Positions 1-64,000 of a stretch of DNA of 64,000 nt are shown here, piece by piece. The translations under genes and the position numbers were made by a program. Position 1 is the first letter of the stretch. The number at the start of each line of letters is the position of its first letter. The notes under the pieces were generated by a model. That model was not told the DNA's origin. It searched no databases and saw only the letters and a program-made list of their open reading frames with translations. The stretch covers positions 124,001 through 188,000 of the forward strand of contig NZ_JAKZHX010000013.1 of the NCBI RefSeq assembly GCF_022568815.1. The letters run 5' to 3'. Source of the stretch: Undibacterium paludis (GTDB taxonomy: Bacteria > Pseudomonadota > Gammaproteobacteria > Burkholderiales > Burkholderiaceae_D).

Positions 1-1038
1 CGTGCAAGCAACTGGCAAGACAAATCGGCATATACCTATGGGCTACATGGCACACCGACGAGTTTTACCCTGGAGGCGCGTCTGGCAGAAATTGAGCACG
101 GCAGACATTGTGTGCTGACACCCAGCGGCCTGGCAGCCATCACCCTGGTCGATATGGCATTTTTGCAAAATGGCGATCATGTTTTGATACCTGACAATGC
201 CTATGGACCCAATCGTGATCTGGCTGGTTGGCTGTCGCACAGCTTTGGTATCGCTGTTGATTATTATGACCCGTTGATTGGTTCAAGGATTGCCAGCTTG
301 ATCCGCGAAAATACGCGTTTGATCTGGGCTGAGGCACCGGGATCGGTTTCCATGGAAGTACCTGATGTGCCGGCTATCTGTGCCGCGGCCCATGCGCGGG
401 GCGTGCTGGTTGCACTGGATAATACCTGGTCTGCAGGCATAGCCCTCAATGCTTTTGAGCATGGTGTGGATATCATCATGCAAGCCCTGACCAAATATCA
501 GAGTGGTGGTTCGGATGTCTTGATGGGGGCAGTCATTACTCGTGATCCAGCATTGCACACGCGCCTGCTAATGGCGCATATGCGCTTGGGGTTGGGAGTG
601 GGGATGGACGATGTCTATCTGGTCTTGCGCAATTTGCCGACCCTGCAATTACGCTTCAGGGCACATGATCAAAGTGCGCGCCAGATCGCAAACTGGCTTG
701 ATGGCCGTCCAGAAATCCATAGGGTCTTGCATCCGGCATTGCCTGCCTGCCCTGGTCATGAGCTGTGGAAGCGTGACTTCAGTGGCGCAGGTGGGCTGTT
801 TTCAGTCCTGTTTGATGAGCGTTATAGTGAAGCACAGACTGACAGGTTTGTCGATAGTCTGAAACTTTTCAAGATAGGATATAGCTGGGGTGGGGCACAT
901 AGCCTGTGCGTACCTTACCGCATACAGAAAATGCGTTCAGACTGGCAAGAGTCAGGTATCCTGGTGCGCTTTAATATTGGCCTGGAAGATACCGACGACC
1001 TGATCACCGATATCGAGCAAGCTTTCGCAGCTATGTAA
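1..1038 (+). CDS. metC: Cystathionine beta-lyase, 5'-truncated by window edge
   Basis: PLP-dependent lyase that splits cystathionine to homocysteine, pyruvate and ammonia in methionine synthesis. The reading frame is open from base 1 and continues upstream of the first internal ATG, so the N-terminus lies outside the window. Visible family marks are the YTYGLHGTPTSFTLE stretch at the very start, the LTPSGLAAI segment, the YGPNR cofactor region, and LTKYQSGGSD, whose lysine should be the Schiff-base residue. About 345 codons are present, close to the full family length of roughly 390-400. It converges on a small gene on the opposite strand. A cystathionine gamma-synthase is a less likely alternative within the same fold family. 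Confidence 0.9.
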   Translation, partial: RASNWQDKSAYTYGLHGTPTSFTLEARLAEIEHGRHCVLTPSGLAAITLVDMAFLQNGDHVLIPDNAYGPNRDLAGWLSHSFGIAVDYYDPLIGSRIASLIRENTRLIWAEAPGSVSMEVPDVPAICAAAHARGVLVALDNTWSAGIALNAFEHGVDIIMQALTKYQSGGSDVLMGAVITRDPALHTRLLMAHMRLGLGVGMDDVYLVLRNLPTLQLRFRAHDQSARQIANWLDGRPEIHRVLHPALPACPGHELWKRDFSGAGGLFSVLFDERYSEAQTDRFVDSLKLFKIGYSWGGAHSLCVPYRIQKMRSDWQESGILVRFNIGLEDTDDLITDIEQAFAAM

Positions 1039-1074
1039 TATCCGCCATTCACTGCCAGCCCTAGAGTACCGTCT

Positions 1075-1311
1075 TTATTTGCTGGCAGCTGTATCCGATG
1101 CCGGAGCTACTGGCAGTGTAGTTGCTGATGCTGGATTTGCCGGAGCCAGAGATGCGGACGATGATGCTGCAGATGCTTCTGGCGCAGATGCGACTTCAGC
1201 GGCAGCATGGCCGCCGGCTTCGCCCTGCATGCTGACTTTGTCGCCGGCCTTGAAAATAACGAACAGTGACACAGCTGCAAAAATGATAAAGCCGACCAGA
1301 ATTTTCCACAT
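1075..1311 (-). CDS. Small single-pass membrane protein, function unknown
   Basis: A 78-residue protein with one N-terminal hydrophobic helix (residues about 3-20, WKILVGFIIFAAVSLFVIF) and a low-complexity tail rich in alanine, serine and proline that should lie in the periplasm. A purine-rich ribosome site (GAGG) precedes the ATG. I do not recognise a family. It follows acnA on the same strand, but a strong terminator separates them, so it probably has its own promoter. It converges with metC, with only 36 bases between the two stop codons. Confidence 0.6.
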   Translation of the reverse strand: MWKILVGFIIFAAVSLFVIFKAGDKVSMQGEAGGHAAAEVASAPEASAASSSASLAPANPASATTLPVAPASDTAASK

Positions 1312-1392
1312 GTTTACCTCCTCATAAAGTTTGATGCGCTTAGCTTAAATGTTGAGGCTTACAGCAATCTTGCAGGTGGCGGGGTGAAATGA

Positions 1393-1425
1393 AAAAAGGA
1401 GAATCTCCTCGAGAAATTCTCCTTT
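1393..1425 (-). terminator. Rho-independent terminator of acnA
   Basis: An inverted repeat with arms AAAAAAGGAGAAT and ATTCTCCTTTTT around a short loop. Read on the minus strand it ends in a T run, about 50 bases past the acnA stop. A second small hairpin (CCCAC/GTGGG, 1453-1467) lies directly after the stop codon. Confidence 0.8.
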
Positions 1426-1474
1426 TTCATGCAGCTGTGGATTTCATCAGACCCACTTTACGTGGGCCTGCAGA

Positions 1475-4210
<2,736 letters not shown>

Positions 4211-4343
4211 GGCTCTTCCTCTTATTTACAAAAATCAACGATCAGAAATATCTACTCTTTTTACTGCTACAGCATTTCCATATGCACACTTTTTACCAAG
4301 CCTGTGCCTGTGAAGTACTGCCTGAAATCAAAAATTATCCAGC

Positions 4344-4835
4344 TTATTTTACTAGTGCTGCTTCGGCAGGTTTTGCGTCAACTTTTGTGTCAACGTCAGC
4401 CAGGGCTGCCGTTTCCGTCTTGCACTCATTGGCCAGTTGCTGACCTTTGTGTGAGTCAAGCAGCAAACCTTTTGCGGGAATGCCAATCCAGATAAAGCCG
4501 GCTTTGCGATTTTCAAAGCGTGTTGCACCGGTAGTTGTATCCACCTTGGTCAACCTGTACAGCTTCTTTTTCCAGCGCATGGCGACATGGTCTGCATCGC
4601 TGGGATTGGTATACATGGTCAATGAGTTACCCAGTTCACATTTGTACTCGAAATTATTGTGGAGCTGTACGTCTGGTTCTGGCTCGTCTTCTTCCTTGCT
4701 AGTCTGGGTTGCAGCCGGTTTGGTCGACTTTGCGGTGGTTTTAGTCTTGCTGCGTGGTGCTTCCACCGCTTGCGCATTGACGGCAAGAATTGTGCTTGCT
4801 GCAAACGCCAGGCTGATAAAAGAAAGTAATTTCAT
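4344..4835 (-). CDS. Secreted MliC-like lysozyme-inhibitor family protein
   Basis: A 163-residue exported protein. The N-terminus (MKLLSFISLAFAASTILAVNAQA) is a signal peptide. A charged linker rich in Thr, Lys and Glu follows, then a compact domain from about residue 60 beginning YKCELGNSLTMY and closing with a second cysteine (LANEC). The two cysteines and the TGATRFEN..GFIWIG segment resemble the MliC/PliC fold that inhibits C-type lysozyme. The assignment is by eye and could be a related beta-barrel. The start was placed at the ATG with AGGGAG seven bases upstream rather than at an in-frame ATG 45 bases earlier. It lies 10 bases after the CitE-like gene. Confidence 0.6.
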   Translation of the reverse strand: MKLLSFISLAFAASTILAVNAQAVEAPRSKTKTTAKSTKPAATQTSKEEDEPEPDVQLHNNFEYKCELGNSLTMYTNPSDADHVAMRWKKKLYRLTKVDTTTGATRFENRKAGFIWIGIPAKGLLLDSHKGQQLANECKTETAALADVDTKVDAKPAEAALVK

Positions 4836-4845
4836 GTGGGTCTCC

Positions 4846-5817
4846 CTAAAGTAAATCTTGTGCTGCTTCTGGTAATGCAATGCGCCCCAGTTGGGCGCGT
4901 TTTAAAATCGTCCAGTAATAACGGTAGCTCGCTCTGTCATTCAGGTGGTTTTGCCATGTTGTCGGCCCCCATTGATGCTTTCTCGCTAGCGCCAATATGT
5001 TTGTGGCTTCTTCAATTTCATTGCTGTCAGGCTGGAAGGCTTGAATAATCGGGCGTATCTGATCGGGGTGTATACTCCACATGCGGGTGTAGCCACATTC
5101 CGATGCGGCGCGGCGAGCATCGTCGGCCACGACTGATAAGTCCCTTATTTCTGTCGTGACATTGTGCGAAGCGACTTTGCCGAAACGATGGCAGGCTGCA
5201 GCAATATCAAGCTTGGCCCGCATCACGAGCGGGTGCATGAACTGTCCAGGTGAGCGCATGGCGCTGGCTGGAATGGCGCCGAAATGTGCAGAGACAAAAT
5301 CCATCAGGCCGAATGACAGGCATTCTACCTGGGGCAGGGCAGCGATTTGCCCTGCCTCTGCCAGTGCTCCATGGGTTTCTATTAATACGTGAACAGGTAC
5401 CTGGCTGCCATCAGTCCTCATGCCATATTGGTTGACTTTTTCCAGTGCGGCCATCAACTGCCGGTGGCTGTTAATTTTGGGTAATACCAGATAAGCCAGC
5501 CTGTCTTTGCAGGCGGGCAGGATCAGGGATAAATCTTGCTCAAAGGCTGGGTGCAGGGGATCGTGCACACGCACGCCCAGGCGCTGGTAAACATTGCTAT
5601 CGCTGGCAACCAGACTGGCAACCAGTTGTGCATGGGTAACTTCGTTGCCGGCGGCGGCGCCGTCTTCGCAATCAAGGGTGATGTCAAAAATGCCATCCAG
5701 TTCCTGCTGTAATGCGATCGATTTGCGCATCAGTTTTTCAGAACCTGCGTAATGGTCGCAGACCGGCAGTAATACCGGTTGAATCTGGTCCTGAAAGAGT
5801 ACTGTGGATGGATGCAT
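4846..5817 (-). CDS. CitE-like HpcH/HpaI aldolase/lyase
   Basis: A 323-residue member of the HpcH/HpaI aldolase / citrate lyase beta-subunit family. These TIM-barrel enzymes cleave or hydrolyse CoA esters such as malyl-CoA, citramalyl-CoA or citryl-CoA with a divalent metal. Visible marks are the DITLDCEDGAA segment, with its metal- and CoA-handling acidic residues, LVLPKINS, VLIETHGALAEA with the conserved glutamate, LSFGLMDF, and the C-terminal MWSIHPDQI typical of CitE. No citrate lyase alpha or gamma gene is nearby, so fermentative citrate cleavage is unlikely. The position between mdh and acnA suggests a TCA or glyoxylate side reaction. The exact substrate cannot be read from sequence. 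Confidence 0.85.
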   Translation of the reverse strand: MHPSTVLFQDQIQPVLLPVCDHYAGSEKLMRKSIALQQELDGIFDITLDCEDGAAAGNEVTHAQLVASLVASDSNVYQRLGVRVHDPLHPAFEQDLSLILPACKDRLAYLVLPKINSHRQLMAALEKVNQYGMRTDGSQVPVHVLIETHGALAEAGQIAALPQVECLSFGLMDFVSAHFGAIPASAMRSPGQFMHPLVMRAKLDIAAACHRFGKVASHNVTTEIRDLSVVADDARRAASECGYTRMWSIHPDQIRPIIQAFQPDSNEIEEATNILALARKHQWGPTTWQNHLNDRASYRYYWTILKRAQLGRIALPEAAQDLL

Positions 5818-5842
5818 CTGATAAATATTATCGTCTGGAACT

Positions 5843-5897
5843 GAACAGGCCCTGGTATTGATTCAGGTATTGAAACCGGAATCACCAGAACCTGTTC
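5843..5897 (-). terminator. Long intercistronic hairpin after mdh
   Basis: Arms GAACAGG-CC-CTGGT and ACCAG-AA-CCTGTTC, extended inwards by GATTC/GAATC, form a long stem with one internal loop. It fills the gap between the mdh stop and the next gene on the minus strand. There is no T run after it. It is therefore more likely a 3'-end stabiliser or processing site, or a partial terminator, than a full stop. Confidence 0.5.
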
Positions 5898-5906
5898 CTG
5901 ACTTGC

Positions 5907-6896
5907 TTAGCCTACCAGGTGTTTAACGCCATCACGCTCGTCTTGCAATTCCTTGAGGGTGACATTGATGCGTTCACGGGAGAATTCGTCGATTTCCAGA
6001 CCTTGAACGATCTTGTATTCGCCGTTTTCTGTTGTGACAGGGAAGCCGAACATGGTTCCTTCAGGGATGCCATAAGAGCCATCGGAAGCGATACCCATGG
6101 TTGTCCATTTACCGTTCGTGCCCAGAACCCAGTCGCGTACATGGTCAATCGCTGCATTGGCAGCAGACGCAGCAGAAGACAGGCCGCGTGCTTCAATGAT
6201 GGCAGCGCCGCGTTTGCCGACTGTAGGCAGGAATACGTCCTTGTTCCATTCGTGATCGTTGATCAGGTCTTTGACGGATGCGCCGTCAACCGTCGCAAAG
6301 CGATAGTCAGCGTACATGGTCGGGGAGTGGTTGCCCCATACACACATTTTTTCTATGGAGGCGACTGGTTTGCCAACCTTGGCTGCCACTTGGGACAGGG
6401 CGCGGTTGTGATCGAGGCGCAACATTGCGGTGAAGTTTTTTGCGGGCAGGGAAGGTGCCGATTTCATCGCGATGTAAGCATTGGTATTGGCTGGGTTGCC
6501 AACGACCAGAACTTTAACATTGCGGGATGCTACTGCATCCAGTGCCTTGCCTTGTACAGTGAAAATCTGCGCATTGGCTTCCAGCAGGTCTTTGCGTTCC
6601 ATGCCTGGGCCGCGAGGGCGTGCACCAACCAGCAGGGCGACATCGATATCTTTGAACGCTGTCATTGGATCGCTGTGAGCTGTCATGCCAGCCAACAGTG
6701 GGAACGCGCAGTCGTCGATTTCCATCATTACGCCTTTCAGCGCTTTCTGGGCTTTTTCGTCAGGAATTTCCAATAATTGCAGAATCACTGGCTGGTCTTT
6801 GCCCAGCATGTCGCCATTGGCGATACGGAACAGAAGGGAATAGCCAATTTGGCCTGCGGCGCCGGTGACAGCTACGCGCATAGGGGATTTCGCCAT
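5907..6896 (-). CDS. mdh: Malate dehydrogenase
   Basis: NAD-dependent oxidation of malate to oxaloacetate. The protein of about 329 residues has the Rossmann motif [13 protein letters not shown] near the N-terminus, the substrate loop [18 protein letters not shown], the proton-relay aspartate in LDHNRALSQ and the catalytic histidine in WGNHSPTMY. The start is [10 protein letters not shown], with GGAG seven bases upstream. A longer in-frame start 36 bases earlier lacks a ribosome site. It belongs to the cytosolic group resembling the eukaryotic cytosolic enzyme that is usual in Burkholderiales. It is divergent from the GntR gene, with a shared 331-base intergenic region. Confidence 0.97.
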
Positions 6897-7227
6897 GATG
6901 CATCTCCGAAGTGGTGTGAAAACGATGTTCAAACAATTGCAGCGACTGGATTGCCGACGCTATGTAAAACACTTAATGATACCGTTGAAAGCACTGTCAG
7001 TCAGCCAAAATCCGCTGCAAACATGTTTTTCGACCTTTACATTAAGAGCGTTAGAACTATATTGCTTGGTATAACAGATTATGGCTGGCGTGCGCGCCAA
7101 ATATTCGTACGGGAGTTTAGGTTGTGCAGGGCTAAGTGTCAATCAATATCTTATGTCTTATATAAGACATATTACTTGATAGTTTGTTCTGGACGTGGCG
7201 GGTAGTTTTGTGGTGAAATTGCAGTCT
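6897..7227. promoter_or_regulatory. Divergent control region mdh / GntR gene
   Basis: The 331 bases between mdh and the regulator hold no gene that I can support. They must carry the promoters of both. The only striking element is an 18-base palindrome, listed separately. It lies about 57 bases before the chosen regulator start and about 256 bases from mdh, so autoregulation is the simpler reading. Confidence 0.5.
7153..7170. promoter_or_regulatory. Perfect 18-bp palindrome, likely GntR operator
   Basis: ATGTCTTATATAAGACAT is a perfect inverted repeat with no spacer. Short palindromes of this size directly upstream of a GntR gene are typical autoregulatory operators. That the adjacent GntR protein binds it is inference. 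Confidence 0.55.
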
Positions 7228-8031
7228 ATGAACTCAATCATACCAACCGCAAATAATCCGACTATCGCTCCCACTACTCCGGGGACAGGTGTTGGTGCTT
7301 CGTCTTTGAGTGCGTCTCCCACATTCAGTCCATTATATCAACAGATAAAGGCCCTGATTACACAAAGCCTGCAATCGGGTGAGTGGAAGCCGGGTGAGTT
7401 GATTCCCAGTGAGATGGAGCTGGCAAGTCGTTTCAAGGTCAGCCAGGGTACGGTGCGCAAGGCGATTGATGAGTTGTCGGCGGAAAATCTGGTGGTGCGT
7501 CGTCAGGGTAAGGGGACTTTTGTTGCAACTCATCATGAGGCGCGTTCGCAGTTCCGTTTCTTGCGGCTGGCCCCGGACGAGGGGGTGCCTCATTACCCTG
7601 AAAACCGCATCATTGAAGTCAAGCGCATGCGTGCACCCGCCGAGGTCGCGCGCCTGCTTGACATCAAATCGGGTGATTCGGTTGTGTTTATCCGTCGCGT
7701 GCAGTCATTTTCGGGTGTGCCGACGATTCTTGATGATCTCTGGTTGCCGGGCGCCATTTTCAAAGGGCTGACGGCTGAGCGCCTCAATGAGTACAAGGGG
7801 CCCATGTACGGTTTGTTTGAGACTGAATTTGGTACGCACATGATACGCGCGTCCGAGCAGATTCGCGCAGTCTGCGCGGATGAGGCAGTAGCCACGCTCT
7901 TGCATGTTGATGTTGGCATGCCTTTGTTGAATGTGGAGCGCGTATCCTTCACCTATGGAGATAAGCCAGTCGAATTGCGGCGTGGCTTGTATTTGACAGT
8001 GAATCACCATTATAGAAATGAACTGAGCTAA
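7228..8031 (+). CDS. GntR/HutC-family transcriptional regulator
   Basis: A repressor-type protein of about 267 residues. A Thr/Pro-rich leader of roughly 35 residues precedes a winged helix-turn-helix (SPLYQQIKALITQSL, PSEMELASRFKVSQGTVRKAIDEL, RRQGKGTFVA). A UTRA ligand-binding domain of the HutC type fills the C-terminal half. It sits between mdh and sdhC, so control of TCA genes by an organic acid is a sensible inference, and the upstream palindrome is its likely site. The start is uncertain. GTG codons at 7195, 7210 and 7213 are also in frame, none has a good ribosome site, and I chose the first ATG. Confidence 0.9.
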   Translation: MNSIIPTANNPTIAPTTPGTGVGASSLSASPTFSPLYQQIKALITQSLQSGEWKPGELIPSEMELASRFKVSQGTVRKAIDELSAENLVVRRQGKGTFVATHHEARSQFRFLRLAPDEGVPHYPENRIIEVKRMRAPAEVARLLDIKSGDSVVFIRRVQSFSGVPTILDDLWLPGAIFKGLTAERLNEYKGPMYGLFETEFGTHMIRASEQIRAVCADEAVATLLHVDVGMPLLNVERVSFTYGDKPVELRRGLYLTVNHHYRNELS

Positions 8032-8163
8032 ATCAATTGCATGATTGTTTTTGCTGTGGTTTTTTCGTGTGCTCTAGCCTTGTTGTTGTTAGTTTTTCGC
8101 GCTCTGCGTCTGGGGAGCTTTGGGTTTAAGATAGCGATATTTTGTTAATCGTGATGATTTTTG

Positions 8164-8180
8164 TTGGTGCAATGCACCAA
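8164..8180. promoter_or_regulatory. Palindrome upstream of sdhC
   Basis: TTGGTGCAATGCACCAA has two perfect 8-base arms around a central A, about 55 bases before the sdhC start. It could be an operator or a small mRNA hairpin. The arm order is opposite to an NtrC box. The binding protein is unknown. Confidence 0.4.
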
Positions 8181-8234
8181 AATGAGCGAAAATTACAAGG
8201 TTTATGTACAGACTAGTTAATGGGGAGATTATTT

Positions 8235-8642
8235 ATGTCTGAAGTAGTAAAAGCCAGACCTCGCTTTGGGGTCATGCGCCTGATCGATGCAACGGGGTAT
8301 CGACTGCCGCTGGCAGGTTTTGTATCCATTCTGCATCGCGCTAGCGGAATGTTGATGTTCCTGCTGTTGCCATTCATCCTGTACCTGCTCGATAAGAGCC
8401 TGGCTTCAGAGGCGACTTTTGCGGGCTTGCAGGCGCTGACATCTGGTGTTTTTGTTAAGCTTGTCATTTTAGCCCTGATCTGGGCATATCTGCACCACTT
8501 TTGCGCTGGCATTCGTCACTTGCTCATGGACTTTCACTACGGTCTTGACAAGGATTCAGCACGTCAATCCGCCGTTAGCGTGCTGGTAGTCAGCATTGTA
8601 TTGTCTGCGTTGATAGGCTTGAAATTGTTCGGGGTATTTTAA
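8235..8642 (+). CDS. sdhC: Succinate dehydrogenase cytochrome b556 subunit
   Basis: One of two membrane anchors of respiratory complex II. It helps bind heme b and ubiquinone. The 135-residue protein opens with the family pattern RPRFGVMRLIDATGYRLPLAG, followed by SILHRASGMLMF with the conserved Ser and Arg near the quinone site. It has three membrane helices, and HHFCAGIRHLLMDFHYG carries the histidines expected for heme ligation. The start ATG has GGGGAG seven bases upstream. It is the first gene of sdhCDAB, and sdhD starts three bases after its stop. Confidence 0.95.
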   Translation: MSEVVKARPRFGVMRLIDATGYRLPLAGFVSILHRASGMLMFLLLPFILYLLDKSLASEATFAGLQALTSGVFVKLVILALIWAYLHHFCAGIRHLLMDFHYGLDKDSARQSAVSVLVVSIVLSALIGLKLFGVF

Positions 8643-8644
8643 AA

Positions 8645-9013
8645 ATGGCAAACAATAATATTGGACCAAAGCGCCTGGTCGTCGGTGCGGGCTATGGCTT
8701 GCGCGACTGGATGGCGCAACGTGTAACGGCCATCGTGATGGCTCTGTACACAGTGATACTGTTGGGGTTGTTTCTGACGGGTAAAGATTTCAGTCATGCT
8801 GGCTGGATAGGTATTTTTGCCATGCAGTGGTTCAAGATGGCGACTTTTGCAGTCGTGATCTGCCTGTTGTATCACGCCTGGGTTGGTATGCGTGATGTCT
8901 GGATGGACTACGTGACGCACAATGTATTTGTTCGTCTGGTATTTCAAGTTGCCACTATCGTGTGGTTGATTGCTTGTGCTGGCTATGCTGCACAGATTTT
9001 GTGGAGAGTATAA
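8645..9013 (+). CDS. sdhD: Succinate dehydrogenase membrane anchor subunit
   Basis: The second membrane anchor of complex II, 122 residues with three hydrophobic helices. The N-terminal region [25 protein letters not shown] is typical of SdhD in betaproteobacteria. [16 protein letters not shown] contains the histidine and aspartate expected near the heme and quinone site. It lies between sdhC and sdhA with minimal spacing, consistent with one transcript and translational coupling. Confidence 0.95.
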
Positions 9014-9015
9014 AA

Positions 9016-10791
9016 GTGGCTGCAATTAAATCCACAATCCCAAGTCGCCGTTTTGATGCGGTCATCGTTGGTGCTGGCGGTTCTGGCATGCGTGCCTCGC
9101 TGCAATTGGCTGAGGCTGGCCTGAATGTCGCCGTACTGTCCAAGGTTTTTCCTACTCGTTCTCACACTGTTGCTGCGCAGGGTGGTATTGGTGCCTCTCT
9201 CGGCAATATGTCGGAAGATAACTGGTACTGGCATATGTTTGACACGGTCAAGGGTTCTGACTACCTGGGTGACCAGGACGCGATCGAATTCATGTGCCGT
9301 GAAGCGCCAAAAGTCGTGTATGAGCTTGAGCATTTCGGCATGCCGTTTGACCGTAATGCCGATGGCACGATTTATCAGCGTCCTTTCGGTGGTCACACAG
9401 CCAATTTTGGTGAAAAGCCTGTGCAGCGTGCCTGCGCTGCGGCTGACCGTACCGGCCATGCCTTGTTGCATACCTTGTATCAGCGCAATGTGCGCGCCCG
9501 CACTCATTTCTTTGTCGAATGGATGGCGATTGATCTGATCCGTGATGCGGAAGGTGATGTGCTTGGTGTCGTCGCGCTGGAAATGGAAACCGGTGAAGTC
9601 ATGATGCTGGAAGCCAAAACCACGATATTTGCAACCGGCGGCGCTGGTCGTATCTGGGCAGCTTCTACTAATGCCTTTATCAATACCGGTGACGGTATGG
9701 GTATGGCTGCACGTGCCGGCCTGCCGCTCGAAGATATGGAGTTCTGGCAATTTCACCCAACCGGCGTGGCCGGTGCTGGTGTGCTGATTACTGAGGGTGT
9801 GCGCGGTGAGGGCGGTATTCTGGTGAATAGCCAGGGCGAGCGTTTCATGGAGCGTTATGCGCCTACTCTGAAAGATCTGGCTCCACGCGACTTCGTTTCC
9901 CGCTCCATGGATCAAGAAATCAAGGAGGGCCGTGGCTGTGGCCCTAACAAGGATCACGTCATGCTCGATTTGCGTCACATCGGTGCGGACACAATTCAAA
10001 AGCGGTTGCCGTCGATTCTCGAAATCGCGCACAAGTTTGCCAACGTTGACGCAACCAAAGAACCTATCCCTGTCGTACCGACGATTCACTACCAGATGGG
10101 CGGTATCCCGACCAATATCCATGGCCAGGTTGTTGATTACAGAAATGGCAGTAATTCCGTGGTTAACGGCTTGTACGCGATCGGTGAATGCGCCTGCGTA
10201 TCCGTGCATGGCGCGAATCGTCTGGGTACCAACTCCTTGTTGGACTTGCTGGTATTTGGCCGTGCGGCTGGTAACCATGTTGTTGCAAGCAATCTCAAGG
10301 CGCGCAGCAATAAAGACCTGCCTGCAGATGCAGCTGATCTGGCACTGTCACGCTTGTCCAAGCTGGAAAACAGTACAGGTTCCGAACGCGTACAGGATGT
10401 TGCAAATGCCATCCGCAGCACCATGCAGCAATACTGCGGCGTATTCCGTACTGACGATTTGCTGCAAACCGGCTACAAGAAAATCATGGAGCTTGATGAG
10501 CGTCGCAAGCATGTTTCTTTCAAGGATAAATCCAAGGTCTTCAATACTGCCCGCGTAGAAGCGCTGGAACTGGATAACCTGATAGAAACAGCCAAGGCAA
10601 CCATTACATCCGCTGCGGCACGCAAGGAGTCGCGCGGTGCGCATGCACACCGTGACTATGAAAAGCGTAATGATGAGGAGTGGATGAAGCACACCATGTG
10701 GTATTCCGAAGGCAATCGCCTCGACTACAAGGCAGTCGTGACCAAGCCGCTGACTGTGGATACCTTCAAGCCGAAACCACGCACATTCTAA
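9016..10791 (+). CDS. sdhA: Succinate dehydrogenase flavoprotein subunit
   Basis: Catalytic subunit that oxidises succinate to fumarate with covalently bound FAD. The 591-residue length fits the family. Marks are the dinucleotide fold [14 protein letters not shown], the flavin-linking histidine in [30 protein letters not shown] at the active site, the [19 protein letters not shown] segment with the catalytic arginine, and [18 protein letters not shown] near the C-terminal third. Translation is taken from the GTG two bases after the sdhD stop, which has GGAGAG upstream and gives the usual N-terminus. An earlier in-frame ATG would overlap sdhD by 52 bases and add a non-homologous extension. Confidence 0.98.
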
Positions 10792-10803
10792 AGAGATACT
10801 GAA

Positions 10804-11514
10804 ATGGCACGTACACTGAAATTTAAAATCTACCGCTACGATCCGGACAAGGATGCCAAGCCTTATATGCAAGACTTGACGGTAGAGTTGCAAGACACTG
10901 ACAAGATGCTGCTGGATGCTCTGCAACGCATCAAATATGACGTTGATGATTCCCTGGCATTGCGCCGCTCATGCCGTGAAGGTGTGTGTGGTTCTGATGC
11001 AATGAACATCAATGGCAAGAATGGTCTGGCTTGCACCACCAACCTGAATGAGTTGACTGAACCCATCGTTTTGCGTCCTTTGCCAGGTTTGCCTGTCATC
11101 CGTGACCTGATCGTGGATATGACGCAATTCTTCAAGCAATACAATTCGATCAAGCCTTACCTGATGAATGATTCCATTCCTCCGGAAAAAGAACGTCTGC
11201 AGTCTCCTGCGGAGCGTGAAGAGCTTGATGGTCTGTATGAGTGCATATTGTGTGCATGCTGCTCCACTTCATGCCCTTCGTTCTGGTGGAATCCGGATAA
11301 ATTCGTTGGCCCGGCCGGTCTTTTGCAGGCTTACCGCTTCATTGCTGATTCACGCGATCAGGCTACTGGCGAGCGCCTTGATAACCTGGAAGATCCTTAT
11401 CGTTTGTTCCGCTGCCACACGATCATGAATTGTGTGGATGTCTGTCCAAAAGGTTTGAATCCTACCCGCGCCATCGGCAAAATCAAGGAATTAATGGTTC
11501 GCCGCGCAGTCTGA
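10804..11514 (+). CDS. sdhB: Succinate dehydrogenase iron-sulfur subunit
   Basis: Carries electrons from FAD to quinone through three clusters. The N-terminal ferredoxin domain has [21 protein letters not shown] for the [2Fe-2S] cluster. The C-terminal domain has [13 protein letters not shown] and [17 protein letters not shown] for the [4Fe-4S] and [3Fe-4S] clusters. At 236 residues it is of normal size. It follows sdhA after 12 bases and ends the structural sdh genes. Confidence 0.98.
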
Positions 11515-11560
11515 GCGGGCAGGGCGGCAAAGTAGTAAATTGATGGTATTGGCAGTAAAT

Positions 11561-11589
11561 AGCAAGCGATGTCTTCAGGCATCGCTGCT
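11561..11589 (+). other. Hairpin between sdhB and sdhE
   Basis: AGC-A-AGCGATG pairs with CATCGCT-GCT around an 8-base loop, with one bulged A. A weak T-rich stretch follows. It may be a partial terminator or an mRNA-stabilising hairpin that lowers sdhE and gltA read-through. The role is inferred. Confidence 0.45.
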
Positions 11590-11658
11590 ATTTCATGCGA
11601 TTTTCTTGATTTGTCCTGAGAATTGCATGAAATAGTAAGCACAGAAAAGAAAGTAATT

Positions 11659-11940
11659 ATGTCTGAGTCACAAGCGGTAAACCATCAGAGCGACCCGGTT
11701 AAGCGTGCCCGGCTACGGTGGCGAGCAAGACGCGGTTTGCTGGAAAACGATCTGATATTGACCCGGTTTCTGGACGCGCATGAGGAGTCCCTGACAGATG
11801 AGGAAGTGGATGCCTTCAGCCGGCTGATGGAATTGTCAGACAATACTTTAATGGATTTGATTTTGGCCAGGAAACAACCTGAAGCCGAAGTCGATCTTCC
11901 GCATGTGCATGCTTTATTGCGACGCCTGCAAATGGCTTGA
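11659..11940 (+). CDS. sdhE: FAD assembly factor SdhE
   Basis: A small helical protein (93 residues, DUF339/YgfY family) that promotes covalent flavin attachment to SdhA. The diagnostic RGxxE motif is seen in RARRGLLENDLIL, followed by the acidic region ESLTDEEVDAFSRLMELSDNTLMDLI. The start is MSESQAVNHQ. An upstream in-frame TTG, 36 bases earlier, is less likely. It sits between sdhB and gltA, the usual Burkholderiales position, and supports a role for the neighbouring SdhA. Confidence 0.93.
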   Translation: MSESQAVNHQSDPVKRARLRWRARRGLLENDLILTRFLDAHEESLTDEEVDAFSRLMELSDNTLMDLILARKQPEAEVDLPHVHALLRRLQMA

Positions 11941-12000
11941 GCATCTTTTATTTTTGTGTTTTTTTGATTAACGACTCACCTCTTATCTGAAGGAAGAGCC

Positions 12001-13305
12001 ATGACTAATTCTGAAACAAAAGCAACCCTTTCATTCTCCGATGGCTCGCCATCCCTGGAGATGCCGATTTACAAGGGCTCAATTGGTCCTGATGTCATTG
12101 ACATCCGTAAGTTGTATGGTTCTACCGGCATGTTCACCTATGATCCAGGTTTTATGTCGACAGCGGCGTGTAATTCTTCCATCACCTATATCGATGGTGA
12201 CAAGGGTGAATTGCTGTATCGTGGCTATCCTATTGAGCAACTGGCCGTGAACGGTGGCGACTTCCTGGAAACCTGCTATCTGTTGCTGAATGGCGAATTG
12301 CCCAATGCAGAGCAAAAGAAAGAGTTCGTCACGACAGTAACGCATCACACCATGGTGCATGAGCAGATGCAATTCTTCTTCCGCGGTTTCCGTCGCGATG
12401 CGCATCCTATGTCTGTATTGGTTGGTACCGTCGGCGCGCTGGCATCGTTCTATCATGATTCTCTGGATATCAATGATCCGCATCACCGTGAAGTATCGGC
12501 TATCCGTTTGATCGCCAAGATGCCTACACTGGTGGCAATGGCATACAAATACTCTATCGGTCAGCCTTTCGTGTACCCACGTAATGACTTGTCGTATAGC
12601 GCCAACTTCATGCATATGATGTTCTCTACACCATGCGAGCCATACAAAACCAATGAAGTGCTGGTGCGTGCGCTGGACCGCATCCTGATTCTGCATGCAG
12701 ATCACGAGCAAAATGCTTCCACGTCGACAGTACGTCTGGCAGGTTCTTCTGGAGCCAATCCATTTGCCTGTATCGCTGCCGGTATCGCCTGCCTGTGGGG
12801 TCCTGCTCACGGTGGTGCAAACGAAGCTGCATTGAGTATGCTGGAAGAAATCGGCAGTGTTGATAATATTCCTGAATTCATTGCTCAAGTCAAAGACAAG
12901 AACTCTGGCGTCAAGCTGATGGGCTTTGGTCACCGTGTTTACAAAAACTATGATCCACGCGCCAAACTGATGCGTGAAACCTGCTATGAAGTGTTGCAAG
13001 AACTGGGTCTGCAAGATGATCCATTGTTCAAGCTGGCCATGGCTCTGGAAAAAATCGCGCTGGAAGACGAATACTTCGTCAGCCGCAAACTGTATCCTAA
13101 CGTCGATTTCTACTCTGGCATCGTACAACGTGCACTGGGCATCCCAACTGCATTGTTCACCGGTATCTTCGCCTTGGCGCGCACAGTAGGCTGGATTGCA
13201 CAATGGAAAGAAATGATTTCTGACCCTGAACAAAAAATTGGCCGCCCACGCCAATTGTTTGTCGGCTCTGCCAAGCGTGATGTTCCTGCGATAGATAAGC
13301 GTTAA
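12001..13305 (+). CDS. gltA: Citrate synthase (type II, hexameric)
   Basis: Condenses acetyl-CoA and oxaloacetate, the entry step of the TCA cycle. The 434-residue protein matches the NADH-sensitive proteobacterial form, with its N-terminal beta domain ([16 protein letters not shown]-like segment) and [19 protein letters not shown]. Catalytic residues are in [41 protein letters not shown] and, near the C-terminus, the aspartate of [10 protein letters not shown] strong ribosome site (GAAGGAAGAG) precedes the ATG. It is followed by a clear terminator, so sucA starts a new transcription unit. Confidence 0.98.
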
Positions 13306-13363
13306 TGTTTATTTAAGCTTTCTGCCAGGTTTGTTGCTTAGTTGCAGATAAGTTGCAGATATT

Positions 13364-13395
13364 AAAAGCGAGTCCGCAAGACTCGCTTTTTTTTT
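13364..13395 (+). terminator. Rho-independent terminator of gltA
   Basis: AAAAGCGAGT and ACTCGCTTTT form a 10-base-pair stem with a 7-base loop and a run of nine T directly after it. It ends the sdh-gltA transcript about 60 bases past the gltA stop. Confidence 0.9.
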
Positions 13396-13520
13396 CTTCA
13401 GTAATTATGCTATGCTTCGCCACGAAAGTGATTTTTAGGAATAACTTTCGCGATTTAATCAAAAAACATATTTAAATGACATGCTTTTTGATTTGATCAC
13501 GAGGACAGTTTGAATTAAGC

Positions 13521-13620
13521 CCTTCCCCACAACTTGATGTGCAATCCGCTAACCGGTCAGGCCGTGTCGCGGAAGGTTAGATTAACCCGCTAATCTCGCG
13601 AAACGCGAAGAAAGGTGAGC
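13521..13620 (+). ncRNA. sucA leader RNA motif (candidate cis-regulator)
   Basis: The 5' leader of sucA can fold into several helices. An outer stem CCTTCC (13521-13526) / GGAAGG (13571-13576) encloses hairpins CACA/TGTG (13528-13541) and CGG/CCG (13554-13564), as in a three-way junction. Two more hairpins follow, AGATTA/TAATCT (13579-13596) and TCGCG/CGCGA (13596-13608). The last ends at the ribosome site AAAGGTGAG. A conserved sucA RNA motif in the 5' UTR of sucA is known from Burkholderiales and has been proposed as a riboswitch-like element. Position, host group and complexity match. I could not check the consensus base by base. Confidence 0.65.
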
Positions 13621-13623
13621 AAG

Positions 13624-16479
13624 ATGATGCAACAATATAACGCTAACTCGTACTTGTTCGGCGGCAATGCGCCGTATGTAGAAGAGCTGTATGAAGCGTA
13701 CCTGAATAATCCCGGTTCTGTTCCTGATAATTGGCGCGCCTATTTCGACGCCATGCAAAACGTGCCTGCCGTTGATGGCTCGGCCAAGCCTGATGTTGCC
13801 CATGCACCTGTCATTGCTTCATTTGCAGAGCGCGCGAAACAAGGTCCAGTCCGTACTATCAATGCCACTGGCGATGCTGAAATGGGGCGCAAACGTGTCG
13901 CAGCACAGCAATTGATCGCGGCCTATCGCTTTCTCGGTAGCCACTGGGCTAACCTGGATCCGCTGCAACGCCAGGAACGCCCGAGTATTCCAGAACTGGA
14001 GCCAAGTTTCTATGGCTTTACCGATGCCGATATGGACATACAGTTTAATATCAGCAATACCTATTTTGGCCCAGAAACAGCATCATTGCGCGACCTTTTG
14101 AATGCCTTGCGTGACACGTATTGCCGTTCCATCGGTGCCGAGTTCATGTACATCAGTGACCCGGCCGAGAAACGCTGGTTGCAACAAAAGCTGGAGGCGA
14201 TACGCTCCACACCATCCTTCTCTGCAGAAAAGAAAAAACATATCCTTGATCGCCTGACCGCAGCTGAAGGCCTGGAACGTTATCTGCACACCAAGTATGT
14301 TGGTCAGAAGCGTTTCTCTCTGGAGGGCGGCGAGAGCTTTATTGCCTCTATGGATGAGACTATCCAGCGCGCCGGTGAGCGCGGCGTCGAAGAAATCGTT
14401 ATCGGTATGGCCCACCGTGGCCGTCTGAACGTACTGGTCAATACCCTGGGTAAAATGCCTCAGGATCTGTTTGCTGAGTTTGAAGGCAAACATGGTGATG
14501 ACTTGCCAGCGGGTGACGTTAAATACCACCAAGGCTTTTCGTCTGATATCTCGACTCCAGGTGGCCCGGTTCACTTGTCCCTGGCCTTCAATCCTTCCCA
14601 TCTGGAAATCGTTAATCCAGTGGTTGAAGGTTCTGTCAAAGCGCGTATGGACCGTCGCGGTGACAAAGACGGATCACAAGTATTGCCTATCCTGGTACAC
14701 GGCGACGCCGCTTTTGCAGGACAGGGCGTGGTCATGGAAACACTGAACCTGGCGCAGACACGCGGCTATGGTACAGGTGGTACCGTGCATATCGTCATCA
14801 ACAATCAGATCGGCTTCACGACTTCTGATCCACGCGATTCACGTTCTACCCTGTATTGCTCCGACGTCGTCAAAATGATCGAGGCACCAGTATTGCACGT
14901 CAATGCAGATGATCCTGAAGCTGTTGTCCTGGCGACCCAGATCGCTCTGGATTATCGTATGGAATTCAAGAAGGATGTCGTGGTTGACATCATCTGCTAT
15001 CGCAAACTGGGCCACAACGAGCAAGATACACCTGCGCTGACACAGCCTCTGATGTACAAGAAAATTGGTCAGCATCCTGGCACACGCAAGATGTACGCGG
15101 ACAAACTGTCTGCTCAGGGCACTATCCCAGCGGATGGCGGCGATCAAATGGTCAAGGCTTATCGTGACGCCATGGATGCCGGCAAGCATACGCATGACCC
15201 TGTCATCTCCAATTTCAAGAACAAGTATGCTGTTGACTGGATTCCTTTCCTTAACCGTAAATGGACAGATGCTGCAGATACTGCAGTACCGGCAACTGAA
15301 CTCAAGCGCCTGGCAGAGCGTATTACTGTTGTGCCCGAAGGCTTCAAGCCACATAGCCTGGTAGAAAAAGTCCTGGGTGATCGTGCAGCCATGGGCCGTG
15401 GTGACATGAACCTGGACTGGGGCATGGGTGAGCATCTGGCTTATGCATCCCTGGTTTCTTCCGGTTATGCCATCCGTTTGACAGGGCAGGACGCAGGTCG
15501 CGGCACTTTCGTTCACCGTCATGCTGTTTTGCATGATCAAAATCGTGAGCGCTGGGATGCTGGTACGTATATCCCTCTGCAAAACATTTCTGACAAGCAG
15601 GCACCATTCACCGTCATCGATTCCGTTTTGTCTGAAGAAGCGGTGCTCGGCTTTGAATATGGCTATTCCACAGCTGAACCAAATACCCTGACTATCTGGG
15701 AAGCGCAATTCGGCGATTTTGCCAACGGCGCTCAGGTTGTTATCGACCAGTTCATCAGCTCTGGTGAAGTGAAGTGGGGTCGTGCATCGGGTCTGGTCAT
15801 GATGCTGCCGCATGGTTATGAAGGTCAGGGCCCCGAGCATTCATCTGCTCGCCCGGAGCGCTTCCTGCAATTGTGCGCTGACAATAACATGCAAGTAGTT
15901 CAACCTACTACTGCTGCGCAGATTTTCCATCTGTTGCGTCGTCAGATGATACGCATGTTCCGCAAGCCTCTGGTCATCATGACGCCGAAATCTCTGTTGC
16001 GTAACAAGGATGCAGGTTCACCTTTGTCCGACCTGGCCAAAGGCAGCTTCCACACTGTCATCGGTGAAGTCGATGAGAAGATTGATGCGAAGAAAGTCAA
16101 ACGTGTTATTGCTTGCTCGGGCAAAGTGTATTACGACCTGGTTAATGCCCGTAAAGAGCGTGGTCAGACTGATACGGCGATTGTCCGTGTTGAGCAACTG
16201 TATCCTTTCCCGCATAAGAGTTTTGCCGCAGAATTGAAAAAATTCCCGAATATGACGGAGTTGGTCTGGGCGCAGGATGAGCCTCAAAATCAGGGACCAT
16301 GGTTCCAGATTCAGCACAATATTTTTGAAAGCCTGGAAGACGGTCAGAAGCTTGCTTATGCCGGTCGCCCAGCGAGTGCCTCACCTGCTGTCGGTTACTA
16401 TGACAAGCATTACGCACAACAAAAAGCATTGCTGGAAACGGCATTTTCCAAACTCAAAGGCTTTGTCCTGACCAAATAA
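13624..16479 (+). CDS. sucA: 2-oxoglutarate dehydrogenase E1 component
   Basis: Thiamine-diphosphate enzyme that decarboxylates 2-oxoglutarate and transfers the succinyl group to the E2 lipoyl arm. The protein of about 951 residues begins MMQQYNANSYLFGGNAPYVE, the family's conserved N-terminal E2-binding segment. It carries GMAHRGRLNVLVN, the FNPSHLE region, GDAAFAGQG with TDP and metal contacts, and VVDIICYRKLGHNEQD. The C-terminal transketolase part has GYGYSTAEPNTLTIWEAQFGDFANGAQV-type sequence. The ATG at 13624 has AAAGGTGAG upstream. A GTG nine bases earlier is an alternative. It is the first gene of sucA-sucB-lpd and is preceded by a structured leader. Confidence 0.97.
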   Translation: MMQQYNANSYLFGGNAPYVEELYEAYLNNPGSVPDNWRAYFDAMQNVPAVDGSAKPDVAHAPVIASFAERAKQGPVRTINATGDAEMGRKRVAAQQLIAAYRFLGSHWANLDPLQRQERPSIPELEPSFYGFTDADMDIQFNISNTYFGPETASLRDLLNALRDTYCRSIGAEFMYISDPAEKRWLQQKLEAIRSTPSFSAEKKKHILDRLTAAEGLERYLHTKYVGQKRFSLEGGESFIASMDETIQRAGERGVEEIVIGMAHRGRLNVLVNTLGKMPQDLFAEFEGKHGDDLPAGDVKYHQGFSSDISTPGGPVHLSLAFNPSHLEIVNPVVEGSVKARMDRRGDKDGSQVLPILVHGDAAFAGQGVVMETLNLAQTRGYGTGGTVHIVINNQIGFTTSDPRDSRSTLYCSDVVKMIEAPVLHVNADDPEAVVLATQIALDYRMEFKKDVVVDIICYRKLGHNEQDTPALTQPLMYKKIGQHPGTRKMYADKLSAQGTIPADGGDQMVKAYRDAMDAGKHTHDPVISNFKNKYAVDWIPFLNRKWTDAADTAVPATELKRLAERITVVPEGFKPHSLVEKVLGDRAAMGRGDMNLDWGMGEHLAYASLVSSGYAIRLTGQDAGRGTFVHRHAVLHDQNRERWDAGTYIPLQNISDKQAPFTVIDSVLSEEAVLGFEYGYSTAEPNTLTIWEAQFGDFANGAQVVIDQFISSGEVKWGRASGLVMMLPHGYEGQGPEHSSARPERFLQLCADNNMQVVQPTTAAQIFHLLRRQMIRMFRKPLVIMTPKSLLRNKDAGSPLSDLAKGSFHTVIGEVDEKIDAKKVKRVIACSGKVYYDLVNARKERGQTDTAIVRVEQLYPFPHKSFAAELKKFPNMTELVWAQDEPQNQGPWFQIQHNIFESLEDGQKLAYAGRPASASPAVGYYDKHYAQQKALLETAFSKLKGFVLTK

Positions 16480-16486
16480 TGACGCG

Positions 16487-16513
16487 ATGCGACACCAGAA
16501 GCTGGTGTCGCAT
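16487..16513 (+). other. Perfect 12-bp intercistronic hairpin sucA-sucB
   Basis: ATGCGACACCAG and CTGGTGTCGCAT form a perfect 12-base-pair stem with the 3-base loop AAG, in the 61-base gap between sucA and sucB. No T run follows, so it is probably an mRNA-stabilising or processing hairpin rather than a terminator. It may set the E1:E2 expression ratio. Confidence 0.6.
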
Positions 16514-16540
16514 TTGGCTACCCGAATCGGAGAGTAAAAA

Positions 16541-17797
16541 ATGGCAATTATCGAAGTAAAAGTTCCCCAGTTATCTGAGTCCGTCGCAGAAGCAACCCTG
16601 TTGTCCTGGCATAAAAAAGTGGGTGAGGCAGTTGGTCGTGACGAAAACCTGATTGATGTGGAAACTGACAAAGTTGTATTGGAACTGCCTGCACCTGACG
16701 CTGGCGTGATCACGCAAATCATCAAGGGTGATGGCAGCACAGTTGTGGCTGGCGAAGTTATCGCGATTCTTGATACTGAAGCTTCAACAAAAGTAAGCCC
16801 TATGGAGGTGTCTGCTGCACCGGTAGCTGCTGCTCCAGCGACAGCAACACTGGTTGATGCAAAATCATCTGCTGGCGTGGCAATGCCAGCAGCAGCAAAA
16901 ATCCTGTCTGAAAATAATCTGACTGCAGCACAGGTTGATGGTTCCGGTAAAGATGGCCGTGTTACCAAGGGTGACGCATTGGCAGCAGTAGCCGCCAAAC
17001 CGGCAGCTGCGCCTGTTGTTGCACCTTTGGCGACCCCTGTTGCCAGCAAGCCGGCTTTGCAACAAGTCGCTGCACCGACGATTGCCAACCTTGGCGACCG
17101 CCCTGAAGAGCGCGTACCAATGAGCCGTCTGCGTGCCCGTATTGCTGAACGCCTGGTGCAATCGCAATCGACTAACGCCATTCTGACGACTTTTAACGAA
17201 GTCAACATGGCGCCGGTCATGGACCTGCGTAACAAGTACAAGGACAAGTTTGAAAAAGAACACGGCGTGAAACTGGGCTTCATGTCCTTCTTCGTCAAGG
17301 CAGCCGTTGCTGCATTGAAAAAATACCCTATCCTGAATGCTTCCGTTGATGGCAACGACATCGTTTATCACGGTTACTTCGACATTGGTATCGCGGTTGG
17401 TTCCCCACGTGGCCTGGTCGTGCCTATCCTGCGCAATGCTGATCAAATGACGATTGCTGAAATCGAAAAGAAAATTGGTGAATTTGGCGCCAAGGCCAAA
17501 GATGGCAAACTGACGCTGGACGATTTGTCTGGTGGTACTTTCTCCATCTCGAATGGTGGTACTTTCGGCTCCATGTTGTCCACGCCTATCATCAACCCGC
17601 CACAATCCGCAATCCTGGGTGTGCATGCGACCAAAGACCGCGCCGTGGTTGAAAATGGCCAGATCGTTATCCGTCCTATGAATTACCTGGCTATGTCTTA
17701 TGACCATCGTATTATTGACGGTCGTGAAGCTGTTCTGGGTCTGGTGGCAATGAAAGATGCGCTGGAAGATCCTGCGCGTCTGTTGCTTGATCTGTAA
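16541..17797 (+). CDS. sucB: Dihydrolipoyllysine succinyltransferase (E2)
   Basis: Core of the 2-oxoglutarate dehydrogenase complex, passing succinyl groups to CoA. The 418-residue protein has an N-terminal lipoyl domain with the lipoylated lysine in [14 protein letters not shown]. An Ala/Pro-rich linker and a peripheral-subunit-binding domain ([11 protein letters not shown]...GRVTKGDAL) follow. The catalytic domain ends with the active-site motif [13 protein letters not shown], containing His and Asp. The ribosome site GGAGAG precedes the ATG. It lies between sucA and a small membrane gene within the same operon. Confidence 0.97.
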
Positions 17798-17830
17798 TTC
17801 AGGTTCAAAGCGCAAAGCGAGAATCATTCC

Positions 17831-18163
17831 GTGAATATCGCTGACGAAATCAAACGTCTGCATGAACTGCATCAGGCAGGAGCCCTGTCTGATGCAGAGT
17901 TTGCACAAGCCAAAGCCAGATTGCTGGCTACAGGCGACACTTCCACATCCGGCAATGGCCAAAACCAGGGTTTTAATCATCTGAACCAGTTTCGCCGGTC
18001 AAAAAATGACCAGTGGCTGGGTGGTATTTGTGGTGGTCTGGGCCAATTCACTGGACTGGACTCCTGGATATGGCGTTTGATGTTTGTCTTTTTCAGTCTT
18101 TACTTTGGTGCTGGCGTAGTGGCTTATCTACTGGCCTGGATATTCATCCCTGAAGAGGGCTGA
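17831..18163 (+). CDS. SHOCT-PspC domain membrane protein
   Basis: A 110-residue protein with two modules. An N-terminal SHOCT-like segment (IADEIKRLHELHQAGALSDAEFAQAKARLL) is followed by a PspC domain (WLGGICGGLGQFTGLDSWIWRLMFVFFSLYFGAGVVAYLLAWIFIP) with one or two membrane helices. PspC domains take part in envelope-stress sensing, and SHOCT segments are short oligomerisation or membrane-recruiting helices. It starts at a GTG 33 bases after sucB and ends 75 bases before lpd, so it is embedded in the 2-oxoglutarate dehydrogenase operon. No psp genes are nearby. The function in this place is unknown. Confidence 0.85.
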   Translation: MNIADEIKRLHELHQAGALSDAEFAQAKARLLATGDTSTSGNGQNQGFNHLNQFRRSKNDQWLGGICGGLGQFTGLDSWIWRLMFVFFSLYFGAGVVAYLLAWIFIPEEG

Positions 18164-18238
18164 AAGCTACGAGGCGAAGAATGGACTTCACGACTGGATT
18201 CAGCGCTAAATTCATCTATATAAAATCAGGATATTTTC

Positions 18239-19666
18239 ATGAGCAAACAATTTGACGTCGTCGTTATCGGTGGTGGCCCTGGTGGCTACATCGCCGCAAT
18301 CCGCGCTGCACAACTGGGATTTTCTACAGCCTGTATCGATGCATGGACCAATGAAAAAGGTGGTCCGGCTCCAGGCGGTACATGCACGAACGTAGGTTGC
18401 ATCCCATCCAAGGCGTTGTTGCAGTCTTCCGAGCACTATGAACATGCTGGTCATGCTTTCGCTGACCATGGTATCAATGTACAGGGCCTGGGGCTGGATG
18501 TGGCCAAAATGCTGGGCCGCAAGAACACCATCGTCAAGCAAAATAATGACGGTATCCTGTTCCTGTTTAAAAAGAATAAAGTCACTTTCTTCCACGGCCA
18601 CGGTTCATTTGTGAAAGCTGAAGCTGGCGCTTACGAAGTCAAGGTTGCTGGCAAGACAGAAGAAGTCATCACTGGTAAGCACATCATTGTGGCAACTGGT
18701 TCTAATGCCCGTGGCTTGCCAGGTGCTGCATTTGATGAAACAACCATCCTGTCGAATGACGGCGCGTTGAAGATTGCTGAAGTACCGAAAAAACTCGGCG
18801 TCATCGGCGCTGGTGTCATCGGCCTGGAGATGGGTAGCGTCTGGCGTCGTCTGGGTGCTGAAGTGACAGTGCTGGAAGCATTACCAACTTTCCTGGGTGC
18901 AGTGGATGAGCAAATAGCCAAAGAAGCACACAAGCTGTTTGTCAAACAAGGACTGTCCATCAACCTGGGTGTCAAGATAGGTGAAATCGTCAATGGCGGC
19001 AGCGATGTGACTGTCAACTACACAGATGACAAGGGTGCTGAGCATAAGGCTGTGTTCGAGAAACTGATCATCTCTATTGGCCGCACGCCTAATACCAATG
19101 GCCTCAATGCCGAAGCTGTTGGCCTGCAACTTGATGAACGTGGTTTCATCGCTGTTGACGGTGATTGCAAAACCAATCTGGCGAATGTCTGGGCAGTCGG
19201 TGACGTGGTACGTGGCCCTATGCTTGCGCACAAGGCAGAAGAAGAGGGTGTTGCCGTCGCCGAGCGTATCGCTGGCCAGCATGGTCATGTGAACTTCAAC
19301 ACCATCCCCTGGGTGATCTACACTTCGCCGGAAATCGCATGGGTTGGTCGTACTGAGCAGCAATTGAAGGCTGATGGTGTGGCTTACAAGGCAGGTACTT
19401 TCCCGTTCATGGCGAATGGCCGTGCCCGCGCTTTGGGCGATACATCTGGTATGGTCAAGTTCCTCGCGGATGCGACAACGGATGAAATCCTCGGTGTGCA
19501 TATCGTTGGTCCTATGGCTTCTGAACTGATTGCTGAGGCTGTCGTGGCGATGGAGTTCAAGGCTTCTGCCGAAGATATCGCACGGATCTGCCATGCTCAC
19601 CCATCTTTGTCGGAAGCGACCAAAGAAGCGGCCTTGGCGGTTGATAAGCGTTCACTGAATTTCTGA
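18239..19666 (+). CDS. lpdA: Dihydrolipoyl dehydrogenase (E3)
   Basis: FAD enzyme that reoxidises the lipoyl group of the E2 component with NAD. The 475-residue protein has the FAD-binding [17 protein letters not shown], the redox-active disulfide in [16 protein letters not shown], the NAD-binding [13 protein letters not shown], the second FAD motif [21 protein letters not shown], and the dimer-interface HAHPSLSEA with the catalytic histidine. It completes sucA-sucB-lpd and likely serves this complex specifically. A terminator-like hairpin follows. Confidence 0.97.
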
Positions 19667-19724
19667 AACATTGCCAGTAACTAGGTAATTTGAAATACGG
19701 ACGTGTTTTTACGTCTGCACCGGC

Positions 19725-19768
19725 AACGCACTCTGTCCAGTAATGATGGATGGCGTGCGTTGTTTCTT
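19725..19768 (+). terminator. Candidate terminator of the sucAB-lpd operon
   Basis: AACGCAC (19725-19731) pairs with GTGCGTT (19755-19761), extended by TCCA/TGGA inside, and is followed by a T-rich GTTTCTT. It lies 60-100 bases after the lpd stop. Confidence 0.6.
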
Positions 19769-19817
19769 ACCTGCATACCTGCTATAGGTGGCACAGCAAT
19801 TTAGCCTTCCCTTGCCC

Positions 19818-20915
19818 ATGAATGTCATAGACTATTATCAGGATGCGCTCAGTCAGCGCGGTTTTCAGGCCGATGAGGCGCAAAAACGAGCGGTTGATCG
19901 TTTGCAGACAGCTTATGAAGAATGGGTGGAATATAAGGGCAAACGTGCGAACAAATTCACGCGCCTGATTACCAGGCCCGAAGTGCCGCGTGGTGTTTAC
20001 ATGTGGGGAGGGGTAGGGCGCGGCAAGTCTTTTCTGATGGACAGTTTTTTTTCTGTCGTGCCTGTGGTTAGAAAAACCCGTTTGCACTTCCATGAATTCA
20101 TGCGTGCCGTGCACCGTCAGCTGGATGAATTGAAGGGTGTGGCTGATCCCCTGGATGAGGTGGCACGCCGGGTGGCAAAGAAATACAGGCTGATCTGCTT
20201 TGATGAATTCCATGTCTCGGATGTGGCTGATGCAATGCTGCTGTATAACCTGCTCAGTGCCTTGTTTGAGAACGGCGTGTCTTTCGTCATGACATCAAAT
20301 TATGAGCCAGATACCCTGTATCCCGACGGCCTGCACCGGGATCGTATGCTGCCAACTATTGCCTTGCTCAAGGAGAAACTCGATGTGCTCAACGTGGATT
20401 CGGGCAACGATTACCGTAAGCGTGCGTTGGAACAAGTGCAGGCTTATCTGACACCTTTGAGTGCTACAACTGATAAATCCTTGCGTGAGACCTTTGCACG
20501 GATCGCAGAAACTGCGGATGAGGATGTCAGGGTGGACATAGAAGGGCGTAACCTGAAATCCTTGCGCCGTGCTGGTAGTGTGATCTGGTTCGATTTTGCG
20601 ACTTTGTGTGGTGGTCCAAGATCACAAAATGATTATCTTGAAATAGCCAGCCGTTTTCATACGGTTATTCTGTCGTCTATCCCGCGCATGTCAGCAGCCA
20701 TGTCTTCAGAGGCCAGACGCTTTACCTGGCTGATAGATGTGTTTTACGACAACAAGGTAAAATTGATCATGTCAGCAGAAGTCCCTCCTGAGGAACTATA
20801 TACCAATGGCACCTTGTCTAACGAATTCCATAGGACAGTGTCGCGCATCATCGAGATGCAGTCCAAAGAGTATATGGATGCCGATCAACGCCAAATTACC
20901 GGGAGTATTACTTGA
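19818..20915 (+). CDS. zapE: Cell division protein ZapE / AFG1-family ATPase
   Basis: AFG1-like P-loop ATPase that in gammaproteobacteria acts on the Z-ring under low oxygen or heat. The mitochondrial homologue is linked to respiratory-protein turnover. The 365-residue protein has Walker A in YMWGGVGRGKSFLMD, the following HFHEFMR segment, and Walker B in LICFDEFHVSDVADAM, with SNYEPDTLYPDGLHRDRMLP as the sensor region. The start MNVIDYYQDAL matches the family. A GTG 30 bases upstream is also in frame, and neither has a good ribosome site. The next gene overlaps its stop codon. Confidence 0.93.
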   Translation: MNVIDYYQDALSQRGFQADEAQKRAVDRLQTAYEEWVEYKGKRANKFTRLITRPEVPRGVYMWGGVGRGKSFLMDSFFSVVPVVRKTRLHFHEFMRAVHRQLDELKGVADPLDEVARRVAKKYRLICFDEFHVSDVADAMLLYNLLSALFENGVSFVMTSNYEPDTLYPDGLHRDRMLPTIALLKEKLDVLNVDSGNDYRKRALEQVQAYLTPLSATTDKSLRETFARIAETADEDVRVDIEGRNLKSLRRAGSVIWFDFATLCGGPRSQNDYLEIASRFHTVILSSIPRMSAAMSSEARRFTWLIDVFYDNKVKLIMSAEVPPEELYTNGTLSNEFHRTVSRIIEMQSKEYMDADQRQITGSIT

Positions 20916-21319
20916 TGAAATCCCTCTCGTGCATATGTCTGGCACTGGTTTTGTTATGCCTGTCGACCATGCCTGCATATGCAACACCTGACAGTAATGA
21001 ACTGTCCCAGATCGTCAACCTGACTGCCAGCCTGGATCAGAAATATCCTGCGGGTAGTATCCGCACTGCCGAACAGGCAGAGTCAGCCTTGAAAGAAAGT
21101 ACCGCGACCCAGGTGCGTTTGCAAAGCTGGTATGAGCGGGCTGATAAGACATGCCAGGGTAATTTTTTTGTCAATAACTGCCTCAACGAAATAAAAGAGC
21201 AGCGTCGTCTGTATATTGTCGTTTTGCAAAGAATTGCACTGGAAGCAAAAGCTTTGCAAAGAAAGTTGCGTATAGACCAGCTTGACAGGGACTTGGCTGA
21301 ACGCCAGGCCAAGCCTTGA
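20915..21319 (+). CDS. Small secreted protein, function unknown
   Basis: A 134-residue protein with a clean signal peptide (MKSLSCICLALVLLCLSTMPAYA). The mature part is helical and charged, with the cysteines of TCQGNFFVNNCLNEIKEQRR probably forming a disulfide. A long basic C-terminal helix (RIALEAKALQRKLRIDQLDRDLAERQ) follows. Its ATG overlaps the zapE stop (ATGA-type junction), so the two are probably co-translated. I recognise no named domain. Confidence 0.7.
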   Translation: MKSLSCICLALVLLCLSTMPAYATPDSNELSQIVNLTASLDQKYPAGSIRTAEQAESALKESTATQVRLQSWYERADKTCQGNFFVNNCLNEIKEQRRLYIVVLQRIALEAKALQRKLRIDQLDRDLAERQAKP

Positions 21320-21820
21320 ATTTTGTAAGTACATGTAAGCTATATGAGGGTGGTCTAAAGCTGGTTTTAATTTCACCCTTATTTCATTCAGCCCCGTTTT
21401 GCCTGTGGACTGCTACGAGTGCGGCCAGCCTTTCTTCTCTTCGTCGATATAAATTGCGCTGTCGGTGAACTAGTAGACTGTAACAGTGGAATCGAGATTG
21501 AAGGACATGTGTCCGGCGAATCAGGGCAAGGCACAAAGTGGAGAGATAGCGGGACTATCACGCGTATTTGCAACGCCGCCATGATCGTCGCACATATGGC
21601 AGGGACTCCGTTTTCACCGTTACAGTCCATTATTACCAGCGCCTTGCTTTCATCAAGGAATTGTTCTGTTACTGATCTGGACAGTACCTGGCTTGCACTG
21701 CTGTGGCAAGCAAATGGATGCAATCTGTCGACCTGCATCGAGATATAAGTATTGCAAGGCCACAAAAATTTCCTTACAGTCTGGCGTTAGCCTCACAATC
21801 ATAAAAACAAGGGGAATAAT
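21320..21820. other. Gene-free stretch before the DUF2339 gene
   Basis: About 500 bases without a reading frame I can support. The open frames on either strand lack ribosome sites and resemble nothing known. The only clear signal is the ribosome site AGGGGAA just before the next start codon. Confidence 0.5.
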
Positions 21821-24800
21821 ATGTGGTTTGTTGGTGGAATCGTCGGTTTCATCCTTGGCGTTGCTGCAGACTCTGGTGCAGCGATGTTCCTGCTTGCATT
21901 GCTGGGCGCTTTTGTCGGGCACATGATCAGCAGATCACGCAACGCGGAACAGCCCAAGCCGGCCAGTACCCAGCGGCCAATTCAGACGGGTGTCAACGAT
22001 TCGCTTGCAGAAATGCGCCAGAAGATTGCAAGGCTGGAAGGTAGATTACAAACGCTGGAACGTGAGATGGCTGAGCTCAAGGCCGGTAGTCTGGTCGCGG
22101 CGCCTGATAATTCTATTGCTGTCTCAGCTGGTGCTGCGCTTGCGCCCGAACCAGACTCAGTTGAGTCTGCCCCAGATATTGCTTTTGTAACAGCCCAGTC
22201 CCCTGAGCCCGCCTTAAGTCTGTCTTTGCCAGCAGAGCCAGTCAGTGAATTTGAACTTGATGCACAGAGTATACAGACGCCATCACAGCTAGACAAACCA
22301 CAAGAACCTGAGTTGCAGCTCAATGATTTTGGCAATAAGATTTTTGAAAAAAATGCAACGGATGGCCCGGGTTTGCCAGAAGAGTTGCAGGCGCCAGCTC
22401 TGGCCACCGCCAGCCTGACTCAGGAGACAGCAGGCAAAGAGCAGCTCAAGAATGCGACTCAATCAAGTGCAGCGACCAAGCGAATTCCGCCACCGCCACC
22501 CAAGACTTTCAGGGAAAGCCTGCCAGCGCCACTGGCCAGGCTCATCTTTGGCGGCAATACCCTGGTCAAGGCGGGCGTATTGATCCTGTTCCTGGGTCTG
22601 GCTTTCTTGCTCCGCTATACGGCAGAACGGGTGACTGTACCTGTGGAATTGCGATATGCCGGCGTGGCGATGACGGGTGTGGTATTGCTGGGATTGGGCT
22701 GGTTCTTGCGCAAGCGGCGCAGGGATTATGCGCTTATCCTGCAAGGTATGGCGGTAGGTGTTTTTTATCTGACCACGCTCTCGGCGATGAAGATGCATGC
22801 CCTGGTTTCACCAGAGGCAGGTTTTGGTTTCATGTTCCTGGTATCGGTCCTGAGCGCCATTTTAGCTGTCTTGCAAAATGCGCCTATGCTGGCCATAGTT
22901 GCCGCACTTGAAGGTTTTGCCACGCCTGTGTTGACTGCGACAGGGGAAAACCGCCCCATGGGCTTGTTCACCTACATGGCAGTACTGGATGTGGGCATTT
23001 GCCTGGTTGCCTGGTTCAATGCCTGGCGGGTTCTCAACCTTATCGGTTTTGTCGGCACCTTTACGCTGGCGCTGGGTTGGGCAGACAAATATTATACCGA
23101 TGCTCAATATGGCATCGTCCAGCCCTTCCTGATTTTCTATTTTGTCCTGTTTGCCTTGATAGGTCTGTTCTTCGCACGCAAGACATTGCAGCAAGCGCAG
23201 GCAGAGGAGGGGCCGCTGGCCAGTCTGAAGCGTGTTGGCCGTGTCGATAGTGCCCTGGTCTTTGGAAATCCTGTTACTGCATTTGGTCTTCAATACATGC
23301 TGGTAAGGCATACTGAGTTTGGTGCGGCCTTTTCTGCACTGGCAGTCGGTTTCTTTTATTTGCTGCTGGCCAGACTGGTGTTTTCACGGGCAAAACAGGG
23401 ACTGGCCTTGCTGGCCGAGGCCTATGTCATCGTTGCAGCCATTTTTGCAACCCTGGCTATCCCGTTGGGACTGGAAGGTATCTGGACCGGTGCGGCCTGG
23501 GCCGTAGAAGGCGCCGGCATGTATTGGCTGGGCATACGGCAGCAACGGCCTTACGCGCGTGGTTTTGCCTATGTGGTCATGCTGGGGGCTGCATATAAAC
23601 TTTTGCATGGTATCTACATCAATCCGGAAGCCGGGCAGCCACTGTTGCAGGGCAGTTGGCTGGGACCAGTCCTGTTGGCTTTGAGCTGTTTTACCGTCTG
23701 GAATTTGCACAGAAGGGCAGCGCAAGAGCAGATCGCCAATTGGGAGCAATTGCCAAATGCCGGTTTGCCATGGTTGGGTGTTGCGGCAATCAGTTTATTG
23801 CCCTGGATGTTCCTGCCTTCGCAGTTTGCTGCAGCGGCTCTGGCTTTGATGGCGTTACCGGTTGCAGCAGCAGGCAGGCGCATTGCTGTTGCAGCCTTCC
23901 GCCATATCTCGGCCACCCTGCAGGCGTTTGCCCTGGCCAGTTTCATGCTGACCTTGCACGCTGCAAGCGCAGAAACCAGTAATGCTGCACTGGCAGATGG
24001 CTGGCGCGGCGGATTGGCCGCAGTGATGATTGCCGGCAGTATCTTGTATAGTGCCGGACGCTCCATGCTGGCGGCAAAACGTGCTGCGCAGGCGCAAGCC
24101 TTGCCGCCGTCCTGGTCAGTCTGGAATAGCCTGGCGGTAATCAGTGGTACAACGTTGCTGCATCTGGCCATGTTATTTGCCATCGATTTGACGCAGGCCG
24201 CGGCGATCTGGCCAGTGACTTCCTGCCTGTTGCTGTGGGTCGGCTTGCGTATGTCGCATTCTGCATTGGCGGCTTTTGCCGGCAGCCTGCAAGTCGTATC
24301 TGCCTTTCTGTCTATGGTGAATCCGGGGCAATATCAGGGAGTGGCTTTTGCACATCTGGGTTTCCTGACGCCTTTGTCCCTGGCGTTGAGTGCATGGTTC
24401 AGCGCTGACCGGATACGTGCGGAAGCAGTCCGGATGCGCGAGGTCTTGTCGGCAATGCCTGCGCAATATCAGACTGCTGCAGAAGATCTGGGTATAAAAC
24501 CATCCCCGGTCTGGATCAATCAGTGGTGTGACGGGGCGCTTGCTCTTGGCTTGCCCATTTTGTGGGGATTAAGTTGGTGGATGACTGCATGGTTTCCGGA
24601 AAGCCTGGAAACACTGGAGCGTACCGGGCACCGTGATTACTCATCTTTTGTTGCCGTGATGATAGGGCTGGGAACGACCGTCCTCATGTCTGCACTGGCC
24701 GCCTGGCGGAAATGGCCACAAATGGGTAAAGCCAGTCTGGTGGGGCTGCCATTATTCATGTTTGCGGCCCTGATAGGTTTGTTTGGTTCCAGTGATATTT

Positions 24801-25753
24801 ATCTACCGTCTGCTCATCTGGGCTGGCTGGCCTGGCCCCTGGCTCTGGCGTGGCATCTGCAACTTTTGAAGAAACAGCAGACTTGGTGCTCTGGCTGGCC
24901 AGGCGTTTTGAAATCAATGCACATTCTGGGTTTCTGGTTTTTCCTGCTGCTGGCTGCCCGCGAAGGCCAGGCCCGTCTGGCGCCATTGGCTGACACCTGG
25001 TCTAGCTGGCCTTTGCTAGGCTGGATATTGGTGCCGGCGCTGGTGTTCTGGTTTATTGGTGCAAAACCTCTGGCAGGACGCTGGCCTTTGCTCATGTATC
25101 GCAAGACATATATAGAGCATGCTTGCGCGCCGGTTGCCCTGTATTTGCTGGTCTGGTGCTGGACGACCAATGCTGGTAGTGCCGGTAATGCCAGCCCTTT
25201 ACCTTATTTGCCGCTTCTTAATCCCCTTGAACTGGGGCAGTGGCTGGTAATGGCTTCTCTGCTGCACTGGTGGCGTGCCCTGTCCGCTGCGACTGTGACT
25301 ACCGATGGTAAAAATATCGCAAGCGCGGTGACTGCCGTGACGGCGCTGGCTCTGCTAACTGGCATGGTATTGCGTAGCTGTCATCATTTTGCCGACGTGC
25401 CTTGGGATGCTGACGCCATGTTTGCATCACGTCTCAGCCAGGCTGCCGTATCAATTACCTGGGCTGTCTGTGGTGTGGCAGTGATGCTGTTTGGGAATCG
25501 CCGCATGTCGCGTGGCATCTGGATAGCCGGTGCAGCATTGCTGGCCGTGGTCGTCCTGAAGCTGTTCCTGGTCGAACTGGCTGATCGCGGAGGCTTGTAC
25601 CGCATCGTGTCGTTTATTGGTGTTGGTATTCTGTTGCTGGTCGTTGGTTATTTCGCCCCTGTTCCTGTCAAGCCAAAAAATGATGTGGCTATGTCGGATG
25701 ATGCACAGACCAGTTCGGCAGGGTCGCAAACCACGCAGGAGAAACACCAATGA
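21821..25753 (+). CDS. DUF2339 polytopic membrane protein
   Basis: A 1,310-residue integral membrane protein. An N-terminal hydrophobic helix is followed by a short coiled coil (DSLAEMRQKIARLEGRLQTLEREMAELK), a Ser/Pro/Glu-rich linker to about residue 220, PPPPPKTFRESLP, and then more than 20 membrane helices to the C-terminus. Length and layout fit DUF2339 (predicted membrane protein). The function of the family is unknown, and links to envelope or export processes have been suggested. Its stop overlaps the start of the DUF3999 gene by four bases, a conserved pairing that suggests a two-protein complex in the inner membrane. Confidence 0.9.
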   Translation: MWFVGGIVGFILGVAADSGAAMFLLALLGAFVGHMISRSRNAEQPKPASTQRPIQTGVNDSLAEMRQKIARLEGRLQTLEREMAELKAGSLVAAPDNSIAVSAGAALAPEPDSVESAPDIAFVTAQSPEPALSLSLPAEPVSEFELDAQSIQTPSQLDKPQEPELQLNDFGNKIFEKNATDGPGLPEELQAPALATASLTQETAGKEQLKNATQSSAATKRIPPPPPKTFRESLPAPLARLIFGGNTLVKAGVLILFLGLAFLLRYTAERVTVPVELRYAGVAMTGVVLLGLGWFLRKRRRDYALILQGMAVGVFYLTTLSAMKMHALVSPEAGFGFMFLVSVLSAILAVLQNAPMLAIVAALEGFATPVLTATGENRPMGLFTYMAVLDVGICLVAWFNAWRVLNLIGFVGTFTLALGWADKYYTDAQYGIVQPFLIFYFVLFALIGLFFARKTLQQAQAEEGPLASLKRVGRVDSALVFGNPVTAFGLQYMLVRHTEFGAAFSALAVGFFYLLLARLVFSRAKQGLALLAEAYVIVAAIFATLAIPLGLEGIWTGAAWAVEGAGMYWLGIRQQRPYARGFAYVVMLGAAYKLLHGIYINPEAGQPLLQGSWLGPVLLALSCFTVWNLHRRAAQEQIANWEQLPNAGLPWLGVAAISLLPWMFLPSQFAAAALALMALPVAAAGRRIAVAAFRHISATLQAFALASFMLTLHAASAETSNAALADGWRGGLAAVMIAGSILYSAGRSMLAAKRAAQAQALPPSWSVWNSLAVISGTTLLHLAMLFAIDLTQAAAIWPVTSCLLLWVGLRMSHSALAAFAGSLQVVSAFLSMVNPGQYQGVAFAHLGFLTPLSLALSAWFSADRIRAEAVRMREVLSAMPAQYQTAAEDLGIKPSPVWINQWCDGALALGLPILWGLSWWMTAWFPESLETLERTGHRDYSSFVAVMIGLGTTVLMSALAAWRKWPQMGKASLVGLPLFMFAALIGLFGSSDIYLPSAHLGWLAWPLALAWHLQLLKKQQTWCSGWPGVLKSMHILGFWFFLLLAAREGQARLAPLADTWSSWPLLGWILVPALVFWFIGAKPLAGRWPLLMYRKTYIEHACAPVALYLLVWCWTTNAGSAGNASPLPYLPLLNPLELGQWLVMASLLHWWRALSAATVTTDGKNIASAVTAVTALALLTGMVLRSCHHFADVPWDADAMFASRLSQAAVSITWAVCGVAVMLFGNRRMSRGIWIAGAALLAVVVLKLFLVELADRGGLYRIVSFIGVGILLLVVGYFAPVPVKPKNDVAMSDDAQTSSAGSQTTQEKHQ

Positions 25754-27216
25754 AAATCAAGCATTTGCTTGTCAGCCTTGCCTGCCTTCATTTGACATGT
25801 AGCACAGGCTTTGCTCAGGTATCGACCAGCCAGACGGTAACCCGCTCTGCACAGCGCGCGGTTATTTCGGTGACAGGCAGCGGACCTTACTATCAACTTG
25901 ATATTCCTGCGACTATCTATCCTGGCAGCTTGCAGCCGGATTTGAGCGATGTGCGCGTACGCAATGCAACCGGTGATTTATTGCCTTTTGCCTGGACTGA
26001 TACAGACAGCGAGTCTGTGCAGTTGGAGAGCAAAACTGTCAATCTGTTACCCTTAAAAGACAATCAGAGTAGCAGCATCAGCAGCTTTACGCAAAAGCAC
26101 GACGGCTCTTTGGTACTGATATCGACTGTGAAGATCGATCGACAAAATCCGGTGCCTGCATGGATATTGGATGTCAGTCAGGTCAAGGGAGGTTTATTGC
26201 AAGCCAGGTTCAAGCTTGCTGACAAGGCAGAGGGCATGTTTGGATTCAGCCTGGAGAGCAGTGCAGATTTGAAGAACTGGCAGACCGTCAGCAATAACGA
26301 ACAACTCGTACAGCTTCGTCACAACGGCGCCCTGGTGCAAACACTGGACGTCGCATTACATCATGTAGAAGCACACTACCTGCGCTTGCGCTGGAATAAC
26401 CCTGAGTACGCTCCCTGGATCGAGAGTGTAACGATTGACAGTCAGCAGCAGATTTACATTCCTCCTGCTTTACAGTGGAGCAAAGCCATCAGCGTAAAGT
26501 CCTGTAGCACAAATTACTGCGATTATGATGTGCCGGGCAATACACCCATAAACAGTTTGCGGATTCTCAACAGCGAGTCAAACACTCTGGCCAGGGTGAG
26601 CGTGCTGGGGCAGCTTGCAGCGGTTAGTCCGGGATCGTCTTATCATCACCGCCATAGCCCGCTTTACCCATTACATGTCTTAAGACATCAGAGGCGTGCT
26701 GTAGAAGCACAGTCAGGCCGCGAAGTATGGCTTAATGAAACCCTTGTGTACCGCATCAGTCAGCCCAATGGAGAAGCAAAATCCCCGGATCTGTTGATGG
26801 ATGGTGCAACTTACCAGGGGCTGCGCTTGCAGACGGATGGGCCTGTAAGTATGTTGGGCAAGGTACCGCCTTCGATACAGATTGCCAGTTTGCCACGCAG
26901 GCTGGTGTTTCTTGCCCGTGGTGATGGACCTTATAGCCTGGAATGGGGGGCGCCGGTCAAAGATGGTGCAGCCGCAAGTTTACGTACGCTGATGCCACAT
27001 ATGGATTTGGCCACCTTGGCGAAAACGGATGCCGCCAAGGTGGAGATTGCCGAGTATGTCGCCACAAAGCCACAAAAAAATATCGAACCCATACCTGCCA
27101 AAGAACACAAGCCATGGTTGTGGGCTGCCCTGGCTGCGGGTCTGGCTTTGCTGGGGGCAATGGTCTGGTCATTATTGAAAAACATGTCTGCCGAGGCTGG
27201 CAATGAGAAGAAATGA
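25750..27216 (+). CDS. DUF3999 exported, membrane-anchored protein
   Basis: A 488-residue protein with a signal peptide (MKIKHLLVSLACLHLTCSTGFAQ), a large beta-rich periplasmic region, and one membrane helix at the C-terminus (WLWAALAAGLALLGAMVWSLL) with a short cytoplasmic tail. The ISVTGSGPYYQLDIPATIYPGS opening and WGAPVKDG region fit DUF3999. Overlap with the DUF2339 gene (ATGA) implies coupled translation and a common complex. The function is unknown. Confidence 0.88.
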   Translation: MKIKHLLVSLACLHLTCSTGFAQVSTSQTVTRSAQRAVISVTGSGPYYQLDIPATIYPGSLQPDLSDVRVRNATGDLLPFAWTDTDSESVQLESKTVNLLPLKDNQSSSISSFTQKHDGSLVLISTVKIDRQNPVPAWILDVSQVKGGLLQARFKLADKAEGMFGFSLESSADLKNWQTVSNNEQLVQLRHNGALVQTLDVALHHVEAHYLRLRWNNPEYAPWIESVTIDSQQQIYIPPALQWSKAISVKSCSTNYCDYDVPGNTPINSLRILNSESNTLARVSVLGQLAAVSPGSSYHHRHSPLYPLHVLRHQRRAVEAQSGREVWLNETLVYRISQPNGEAKSPDLLMDGATYQGLRLQTDGPVSMLGKVPPSIQIASLPRRLVFLARGDGPYSLEWGAPVKDGAAASLRTLMPHMDLATLAKTDAAKVEIAEYVATKPQKNIEPIPAKEHKPWLWAALAAGLALLGAMVWSLLKNMSAEAGNEKK

Positions 27217-27346
27217 TGATGAAATTGTTATAGAGGCAGGCATCAGACAGGAGTGATGCAAGTTATCTCAATAACCCTCTGTCATCTGTCTTTTGATCGC
27301 GTGTGCTGCTTCTGGCCTGATGTTTTCAATAAAGCAATTTTAATAT

Positions 27347-28513
27347 TTACAGTTTTTGCAGGCGGGACAAAGCTTCTTGCAAAGTAGCATCCTGTTTTGC
27401 AAAACAAAACCTGACGATGCCTGACTCGCGGCTTTGCTGATAAAAGGCAGAGACCGGGATAGCAGCGACACCAATTTCAGTGGTCAGCCAGCGGGCGAAT
27501 TCGAGTTCGCTCAAGGCTGATACTGCTGAATAGTCGACACTCTGGAAGTAGGTGCCGGCGCAAGGCAATAGGCGCAGGCGAGACCCTTGCAGGCCATCCC
27601 TGAACAAATCACGTTTGCGCTGGTAATAGGTCGGCAAATCAAGATACGGGGCGGGATTGCTCATGTATTGCGCCAGCCCCAGTTGCATGGGGGTGTTGAC
27701 AGTAAATACATTGAATTGATGTACTTTACGAAACTCTGTCATCAATGCGGCTGGAGCCGTCACATAGCCAACTTTCCAGCCAGTCACGTGGTAAGTCTTG
27801 CCGAAGCTGGAAATAATGAAGCTGCGCTCAGCCAGCTCTGGGTAGCATGCCAATGATTCATGCCGCTGGCCATCAAATACCATGTGCTCGTAGACTTCGT
27901 CAGAGGCGATCAATACCTGGGTATCACGAACGATATCGGTGAGTGCTGCGATATCGGCAGGCGCCAGTATTGTACCGGTTGGGTTATGCGGCGAGTTCAG
28001 CATGATGAGCCGTGTTTTGTCGCTGATGCTTGCCTTCAGTCTGTCCCAGGGAATGTGATAGCCCCGCTCGTCGAGTTCCATGCTGACGAACACCGGTATG
28101 CCGCCAGCCAGCCTGATGCTGGGGACATAGCTGTCATAGGCAGGTTCAATGACAATGACTTCGTCGCCAGGGTGCACGCAAGCCAGCAAGATGGTCATGA
28201 TGGCCTGGGTGGCGCCAGCCGTAACGGTGACTTCTGCATTGGCATCGTACTGATGGCCGTAAATGGTCTTGATTTTCGCTGCAATCTGTTCACGTAATTG
28301 CGGCAGGCCAGCCATTGGCGGGTATTGGTTATAGCCGTCGGTCATGGCTTGTGTCACCATGGCAGGCAAGGCAGGGTCACAGGCGAAGTCAGGGAAACCC
28401 TGGCCAAGATTGACGGCCTTCTTCTCTGCTGCCAGGGCTGACATGACCGAGAAGATGGTGGTGCCCACTTCGGGCAATTTGGAAACGGGTACGAAGCGGG
28501 CTGTAGTCGTCAT
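27347..28513 (-). CDS. PLP-dependent methionine-type aminotransferase
   Basis: A fold-type I aminotransferase of 388 residues, closest by eye to YbdL / methionine aminotransferase. Marks are NLGQGFPDFACDP at the N-terminus, GATQAIMTILLACVHPGDEV, the NSPHNPTGT substrate-pocket motif, the SDEVYEHMVFDG segment with the cofactor aspartate, and the Schiff-base lysine in SSFGKTYHVTGWKVGY. The likely reaction is transamination of methionine or aromatic amino acids with 2-oxo acids, as in methionine salvage. The ATG start was preferred to an upstream TTG. It follows upp after 26 bases and is probably co-transcribed. Confidence 0.9.
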   Translation of the reverse strand: MTTTARFVPVSKLPEVGTTIFSVMSALAAEKKAVNLGQGFPDFACDPALPAMVTQAMTDGYNQYPPMAGLPQLREQIAAKIKTIYGHQYDANAEVTVTAGATQAIMTILLACVHPGDEVIVIEPAYDSYVPSIRLAGGIPVFVSMELDERGYHIPWDRLKASISDKTRLIMLNSPHNPTGTILAPADIAALTDIVRDTQVLIASDEVYEHMVFDGQRHESLACYPELAERSFIISSFGKTYHVTGWKVGYVTAPAALMTEFRKVHQFNVFTVNTPMQLGLAQYMSNPAPYLDLPTYYQRKRDLFRDGLQGSRLRLLPCAGTYFQSVDYSAVSALSELEFARWLTTEIGVAAIPVSAFYQQSRESGIVRFCFAKQDATLQEALSRLQKL

Positions 28514-28539
28514 CAGTCGAATTGTCTCAATCAATAAAA

Positions 28540-29172
28540 TTACTTGGTACCGAATAAACGGTCACCGGCATCACCCAGGCCAGGCACGATATAACCATGC
28601 TCGTTGAGGCACTGGTCTATGGAGGCGGTAACGATAGGGACGTCAGGATGGGCTGCCTGCATGACCTTGATGCCTTCGGGGGCGGCAAGCAGGCAGACAA
28701 ACTTGATGGTCGTTGCGCCGCGCAGTTTCAGGCGTGAGATGGCGGCGGCGGCAGAATTGCCGGTTGCCAGCATGGGGTCAACCACGATGACAAGGCGTTC
28801 AGCGATATCTTCCGGTACCTTGAAATAATACTCGACGGGTTCCAGTGTCTCCGGATCACGGTAAAGACCGATGTGGCCGACGCGGGCATTCGGCAGCAGG
28901 TCGAGCATGCCGTCCAGAATGCCGTTGCCTGCGCGCAAGACAGAAATTACGCAAAGCTTTTTGCCACTGATGGCAGGTGCATCAATGGTTGTGATCGGTG
29001 TTTCGATTTTCACCAGTTCGATTGGCAGGTCACGGGTGACTTCATAGGCCAGCATCTGGCTGATTTCACGCAGTAAACGGCGGAAATTATCGGTGGCCGT
29101 GTCCTTGCTGCGCATCAGCGTTAACTTGTGTTGCACCAGCGGGTGTCTGATTTCGGTAACGAGTTCGTTCAA
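28540..29172 (-). CDS. upp: Uracil phosphoribosyltransferase
   Basis: Pyrimidine salvage enzyme that makes UMP from uracil and PRPP. The 210-residue protein has the PRPP-binding loop [20 protein letters not shown], the uracil-binding C-terminal [18 protein letters not shown], and [35 protein letters not shown] in the centre. The ribosome site GGAG precedes the ATG. It is divergent from the giant coiled-coil gene. Confidence 0.97.
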
Positions 29173-29376
29173 AATATTTCTCCGGCAATGTTGAATTGAC
29201 CGCTATTTTACGTCCCCGCCCGCATTAAGGGAAACGGATAAAACAAGAATTGAGCTGTTTTTCCACTTCTGCTCCGGCCATTGTCAGATTTTTCTTCATC
29301 GATAATCCAGTATAAGAAGTTCCGGCATGGCAGGGCCCGCGATGACGGTGAACGACTATCAGATCAGGAGTGCAGA

Positions 29377-32300
29377 ATGGACAGCAATCAGGCGTTGTTA
29401 AATAAATTATCTCTGGGGGATTATCCCCTTGGTCGCCTCGGTGATCGCAAAGACGATTATTTGCCATCAGAAGAGGCGATCGAGTCCAATACCCGCATTG
29501 ACGTGAAAGGTATTCGTGAAGCTATTGCGCGGGTGGAAGCGGAAGCCAGGGCCACGGTCGCCAGTGAAGCAAGGTTGAAGGCGGAAACCGAGGCACGTGC
29601 GCTGGCAGAAGCCAGGGCGCAAGCCGAAGCAGAAGCTGCCGAACTGGCACAGCGCAAACTGGCATTGGAACAGGAGGCCATTGCCAGTACTAAAGCAAAA
29701 TTGATGGCAGAACGTCAGTCCCGCGCCGCCAGTGCTGCCAGAATTGCTGCTACCGCTGAAGAAACCAGAAATCTTCAAGAGCGCGCTTTGATAGAAGCGC
29801 GCGCACGGGAGCAATCAGAGCAACGTAATAAACTTGAGCTGGAAGCGAAAGAAAAGGCAGAAAACCAGCTTAAAGCAGAGGCAGAACTGACATCCCAGGC
29901 GCATGCAGAGGCACAGAAGCTTGAAGCCCAAACGGCCAATGCCCGTAACTGGGCGGCGGAACGCCTGGCAGCATCGCAATCGGCCCGTCAGCAGGCAGAA
30001 GAGCGTGCTCGTGCTGACGCGCGTATTGCAGAATTGGCACGTGAACGCGAAAAACGTGACCGTGAAGCCCGCGAAACAGCAGAAATGCTTGCCAAGGTAC
30101 GCAGCGAATCCCTGCAAATCAGTAAAGAGCGTGACCAGGCAGAAGCTATTGCACTGGAATATGCTATCAACCGCGCCCCGGTAGAGGTGCGTGCCCGTGA
30201 AGATGCGCTGGCCCGCGTTGCTCTGGAGCAAGAGCAAGAAGCTATCGCTCAGGCCAGGATGGAATCGGAAAGAAAGGCCGCCGAAGCAATACAGCTGCGC
30301 ATGCAGTCCGAGGAAGATTTGCGTATTGCCGCCGGCAAGCGCGAACAGGCAGAAAAAATCGCTGCTGCCACTGCCCAGGCACGTCGTGAGGCGGAAGACA
30401 AAATCCGTATGGTGACAGAGTCGCGCATAAGGGCCGAGCGCGAGCTGCAGACAACCGCAATGTCCCGCATAGAAAATGAGCAGCAAGCTGACTTGCAGGC
30501 ACGCGCCCGCCAGGAAACCGAAGCGGCACTGGCTGAAGAGGCACGCCAACGTCGTCTGGCAGAACAGGAGGCTGCCGACATGGCCCGTCAGCGTATCGCC
30601 GAAGAGCAGCGCGCCGCTCAATTGGCCAATGAGCGCGTGGAGATCGAGCGTGTTGCGGTACAGGAGGCGCGTGAAAAAGCCGATGCCGAGCAACAGGCGT
30701 TGAGTGCAGCGGCCTTTCAGGCTGAATTATTGAAAAGAGCCAATCAGGTGGCAGCAGAAAATGCCAAAAGAGCCGTAGAACTGGCTCTGGCAGAACAAAA
30801 ACGCCAGGAAGCAGAGCAGAAAGCCGCAGCAGCGCTGGAAGCAAAGCTCAATGCCGAACGCAAAAAAGCAGAAGAAGCACAAGCCTTGGCAGAAGCCGAA
30901 CAATCACACACTGAAATACTGCGTCTGCAACAACAGGCTGAGCATGCTCGTCGTATTGCCCAGGAATCTGAATGTGTAGCGAAAAAACTGAGCCTGGAAA
31001 AAACTATGGAACAGGTGGAATTGCAGCAAAAAATGGCGGCGGCGGCCGCCAAGAAAAATCATGATGCGACTGAACTCTTGCGCGTCCAACAGCAACGCAC
31101 TAATGATGAGGTGAAAGCGATGGAACTTCAGGAAGAAAAATTACAGGCAGAGCGTCGCCGTGCCCAGGCAGTGCAGCAAGTGCTGAAAGCGACCCAGGAA
31201 AAACTGCAACTTGAGCAGGCTGCGCAACAAGAAGCAGAAGCCAGATTGCGTGCTGAAGAAGAAGTCAAGGCAATTGCCATGGCTAAAGAGCAGGCTGAGC
31301 GCGAACACAGGCTGGCGCTGGAGGCGACTGCCAGCGCAGAGAAATGTGCGCTGGAGCAGACAGAATTGCAAAAAGAGGCACAATCCAAGATTGCCAAAGT
31401 CGCCGTATTGAAGAGCCATCAGGCGACTGAGATGGCACGTGCTGAGCAGATGCATCTGGAAGCAGAAAAGCAGGCCGCTAGAGCAGCACAAGACAAACTC
31501 GAAGCGGAAAAGCTTGCTGCTGAGAAAGTTATCGCCCGCGCGCAGGCCGATCGTGAGCATATCAACGTCCTCAACGCGCGTCAGCAACAAGAGGCTGATG
31601 CCCGTGCAGCTCGCCAGGCCATGATCGCGGCTGAGCAAGTGCGTCTGAAAAAAATGCAGGAGCATGCAGAGTTGCAGAAGCAATCAGCGACACTGGCACA
31701 AAGCAAGGCAGCAGAAGCTGAAGAACTTGGGAAAACACTGAAACTGCGTGCCGAATCCGAACAAAAAGCCCTGAGTCTGGTCCAGCAAAAACTAGAAGCT
31801 GAAAAACGCCTGACTGCAGAATTGCAGGCCAAGGCAAGCCTTGAACAAGAGCAGCGTGATCAACACCTGGCCCGTTTGCAATCAGAGCAGGCCTTGCGCT
31901 CCGCGCTGGAAGCAAAAGTCGCTGAAGAGAAAAAACTGCTGGAGCAAAATAATGAACAGGCAAGGGCAGAGCAACAGGCTGCAACGGCTGCCAGTGCCCG
32001 GGTAAAGGCTGCCACGCAATTGGCTAAACTAGAGCAGGAAAAGGCCAGGTCACAACAACAGGCAGCTCAGGCTCTGGAAGAGCAGGCCAGCCTGGAAAAA
32101 CAAAGGGCAGAAGCAGCGAAGGCAGAAGCGCAGGCTGCTGCTGAGAAACTTGCGGCTGAAAAAGTCGCCAGTGAAGCTGCTGCCGCCAAGGCAAAGGCGG
32201 AGCAGCAATATGCACAAGCGGCAGCCGTCAGGGCCAGGGCAGAGCAAGAAGCCAGCGAGTTGGCTGCTGCAAAACTGTTGGCGGAACAGACCTTACAAGT

Positions 32301-34956
32301 GCAGGCACAGGCCTATGCTGCCAGCCAGCACAAAGCTCATGAGCTGGTCCTGGAAAAGAACAGGAAGGTTGCAGAGCTTGATGCCGTATTGCAGCAACGC
32401 CTGGCTGATGATCAGGCACTGCTGGAAACCACTGAAGCGAAACTCCAGGCTGAGCAAGAGATACAGCAACAAGTAGAGAGCCGCCTGGCAAGTGAAACCG
32501 AAGCACGTCAATTTGCCGAAGCACGTGCCCGTGCAGAAAAAATCATTCGTGTCGCTACTGAGGCGACACTGGCATCAGAAAAAGCCCTGTTCCAGGAACT
32601 GGCCGCCCATGCTGATGCACAGAACCTGGTTGCCGAGCTGCTGGCGCAACGTCTGCAGCAGGAAACCGAACTCCTTAATGCACAAAAACAGCGCGCAGAA
32701 GCAGAGCAAGCCGTGCTTGACAGCCTGACAGCCAAACAACAGGCAGAATTGGCTGCGAAAACCGAAGCAGAGACACGCCTGGCAGCAGAGCAAGAACAGT
32801 GCAGGATGATTGCTGCTCGCCAGACAGCTGAAGCAGAAGCGCGACAACTGGCTGAAAAATTCAATGAGACCGAGAAACAGTGGCTGGCGCAAGCTGCTGA
32901 GGAGGCATTGATCAAACGTCAGGCCGCTGTCGCCCTGGAAGAAAAAACAGCCTTGTTGCTGGAGTTGAGTCGTGCAGCTCAGGAACAAATAGCTATTGAA
33001 CAGCAGATCAGCATTGAGCTGAAGGCCAAGCTGGAACAGGAAGAATCAGCAGAAATTGCCCTGCAAGCCAAACTGGCGACAGAACGTGAATTTGCAGAGG
33101 CCGCAGCGCAACGTGCTGCTGTTGAGCAAGAAGCACTGGAAGCAGCACTCAGACTTGCCAATAACGAACAAACTCTGCTGGCACGCTCAATGGAGCATAC
33201 AGAGGCGCAGCGTATTGCCAGTGAAGCCATTGAAGCCAGGTTGCGTGAAGCCGAGGCTTTGGCATATACAGAAAATAAACGTGCGACAGCTGAACTGGAA
33301 ACGCTGAGCCTGGTGCAGCAAAAACTCGCTGCGGAACAAAAAGCCTCACTAGAAGCAGAGCAACGCCAGCAGGCTGAGCAAGAGTATCTGGATCTGGCCG
33401 TGATACGCGCCAATGCCGAACAGGATGCTCATGTGGCGATTCAGGCCAGATTGCAAAGTGAAAAAGAAGCCGCAGAATTGGCAGAAGCATTGGCTGTCTC
33501 TGAAAAACAGGCAACGGAATTAGCGCAAGCACGAGCAGAAGAGCTATTCGCCCTGCAACAAGCCCAGCAGCAACGTGCAGAAATCGAACAACTGGAAATC
33601 ATCGCTGCCCAACAACAGAAACAAATTGAAATGGACAGCATGCAACTCAAGCAGGATGCATTGCACCTGATCGAAGAAAAAATGGAAGCTGAACGCCTGG
33701 TCATTGCTGCCAGTGAAGAGCGTGTACGTCTTGAAGCGGAATTGGCAGAGCAAAGCAGGCAAAGAGCTGAGCAACTGGTTGTGGCAAATGCGCTGGAACA
33801 GCAAAGACTCGACCTGGAACGCGAAATTGCCGAAGCAACGGCTTTGCAAATTGCCGCTGATGAGCAAGCCTTGCCAGACCTACGTGCAAAATTGCTCAAG
33901 GAAAGTAAGCTGGAAGAATTGGAGGCCCAAAGGCGTGAAAGAGAACAACTGCTGGCAGATGTCATTGCCCAACGTGTAGAAGAAGAAAATACCTTGTTGG
34001 CAGAGCTCGATCAAAAGCTGGCAGATGAAGCCGAGTTGCATGCAGAAGTGCAGGCCGAATTGCAACGCAAACTTGATGCGGCTGAAGAACAAAGGAAAGT
34101 TAAAGAACAAGCCTTGAATGATGCTATCGCCAAGCGCATGGAAGAAGAGTCGGAATTGCAGACCCAGATTGATGCACAATTGGCTGGCGAGGTAGCACTG
34201 CAGACACAGTTGAAGCAGCAACTGCAAGCAATCGCTGCACAAACCAAGGAGAAAGAGCTGGCTTTGGCTGCTGCAAATGCCCAGCGCATCGCTGACGAAC
34301 AGGCTCTGCAAGTCAAGCTGGAACAACAACTGGCACAAGAATCTGCATTGCAAGCCATGGTAATGCAACGTGCTGAGCAACAGGTGGCAGCCCAGGCTTT
34401 GATCGCACAGGCGCTGGCTGAAGCTCAGGCGTGGCAAGAAAAAAACAGGCAGCAAATCCAGCAGCAGCAAGATGATTTGCAGGCCGAGGCAGAAATGGCC
34501 AAACAGACACTGGAGGCTGAACATCACGAAGCAGAGCAGCTTGCCCAGGCGCTGATCAATAAATTGCTCACCAACAAAAATCACTCAGAAGAGTGGCGTC
34601 AACAGGTTGAGCAAATCCTCGCTACAGCACCGGTTGATATCGCCTACGACCCACAGGCACATCAAGATGAAGTGCAAAAACGCTTCCGCCTGCGTCCTTC
34701 AGTCATCGCTGGTTTGTTATTGTGTGCAGGTATTGCAGGGTTTGCCGGATTTAACGGTCTTGGTGTTGCCAGTACTGCGACAGCCCGTACAGCTGTGCAA
34801 AAAACAGCAGCATTGGAAGTAACCGTCCCTGGGCAAAAAATCGATACAGACTTGCATATGAGTTACGAATTAACTGCACCGACAGTTACAACTCCGGCTC
34901 AGGCTGAAGATGGAAGCAAGCCCGCAGTACAGTTGGCTCTGGCGGGGAGTCGCTAA
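29377..34956 (+). CDS. Giant coiled-coil protein with C-terminal membrane anchor
   Basis: A single open frame of about 1,859 residues. After a short N-terminal segment (MDSNQALLNKLSLGDYPLGRL) the protein is almost entirely Ala/Glu/Gln/Lys/Arg-rich helix, with heptad-like hydrophobic spacing and hardly any Gly or Pro up to about residue 1,720. One membrane helix (SVIAGLLLCAGIAGFAGFNGLG, about 1,779-1,800) and a tail of about 60 residues follow. The predicted topology is a long cytoplasmic rod anchored in the inner membrane. The start has AGGAG six bases upstream. It has no recognisable enzymatic domain. It could be a cytoskeletal, scaffold or polarity protein. TolA-like or SMC-like labels from similarity searches would reflect composition only. 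Confidence 0.85.
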   Translation: MDSNQALLNKLSLGDYPLGRLGDRKDDYLPSEEAIESNTRIDVKGIREAIARVEAEARATVASEARLKAETEARALAEARAQAEAEAAELAQRKLALEQEAIASTKAKLMAERQSRAASAARIAATAEETRNLQERALIEARAREQSEQRNKLELEAKEKAENQLKAEAELTSQAHAEAQKLEAQTANARNWAAERLAASQSARQQAEERARADARIAELAREREKRDREARETAEMLAKVRSESLQISKERDQAEAIALEYAINRAPVEVRAREDALARVALEQEQEAIAQARMESERKAAEAIQLRMQSEEDLRIAAGKREQAEKIAAATAQARREAEDKIRMVTESRIRAERELQTTAMSRIENEQQADLQARARQETEAALAEEARQRRLAEQEAADMARQRIAEEQRAAQLANERVEIERVAVQEAREKADAEQQALSAAAFQAELLKRANQVAAENAKRAVELALAEQKRQEAEQKAAAALEAKLNAERKKAEEAQALAEAEQSHTEILRLQQQAEHARRIAQESECVAKKLSLEKTMEQVELQQKMAAAAAKKNHDATELLRVQQQRTNDEVKAMELQEEKLQAERRRAQAVQQVLKATQEKLQLEQAAQQEAEARLRAEEEVKAIAMAKEQAEREHRLALEATASAEKCALEQTELQKEAQSKIAKVAVLKSHQATEMARAEQMHLEAEKQAARAAQDKLEAEKLAAEKVIARAQADREHINVLNARQQQEADARAARQAMIAAEQVRLKKMQEHAELQKQSATLAQSKAAEAEELGKTLKLRAESEQKALSLVQQKLEAEKRLTAELQAKASLEQEQRDQHLARLQSEQALRSALEAKVAEEKKLLEQNNEQARAEQQAATAASARVKAATQLAKLEQEKARSQQQAAQALEEQASLEKQRAEAAKAEAQAAAEKLAAEKVASEAAAAKAKAEQQYAQAAAVRARAEQEASELAAAKLLAEQTLQVQAQAYAASQHKAHELVLEKNRKVAELDAVLQQRLADDQALLETTEAKLQAEQEIQQQVESRLASETEARQFAEARARAEKIIRVATEATLASEKALFQELAAHADAQNLVAELLAQRLQQETELLNAQKQRAEAEQAVLDSLTAKQQAELAAKTEAETRLAAEQEQCRMIAARQTAEAEARQLAEKFNETEKQWLAQAAEEALIKRQAAVALEEKTALLLELSRAAQEQIAIEQQISIELKAKLEQEESAEIALQAKLATEREFAEAAAQRAAVEQEALEAALRLANNEQTLLARSMEHTEAQRIASEAIEARLREAEALAYTENKRATAELETLSLVQQKLAAEQKASLEAEQRQQAEQEYLDLAVIRANAEQDAHVAIQARLQSEKEAAELAEALAVSEKQATELAQARAEELFALQQAQQQRAEIEQLEIIAAQQQKQIEMDSMQLKQDALHLIEEKMEAERLVIAASEERVRLEAELAEQSRQRAEQLVVANALEQQRLDLEREIAEATALQIAADEQALPDLRAKLLKESKLEELEAQRREREQLLADVIAQRVEEENTLLAELDQKLADEAELHAEVQAELQRKLDAAEEQRKVKEQALNDAIAKRMEEESELQTQIDAQLAGEVALQTQLKQQLQAIAAQTKEKELALAAANAQRIADEQALQVKLEQQLAQESALQAMVMQRAEQQVAAQALIAQALAEAQAWQEKNRQQIQQQQDDLQAEAEMAKQTLEAEHHEAEQLAQALINKLLTNKNHSEEWRQQVEQILATAPVDIAYDPQAHQDEVQKRFRLRPSVIAGLLLCAGIAGFAGFNGLGVASTATARTAVQKTAALEVTVPGQKIDTDLHMSYELTAPTVTTPAQAEDGSKPAVQLALAGSR

Positions 34957-35152
34957 TACTTAGACATAGAAAATGCGTTGAGAGACATTGCATCAAGTGC
35001 CAGCCTGGTATGGGCAAGGTATAGAAAATGCCGCAACTTGGAAGGTTGTGGCAGTTTTCATTGGTCCAGAATCTTGTATTTATCAATGGGTGCAAAGTGT
35101 CCTGCGAATGGCACAGGTATGCGCAATAATCGCGATTTGCCATGATGAAAAA

Positions 35153-35371
35153 TCACTCTGGCATAGACCGATACAGTTCTTCTACTTTTGTGCGCGCCCA
35201 GGGTGTCTTGCGCAAAAACTTCAAGCTGGATTTAATGCTCGGATCACTTGTGAAGCACCTGATCTCGATCATCTTGCCCAGTTGCTCCCAGCCATAGTGG
35301 GCCACCAGTTGTTCCAGGATGGCTTCTAGTGTCATGTGTTGCAGGGTGCGTGGGGTGAGTGGCTGCTTCAT
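35153..35371 (-). CDS. VF530-family DNA-binding protein
   Basis: A 72-residue protein matching the VF530 (DUF2132) family: [54 protein letters not shown] is the whole domain. The family has a small helical fold with reported DNA-binding character and no known pathway. A gene alone on its strand, between the coiled-coil gene and the secretion cluster. No ribosome site stands out. Confidence 0.88.
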
Positions 35372-35966
35372 TTCTTCTCATTCATGGTTGATGGCAGGTA
35401 TAGTCAGGCTTGTCCGATTTTTCAGCGGGGCACGATGCGTACAGGCCAGACTCGTGCGACACACCATCGTAACTGCTACGAGGCAGTGCTGGCAGAGCTT
35501 GCAGCAAGTATTGCTCTCAGTTGGTTTGTCAGTATGCACTGTCTTTTCCGTAGCAGGTCAGGTCGTTGCAGTTGCGTACTTGTAAAAGTGCAGGTAATTC
35601 AATTCCAGTCTGCCAGGAGAGGTGAGTGGCATCTGTCAATAAATTATTCATGATGTCATTTGGCTCTGAAAAAAAACGAAAGTGACCGAGCTTTCCTGAG
35701 GATTGCGCATCATACTATGTCCAGGTTGCAGGCCGTGTCTGCATTGATTTGTATTGGGTAGTGAAGCTTATGATTTTGGGCGCCATGTTTAAAAAGTTGT
35801 CTGGGTGTGCATTTTATTATCAACTAAAGTGTGTTATGCTCCAAAGTTGCTCAAAAAAACGGCAAAATTCACACATTCCTGATGTGTCGCACTACTTTGG
35901 CATTCTTGGCACATTCTGCATCATTTCAGCAGACACATCCCTATAGACTAAACAATCAGGTGCTCA
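35372..35966. promoter_or_regulatory. Gene-free region upstream of the secretion operon
   Basis: About 600 bases with no convincing gene. It should hold the promoter of the downstream gspG operon. The clearest element is the hairpin ACACAT-N5-ATGTGT at 35871-35887, about 80 bases before gspG. I see no confident -35/-10 pair. Confidence 0.4.
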
Positions 35967-36410
35967 GTGAGCGGAACATTACATTACAGTCCGGGTTATC
36001 CCCAATTGCGCAAATCATCAGGTTTTACCTTGCTTGAATTGCTGGTTGTCGTGGTGATCATAGGGTTGCTTGCATCTTATGTAGGCCCCAAATATTTTTC
36101 GCAAATAGGTAAATCAGAGGTGGCTGTTGCCAAGGCGCAAATTACGGCTTTCGAAAAAGCGCTGGAAACCTATCGTGTTGATCTGGGACGGTTCCCCACA
36201 AGTGAGGAGGGGCTCGCGGCATTGCTGGAGAATCCATCGGCAAATGCCAAATGGAGTGGCCCTTATATGAAAAAATCGATACCCATGGACCCGTGGGGGC
36301 ATCCTTATAAATACCAGTCACCTGGCAAGGACAAGGATTTTGAAATCATCTCTTACGGTAAGGATGGCGTAGCCGGTGGTACAGGTGATGATGCCGACAT
36401 TAGTAACTAA
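35967..36410 (+). CDS. gspG: Type II secretion major pseudopilin GspG
   Basis: Main subunit of the periplasmic pseudopilus. The 147-residue protein has the prepilin peptidase site SSGFTLLELLVVVVIIGLL with the +5 glutamate. The conserved GspG body follows: LGRFPTSEEGLAALLENP, GPYMKKSIPMDPWGHPYKYQSPG and the calcium-site-like end GGTGDDADISN. The GTG start has AGGTG upstream. It is the first gene of a long operon that continues through gspF, gspE and T4P-like assembly genes. No prepilin peptidase gene is in the window. Confidence 0.95.
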   Translation: MSGTLHYSPGYPQLRKSSGFTLLELLVVVVIIGLLASYVGPKYFSQIGKSEVAVAKAQITAFEKALETYRVDLGRFPTSEEGLAALLENPSANAKWSGPYMKKSIPMDPWGHPYKYQSPGKDKDFEIISYGKDGVAGGTGDDADISN

Positions 36411-36443
36411 AGCTTTTAGCGCAAATTTTTTTCATACTACACT

Positions 36444-37646
36444 ATGCGCTTCAAGATCAGGGCGTTGACGCCAGACCAGGATATCGTCGAAGAGGTAATT
36501 GAAGCGCGAAATGAAGATGAGGCGCGCCAGTTACTGCGGTCTCGTGGCTGGGCTATTTCTTCCATACAGCAAACAAGTGCCTCTTCTTTGGGGCACTTGT
36601 TTCGTCTTGGGGCGCGTTCCGGAAAATTTTCCCTTCTGCTGTTCAGCCAGGAATTACTATCCCTGTTGCGTGCTGGTCTGACTATTGTGGAGGCTCTGGA
36701 AGCCTTGCTTGAGAAAGAGCAGAACCAGGAAATTCGTACGGTATTGTCCAAGGTGCTGACGGGCTTGCAGGAAGGGAAGCGTTTTTCGCAGGTGCTGTCG
36801 GAACAGGAAAATTATTTTTCTCCGCTATTCATAGGCATAGTCCAGGCGTCTGAGCGTACCAGCAGCTTGCAGCCTTCACTTTCTCGCTTTATTGAATATC
36901 AACAACGTATAGACGTTGTTCGTAACAAGATCATCAGTGCTCTCATCTATCCGACCATATTATTTCTGGTTGGTGGCGCGGTAAGCTTCTTTTTATTAGT
37001 CTATGTCGTGCCACGTTTTGCCGAAGTGTACAAGGGGACTGGCAGGGCGCTGCCCTGGTCTTCCCAAATGCTATTGCAATGGGGGAGCATGGTTACTGAA
37101 CATGGTTCCGTTTTTGCTGTGGTCGGTGTGGCATTGCTTGCCTCCCTTGGTTTTATAGTAGCCCGGATCTGGAAAAAAGGCGGCGCCCTGGGCCTGATTG
37201 GCAAGTTGCCTGGATTCAGTGATTCAATACGGGTCTACGCATTGTCCCGGCTTTACATTACCTTGGGTATGTTGCTTGATGGCGGCATCCCCATCGTCAC
37301 TGCCTTGACTACGGCTGAAAGCATGGTGAGCGAAAGCATGCGACTGGCCTTGCGTCAGGCGGGCAAGGCCATAGAGTCTGGCATCATGCTGTCAGACGCC
37401 TTTGAGCGCAATCAATTGACGACCCCCATTTCCCAGCGATTATTGAGAGTGGGCGAGCGTACCGGGGACCTTGGCGGGATGCTGACACAATCAGCCAATT
37501 TCTATGAAGGTGAGATCAGTCGATGGATAGACCGTTTTATACGCGGTTTTGAACCTGTTTTAATGGCCATTATTGGTCTTGTTGTGGGCACTATTGTTGT
37601 GCTTCTTTATATGCCTATATTCGACCTGGCGGATGGTCTTTCATGA
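36444..37646 (+). CDS. gspF: Type II secretion inner-membrane protein GspF
   Basis: Polytopic platform protein of the secretion machine, 400 residues. It has two GspF/PilC repeats: FSQELLSLLRAGLTIVEALEALLE in the first and LSRLYITLGMLLDGGIPIVTALTTA in the second. Three membrane helices are visible, with FLVGGAVSFFLLVYVVPRFAEVY in the middle and LMAIIGLVVGTIVVLLYMPIFDL at the C-terminus. Its stop overlaps the gspE start (ATGA). Confidence 0.95.
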   Translation: MRFKIRALTPDQDIVEEVIEARNEDEARQLLRSRGWAISSIQQTSASSLGHLFRLGARSGKFSLLLFSQELLSLLRAGLTIVEALEALLEKEQNQEIRTVLSKVLTGLQEGKRFSQVLSEQENYFSPLFIGIVQASERTSSLQPSLSRFIEYQQRIDVVRNKIISALIYPTILFLVGGAVSFFLLVYVVPRFAEVYKGTGRALPWSSQMLLQWGSMVTEHGSVFAVVGVALLASLGFIVARIWKKGGALGLIGKLPGFSDSIRVYALSRLYITLGMLLDGGIPIVTALTTAESMVSESMRLALRQAGKAIESGIMLSDAFERNQLTTPISQRLLRVGERTGDLGGMLTQSANFYEGEISRWIDRFIRGFEPVLMAIIGLVVGTIVVLLYMPIFDLADGLS

Positions 37647-39346
37647 ACAGCCCGCTTGCAAACTTGCCAGCGCCGGCAATTACCCCCGATTTCCTGATCA
37701 CGGTCAGGGATTATGCCAATCGGCATCAGGTCAGCATGTGGACAGCCATGCTGCAACTGACGCAAACCGATGCGCGCAGCTTGTTGGCCGTACTTGCACA
37801 ATTCTGCACCATGCCAGTTATCGAAACGGCAGAGATGCAATTGCTCGTGCCGGCCTTTGATCTGCTGCCTTTAAATAAAGCCATGCAAAAGCAGAGCCTG
37901 ATCCTGCGTGACAAACATGGTCTGCTGTTAGCCGTTTTGTCTGACCCATTTGATTCTGATGTGCAGGTTTGGCTGAACTCCATTGCGAAATCTGCCTTGC
38001 AGTTCAGGCTGTCCCTGAATACCGACATACAGGCTTTTTTGTCACTGCAGGAAGAGTCAGCCCGTACCACAGATAATCTGGCGCCGGCCGGTCCGCGTGA
38101 CAATGTTGAAAAACGCGAAAGCAAAGCCGCTACCAAATTGTCATTTGAATCCGTTTCGGAAGCCGGCAGCCCCGCAGTCAAGCTGGTGAACGCCACTTTG
38201 TATGATGCGTTGAAGGCCGGTGCCTCCGATATTCACCTGGAAAGTACTGCACAAGGGCTCAGTGTCAAATACCGTATTGACGGTGTGCTTGATCATATTA
38301 CTTCCACGGCGGGTATTGCTGACGCTGAGCAGGTGATATCCCGCCTCAAAGTGTTGGCTGAGCTTGATATTTCCGAACGCAGGGTTCCCCAGGACGGCAG
38401 TTTTTGTATCGAGGTCAACGACAGGGAAATCGATTTGCGGCTTTCCATCATGCCCAGCATTCATGGTGAAGATGCCGTTATCCGTATTCTTGACAAGCGC
38501 GCCATGGTCGAGGCTTATGGTGCCCTGAGTCTGGAAGCATTGGGGTTTGATGAAGCATCCCTGGTTACCTTGCGCATGCTGACCGAAGAACCTTACGGTA
38601 TGCTGCTGGTCACCGGACCTACGGGGTCAGGTAAAACGACAACTTTGTATGCAGCGCTGTCAGAGATCAATAGCGGGCGTGAAAAAATCATCACCATCGA
38701 AGATCCGGTCGAATATCAGCTGCCAGGTATTTTGCAAATACCTGTGAATGAAAAAAAAGGGCTGACTTTTGCCAAGGGCTTGCGTTCCATCCTGCGGCAT
38801 GATCCGGACAAGATCATGGTGGGTGAGATACGTGATCAGGAAACTGCAGAAATTGCTGTTCAGTCCGCTTTGACGGGGCATCTGGTGCTCACTACCGTCC
38901 ACGCCAATAATGTATTTGATGTGTTTGGTCGTTTTACGCATATGGGCATTGATCCCTATGCATTCGTCTCTGCATTGAATGGCATCTGGGCGCAGCGCCT
39001 GGTACGCATCAATTGCCCGCATTGTTCTACTATTGAACATGTTGATGAACAGATGCTCAAACGGGTCAATCTGACCCAGGCTGACGTGGTGGATTTTCAA
39101 TTCCGCAAAGGACATGGTTGTGGCGATTGCCGCGGTACCGGTTACAAGGGACGGCGTGCGATAGCAGAGATTCTGACCTTGACCGATGAGATTCGGGAAA
39201 TGATCATCGAAAAACGGCCGATCAGGCAGATCAAGGATGCAGCCCGTCGAAATGGAACAACTACCTTGCGCGAGGCTGCATTGGCCCTGGTCAAACGTGG
39301 CGACACAACACTGGAAGAAATCAAGAGGATTACGCTGCATGCTTAA
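37643..39346 (+). CDS. gspE: Type II secretion / T4P-type assembly ATPase GspE
   Basis: Hexameric ATPase driving pseudopilus assembly. The 567-residue protein has an N1/N2 domain, the SDIHLESTAQGLSVKYRIDGVL region, Walker A GPTGSGKTT at about residue 324, the Asp box IEDPVEYQLPGI, Walker B-like MVGEIRDQETAEIAVQSALTGH, and a zinc-binding pair of CxxC motifs (NCPHC, about 458; GCGDC, about 491). Length and the zinc module fit GspE/PilB. It overlaps gspF and the next gene. Confidence 0.95.
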   Translation: MNSPLANLPAPAITPDFLITVRDYANRHQVSMWTAMLQLTQTDARSLLAVLAQFCTMPVIETAEMQLLVPAFDLLPLNKAMQKQSLILRDKHGLLLAVLSDPFDSDVQVWLNSIAKSALQFRLSLNTDIQAFLSLQEESARTTDNLAPAGPRDNVEKRESKAATKLSFESVSEAGSPAVKLVNATLYDALKAGASDIHLESTAQGLSVKYRIDGVLDHITSTAGIADAEQVISRLKVLAELDISERRVPQDGSFCIEVNDREIDLRLSIMPSIHGEDAVIRILDKRAMVEAYGALSLEALGFDEASLVTLRMLTEEPYGMLLVTGPTGSGKTTTLYAALSEINSGREKIITIEDPVEYQLPGILQIPVNEKKGLTFAKGLRSILRHDPDKIMVGEIRDQETAEIAVQSALTGHLVLTTVHANNVFDVFGRFTHMGIDPYAFVSALNGIWAQRLVRINCPHCSTIEHVDEQMLKRVNLTQADVVDFQFRKGHGCGDCRGTGYKGRRAIAEILTLTDEIREMIIEKRPIRQIKDAARRNGTTTLREAALALVKRGDTTLEEIKRITLHA

Positions 39347-40157
39347 ATTCTTTTGTGACTCTTTGCAGGTTGACGTGTCTGATCAGCAAATTCAGGTTTG
39401 CCGACAGACGAAAAAAATAGGTTCGGCCAAATCACCTGAATCCGTCAGCATATTCCCTATCGATTCTGAATCGGATGTCAGTACATTTTGTGCGCAATGG
39501 CAACAGGCGATTTCCGGCCTGGAAAAACCTGCAAATTTGCTTGATATCAGTCTTGACGACACGATGGTCAGGTATTTCATGGTAGCACCGCCACCGCATG
39601 CACGCTCTTTCAAGGATCTGCATGCTGCAGCGACAATGCGGCTTGAGGCTTTGTTTGGTGTGGCCAGTGAAGACTGGCAGGTGACGGCTGACTGGCAAAT
39701 GCATGCGAACTCTCTTGCTTGCGGCATTCCCAAAATCTTGCTGAGTAAAATCAGCAAAGCAGCAAAGCAATCAGGTCAACACATATTGAGCCTGCAACCG
39801 CGTTTTATCCGTGCGTGGAATGCGTGTCAAAAAAAAATCTCGCCCGATACCTGGTTTGCATCTGTCGGAAAAGAGGTAATGACGCTGGCCTTGCAAAAGG
39901 GTGGACAGATCAAGAGTGTAAAAACGATTGCCTTGCCAGTCACTAATGACGAAACCTGGTTGCTTGAACAACTGCACAGGGAATCAATGTTGCAGCAACT
40001 GGATATGCCTTCCGAATTGCTGCTGTCGGGCGATGTGCCGGCAGCGTGGCTATGTAAGCTCATACAAAAAAATGCTTACGGCCAGCTTGCCATGAAAAGC
40101 CTGGCGGGCAAATCAGTCGATCAGCCTGAGTGCAAGCAGAAGGCCGAGATAGTATGA
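39339..40157 (+). CDS. PilM/GspL-like assembly protein (divergent)
   Basis: A 272-residue protein overlapping gspE by eight bases. It lacks a clear membrane helix. The alternating pattern (VDVSDQQIQVCRQ, LLDISLDDTMVRYFMVAPPPHARSFKDL, WFASVGKEVMTLALQKGG) resembles the actin-like fold of PilM or the cytoplasmic part of GspL. Its place just before PilN- and PilO-like genes supports that role, linking the ATPase to the inner-membrane complex. Sequence support alone is weak, so the call rests on context. Confidence 0.65.
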   Translation: MLKFFCDSLQVDVSDQQIQVCRQTKKIGSAKSPESVSIFPIDSESDVSTFCAQWQQAISGLEKPANLLDISLDDTMVRYFMVAPPPHARSFKDLHAAATMRLEALFGVASEDWQVTADWQMHANSLACGIPKILLSKISKAAKQSGQHILSLQPRFIRAWNACQKKISPDTWFASVGKEVMTLALQKGGQIKSVKTIALPVTNDETWLLEQLHRESMLQQLDMPSELLLSGDVPAAWLCKLIQKNAYGQLAMKSLAGKSVDQPECKQKAEIV

Positions 40158-40711
40158 GCAAGCCCATATACATAGAATTTTCGCCTGAGTCGGTGATGAA
40201 ACGTGTGCAAGACATGTCTTTGTCAACCTGGGTGCTTGCCGTGCTGGTCCTTGTCGTGTTGACGGGTGTAACCTGGCATGGCAGCAAGTTGTTGCAAAAG
40301 AAAGCGCGTATTGACGACAGTGTGAGTAATTTGCAGATCGATATTCAAAAAGCAGAAAAGAAAGTCGGCAAGGAGCCTGTTTTTAAATTGCCCCAAGAGC
40401 AGGCAGTGGCTGTTAACCAGGCAATCGCCAAGCTCAACATTCCATGGACAGATTTGCTGGACGCGCTGGAGCAGGCAAGCACGGATAAGGTCGCTATTTT
40501 GCAAATTACGCCAAACGCACAAAAGATGAATGTAAAGTTGATGGCAGAAGCAAAAAACAGCGACGACATGATTGCCTATGTTGAGACATTGAAACAACAG
40601 AAAATGTTTGTATCTGTCATCCTTGAAAAACACGAAATCAATGAGCAAGACCCGAATAAGCCTTATCGTTTTCAAATTGAAATGTTGTGGCGGGACGGGG
40701 TGCGGCAATGA
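40154..40711 (+). CDS. PilN-like inner-membrane assembly protein
   Basis: A 185-residue bitopic protein: short cytoplasmic start (MSKPIYIEFSPES), membrane helix at about 25-43 (WVLAVLVLVVLTGVTW), a coiled-coil segment (IDDSVSNLQIDIQKAEKKV), then a ferredoxin-like periplasmic domain (WTDLLDALEQASTDKVAILQITP). This is the PilN/GspL-C layout. Start and stop overlap both neighbours by four bases, so the operon is tightly coupled. Confidence 0.78.
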   Translation: MSKPIYIEFSPESVMKRVQDMSLSTWVLAVLVLVVLTGVTWHGSKLLQKKARIDDSVSNLQIDIQKAEKKVGKEPVFKLPQEQAVAVNQAIAKLNIPWTDLLDALEQASTDKVAILQITPNAQKMNVKLMAEAKNSDDMIAYVETLKQQKMFVSVILEKHEINEQDPNKPYRFQIEMLWRDGVRQ

Positions 40712-41316
40712 TCAGGATGAATACCGCTAGCAAAATTTCGCCAGGACAATTCCAATTAAAACTTGAATTCGCGCTCCATTATCTGGGGTGGGCAAAATCC
40801 ATCCTGTTAATGGCTTTGTTGTTGGCAGCAACAGGATGGTGGGTAGGTGTACCCTATATGCAAAGGCAAATCTACCAGCTGGAAGAGCGCAAGCTGAGTC
40901 TGCAAGCAAATCGCCAGCAATTGATACAAGAAAAAAAAGAACCGCCGCTCGACGATAACCTCGTACGGTTGAATGCTTTTCATGAAATGCTGGGTGAAAA
41001 AAAGCATGTGGAACAACAGGTCAAGACCATACTGTCCCTGGCAAATGAGTCGGGCATTAACCTGAAGGCCGGTGAATACCAATTGTCGGAAAACAGTGCC
41101 GGCAAATATTTCAGCTATCGTGTGCAATTACCGGTCAAGGCCAGCTATTCGCAAATTCGCAAGTTTACTGAGCAAGTCTTGCTGGCAATCCCCTATGCAT
41201 CCCTGGATGAGATGTCATTCAAGCGCGAAGCTGTCAGTGGTGTGGCAGTTGATTCAAAACTGGTATTTACCATTTACCTCAGTGCGGGTGACAACGCCAA
41301 AGGGGGCTTTGAATGA
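40708..41316 (+). CDS. PilO/GspM-like inner-membrane assembly protein
   Basis: A 202-residue bitopic protein with a membrane helix at about 29-50 (SILLMALLLAATGWWVG), a coiled coil (LEERKLSLQANRQQLIQEKKE), and a periplasmic ferredoxin-like domain (YFSYRVQLPVKASYSQIRKFTEQVLLAI), the PilO signature. It would pair with the PilN-like protein to form the alignment complex below the secretin. Overlaps of four bases on both sides indicate coupling. Confidence 0.78.
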   Translation: MIRMNTASKISPGQFQLKLEFALHYLGWAKSILLMALLLAATGWWVGVPYMQRQIYQLEERKLSLQANRQQLIQEKKEPPLDDNLVRLNAFHEMLGEKKHVEQQVKTILSLANESGINLKAGEYQLSENSAGKYFSYRVQLPVKASYSQIRKFTEQVLLAIPYASLDEMSFKREAVSGVAVDSKLVFTIYLSAGDNAKGGFE

Positions 41317-41852
41317 ACTCGCGGAAACTGATACTGGCATGCGCACTTGTCGTGGCGGCGTGGTTTGCTTTTTTTGCAGATAAGACGCCAGAAACAGCAA
41401 TTGTCGAAGCAGCACCTGCAACTGTTAAAAAAGTGCAGACAGCAGAGGCAGGCAGTGGTGTGAGAATACCAGCACAGGGTGCAAAGCCAGTGAATGTTGT
41501 ACCGGCGATTGCGAGCATCATAGACAGAAAAACCTTGATCAACTCTGATTATAAGAACAGCCAAAGTTTTTTTGGAGCGCAAAGCTGGACACCTCCGCCG
41601 CCACCCGCAGCTGCGCCGCCACCTCCGCCGCCACCGACGGCGCCGCCTTTACCATTTAAATACCTGGGTAAGAAATCGGATGACGGACAATTGGAGGTTT
41701 ACCTGGCCAATGGTGAGCGCACTTATATCGTCCAGGAAAAAACCATCATCGACAATATCTACCGTGTAGACAGTATCAAACCAAGCACGATGAGCTTGAC
41801 CTACCTGCCATTGAATCAGGTACAAACTTTGCAAATTGGTAGTGCAGATTAA
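41313..41852 (+). CDS. PilP/GspC-like periplasmic linker protein
   Basis: A 179-residue protein with an N-terminal membrane helix (LILACALVVAAWFAFFA), a flexible stretch, a marked polyproline run (about residues 91-111, PPPPPAAAPPPPPPPTAPPLP), and a small C-terminal beta domain (FKYLGKKSDDGQLEVYLANGERTYIVQEKTIIDNIYRVDSI) of the HR/PilP type. The C-terminal domain should bind the N0 domain of the secretin encoded next. The proline run probably acts as a rigid spacer across the periplasm. Confidence 0.75.
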   Translation: MNSRKLILACALVVAAWFAFFADKTPETAIVEAAPATVKKVQTAEAGSGVRIPAQGAKPVNVVPAIASIIDRKTLINSDYKNSQSFFGAQSWTPPPPPAAAPPPPPPPTAPPLPFKYLGKKSDDGQLEVYLANGERTYIVQEKTIIDNIYRVDSIKPSTMSLTYLPLNQVQTLQIGSAD

Positions 41853-41878
41853 TTTGCAGAATAATTTATTGAGTATTT

Positions 41879-44218
41879 ATGATTTCATTTCGACAAAAGC
41901 CTTATTACCGATTGCTGGCCTTGCTGGCTGTCAGTCTTACCTTGTTCGGTTGTGCTGCACAAATGGCGTATCGCGAAGGCAAAGACCTGATTGCGCAAGA
42001 TAAGCTGGAAGACGGCCTGGAGAAATTCAGACTGGCAATGACAGACGATCCTGGCCAACTGGAATACCGTAAAGCTTACCTGAAAACGCGCGAGCAGATT
42101 ATCTATAATCTGTCTGAACAAGCAGACCAGGCAATGAAGCTGGACAAACTGCCTGTCGCAAAAAAACATTTTCAACGCATACTCAACATTGATCCCTCTA
42201 ATGAGCAGGCCAGGGCAGGCTTGGTGAGGCTTGATCAACTCGAACAACACGCAGCCTTGCTGACAGAGGCACAGACAGCCTTTGACAAGAAAGAGTATGG
42301 ACGTACTCAATCTTTGCTTAAAAAGGTATTGGCAGAAAACCCTGGCAGCGTTGCCGGCAACAAACTGGCCAGGATGGTAGCCGAATTGCAGGCGCAGGCA
42401 CCGCAAGAAAACAAGCTCAATGCAAGCTATAAAAAATCCATCAATATCGAATTCAGGGATGCACCTGTTAAGCAGGTGTTTGAGGTGATTTCACGCACAT
42501 CTGGCATTAATTTCCTGTTTGATCGTGATGTCAAAACAGATCAGCGCACCTCCCTGTTTCTGAAAAACAGCACGATAGAGGCAGCCATTCATTTTGCCTT
42601 GCTGACCAATCAACTGGAAAAACAGGTGCTGGATGCAAACACCATCCTGATCTACCCCAATACCAGCGCCAAGCAAAAAGAATATCAAGAGATGATCGTC
42701 AAAAGCTTTTACCTGAGCAATGCAGAAGCCAAGAATGTGTCCAATTCTCTCAAGACCCTGGTCAAGACGCGTGATATCGTCGTTGATGAAAAACTCAATA
42801 TGCTCATCCTGCGGGACAGCCCTGACGCGATCAGGCTGGCAGAAAAAATCATCGCCTTGCAAGACCTGCCTGAGCCAGAAGTGATGCTCGAAGTCGAGAT
42901 ACTGGAGATCAAACGTACCCGCTTGCTGGACCTGGGCATACAGTGGCCAAATACCCTGGGTTTATCTCCCCTGGCTGGTGCGTCTGGCAGTACGCTTAAA
43001 TTAAGCGACTTGAAAACCAATCTCAACCCGTCGACGATTGCCGCAACCGTGGGCCCGGTATCTGTCAAGGCCAGACGTGAAACGGGTGACGCCAACCTGC
43101 TGGCCAATCCACGCATACGGGCAAAGAACCATGAAAAAGCCAAGATACTGATTGGCGAGCGTGTGCCCAATATCACTACGACAGCTACTTCTACGGGCTT
43201 TGTTTCTGAAAACATCAACTATATAGAAGTAGGTTTGAAGCTGGAGGTCGAACCGACTATTTACCTCGATAATGATGTTGGCATCAAGATCGCGCTGGAA
43301 GTCAGCAGCCTGACCAACCAGCTTAAAACTCAGTCCGGTTCTGTCGCCTACCAAATCGGTACCAGGACTGCCAGCACGGTCTTGCGCCTGAAAAATGGTG
43401 AGACACAGATTTTGGCCGGCCTCATCAACGACGAAGAGCGTAATTCAGCCAATAAAGTGCCAGGCGTAGGTGAGTTGCCCGTCGTTGGACGTTTGTTTGG
43501 CAGCCAGCTTGATGATAGCCAGAAGACAGAAATCGTTCTGTCGATCACACCCCACCTGATACGAAATATTCAGCAGCCAGAAATGCGCAATGCCGAATTC
43601 CAGTCAGGTACAGATAGCAGTTTCCGCGTCAGACCAGAACTGTCTGACTCCGCGTCACCGGTGAACACTAATACGTCTAATGCCACCGTGGATACGACAC
43701 GCACTGCGGTTAAAAATGATGCCAACCCTAATACGGGAGCAGGTGTCAATAACAACGGTGGCCCCGGTGCCATGGGCACAGGGACAGGTGGCGTTGCCAT
43801 GACAGGTATGCCGCAAATGGAATGGCAGGGGCCGCGCAGTGTAAAAATTGGCGACGTATTTTCTATGCAGTTGATCATGCAGTCTGATCAGCCAGTCACT
43901 GCTGTACCCTTGACCCTGGGCTTTGACCCGCAAGTGCTGCAAGTGGTCAACGTGAATGAGGGCATATTCCTGAAGCAGGGTGGGGCAGTGACCAATTTTA
44001 CGGCACAGATTGACCCCAAAGGTCAGGTTGTCGTCAGCAATACGCGTACAGGCGGCGGCGCCAGCAGCCCCGGTAGTTTGATGACGGTCAATTTCCGTGC
44101 GATGGCAGCGGCAGAGGCATCACCGATCAAGGTATTGTCGGTCATGCCGGTAGGGGCGGCTGGACGTAACTTGCAGGCACAGGCCCTGTTGCCATTCAAT
44201 CTTGAAGTCCAGCCCTGA
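41879..44218 (+). CDS. gspD: Secretin lipoprotein with C-terminal cohesin-like domain
   Basis: Outer-membrane secretin of 779 residues. The signal peptide ends in a lipobox (LTLFGCAAQ). A TPR-like region (residues about 25-170) precedes an N0/STN-type domain ([31 protein letters not shown]). Further N-domains follow, then the secretin core with [17 protein letters not shown] and LSITPHLIR. Beyond residue 570 there is an Asn/Gly/Thr-rich linker and a beta domain ([36 protein letters not shown]...) that looks like a cohesin fold. Such secretins are known in a T4P-like subset of type II systems. The extra domain may face outward or bind substrate. Confidence 0.9.
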
Positions 44219-44238
44219 CAGATTGCGGATATAGCCAG

Positions 44239-44718
44239 ATGAAACGTGCACCGGCTTCAGGTTTTACACTTATAGAATTGCTGATCACCCTGGCAATTCT
44301 GGGGGTGTTGGCGAGCATCGCCGTGCCGGTGGCGCAACTATCTGTACAGCGCAATAAGGAGCAGGAATTGCGTTTGGCCTTGCGTGAAATACGCACTGCA
44401 ATTGATCAGTACAAGCGCCTTAGCGATGAGGGGCGCATTGCCAGGAATTTTAATTCCACTGGCTACCCGGCCAGCCTGGAATTGCTGGTGGAAGGCGTAG
44501 TCGACCAGCGCGACCCCGGCCACAGGAAAATCTTTTTCCTGCGCCGTCTGCCGCGCGACCCCATGCAAAACAACCTGAACCTGGATGCGACTGCCAGTTG
44601 GGGCAAGCGTAGCTATGCCAGCGAAGCCAATGACCCGCAAGAGGGTGACGACGTTTATGATGTTTATTCCACCAGCGGCCAGCAAGGTTTGAACGGCATC
44701 GCCTACAGACAATGGTGA
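44239..44718 (+). CDS. Type II secretion pseudopilin
   Basis: A 159-residue prepilin-type protein with the processing site [25 protein letters not shown]. The body keeps the [21 protein letters not shown] helix, [12 protein letters not shown], and a beta end ([23 protein letters not shown]). It is related to GspG but has a longer, different C-terminal part, so it may be a minor pseudopilin. It follows the secretin gene by 20 bases. Confidence 0.9.
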
Positions 44719-44722
44719 TAGC

Positions 44723-45163
44723 ATGCGTATCAACAAAAGAATAGATAGGATGAATTTACCCGATCACATGCAAACGGAATTTTTGTCCGCAAAACGGCAG
44801 GGTGGTTTTACCCTGATTGAGTTGCTGGTGGTGCTTGCCATCGTCGCATTGCTCAGCACTTTGACGTTGCCGCGTTATTTTCATAGTGTGGACAAAGGCA
44901 AGGAAGTCGTCCTGGTAGAAAACCTGCGCACCACCAGGGAAAGCATAGACAAATTTTTTGCAGATACTGGCCGTTACCCCGAAAGCCTGGATGAGTTGGT
45001 AGAGCGCAAATACCTGAAAGACCTGCCCATGGACCCCATCACTGAAAGCACTACAAGCTGGCAAATCGTTGCTCCAGCAGACGGCGTGCAAGGGCAGGTG
45101 TATAACATCTACAGCGGCGCAACAGGGCAGCGCGCCGACGGCAAGCCTTATAACGCTTTGTAA
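44723..45163 (+). CDS. Type II secretion pseudopilin (GspG-like)
   Basis: A 146-residue prepilin-type protein. A leader of about 27 residues, long for the class, ends at [25 protein letters not shown]. The body has RTTRESIDKFFADTGRYPESLDELVERKYLKDLPMDPIT and closes YNIYSGATGQRADGKPYNAL. A shorter start at an internal ATG (44750 or 44768) is possible. It is four bases after the preceding pseudopilin gene. Confidence 0.88.
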   Translation: MRINKRIDRMNLPDHMQTEFLSAKRQGGFTLIELLVVLAIVALLSTLTLPRYFHSVDKGKEVVLVENLRTTRESIDKFFADTGRYPESLDELVERKYLKDLPMDPITESTTSWQIVAPADGVQGQVYNIYSGATGQRADGKPYNAL

Positions 45164-45172
45164 GTGTCAGGC

Positions 45173-45682
45173 ATGCGCCATACAAAAACATATTGCGGTA
45201 AATCTAAGGTGCGTAGCTCTTGTAAGCAACTCGCTACTGCCAGGGGCATGGCTTACCTGAGTCTGCTATTGAGTCTGGCGCTGCTGTCAATAGCAGCACT
45301 GGCGACAGCGCAGGTACATAGCCTCATGCAAAGGCGCGCTGCGGAAGACGAGTTGCTATATGTAGGCCAGCAATATCAGCGGGCACTGCTCAGTTATGCC
45401 AATGCCACGCCCCCTGGCGCCAGCAGATCGCCCGCGTCATTAGACGACCTGCTGCGCGACCCACGCTACCCCATGCCACGGCGACACATACGCCAGTTAT
45501 ATGTCGACCCCATCAGCATGCAGGCAGAGTGGGGCCTGGTATTGTCACCTGATGGCAAAGGTATCATCGGTATTTACAGCAAGTCAGAAAAGCAGCCGAT
45601 CAAGGTTGCCCAATTTCCAGCGTCAATCAAGGGTTTTGAGGATAAGAAGAGTTATCGGGAATGGGTGTTCATGGTCCAGTGA
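45173..45682 (+). CDS. Type II secretion pseudopilin, non-canonical leader
   Basis: A protein of about 169 residues. The N-terminal helix follows ARGMAYLSLLLSLALLSIAALA, which keeps Gly at the cleavage site but lacks the +5 Glu of normal pseudopilins, as in GspK-type tip proteins. The C-terminal part RRHIRQLYVDPISMQAEWGLVLSPDGKGIIGIYS is typical of a pseudopilin found next to cohesin-type secretins. The start is uncertain between this ATG and a GTG nine bases earlier. It is the last gene of the secretion operon. Confidence 0.8.
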   Translation: MRHTKTYCGKSKVRSSCKQLATARGMAYLSLLLSLALLSIAALATAQVHSLMQRRAAEDELLYVGQQYQRALLSYANATPPGASRSPASLDDLLRDPRYPMPRRHIRQLYVDPISMQAEWGLVLSPDGKGIIGIYSKSEKQPIKVAQFPASIKGFEDKKSYREWVFMVQ

Positions 45683-45761
45683 GACTGTCGGGATAGGGCA
45701 TGAATTTCACATTTGTGCTGATCGATTGTTTGTTTTCGAAGGAGAGGTACGGATAAATATT

Positions 45762-46250
45762 ATGAAAAAAATTTCGATTTTATTGATGATTTGTTTTTGT
45801 TATGCAAATGCTGACGAAATTTATAAGTGGAAAGACGAACATGGCACAGTACATTTCGGTGATCGTTCAACCGCCCCACAAAACGGCAAAAAAATTGATG
45901 TAAAAGTCTTGCAACCTAATAACGAATTATCCGATCAAGGTGACAAGGCAAAGCACCCAACACTAAACAATCAATTGAGTCCACCATTTAAAGGGGCAAA
46001 TAATGATGGTAATTCCAAAACGATTCCGATTGATCCAGCGAGGGTTGGGCCAAAGTGCCTTGGCCTAGCCGAAGCCATCACAAAAGTGAAACCAGGTGCG
46101 CCATGGCACTCACTTTCAGATGAATTTAACGCCTCGTGCCCGGGAATTACTTACGAATGTCTTATCTATAAGAGAGAGCCTGAAAAAGACAAATGTACCT
46201 GGGTTAAACGCACAGATGGCAATATGGTTCGAACAAAAACTTACGAATAG
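45762..46250 (+). CDS. Exported DUF4124-domain protein
   Basis: A 162-residue protein with a short signal peptide (MKKISILLMICFCYANA) followed directly by a DUF4124 domain (DEIYKWKDEHGTVHFGDRS), whose function is unknown. The C-terminal region has three cysteines (GPKCLGLAEAI, ASCPGITYECLIYKREPEKDKC). GGAGAGG lies upstream. The gene is visibly richer in A and T than its neighbours and lies next to an IS66 remnant, so it may be acquired DNA. Confidence 0.8.
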   Translation: MKKISILLMICFCYANADEIYKWKDEHGTVHFGDRSTAPQNGKKIDVKVLQPNNELSDQGDKAKHPTLNNQLSPPFKGANNDGNSKTIPIDPARVGPKCLGLAEAITKVKPGAPWHSLSDEFNASCPGITYECLIYKREPEKDKCTWVKRTDGNMVRTKTYE

Positions 46251-46355
46251 GCCACGTGGGTGGGCACCAAAATGGCGTGGTGTAGAGACAAAACCGGGAA
46301 AGCCTGGCTGTATGACGTTCACCTGATGGTGAACTAATTACTGAGGGGCGCTCAG

Positions 46356-46535
46356 TTCCCCGGTTCCGAACGCGCTGGCTGCCATGCTGCCGCAATTCAG
46401 ACCTTGTTGGGTGCCGCCAGGCTCAATGGCCTTGGTCCAATGCAAAGGCTGACCAGCGCCCTGGAACGTCTCCCGACGTGCCCTAACAATCAGATCGATT
46501 CGCTACTGCCATTCCCGGACTCTACACCGTTGTAA
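46356..46535 (+). pseudogene. IS66-family transposase, C-terminal remnant
   Basis: Reading the frame ending with the TAA at 46533 gives FPGSERAGCHAAAIQTLLGAARLNGLGP followed by MQRLTSALERLPTCPNNQIDSLLPF. This is the C-terminal element of IS66 TnpC, where the usual pattern is a Gly-rich GSD/GER stretch, AKLNGLDP and INRIDELLPW. The rest of the transposase is missing, so it is a decayed fragment. A typical IS66 inverted repeat follows directly. Confidence 0.75.
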
Positions 46536-46548
46536 CTTCTTTTTATAG

Positions 46549-46569
46549 GTGGGGCGGCTAAACGCTTAC
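46549..46569. mobile_element. IS66-type right terminal inverted repeat
   Basis: Read on the minus strand the element end is GTAAGCGTTTAGCCGCCCCAC, matching the GTAAGCG-type ends of IS66 family elements. It lies 13 bases past the transposase remnant stop, as in intact elements. The matching left end was not found nearby, so only the right end of the element survives. Confidence 0.65.
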
Positions 46570-46621
46570 GAACGGCGTGAGTGCTCTGTCAGACATCAGC
46601 CCAAGACACCCGGCGTTCAAC

Positions 46622-48229
46622 TTACTTGGGCGGGAACGAGTAAGTCACCGTGTAATTCCCGCTGCCCGAATACGATTTGACTTGCACATAGTAGTAGCCT
46701 GCCGTTCCTGCATAGTTGATCGCTTCGGTTGATGTGCTGCCTTCGCTGCTGGCTACCTTGGTCCAGGCGCTGCCGGAATATTTGTACAGGTAGAGGTCGA
46801 AGTCGGTGCCTGCTGGGCCGGTCAGCTGTATGCTGTAGGTGCCATTGCCCGCCTGGACATAGCCGGGTGATGCGCTGGGTGCGTTGGCTGTTGCTCCGCT
46901 GACCAGGCTGCCGGTCTGGGTGATCTGGCCGCCTGGTGAGGGTGCGTAGGAGGCAAATACGGTTCTGGCCAGGCCCTCGTTGACTGCATGCCATGGGTAG
47001 CCCAACGTACGCATGCGTGAGTTTTCTGTGGGCCTGTACTTCCCGGTCTTGCAATATTGTGCGCCCTGGAATACGCCTACTGTCCCATTTGGATATTGTC
47101 CCAGGCCGGTCGGCACGGCAGTGGAAGATGAGATCAGGCTGCCCCATTTGACGCTGCGTGTGCCGTTTAGCGACACGTCGCCGGAAGTTGGTTCTGCATT
47201 GAGGCTGCAGGTGCCGTAGTCATATTCGTCGGCCAGGGCGAAGGCGGTATGGCCTATCTCATGCAAGGCGATTTCTACTGACTGGGCATGCATGGACAAG
47301 GTCGCTATTTCACCGCCAGAGCCACCATAGCGGGTGGAATTGGAGACGACAACGATAACATCGCGCTGGTCAGGCGACAGTACCGAACCGACGATGCTGT
47401 ACACTTTGTCGGAATTGACGCAGAGCAGGCGGTCTATGTTGTAGCAATAGAAGCTGCCGTCCATGGCTGTATCCCGGTAGATCCCTTTGTCCGGCTCATC
47501 TGCGCCCGACTGGTTGCTGGCGACATCGACACGGTGCACGTTGATGCTTGCCCGGTTGGCGGCAAACAGAGGATCGGCCATGAAGCCATCAATGACCTTT
47601 TGGGCATCAGTATGCCATTTGCTCATTTCGGCAGTGGTATAGCCGTCGCCGACAAAAACCAGGTCCATGCGTGCGTTGGAAGGGCCGTTATTGATGATGG
47701 TGGTGACAGTTGCTGCCGGTGGCGGGGCCTGGACGCGTGCAGCCTGGATGCTGCGCGCCATTTTTTCCAGTGAAGCGCGGTCGAATATAGTCGGCTGAGG
47801 CGGTGCAAGTGCGATACGTGAATTGCCCGCAGCTTGCTGCTGGATTTCTATACTGACGACCTTCTCATCAAAAGGCAGTGAAACCTCAAAAACGCCATCT
47901 GCCTGCCGCACTTGCTGGGACACTTCGATGGCACCGGTTTTTGGGTCGAACACTTCAATATGGCGCTGCTGGGCATTCCTCAACAGTACTTCATGCAGCA
48001 CCGTTCCCTGGGCATTTTTGGCAACGACGCGCCATTTTTCATTCTGGCCACCGTCTGCCATGCCGGGTGTCAGGGCAAATTCGCCAAGTTCAGCATGCAC
48101 GGGTGTGAAGGTGGTACCCTGTCTGCCGTCGCTGTAAGCGACGCGCAGCGAGATATTGCCAGCGTATGCTGTGCTGATTTGAACTGCCGTGACTGCAACG
48201 AACATCAAAATAAGTTTGATTGAATTCAT
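46622..48229 (-). CDS. Secreted M64-family metallopeptidase with PPC domain
   Basis: A 535-residue exported protein. A signal peptide (MNSIKLILMFVAVTAVQISTAYA) and an N-terminal beta domain precede an M64 (IgA peptidase-type) catalytic domain with MDLVFVGDGYTTAEM and the zinc site HEIGHTAFALADEYDY, where two His and a Glu form HExxH and a downstream Asp/Glu completes it. The last 100 residues (GNGTYSIQLTGPAGTDFDLYLYKYSGSAWTKVASSEG) form a PPC domain, usually removed after export. It lies close to the type II secretion operon on the opposite strand and is a plausible substrate. That link is inferred. Confidence 0.88.
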   Translation of the reverse strand: MNSIKLILMFVAVTAVQISTAYAGNISLRVAYSDGRQGTTFTPVHAELGEFALTPGMADGGQNEKWRVVAKNAQGTVLHEVLLRNAQQRHIEVFDPKTGAIEVSQQVRQADGVFEVSLPFDEKVVSIEIQQQAAGNSRIALAPPQPTIFDRASLEKMARSIQAARVQAPPPAATVTTIINNGPSNARMDLVFVGDGYTTAEMSKWHTDAQKVIDGFMADPLFAANRASINVHRVDVASNQSGADEPDKGIYRDTAMDGSFYCYNIDRLLCVNSDKVYSIVGSVLSPDQRDVIVVVSNSTRYGGSGGEIATLSMHAQSVEIALHEIGHTAFALADEYDYGTCSLNAEPTSGDVSLNGTRSVKWGSLISSSTAVPTGLGQYPNGTVGVFQGAQYCKTGKYRPTENSRMRTLGYPWHAVNEGLARTVFASYAPSPGGQITQTGSLVSGATANAPSASPGYVQAGNGTYSIQLTGPAGTDFDLYLYKYSGSAWTKVASSEGSTSTEAINYAGTAGYYYVQVKSYSGSGNYTVTYSFPPK

Positions 48230-48613
48230 ACTGTCTCCGAATAAAATAAGGTGGATGTGTGAACCGTCGACGCTGATAAAAAATGACCTTCCCTGCGGGT
48301 AGAGGTTGAAGTGAGGGAAGGCGCTGCGCCTGATGCTGGCAGCTGCAGACTAGTATAGTAAAAAAGCTAGATTAAACAGCAATTAATGTAAGCAGATGTG
48401 AATTCTTTTTGTGCGGTCATCCCAGTATTTTTGCTGCCCGCAGGTGTATGGCGTCTTGATTAATTCTGATGTCGTTGATGCTTGCGAGATCTGTAAGGAA
48501 GGCAAGCCTGTGTTGCTGAAGGGGATTGAGACGGACTGTTCTGGTATGGGGAGAGCCGGTTTTAATTCTTGTATGTCCGCATGTGGTATCGATATTGATC
48601 GTCGATAGAGGTG
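48230..48613. other. Gene-free stretch between M64 and envZ genes
   Basis: About 380 bases. A 65-codon frame (48411-48608, plus) starts at GTG without a ribosome site and matches nothing I know, so I do not call it. No hairpin or operator stands out. Confidence 0.4.
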
Positions 48614-49975
48614 TTACGCCTCTTTTGACTCCTGCAAGGCAATCACGATGACGAAACCACCCTCCTGATGGTTATAGATACGCAGTTTGCCACCGTGGCT
48701 CTTGATGATGCGGTCGACGATGGCCAGGCCCAGGCCTGAGCCATTTGCCTGGCTGCGTGATGCATCGCCACGGGTAAAAGGACGTAACAGGCGTATCAGA
48801 TCCTGCTCTGCCACACCCATGCCATGGTCCCGGAAGCTGATCAGGATATTGTGCTTTCTTTCTTTGGTCTTGCGTGAACACTGGACATCCAGCGTAGTGA
48901 TGGGCGCGCCGGCAGTCTTGCCGTAGCGGCAGGCGTTTTCTATCAGGTTGTTGAACAGACGCCTGAGTTCAGTCAGGTTACCGTTGACATGAATGTCAGG
49001 CGCAATGGCCGTGCGCAGACGCAGGTTCTGGAAGCGGTGCGCTTCATCGATGACTTGCTGCATCACGTCACTGATGTTGATGCGCTCAAATTCAACTTTG
49101 TCGAGTGGTTTTGCATAGTCAAGGAACTGGTTGATGATTTCATCCATCTGTTCCAGGTCCGACTGCATGCCTATCCTGGCTTCATTGCTCAGGTTGGCCA
49201 TTTCCACTTCCAGTTGCATGCGCGCCAGCGGTGTGCGCAAGTCATGCGATATACCGGCCAGGATGATGGTGCGGTCAGATTCTATGCGGACCAGATCTTC
49301 CATCATGCTGTTGAAGCTGAGGTTGGTTTCGCGTATCTCTTTTGGTCCTTTTTGTGGCAAGGGCGGTGGTTGCTTGCCTTTGGCAACGGCACGGGCGGCA
49401 TTGCTCAGTCGTGATAACGGATCATTGATAAGTTTTGAGATAATGGCGGCGCCAAGCAGCGTCAGGAACAGTGTGAGTATGGCCCAGCTCAGCAATTGCT
49501 GGCCTATGGGCGGGTCCAGCCTGTCCTGCTCCAGGCGCAGCCAGTAGCGGTCACCTTCGATGTCAAAGCTGATCCAGAAGCCGCTGATGCCATTGAGCTT
49601 GCTGGCAAAGCGGGTTTCATATCCCAGCCCCCTGAGCATGAGCGGTTTGGATTCCTGGAAAAATGCTGTTGGTTCTGGCTCTTCAATCTGGTCGCTGTCT
49701 TCGAGCAGGTAAATCTGTACGCCTTCTTTGTTGGCGAGGTCAAGCAGGAGTTCCTGGCGCTTTTCAGGTGCTGAGTGGGTGAGGGCGGCGCGGGTAATGG
49801 TGACGATGGAGATGATCTGGGCGGCCATCTGCTGGGCGCGCGGTGCTGTTTCCAGTGTGCGGAAATTGGCCAGCCAGGCAATCATGCTGGTGGTGACAAG
49901 TATCGCCAGCATGATGAAGGTACGCCAGAACAGTCCGCTTCTGAGCCATTCCAGACTGTTCAGGTAGTCGCGCAT
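48614..49975 (-). CDS. envZ: EnvZ-like sensor histidine kinase
   Basis: Inner-membrane sensor that phosphorylates OmpR. The 453-residue protein has a first membrane helix (FIMLAILVTTSMIAWLA), a periplasmic domain of about 130 residues, a second helix (LLSWAILTLFLTLLGAAII) and a HAMP segment. The H box is AGISHDLRTPLARMQLEVE, the N box NLIENACRYG, and the G boxes are DHGMGVAEQD and GSGLGLAIVDRII. It follows ompR after 93 bases on the same strand. The stimulus cannot be told from sequence; osmolarity is the classical one. Confidence 0.92.
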   Translation of the reverse strand: MRDYLNSLEWLRSGLFWRTFIMLAILVTTSMIAWLANFRTLETAPRAQQMAAQIISIVTITRAALTHSAPEKRQELLLDLANKEGVQIYLLEDSDQIEEPEPTAFFQESKPLMLRGLGYETRFASKLNGISGFWISFDIEGDRYWLRLEQDRLDPPIGQQLLSWAILTLFLTLLGAAIISKLINDPLSRLSNAARAVAKGKQPPPLPQKGPKEIRETNLSFNSMMEDLVRIESDRTIILAGISHDLRTPLARMQLEVEMANLSNEARIGMQSDLEQMDEIINQFLDYAKPLDKVEFERINISDVMQQVIDEAHRFQNLRLRTAIAPDIHVNGNLTELRRLFNNLIENACRYGKTAGAPITTLDVQCSRKTKERKHNILISFRDHGMGVAEQDLIRLLRPFTRGDASRSQANGSGLGLAIVDRIIKSHGGKLRIYNHQEGGFVIVIALQESKEA

Positions 49976-50068
49976 TCAGTATCTGCTAAAAAACAAAGAA
50001 GTATAAACAAATACAGGCTCATGCGCCAACGTCGCAATGTCCAGGCAAAAAAACTTAATGAAAAGACA

Positions 50069-50836
50069 TTAATGTGATTGTCCGTCAGGGATGAACACAT
50101 AGCCCAGTCCCCATACTGTTTGTATATAGAGCGGGTTGCTGGGGTCGGGCTCTATTAATTTGCGCAAGCGTGATATCTGTACGTCCAGGCTGCGGTCAAA
50201 TACTTCGTATTCGCGGCCGCGGGCCAGTTCCATCAATTTTTCCCGGGACAATGGCTGGCGGGCATGACGGGCAAAGACTTTGAGGACAGAAAACTCGCCA
50301 GTGGTCAAGGAGATGTTTTCTTCATGTTTTTTCAGGGTTCGTGTGCCCAGGTCAAGCACAAATTCGCCGAATGCAAATGTTTGTGGACCATCCGAAGGTG
50401 CGCCCGGCAATTCGTCCGGGGCTTTGCGTCGGAGTACGGCATTGATGCGGGCGACAAGTTCTCTTGGGCTAAATGGTTTGGGCAGGTAATCATCTGCACC
50501 CATTTCCAGGCCGATGATGCGGTCAACCTCTTCACCTTTTGCGGTGAGCATGATGATTGGTGTCTTGTCGCCGGCGCCACGCAGGCGGCGGCAGATGGCC
50601 AGGCCATCTTCGCCCGGCAACATCAGGTCCAGGACCAGCATGTCATAGCGCTCCCTGATCCAGAGTTTGTTCATGGCCTGTGCGTTTTCAGCACTGACGA
50701 CGTGAAAGCCTTGTTCTGTCAGGTAGCGGCGCAGCAAATCGCGTAAGCGCAAATCATCATCGACCACCAGTATCTTGGCCTTGGGGCTGCTGGAGTTGGT
50801 GTTTGCGGAGTCTGGGGTAGGGGAGGTATTGTTCAT
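50069..50836 (-). CDS. ompR: Response regulator OmpR
   Basis: DNA-binding response regulator, 255 residues. An N-terminal Ser/Pro-rich leader of about 20 residues precedes the receiver domain, with the acidic pocket ILVVDDDLRLRD, the phospho-acceptor aspartate in LVLDLMLPGEDG and the lysine in LPKPFSPRELVARI. The C-terminal winged helix is of the OmpR/PhoB type (LTTGEFSVLKVFARHARQPLSREKLMELARGREYEVFDRSLDVQISRLRKLIEPDP). The pair with EnvZ indicates envelope or osmotic control. It is divergent from a small secreted-protein gene. Confidence 0.95.
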   Translation of the reverse strand: MNNTSPTPDSANTNSSSPKAKILVVDDDLRLRDLLRRYLTEQGFHVVSAENAQAMNKLWIRERYDMLVLDLMLPGEDGLAICRRLRGAGDKTPIIMLTAKGEEVDRIIGLEMGADDYLPKPFSPRELVARINAVLRRKAPDELPGAPSDGPQTFAFGEFVLDLGTRTLKKHEENISLTTGEFSVLKVFARHARQPLSREKLMELARGREYEVFDRSLDVQISRLRKLIEPDPSNPLYIQTVWGLGYVFIPDGQSH

Positions 50837-51069
50837 AGGAATATAGTACTGTCATCGACTGAGCTTGCAAACAAATTTAACGGTTTGAATTACATACTGT
50901 TACATACTTTACTGAAACGGCGTGTGGAATTCACATGACTGCCGTAAACTTGAACCATGATATTTGAGGCTAGCAAGATATGGGTATTTGCGCATAGAAT
51001 TGCAATCCATTCATATTCATAGTATCGAATTTTTCTTCCAGTTTGTGCAAGGCTCTTTTAAGCAAGGCA

Positions 51070-51435
51070 ATGAATATACCGTACAAAAAAATTTCTGTCT
51101 TTCTGTTATCACTATTAGTGACGAGTGGAGCATGGGCTGAAATTAATCGCGGCAATGGCGGCAATGGATTATGGTCGCGCTTCAATGGTGGAACTGCCCA
51201 GCAGCAGGACAAACTTGCACGCAAAGAAGAAGCGCAGCGTGAACGTCAGATGAGTAAGCAGGCCGCGAGAAATAATTTACTGGAACGCTGTAAGGACGGT
51301 CAACACAATGGTGAGCGGGCCTGCGGTGTGGTTGATGCCAACACCAAGCGCAGTGGCCTGACGCCTGAAGAAAAGCGTGCTTTGCGCCGCCAGATCAAGG
51401 ATGCCGGACATCAGTTGTATCCGGCAAAACCCTGA
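51070..51435 (+). CDS. Small secreted basic protein, function unknown
   Basis: A 121-residue protein with a signal peptide (MNIPYKKISVFLLSLLVTSGAWA). A Gly/Asn-rich start (INRGNGGNGLWSRFNGG) precedes a basic helical region (QQQDKLARKEEAQRERQMSKQAARNNLLERC). Two cysteines (ERCKDGQHNGERACG) may form a disulfide, and TPEEKRALRRQIKDAGHQLYP closes the protein. The last segment resembles the end of several small Burkholderiales periplasmic proteins but defines no family. The ATG was preferred to an upstream in-frame TTG at 51043. Confidence 0.65.
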   Translation: MNIPYKKISVFLLSLLVTSGAWAEINRGNGGNGLWSRFNGGTAQQQDKLARKEEAQRERQMSKQAARNNLLERCKDGQHNGERACGVVDANTKRSGLTPEEKRALRRQIKDAGHQLYPAKP

Positions 51436-51439
51436 GGCA

Positions 51440-51468
51440 GACTGTTAGCCGGTCAGCCGGTAACAGTC
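51440..51468. terminator. Hairpin between convergent genes
   Basis: GACTGTTA-G-CCGG and CCGG-TAACAGTC form a strong stem, with one bulged G, between the stop codons of the small secreted-protein gene and smpB. It lacks a T run on either side, so it could be a weak bidirectional terminator or an RNA 3'-end stabiliser. Confidence 0.5.
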
Positions 51469-51482
51469 AGGCGCCGGTGATA

Positions 51483-51932
51483 TCAGCGGCGGTTTTGTTT
51501 CATGATTTTTTGCTGCTCGCGCTGCCAGTCCTTCGCTTTTTCAGTGTCGCGCTTGTCGTGTTGCTTCTTACCTTTTGCAAGGCCTATCTGGCATTTGATG
51601 CGGCCTTTGCTGAAATGCATGTTCAGCGGCACCATGGTGTAGCCAGAACGCTCCACTTTTCCTATCAATTTGCTGATTTCTGCAGCATTTAACAATAATT
51701 TACGTGTTCTGACGGACTCTGGATGAATGTGGGTTGATGCGGTGGGCAAGGCACCAATGTGCGCACCAAACAGGAAGATTTCGCCATTCTTGACGATGAC
51801 ATAGGCTTCTTTCAATTGTGCACGCCCGGCCCTGATGGCTTTGACTTCCCATCCTTGCAGGACGATACCGGCTTCATATTGTTCTTCAATGAAGTAGTCG
51901 TGGAATGCTTTTTTATTATCAGCGATGCTCAT
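51483..51932 (-). CDS. smpB: SsrA-binding protein SmpB
   Basis: Binds tmRNA and brings it to stalled ribosomes for trans-translation. The 149-residue protein has the full family sequence: [40 protein letters not shown], the [22 protein letters not shown] centre, [36 protein letters not shown], and the basic C-terminal tail that folds in the decoding site. Divergent from the RatA-type gene. Confidence 0.98.
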
Positions 51933-52042
51933 GTGAAATGAAAATGGGTCATTTAAAGTGATGAATTGCGTTTAGGCAGTTCGATACTGTGGATGACTAA
52001 GTTAAAATGCGAACCTGTGATTCTACCAAATGGTTCTATTTG

Positions 52043-52474
52043 ATGGCAGTTGTGCATAAAACAGTTTTTGTCGCTTACAGTGCAGAGCAGATGTTTGCGC
52101 TGGTCGAGCAAGTTGAAAATTATCCCCAGTTCTTACCCTGGTGCGGTGAGGTCAAGGTGGCCGAACGTACAGAGCATGATCTGGTTGCGACGCTGTCAAT
52201 CAATTATCATGGTTTAAAGCAACAGTTTACAACACGCAATAACAACCAGCGTCCACATCTGATGCAGATGAGCCTGGTCGAAGGGCCATTCAAGCAATTG
52301 TCCGGTTGCTGGAAATTCACCGAACTGAGGGTTGACGCCTGCAAGATAGAATTTGACCTGAATTACGAATTTTCCAGCAAGCTGCTTGAGCACCTGATAG
52401 GGCCTGTTTTTTCAAAAATTGCCGATAGTTTTGTTGACTCTTTCTGCGCCAGAGCCGAGACTCTTTATGGGTGA
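52043..52474 (+). CDS. RatA/Coq10-type START-like protein
   Basis: A 143-residue SRPBCC (START-like) protein with VFVAYSAEQMFALVEQVENYPQFLPWCGEVKVAERTEH at the N-terminus and FKQLSGCWKFTELRVDACKIEFDLNYEFSSKLLEHLIGPVF in the second half. Homologues are annotated either as ubiquinone-binding Coq10-like proteins or as the RatA toxin, reported to block ribosome subunit joining. The lipid-binding fold and the partner rnfH are conserved together. The start ATG was chosen at MAVVHKTV. It overlaps rnfH. Confidence 0.9.
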   Translation: MAVVHKTVFVAYSAEQMFALVEQVENYPQFLPWCGEVKVAERTEHDLVATLSINYHGLKQQFTTRNNNQRPHLMQMSLVEGPFKQLSGCWKFTELRVDACKIEFDLNYEFSSKLLEHLIGPVFSKIADSFVDSFCARAETLYG

Positions 52475-52763
52475 ACCAGAAATCATCGCAGTACAGGTAG
52501 CTTATGCCGGCCTGGAAAAGTCCAGTCTGCTTGATCTTGACGTATCTGTCGATGCGACTTTATTGCAGGTCATACAACAGAGCGGCATCATCAAGATACA
52601 TCCGGAAATTGATATCAGTGTACTCAAAGTTGGAATCTTTGGTAAATTAAAACCACTTGATGCCAGACTTCACCCCGGTGACAGGGTGGAAATCTACCGC
52701 CCACTGATCGCCGATCCCATGGAGGCACGCAGGCGCAGGGCTAAAAAACAAGCCAGAAGTTGA
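52467..52763 (+). CDS. rnfH: RnfH-family ubiquitin-like protein
   Basis: A 98-residue beta-grasp protein of the RnfH (UPF0125) family: VAYAGLEKSSLLDLDVSVDATLLQVIQQSGI, VGIFGKLKPLDARLHPGDRVEIYRPLIADPMEARRRRA. The biological role is unclear. It is often called an antitoxin partner of RatA (RatB), with which it overlaps by eight bases here. The start at MGEPEIIAVQ was preferred to an upstream ATG inside the preceding gene. Confidence 0.92.
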   Translation: MGEPEIIAVQVAYAGLEKSSLLDLDVSVDATLLQVIQQSGIIKIHPEIDISVLKVGIFGKLKPLDARLHPGDRVEIYRPLIADPMEARRRRAKKQARS

Positions 52764-52783
52764 GCACCCGCTGCTTCGCTCTT

Positions 52784-53290
52784 CTAGCAACCTGCCAGGG
52801 CTTTTTTTACATCGGCCAATTCTTGCTGGCGCTGACTGTCGTCCAGGAAGGACCTTTCACCCGATTTGTCAGTGCGGCTGATGCGAACGCCTGACTCCAG
52901 GGTCTGCTTGTAATTACGTGCTCGATCACAATTCTTGGCTTTTTCGGAATCGGCCTGTTTGTCTTCATTCGCTTTTTTCTCTTTTTCCTCTGCTTCTTTG
53001 CGGCGCTTGTTGAATTCTTCGTTCTTGCTGGCCAAGGTCGCTGGTTTTTCCAGTTTTGCAGGCGTTTCTGGTGCTGGTGCACTGGCTTTGTCTTCAGCGT
53101 TGGCTGTTTTTGGAGCAGCACCAGGCGCCTTCAGGATTTTGTCCTTGGGGACAGTCTTTGGCGGTGGCATGTCCGAAAACTGCTTATTGCCTTTTTCATC
53201 TATCCACACATACTGTGCCTGGGCAACAGCGCAAAATACGACGGACAAAATCAGGGATGTGGTGAGGCGTGATATCGACATGGCAGACAT
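52784..53290 (-). CDS. Exported DUF4124-domain protein with coiled coil
   Basis: A 168-residue protein with a signal peptide ending AVAQAQ, a DUF4124 domain (YVWIDEKGNKQFSDMPPPKTVPKDKI), an Ala/Pro/Lys-rich linker, a very charged helix (NKRRKEAEEKEKKANEDKQADSEKAKNCDRAR), and a C-terminal segment SGVRISRTDKSGERSFLDDSQRQQELADVKKALAGC seen in many Burkholderiales DUF4124 proteins. It should lie in the periplasm. The function is unknown. A second ATG three codons later is an equal start candidate. Convergent with rnfH. Confidence 0.85.
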   Translation of the reverse strand: MSAMSISRLTTSLILSVVFCAVAQAQYVWIDEKGNKQFSDMPPPKTVPKDKILKAPGAAPKTANAEDKASAPAPETPAKLEKPATLASKNEEFNKRRKEAEEKEKKANEDKQADSEKAKNCDRARNYKQTLESGVRISRTDKSGERSFLDDSQRQQELADVKKALAGC

Positions 53291-53362
53291 GATTTGCTTT
53301 CAGGAAAATATTGATTTATACAAGAGTTTTACACGGAGCAAGACGACTTCGCAAGTTTTCTG

Positions 53363-54855
<1,493 letters not shown>

Positions 54856-54938
54856 TGTTGAAAATTACAGCAGAAACCATGAGTAAATATCCAGCGTGAG
54901 AAGCATAGCCTGCCTAGAGAATGTCCGGAGAGAGTGGT

Positions 54939-55988
54939 ATGTCAACTAATCTAGACCGTTCCAATCCAACCACGACTGCACCTGTCAGTTCAGGATTTGA
55001 ACGCCTGGTTTCAGAAAAACTGGAAATTCGCATAGGCCGCTTCGAGCGCATGGGTATCAATCTGTTTGGTGTGGCAAATTGTTTTCTCAGCCTGGGTAAG
55101 CTTAGTCCCAGGTTCGAGAACATGGTGCACTCCATCACCAATATGGAAGCCACGTTCAGTGACAGCATCCCGTTATCGGATGATTTGTTCGTGGTCCCCG
55201 ATTTGCTTGAGCATGAGACCTTGAGTCAGCATGCTTTGGTGGCAGGGGAGCCACATATACGGTTTTTTGCATCTCATCCTGTCTTTGATCAGAGCAGTCA
55301 ACTAATAGGCAGCCTGGTATTGCTTGATTATCAGCCGCGTGAACTTAGTGATGAAGAACGGCAGTCATTTTCTGACCTGGCTTCCATGGCTGAGCGTGAG
55401 ATGGCTTTTGGCAACCTGTATCAAATCCATCTGGAAGTTATCAAGCAAAACCGCAATCTTAAGCGTGATTCCCTGATTGACCCTTTGTTGGGCACCTGGA
55501 ATAAACCAGCTATCATCCGCTCCCTGAAGCTGGAGATGGAGCGTTGCGCCAAGGCGTCAAAGCCTTTGGCACTGCTGATTGCCAGCGTCGATCAGATGGA
55601 GCATCTGCGCGAATTGCATGGTATTGCGATTACCGATATGGTCCTGGTAAAGACTGTCAGCCGCATACGTTCCTGCGTGCGCCCGTTTGATGCATTGGGG
55701 CGTTTCGGGACTGATCTCTTGCTGGTGGTGTTGCCTGGCGCATCACATCTGGTTTGTACTGCTGTTGGTGAGCGCGTTCGCGCTTCCATCATGATGCATC
55801 CTGAAGTCATTGATGACCGTGGTGTTGCGCTGACCATCAGTGCCGGAGCGGCATCAACGGATATTTTCCCTGATGCGGAGCCTGAAATATTAATTAGCCT
55901 TGCAGAAAAAGCCCTGCTTTCAGCCAGAAATGCAGGAAACAATTGTGTTGTTCAGGCCACGCCTGCGCAACCTGACCTGATAATTTGA
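54939..55988 (+). CDS. GAF plus degenerate GGDEF-domain protein
   Basis: A 349-residue cytoplasmic protein. The N-terminal 160 residues form a GAF-like domain (LEIRIGRFERMGINLFGVANCFLSL ... FFASHPVFDQSSQLIGSLVLLDYQPRELSDEERQSFSDLASMAEREM). The rest is a GGDEF-like domain (RDSLIDPLLGTWNKPAIIRSL, LIASVDQMEHLRELHG) in which the signature loop reads FGTDLLLVVLP instead of GG[DE]EF. Diguanylate cyclase activity is therefore unlikely, and it may bind a nucleotide or act as a sensor. Start ATG has GGAGAG upstream. It sits between guaB and guaA, three bases before the latter. Confidence 0.85.
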   Translation: MSTNLDRSNPTTTAPVSSGFERLVSEKLEIRIGRFERMGINLFGVANCFLSLGKLSPRFENMVHSITNMEATFSDSIPLSDDLFVVPDLLEHETLSQHALVAGEPHIRFFASHPVFDQSSQLIGSLVLLDYQPRELSDEERQSFSDLASMAEREMAFGNLYQIHLEVIKQNRNLKRDSLIDPLLGTWNKPAIIRSLKLEMERCAKASKPLALLIASVDQMEHLRELHGIAITDMVLVKTVSRIRSCVRPFDALGRFGTDLLLVVLPGASHLVCTAVGERVRASIMMHPEVIDDRGVALTISAGAASTDIFPDAEPEILISLAEKALLSARNAGNNCVVQATPAQPDLII

Positions 55989-55991
55989 TTT

Positions 55992-57584
55992 ATGCATTCA
56001 AAAATTCTTATCCTCGATTTTGGTTCCCAAGTCACGCAATTGATCGCACGCCGTGTTCGTGACGCAGGTGTTTTTTCTGAAGTTCATCCTTACGATGTCA
56101 GTGACGAATTCATCAAGAGTTATGGTGCCGCCGGGATTATTTTATCTGGTGGCCCCAGCAGCGTGACTGAAGGTGATACCCCCCGTGCGCCGATGGCTGT
56201 ATTCGAGGCTGGTGTGCCGGTTCTGGGTATTTGCTATGGCATGCAAACCATGGCTGAACAGTTGGGGGGCAAGGTTGAAAACGGTCATGTACGTGAATTC
56301 GGTTACGCCGAAGTCCGCGCCCGTGGCCATACAGCCCTGCTCAAAGACATCAATGATTTTGTCACACCTGAAGGCCACGGCATGCTCAAGGTTTGGATGA
56401 GCCATGGCGACAAGGTCAATGACATGCCGCCAGGCTTCAAGCTGATGGCATCCACAGATAATTGCCCGATTGCGGCAATGGCTGATGAAGACCGTCGTTT
56501 TTACGCCGTACAGTTCCATCCCGAAGTTACGCACACCCTGCAAGGCGAAGCCATACTTGGCCGCTTCGTACATGAAATCTGCGGCTGCAAATCCGACTGG
56601 AACATGCCTGATTACATCGCCGAAGCAGTCGCATCGATACGCGCCCAGGTGGGTGATGATGAAGTCATCCTTGGCCTGTCTGGTGGTGTCGATAGCAGCG
56701 TTGCTGCCGCATTGATACACCGTGCGATTGGCGACAAACTGACTTGCGTATTCGTTGATCATGGCCTGCTGCGTCTGGATGAAGGCAAGATGGTCATGGA
56801 AATGTTTGCCAACAACCTGGGTGTCAAAGTCATCCACGTTGACGCAACTGCCCAATTCATGGGCCACCTTGCCGGTGTGACTGACCCAGAAGCCAAGCGC
56901 AAGATCATAGGCCGCGAATTTGTCGAAGTCTTCCAGGTAGAATCCGGTAAGTTGAGTAATGCCAAATGGCTGGCGCAGGGCACGATTTACCCTGACGTCA
57001 TCGAAAGTGCCGGCAAAGGCAAAAAAGGCTCACACACCATCAAGAGTCACCACAACGTCGGCGGCTTGCCAGATACCCTGAACCTGAAACTGCTCGAGCC
57101 CCTGCGCGAATTGTTCAAGGACGAAGTACGCAAACTGGGCGTTGCCCTTGGCCTGCCACACAGCATGGTGTACCGCCATCCTTTCCCTGGCCCTGGCCTC
57201 GGCGTACGCATCCTGGGTGAAGTGAAGAAGGAATTTGCCGACCTGCTGCGCCGTGCCGATGCCATCTTCATCGAAGAACTGCGTAGCAATTACGTTGATC
57301 CGCATGCAGAAAAACCGCAAAGCTGGTACGACGCCACCAGCCAGGCCTTTGCCGTATTTTTGCCAGTCAAATCCGTCGGCGTGATGGGCGATGGCCGTAC
57401 CTACGAATACGTTGTCGCCCTGCGCGCCGTACAAACCCAGGACTTCATGACAGCCCACTGGGCACACCTGCCGCATGAGCTGCTGGGCAAAGTATCCAAC
57501 CGCATCATCAACGAAGTACGCGGCATCAACCGCGTCGTGTACGACATCTCAGGCAAGCCGCCTGCGACGATTGAGTGGGAGTGA
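55992..57584 (+). CDS. guaA: GMP synthase (glutamine-hydrolysing)
   Basis: Converts XMP to GMP with glutamine and ATP. The 530-residue protein has an N-terminal amidotransferase domain with the nucleophile in [17 protein letters not shown] and the triad histidine and glutamate in FHPEVTHT. The ATP pyrophosphatase domain has the P-loop [19 protein letters not shown]. The dimerisation end reads [15 protein letters not shown]. The last 63 coding bases and the terminator are repeated downstream, the sign of an element integrated at this 3' end. The reading frame itself is intact. Confidence 0.98.
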
Positions 57585-57657
57585 TTTTAGGTCTGGCAGT
57601 ATCAGGCAACTGACAGCACGAAACACCTCGGAAGCCCGCGTCATTGCGGGCTTTTTG
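57522..57657 (+). repeat. Direct repeat (upstream copy): guaA 3' end and terminator
   Basis: 136 bases, starting GGCATCAACCGCGTCGTG inside guaA and ending GCGGGCTTTTTG after the terminator. The second copy at 60388-60523 has the same length without gaps. By hand count 13 positions differ, about 90% identity. The two copies bracket the NTPase island and are taken as attachment-site repeats. Confidence 0.85.
57633..57656 (+). terminator. Rho-independent terminator of guaA
   Basis: AGCCCGC and GCGGGCT form a 7-base-pair GC-rich stem with a 6-base loop, followed by five T. It lies about 50 bases past the guaA stop and is duplicated in the downstream repeat. Confidence 0.88.
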
Positions 57658-57668
57658 TAATTTTGTGA

Positions 57669-59813
57669 TTATTTAATGAACCCCAAAAGTTGTGCTAACT
57701 CTGTCTGGATGCTGGTAATTTCTTCGGACTTGGGCTCGATCGCTACGATCGCTTCGTACATTGCCCGCGCTTGTGTAGTATCGCCAGCTTTGCCGTAATC
57801 TATATACAGGTTGAATGCCGCCATGGCTTGCTGAAGAGCGATTTCCTGGGACTTGGGCTCGATCGCTACGATCGCTTCGTACATTGCCCGCGCTTGTGTG
57901 GTATCGCCAGCATTGCCGTAAATGGTGCACAGGTTGACTGCTGCCATGGCTTGCTGAAGAGCGATTTCCTGGGACTTGGGCTCGATCGCTACGATCGCTT
58001 CGTACATTGCCCGCGCTTGTATGGTATCGCCAGCATTGCCGTAAATGGTGCACAGGTTGAATGCCGCCTTGGCCTGCCGAAGATCGATTTCCTGGGACTT
58101 GGGCTCGATCGCTACGATCGCTTCGTACATTGCCCGCGCTTGTGTGGTATCGCCAGCATTGCCGTAATCTATACACAGGTTGACTGCTGCCATGGCTTGC
58201 TGAAGAGCGATTTCCTGGGACTTGGGCTCGATCGCTACGATCGCTTCGTACATTGCCCGCGCTTGTGTGGTATCACCAGCAGTGCCGTAATAGTGGCTCA
58301 TGTTAACTGCTGTCATGGCCTGTAGAAGTGCAATTTCCCCAGACTTCGGCTCCATTGCTGCGATAGTAACCAACTTTTTATAGCATTCATTTGCGAAAAC
58401 TAACTCGCTTTTCTCCATCCATACAAATGCCAGATTTGCATACAGTATTCCTATCAGGAAATTCGATTCCGCCTGGTTTGGACGTGTCAATTCTACCGAC
58501 TGAATTAAAGATTTTAATTTAGGATGTTTCGGAAAGTCCTGAATAGCACGCATCAAAAATTCAATCAAACCGCGGCCGCCGTTCATTTTCCAGCAGGCTT
58601 GCAACTCAGGTTTCCAGTCCCCCGTATTCCATTGCAGTAGGTTGCTTGGAGCTGTCCATTCGGAAAGTACAAATAGTTCACCTAGCAGATCTGGCTCCAA
58701 TCGCGGTATACATGTTTCTGCACTTTCGCCATGTAGAATCGTAGCCCAGCGCTGGTTAAATTGGCTGTCAAGTTTGGCGCAGCCAACGGCTTCCAGTAAA
58801 GCGCCGATATAGTCTGTGGGCGAAATATTCAGATCTGAAGCGTTTAGATCAAGCGTGCCTGCAAGCGTTGTAAAGCGCAGAAGCTTCCGATCGTCGTCGG
58901 TGACCCCTAGTTCTTTCCATCGTTCCAGCTCACGGGTTAGTACTTGCATAAGTAGCGCATCCGTATCCCAGTTAATATCACCATCCACTTTACCGGCGGC
59001 GATCGCATCGGCCAAAAATAGTGCAAACAGGGGGCGGTGCTCGATGTCAAGTTTGTTCAGCAAATCCTTGATTGGTTGCCCGGATATTTGCTGTTGATTC
59101 TTGCTATAGCGTAGCAACAATGCCTCAACCAATTGATATGCTTCATCTAATGAAAATTGTTCCAGTGCGAGATAATTGTTTGAATGTTTGGTCTCCGTAA
59201 TACGGTTTTTGTCTTCATTTGATAAAGCGCTTAAAAGCCGTTCGTGCCAGCCACCTTCGGTAGTCCGTTCCAGGAACAAGAGGCGAACAGGGTACTTCCA
59301 TTTGGTCGCTTTTTTCGCACAGGTATTGAGCGCTTCTTTCAGTTGATCGGCTACGCCCGCCACATAATCGACCACCAGCAGGGTTGGCTGCTCTGGTGTC
59401 CAGTCGCTGGCAAGGCATGCAAGATTGGAAGTTAAGGTGCTACCGTGGCCGAGAAACATCCAGTTCCAGTTTTTTTGAGGGACATCCAGCGCATGCGCCA
59501 GTTCCAGCGCCAGGCGACTCTTGCCGGTGCCGCCTTTTCCTATAATGCCCCACCAAAGAAATTTTGAGTCCGTGTTGCAAAATTCTTTTAGTTGTCGTAA
59601 TTCGTCATCTCGCCCAAATAATTTCGTGGCACGTGCTGAAAAATGAAAGCGCGAAATGCTGTCAGCTTCCCAGTTAGCGTTTGGCTGATTGGGAGTAAGA
59701 GACAGTGTAGGCTGGTCACCAGCATTCATGTTTCCATGCACATGGAAGTTTTGTGCAACGACTGCGCTGTTTGTGGTTAGCGTTTCAACGATTTTGCTTT
59801 CATTTTTTGACAT
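57669..59813 (-). CDS. NLR-like STAND NTPase with C-terminal TPR-type repeats
   Basis: A 714-residue protein with three parts. Residues 1-40 are low-complexity and contain NSAVVAQNFHV (15-25), a possible amyloid-signalling motif. A P-loop NTPase follows, with Walker A GKGGTGKS (92-99) and Walker B TLLVVDY (about 144-150), then a helical region to about 480. The C-terminal part has TPR-like units of 41 residues, four of them nearly identical (each AIVAIEPKSQEI ... GDTTQARAMYE). This is the layout of signal-transduction ATPases such as bacterial NLR-like immune receptors. The ribosome site AGGGG precedes the ATG. It follows the small upstream gene by 16 bases and lies in an island at the guaA 3' end. 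Confidence 0.85.
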   Translation of the reverse strand: MSKNESKIVETLTTNSAVVAQNFHVHGNMNAGDQPTLSLTPNQPNANWEADSISRFHFSARATKLFGRDDELRQLKEFCNTDSKFLWWGIIGKGGTGKSRLALELAHALDVPQKNWNWMFLGHGSTLTSNLACLASDWTPEQPTLLVVDYVAGVADQLKEALNTCAKKATKWKYPVRLLFLERTTEGGWHERLLSALSNEDKNRITETKHSNNYLALEQFSLDEAYQLVEALLLRYSKNQQQISGQPIKDLLNKLDIEHRPLFALFLADAIAAGKVDGDINWDTDALLMQVLTRELERWKELGVTDDDRKLLRFTTLAGTLDLNASDLNISPTDYIGALLEAVGCAKLDSQFNQRWATILHGESAETCIPRLEPDLLGELFVLSEWTAPSNLLQWNTGDWKPELQACWKMNGGRGLIEFLMRAIQDFPKHPKLKSLIQSVELTRPNQAESNFLIGILYANLAFVWMEKSELVFANECYKKLVTIAAMEPKSGEIALLQAMTAVNMSHYYGTAGDTTQARAMYEAIVAIEPKSQEIALQQAMAAVNLCIDYGNAGDTTQARAMYEAIVAIEPKSQEIDLRQAKAAFNLCTIYGNAGDTIQARAMYEAIVAIEPKSQEIALQQAMAAVNLCTIYGNAGDTTQARAMYEAIVAIEPKSQEIALQQAMAAFNLYIDYGKAGDTTQARAMYEAIVAIEPKSEEITSIQTELAQLLGFIK
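57735..58350 (-). repeat. Tandem 123-bp repeats within the NTPase gene
   Basis: The sequence CTCGATCGCTACGATCGCTT recurs at 57735, 57858, 57981, 58104 and 58227, exactly 123 bases apart. Each unit codes one 41-residue TPR-like repeat. Four full units differ by only a few bases, the first protein unit (nearest the NTPase) is diverged, and the last is cut short. Such near-identity points to recent expansion or repeat homogenisation. Confidence 0.9.
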
Positions 59814-59829
59814 GCGACCCCTTTTTTCC

Positions 59830-60156
59830 CTACATCTGAAAATGTTGGGTGACGATTGTGTTGGCGACTACCACCTTGGCTGCATTGATGGTGCCGACCA
59901 TAGAAGCGGCAGCGCCGGTTTCCTTGTCTTTCTGTAGCAGTTCCAATACTTGCTGTAGTAATTCCGGGCTTGCTGTCAATTTAGTCGCGACTTGCGTAGC
60001 AACTTCTGATGGCGCAGGATCTGACGACCAGCCAAACAAGGATTTGATTCCCTGCCACGTTGTTTTACCTGCTTCACTCGCAACCCCCTTTATGTATTCG
60101 TTGCCTAGTACAGACACAGCCGCCGTAATCGCGGCAATCGTAATTGGATCAGACAT
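59830..60156 (-). CDS. Small helical protein, candidate effector partner of the NTPase
   Basis: A 108-residue protein. The N-terminal half (DPITIAAITAAVSVLGNEYIKGVASEAGKTTWQGIKSLFGW) looks like amphipathic or membrane-active helices. A second helical part follows (ELLQQVLELLQKDKETGAAASMVG). The extreme C-terminus, NTIVTQHFQM (99-108), repeats the motif at the NTPase N-terminus. This resembles effectors with an all-helical (Bell-type) domain and a C-terminal amyloid motif encoded beside NLR-like receptors. I infer a cell-death role; no experimental family is recognised. The ribosome site GGAG lies eight bases before the ATG. It is the first gene of a two-gene operon with the NTPase. Confidence 0.75.
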   Translation of the reverse strand: MSDPITIAAITAAVSVLGNEYIKGVASEAGKTTWQGIKSLFGWSSDPAPSEVATQVATKLTASPELLQQVLELLQKDKETGAAASMVGTINAAKVVVANTIVTQHFQM

Positions 60157-60754
60157 TGATTTTTACTCCTTCAAAAAAATGGCGACAAAAAATTCGACGG
60201 ACTCAACGATACGTTCGTCGCGTTTGACGGGTGGACGTCTGGTTGAGATTTTAAGGCTAACAGTCAAAATGTGGTGAAATTTTTAATAGATTTGATATCA
60301 ACATATCTCGTTAATTTCCCAACATTGCACCAACACCCTCCTATGCGTTAGAATGCAATTGATTCTCATTCGTAATTATGAGTGCATGGCATCAACCGCG
60401 TCGTGTATGACATCTCAGGCAAACTGCCTGCGACGATTGAGTGGGAATGATTTCAGGTCTGGCAACGTCAGGCAACTGAAAGCGCGAAACACGCCGGAAG
60501 CCCGCGTTATTGCGGGCTTTTTGCGTTTTTTGTTTAACGATATTCAGTATCGAAATTGTGGTTAATGTTTTTGCAAGTGATAATATTTTGATATAATTTA
60601 TATGTTATGTAGGACTTGCGTGAAAATGTACAAATCAGGCGCATGGTCGTAGTAAGTACAAGTCTCTGACAAGCTAGCGCAATACTCCCGGGCAGTTTGC
60701 GTCGACCTTGCGGTATCTTAAATACATGTGCTTTTTAACTTTACACATAATCAT
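60157..60754. other. Promoter region of the NTPase operon plus guaA-end duplicate
   Basis: The first 230 bases must hold the minus-strand promoter of the two-gene system. They are AT-rich, with TTGATATCAA (about 60292) as the only palindrome. The part from 60388 to 60523 is the duplicated guaA end. After it about 230 bases show no gene. Confidence 0.45.
60388..60523 (+). repeat. guaA': Direct repeat (downstream copy): guaA 3' fragment
   Basis: The downstream copy of the 136-base repeat. In frame it reads [20 protein letters not shown] and stops at 60450, so it is a 20-codon guaA remnant. The usual GKPP has become GKLP, and the remaining differences are mostly silent or outside the coding part. 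The terminator hairpin (AGCCCGC/GCGGGCT) is kept. Confidence 0.85.
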
Positions 60755-61528
60755 ATGGCCTTATTTCGTAAATTCAGCTTGTCAATCCTCATTTGCTGCA
60801 CATTCGCTTCTTGTGGAGGTGGCCAGGGTAGCGCGCCTATTGAGCCGGTGATCATAAAGGAACTGAATTCCAGTAATATCGATCGGGTTTTTGCAACTTA
60901 CCTGCTGGAGCAATATCGCACGGTGAAGGAAATGCAGTTGCTTATTGATTTTCGTTTACTTGCGGACTGGTCGACACGGGCAACGAAAGCTTGTCCAAAC
61001 GGCGGCACAATCAAAAATTATGCCTCCTTTCAATTCGAGTTTGATCAATGTGTGACCTCAAAGGGCATTATCTTTTCTGGCATGTTCGATAGTGACACCA
61101 TTGGGATTATGTTCCAAAACAGTTTGATTTTTCAAAAGCTGAAATACCGCATGGCTGATGATACGCAGGATCAGGAATTAGACGGCAACTACCTTAGTGG
61201 GCCTCGCGGCTTGGATAATTTCTCCTATACCTATCTCGGAAATGGGGTCACAAATACCTATTCGCGTACTTCGAATCAAACTCCCGGCGCAGTTAAAATC
61301 GTGACGACCGAATTTAATCTTGAATTAACCGATGTCGATCAGCAAGGACTTGCTGTTCCTCATGTTATAGCAGCAAAGGATGGTTCAAACATCACAGTTA
61401 CCCGCCCTGGAGACGGAAGTGCGCGGCTCGATTTGCGAAATAATGCCGGTGCGGCAATTGTCAGTACAAAGCAATACACTGCCAATGAAGTCGCGAATAT
61501 TTTAGCCTCGGAACGCAAGTCCAAGTAA
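60755..61528 (+). CDS. Lipoprotein, function unknown
   Basis: A 257-residue protein with a lipoprotein signal (MALFRKFSLSILICCTFASC, lipobox FASC followed by GGG). The mature part has a helical start (NIDRVFATYLLEQYRTVKEMQLLIDFRLLADW), a cysteine pair (KACPNGG, DQCVTSKG) and a beta-rich C-terminal two-thirds. I recognise no family. It stands alone in the accessory segment between the guaA island and queE. A GTG 27 bases upstream is an alternative start. Confidence 0.65.
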   Translation: MALFRKFSLSILICCTFASCGGGQGSAPIEPVIIKELNSSNIDRVFATYLLEQYRTVKEMQLLIDFRLLADWSTRATKACPNGGTIKNYASFQFEFDQCVTSKGIIFSGMFDSDTIGIMFQNSLIFQKLKYRMADDTQDQELDGNYLSGPRGLDNFSYTYLGNGVTNTYSRTSNQTPGAVKIVTTEFNLELTDVDQQGLAVPHVIAAKDGSNITVTRPGDGSARLDLRNNAGAAIVSTKQYTANEVANILASERKSK

Positions 61529-61724
61529 ATATAAGGCTGAGTCAAGGTGACTCACTCTGCACTGTCTCACAGGTTGCGCTCAGGGTAACGCTAACGTCTG
61601 CTTTGGTTACAATAAACAGGCGGCATGACCACTTCAGCCTGGGGCAGCCCTTCTTGGATGGCCTTTAGTTGATCTATCCTTACCTAACCAGACAATTCAA
61701 TTTGCGATTACGAATAGAGATTTC

Positions 61725-62198
61725 GTGTGTAATCCCAAGGCACTTTCATTTGAAGATAAATTTATGGAGGAGGTTGTTCAAAAACCGGCTGAGTCCCTGA
61801 TTGACAGAGCGCCCAGCGAAATTACAAAGGAAAATGCAATCACCTTGTGGATGTCTTATCAAGCAAGCGACAGCGACCGACCTAAAGTGGGCGGTGGCAT
61901 TATAAAAAAACCAGCCAGAGGTAAGAATACACCATGGAGCGGGGCCTTTTTTATTCAAGGGCTTTATCTGGTTCATTCAAATGAAAGTGCAGATAACCTC
62001 TTTGTTGGCACCGTAGGCGTAGGTGGGCAAAAATACGACGTTAAAGAGTTAAGGGCACGCCTAAATGGATGCGAACACCGCTTGGACAGTAGACACTTGT
62101 CTGTTCGTGAAAGTACAGCCAACCAAGCCATGTTTCATGCTTGCGTGTACGAAGCCTGCCATCATGCATTTGGCGGCATGTCAGCAGTAATCACATAA
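61725..62198 (+). CDS. Hypothetical protein
   Basis: A 157-codon frame starting at GTG, with no recognised domain. The middle reads WMSYQASDSDRPKVGGGIIKKPARGKNTPWSGAFFIQGLYLVHSNE, and the C-terminal part contains three Cys and several His (GCEHRLDSRHLS, HACVYEACHHAF). The ribosome site is weak. An internal ATG at 61764 is possible. It may be a fragment of acquired DNA. Confidence 0.45.
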   Translation: MCNPKALSFEDKFMEEVVQKPAESLIDRAPSEITKENAITLWMSYQASDSDRPKVGGGIIKKPARGKNTPWSGAFFIQGLYLVHSNESADNLFVGTVGVGGQKYDVKELRARLNGCEHRLDSRHLSVRESTANQAMFHACVYEACHHAFGGMSAVIT

Positions 62199-62500
62199 AG
62201 AAACCAGACAAGCCCCGTTGTTTTGCCCAATTACTATTGGGCATGGCTATTTCTGCTTAAAGGGCGTGATGTTTTTTAAACAATAAAATACAAAAACCTC
62301 GCCTGATTACAAAAGCGCTGCGCCAAAGTCAGAAGGCCAATAAGCTGCTCCGTGGTATCATGTGTCCTTTTTGCGTCCCAAAAACGCGATAAAATTTCAT
62401 ATATTGCATTTTTCATGCAGTATAAAAGAGAGCGGCTTTGTCAAAAGCCTTGCCTGTGCAGCCTTCAAAGTCGCTGTTGACAATCATGCGGGAATAAGAC
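62199..62500. promoter_or_regulatory. Intergenic region upstream of queE
   Basis: About 300 AT-rich bases. A short hairpin GCCCAAT/ATTGGGC (62232-62249 region) lies just after the hypothetical gene and may mark the edge of the accessory block. I looked for a preQ1 riboswitch before queE and saw none. Confidence 0.4.
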
Positions 62501-63136
62501 GTGACTTATAGCGTCAAAGAAATTTTTTATACTCTACAGGGCGAGGGCAATCATGCCGGGCGCCCGGCGGTGTTTTGCCGTTTTTCTGGCTGCAATTTGT
62601 GGTCGGGGCGGGAAGAGGACAGGGCGACGGCGGTTTGTCAGTTCTGTGATACCGATTTTGTCGGTACAAACGGCGAGGGCGGCGGTAAGTTCAAGCAGGC
62701 CGCAGAGTTGGCAGCGACCATCAACGCTTTGTGGCCAGTATCCTATACTGCCAGTAAGTATGTGGTGTTTACCGGGGGTGAACCCTTGTTGCAGCTGGAT
62801 GCAGCCCTGATCGATGCCATGCATGCAGTCGGCTTTGAAATTGCCATTGAAACCAATGGTACCTTGCCGGTGCCAGCGGGGGTGGACTGGATTTGCGTCA
62901 GCCCCAAAATGGGTTCAGAACTTGTGGTGCGCCAGGGTAGTGAGTTGAAAGTCGTGATCCCGCAATTGGGTCAGAATATGGCGTCATATGCAAATCTTGA
63001 TTTTGAACATTATTTTGTACAGGCCATGGACGGCCCTTTAAAAGACCATAATTTGCGTCTTGCAATTGAATTCTGCAAACAGCATCCACAATGGAAGCTG
63101 AGCATACAAACCCATAAACTATTACAGATTCCTTAA
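62501..63136 (+). CDS. queE: 7-carboxy-7-deazaguanine synthase
   Basis: Radical SAM enzyme of queuosine synthesis, contracting 6-carboxytetrahydropterin to the deazaguanine ring. The 211-residue protein has the expanded cluster motif of the family, CRFSGCNLW...CQFCDTDF, instead of plain CxxxCxxC. It also has YTLQGEGNHAGRPAVF at the N-terminus, FTGGEPLLQ, and ETNGTLPVPAGVDWICVSPK. The start is a GTG. It is followed by queD after six bases. Confidence 0.96.
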   Translation: MTYSVKEIFYTLQGEGNHAGRPAVFCRFSGCNLWSGREEDRATAVCQFCDTDFVGTNGEGGGKFKQAAELAATINALWPVSYTASKYVVFTGGEPLLQLDAALIDAMHAVGFEIAIETNGTLPVPAGVDWICVSPKMGSELVVRQGSELKVVIPQLGQNMASYANLDFEHYFVQAMDGPLKDHNLRLAIEFCKQHPQWKLSIQTHKLLQIP

Positions 63137-63142
63137 GTCTTC

Positions 63143-64000
<858 letters not shown>

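Follow-up and report, generated by a model that had tools for sequence, protein, structure and literature searches.

We analysed a 64,000-nucleotide stretch of the genome of Undibacterium paludis (contig NZ_JAKZHX010000013.1, positions 124,001 to 188,000 of the forward strand; hereafter the window), in which one very long gene encodes a predicted membrane-anchored helical rod. The features of this gene, in window coordinates, are:

29366..29370 (+): AGGAG, six bases before the ATG, read directly from the sequence
29377..34956 (+): the rod gene, 1,859 residues, stop codon included; an open frame with an MDxNQ start, present in a single copy in its own genome
29377..29496 (+): short leader, residues 1-40, MDSNQALLNKLSLG..., read from the sequence and its recurring MDxNQ start
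29497..29568 (+): conserved N-box, residues 41-64, IDVKGIREAIARVEAEARATVASE, with several invariant columns in alignment A1
29515..34626 (+): helical rod of 14-residue (2 x 7) repeats, residues 47-1750, from the periodicity and from AlphaFold2 (AF2) helix at both sampled ends
29890..29958 (+): stutter-like break, residues 172-194, where the register moves by +10 in total (3 modulo 7), from the phase model
29956..34056 (+): 1,367 residues without a heptad break, residues 194-1560, from the phase model at four penalties and a window scan
30178..30180 (+): Pro268, in the box RAPVEVRARE; Pro in 50/56 aligned proteins, with a dip in AF2 confidence around it
34552..34641 (+): C-box LI.KL.........WR..VEQ.LA.APV, residues 1726-1755, with Leu and Trp invariant in alignment A2
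34696..34749 (+): predicted single transmembrane helix, residues 1774-1791, after basic KRFRLR, from hydropathy and AF2 helix
34750..34953 (+): predicted disordered periplasmic tail, residues 1792-1859, from AF2 and the positive-inside rule
34852..34872 (+): peptide LHMSYEL, residues 1826-1832, family motif LxMSYxL, from the tail alignment

The AGGAG is probably the ribosome-binding site. The ATG at 29377 was preferred over an earlier TTG at 29281 because of the spacing from this element and because the MDxNQ start recurs among relatives. No signal peptide was seen by eye in the leader. The N-box that follows it has the consensus (I)DxKxIREAIARVEAEAxATVAxE, in which many columns are invariant or nearly so across 32 diverse members.

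The protein is laid out as a short leader, a helix of about 1,700 residues nearly devoid of proline and glycine, one membrane helix and a 68-residue tail. Four residues, Ala (23%), Glu (15.8%), Gln (12.4%) and Leu (10.9%), together make up 62% of it; only two prolines (268 and 1500) fall between residues 31 and 1740, and only three glycines between residues 46 and 1740. The first-pass annotation had read the locus as a single gene, and the frame is indeed open across all 1,859 residues. There is no sign of a frameshift, since all 25 Undibacterium loci fetched contain one open frame, of 1,701-1,997 residues. A tandem-repeat artefact in the DNA was rejected, the gene holding short weak arrays only and no near-identical tandem copies, and the antisense frames within it look like by-products of codon usage.

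The rod has a regular internal structure. AF2 modelled residues 40-375 as one unbroken helix almost throughout (pLDDT 86, with a dip near 250-270), and the autocorrelation of the rod sequence peaks at 14, 28 and 42 residues. A 14-state periodic model trained on the window protein itself gained 507 log units, as against 127-139 for three shuffles, and a 7-state model gained 262. A hendecad (11) repeat was rejected, its gain of 153 (98-110 when shuffled) lying far under that of the 14-residue model. Three shuffles were run per period tested, and they control the likelihood gain, not the number of breaks. Within the 14-residue unit one position is Arg or Lys in 69% of cases and the position four residues later is Glu in 68%, while the other positions of the apolar band hold Ala and Leu.

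The phase model of the window protein places eight shifts, the set being identical at four jump penalties. The stutter-like shift at about residues 172-194 is present in most relatives tested. Beyond it, the 14-residue phase flips by exactly 7 at residues 595, 909 and 1422; since these are exact half units, the heptad register remains unbroken from residue 194 to residue 1560. Further breaks fall in the C-terminal part of the rod. The rise of a helix is 0.1485 nm per residue, at which residues 194-1560 would span 203 nm and the whole rod (47-1750) about 253 nm. Two further statements of the first-pass annotation, that the protein is largely a helical rod and that an unbroken helix would approach a quarter of a micrometre, are thus borne out by some 1,700 helical residues with a 14-residue periodicity, modelled as helix by AF2 at both sampled ends. 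The flips themselves are conserved under the same phase model: the one near 595 was found in 17/17 relatives, soluble ones included, a net half-unit shift near 909 in 9/9 long relatives, and a flip near 1384-1427 in eight of these nine (in the other, L046, it lies at 1674). A complication is that in some Undibacterium rods (L047, L048 and L053) the longest break-free stretch is only 692-737 residues.

Conservation of spacing was followed in 56 aligned proteins, namely the window protein (P0001) and those of 55 loci found with its C-terminal 160 residues; of the 66 other genomes with a match, 58 were fetched, and L073 and L074 (no rod) and L051 (a fragment) were dropped. Because of this choice all 56 have the membrane helix and tail, and the sample is non-random. 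The spacing from residue 268 to residue 594 is exactly 327 residues in 54 of the 56, and that from 268 to 730 exactly 463 residues in 50. The rod varies in length between about residues 730 and 1700. Its middle section (690-1345) is of constant length in 25 of 26 Undibacterium proteins, a length shared by one protein from another genus (L058), and among the 30 proteins with another length the difference is a multiple of 7 in 23. Counted as distinct length differences, 7/13 are multiples of 7 (binomial p ~0.001) and 4/13 multiples of 14 (p ~0.01). The rule fails at both ends of the rod, where 5/19 (1300-1725) and 2/8 (47-268) distinct differences are multiples of 7. The fixed spacings and the mid-rod length differences in sevens point to selection acting on the geometry of the rod, which is more constrained than the first-pass annotation knew. 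Neutral growth of a low-complexity repeat, with the long part of the protein lacking a selected function, would accommodate the variable section between about 730 and 1700, but we regard it as very unlikely, since it fits poorly with indel-free spacing across genera, with the conservation of the phase flips, with length changes by sevens and with the lack of near-identical tandem copies in the DNA.

The C-box directly precedes the membrane helix, and AF2 modelled this end of the protein as helices at 1696-1750, 1759-1769 and 1774-1791 (the membrane helix) followed by a disordered tail (mean pLDDT 71). A hydrophobic helix is found in 56/56 aligned proteins. Lys and Arg average 3.6 in the 20 residues before it and 1.1 after it, with an excess on the N-terminal side in 53 of the 56 proteins and ties in the other three. 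This bias predicts an N-in/C-out orientation, such that the rod would be cytoplasmic and the tail periplasmic. The earlier proposal of a single C-terminal membrane helix with the rod pointing into the cytoplasm therefore agrees with hydropathy, with AF2 and with the positive-inside rule. The tail ranges from 25 to 103 residues across the 56 proteins; 40 contain the motif L-x-M/L/I-S-x-x-L/I in strict form and the other 16 contain close variants by eye. No Pfam match was obtained for a TPR or peptidoglycan-binding domain in the 68-residue tail of the window protein at E <= 1.

Library searches gave no family for the protein. It has no match in Pfam at E up to 1 (nor have the 32 diverse members), none in NCBIfam and none in PHROGs at E <= 0.1; in the PDB the rod matched short designed coils only (E 0.03-0.4) and the C-terminus unrelated membrane stretches. 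The family is therefore unnamed in Pfam, NCBIfam and PHROGs, and it is undescribed among the literature matches listed for Oxalobacteraceae genera with coiled-coil, for Cds6/Csd6, for PodJ and for long coiled coils. An SMC-like protein was rejected for want of an ATPase domain in Pfam or NCBIfam. A phage tape-measure protein was also rejected, there being no PHROGs family at E <= 0.1 and the flanking genes of the 20-44 kb stretch being chromosomal by annotation. The earlier statement that no enzyme domain is present stands, as none was matched in Pfam or NCBIfam. That composition would defeat homology searches proved only half right: no library family is hit, but the terminal boxes and the fixed register allow the protein to be traced through 23 of 44 genera.

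This tracing used two profiles. Profile A1, covering the N-box and the first 300 residues of the rod, matched 178 of 294 Oxalobacteraceae genomes at E <= 1e-10, in the 23 genera just mentioned; the window protein, itself within the alignment, matches it with an E of 1.4e-128. Each of the 26 listed genomes of the same genus is matched, and the genus is missing from the 20 rows considered of the 116 non-matching ones. The named relatives, 90-91% identical over the initial part of the rod, are Undibacterium umbellatum and U. pigrum, which agrees with the family, Oxalobacteraceae, presumed in the first-pass annotation. At order level A1 matched 18/399 genomes (E <= 1e-5), of which nine belong to the same family, and at class level 1/369 (E <= 1e-8), which is the window's own genome. 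Among the nine order members outside the family, a C-terminal hydrophobic stretch with a motif-like tail occurs in L173, L180 and L179 (in two frames) and is absent from the other six; the weak matches outside the family could reflect a chance likeness of coils. Profile A2, covering the C-box, the membrane helix and the periplasmic LxMSYxL, is matched by the window protein and in 78 of the 178 rod genomes, a tally that leaves out five weak matches (E 2.5e-4 to 7.8e-4, short frames) and includes G071 (E 2.7e-5). Separately, a 1,200-residue frame of genus g30 (L186, genome G029) matches A2 (E 2.5e-8) and not A1.

In Janthinobacterium, Duganella, Rugamonas and Massilia the rod is shorter and soluble, ending at or just past the C-box, in many cases with VWRSR, and has no membrane helix. 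In ten such loci inspected by eye, none is encoded in any frame of the 450 bases that follow. In a tree of 98 rows (drawn from loci L031-L168 after dropping identical, truncated and short rows and L051, and labelled anchored or soluble by hydropathy), the 34 rows without a hydrophobic C-terminus, together with the borderline L144, make up a single, fully supported clade of 35. This single clade indicates that the membrane anchor was probably lost once, and since the rod was kept, not every role of the protein requires the tail. Soluble members are also what would be expected if the rod itself had a cytoplasmic target. The protein might then tether or coat an internal body (the nucleoid, a storage granule or a membrane), the Ala-rich apolar face binding its surface instead of, or besides, pairing with another helix. 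The position frequencies lend this some weight, as the apolar band is wide and Ala-rich and has charged residues inside it. Nevertheless, we consider it unlikely, since no phasin, DNA-binding or other Pfam match was obtained at E up to 1, and since the constant heptad register and the quantised length changes fit coiled-coil pairing better.

The surroundings of the gene differ between genera. In Undibacterium the rod gene adjoins a divergent upp in 17 of the 25 loci fetched, as it does in the window, and in seven of the remaining eight the nearest of the window's genes to be found is an aminotransferase. Upstream in the window, at 21821-27216 (+), lie genes for a DUF2339 protein (a membrane protein of 1,310 residues) and a DUF3999 protein with a four-base overlap, which accompany the rod in only the three closest of the 25 loci. 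Downstream, a 72-residue frame at 35153-35371 (-), which we take to resemble the small VF530/DUF2132 family, separates the rod gene from a secretion- or pilus-like cluster at 35967-44718 (+) in which Pfam identifies a T2SSG pseudopilin, a PilN-like protein and a secretin bearing a cohesin domain at its C-terminus. Three small genes of this cluster (39237-40157, 40687-41316 and 41313-41852) have no Pfam match. A role for the rod as a partner of the cluster was rejected, as a search of the 25 Undibacterium loci with the cluster genes did not find it in the roughly 5 kb that follow the rod. For the same reason it is highly improbable that the rod is a length ruler for such an envelope machine, although pseudopilin, ATPase and secretin genes begin at 35967, only 1 kb downstream, and the rod length is fixed in Undibacterium; no phage family was matched either.

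Outside Undibacterium a different arrangement recurs. In 20 of 30 such loci of the first set fetched (genus codes g23, g24 and g31) the two genes that come after the rod, on its own strand, encode first a TPR-Csd6_C and then a YkuD-Csd6_C protein, with the TPR match starting 136-339 bp downstream of the rod; the named genera with this order are Herminiimonas, Noviherbaspirillum and Paucimonas. Both proteins start, by eye, with an apparent signal peptide. At Herminiimonas-type loci two kinases lie directly upstream of the rod, one a hybrid kinase and the other a very large AAA-ATPase/histidine kinase (L063:8905-16043, -). The domain is called Cds6_C in Pfam, and Cds6 corresponds to HP0518, the Csd6 of Helicobacter pylori, according to an excerpt of PMC12880188. 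Parts of a second report describe Csd6 as a peptidoglycan L,D-carboxypeptidase for cell shape, with a deep, largely hydrophobic pocket in its NTF2-like domain (PMC4599014).

Across genomes, Csd6_C accompanies the anchored form of the rod. The domain is present in 75 of the 78 genomes with an anchored rod and in 17 of the 100 that have a rod but no match to the anchored C-terminus, 15 of these 17 being in g40; among the rod-bearing g40 genomes of the anchor-less clade, 15/25 keep it. A further 55 genomes have Csd6_C and no rod, indicating that the pair has rod-independent work, and 61 have neither. The correlation comes mainly from one clade, and as the anchor was probably lost in a single event we regard it as suggestive and not as independent evidence. 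In the window's own genome the TPR-Csd6_C/YkuD-Csd6_C pair lies at L184:2843-5220 (-), about 71 kb upstream of the rod gene, and this distance in Undibacterium counts against a coupling of rod and Csd6. Of the putative roles named in the first-pass annotation (a cytoskeletal, polarity or cell-shape scaffold), that in cell shape has circumstantial support from the Csd6-type neighbour genes, but one clade does without the membrane anchor.

The upstream genes allow another reading, in which the protein is a PodJ-like organiser of polarity or signalling, the rod gathering sensor kinases at one membrane site and the tail serving only to position it. In g23 and several g31 loci, genes for a hybrid histidine kinase and an AAA-kinase immediately precede the rod on its strand, and as characterised in passages of PMC8980812, PodJ has the same plan of cytoplasmic coiled coils, one membrane helix and a periplasmic end. 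However, the kinase gene of the g24 loci lies on the opposite strand and is less similar in sequence, the upstream gene in Undibacterium is upp or the aminotransferase, and the periplasmic domains of PodJ are absent from the rod protein. We therefore consider this reading possible, though doubtful.

The reading we tentatively prefer, while holding it short of probable, is an envelope-tethered cytoplasmic structural scaffold or spacer that is coupled to peptidoglycan trimming. Two or more copies would coil into a rod in the cytoplasm, where the conserved N-terminal box may bind a partner. If oriented as predicted (N-in/C-out), the C-terminal helix would hold the rod to the inner membrane and present the conserved LxMSYxL peptide on the periplasmic side. 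Its docking partner in the envelope would most likely be the periplasmic TPR-Csd6_C/YkuD-Csd6_C pair, and the rod would in this way link the trimming of peptidoglycan to a cytoplasmic site some 0.2 micrometre away. We infer the docking on Csd6-type proteins, and the link to trimming, from the gene neighbourhood and from the loss of both tail and pair in much of one clade. A bolder version of the scaffold, which we consider rather doubtful, would have the protein act as a ruler or mast: its unbroken register of about 200 nm would fix the distance of a cytoplasmic partner from a periplasmic Csd6-type complex, its length would evolve in sevens, and one clade would have cut the rod free, the Csd6 pair being lost as well in most of its genomes.

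The family is common in Oxalobacteraceae and keeps its geometry over a wide divergence of sequence. These features, together with the natural occurrence of anchored and unanchored rods, bring two questions within reach of a test, namely whether fixed-length coiled coils serve bacteria as rulers and how a cytoplasmic scaffold could reach peptidoglycan-trimming enzymes.

Several known systems share parts of this design. Crescentin, FilP and Scy, which are intermediate-filament-like bacterial proteins, have a long coiled-coil rod with a stutter-like break, as here, and the long heptad rod that characterises bacterial coiled-coil cytoskeletal proteins was found by both the periodicity and the phase model. 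The present protein differs from these three in being much longer and in having a 14-residue repeat, a membrane anchor and a periplasmic motif. TolA likewise combines one membrane helix with a long Ala-rich helix, but in the opposite layout, its membrane helix being N-terminal and its rod lying in the periplasm. In the Csd5/CcmA/Csd6 module of H. pylori, Csd5 is a membrane-bound link between the cytoskeleton and the wall. The neighbours of the rod share with this module the Csd6 C-terminal domain and a YkuD domain; however, no relation of the rod protein to Csd5 was detected, and Csd6_C occurs without a rod in the 55 genomes mentioned above.

In terms of length, passages of a 2005 survey of 22 proteomes name SMC, MukB, SbcC and Rad50 as the longest prokaryotic coiled coils (PMC1322226). 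Unlike these, the rod protein has no ATPase heads and no Pfam domain. That MultiCoil survey, in the portion cited, gives no predicted coiled-coil domain of more than 400 residues in the bacterial genomes it analysed (PMC1322226); the register of the rod is three times longer than this limit. The closest likeness in overall plan is to PodJ of Caulobacter crescentus, with its cytoplasmic coiled coils, one membrane helix and periplasmic C-terminal end; its clients are histidine kinases, and kinase genes adjoin some rod genes (PMC8980812, in part). According to the same excerpts, PodJ is 974 residues long and has, besides six coiled coils, a disordered region, as compared with a rod of about 1,700 residues in near-constant register, and it carries its own periplasmic TPR and peptidoglycan-binding domains (PMC8980812). 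The rod protein, compared with it by layout and domains, has instead a short disordered tail, and its TPR and peptidoglycan-enzyme genes are separate neighbours.
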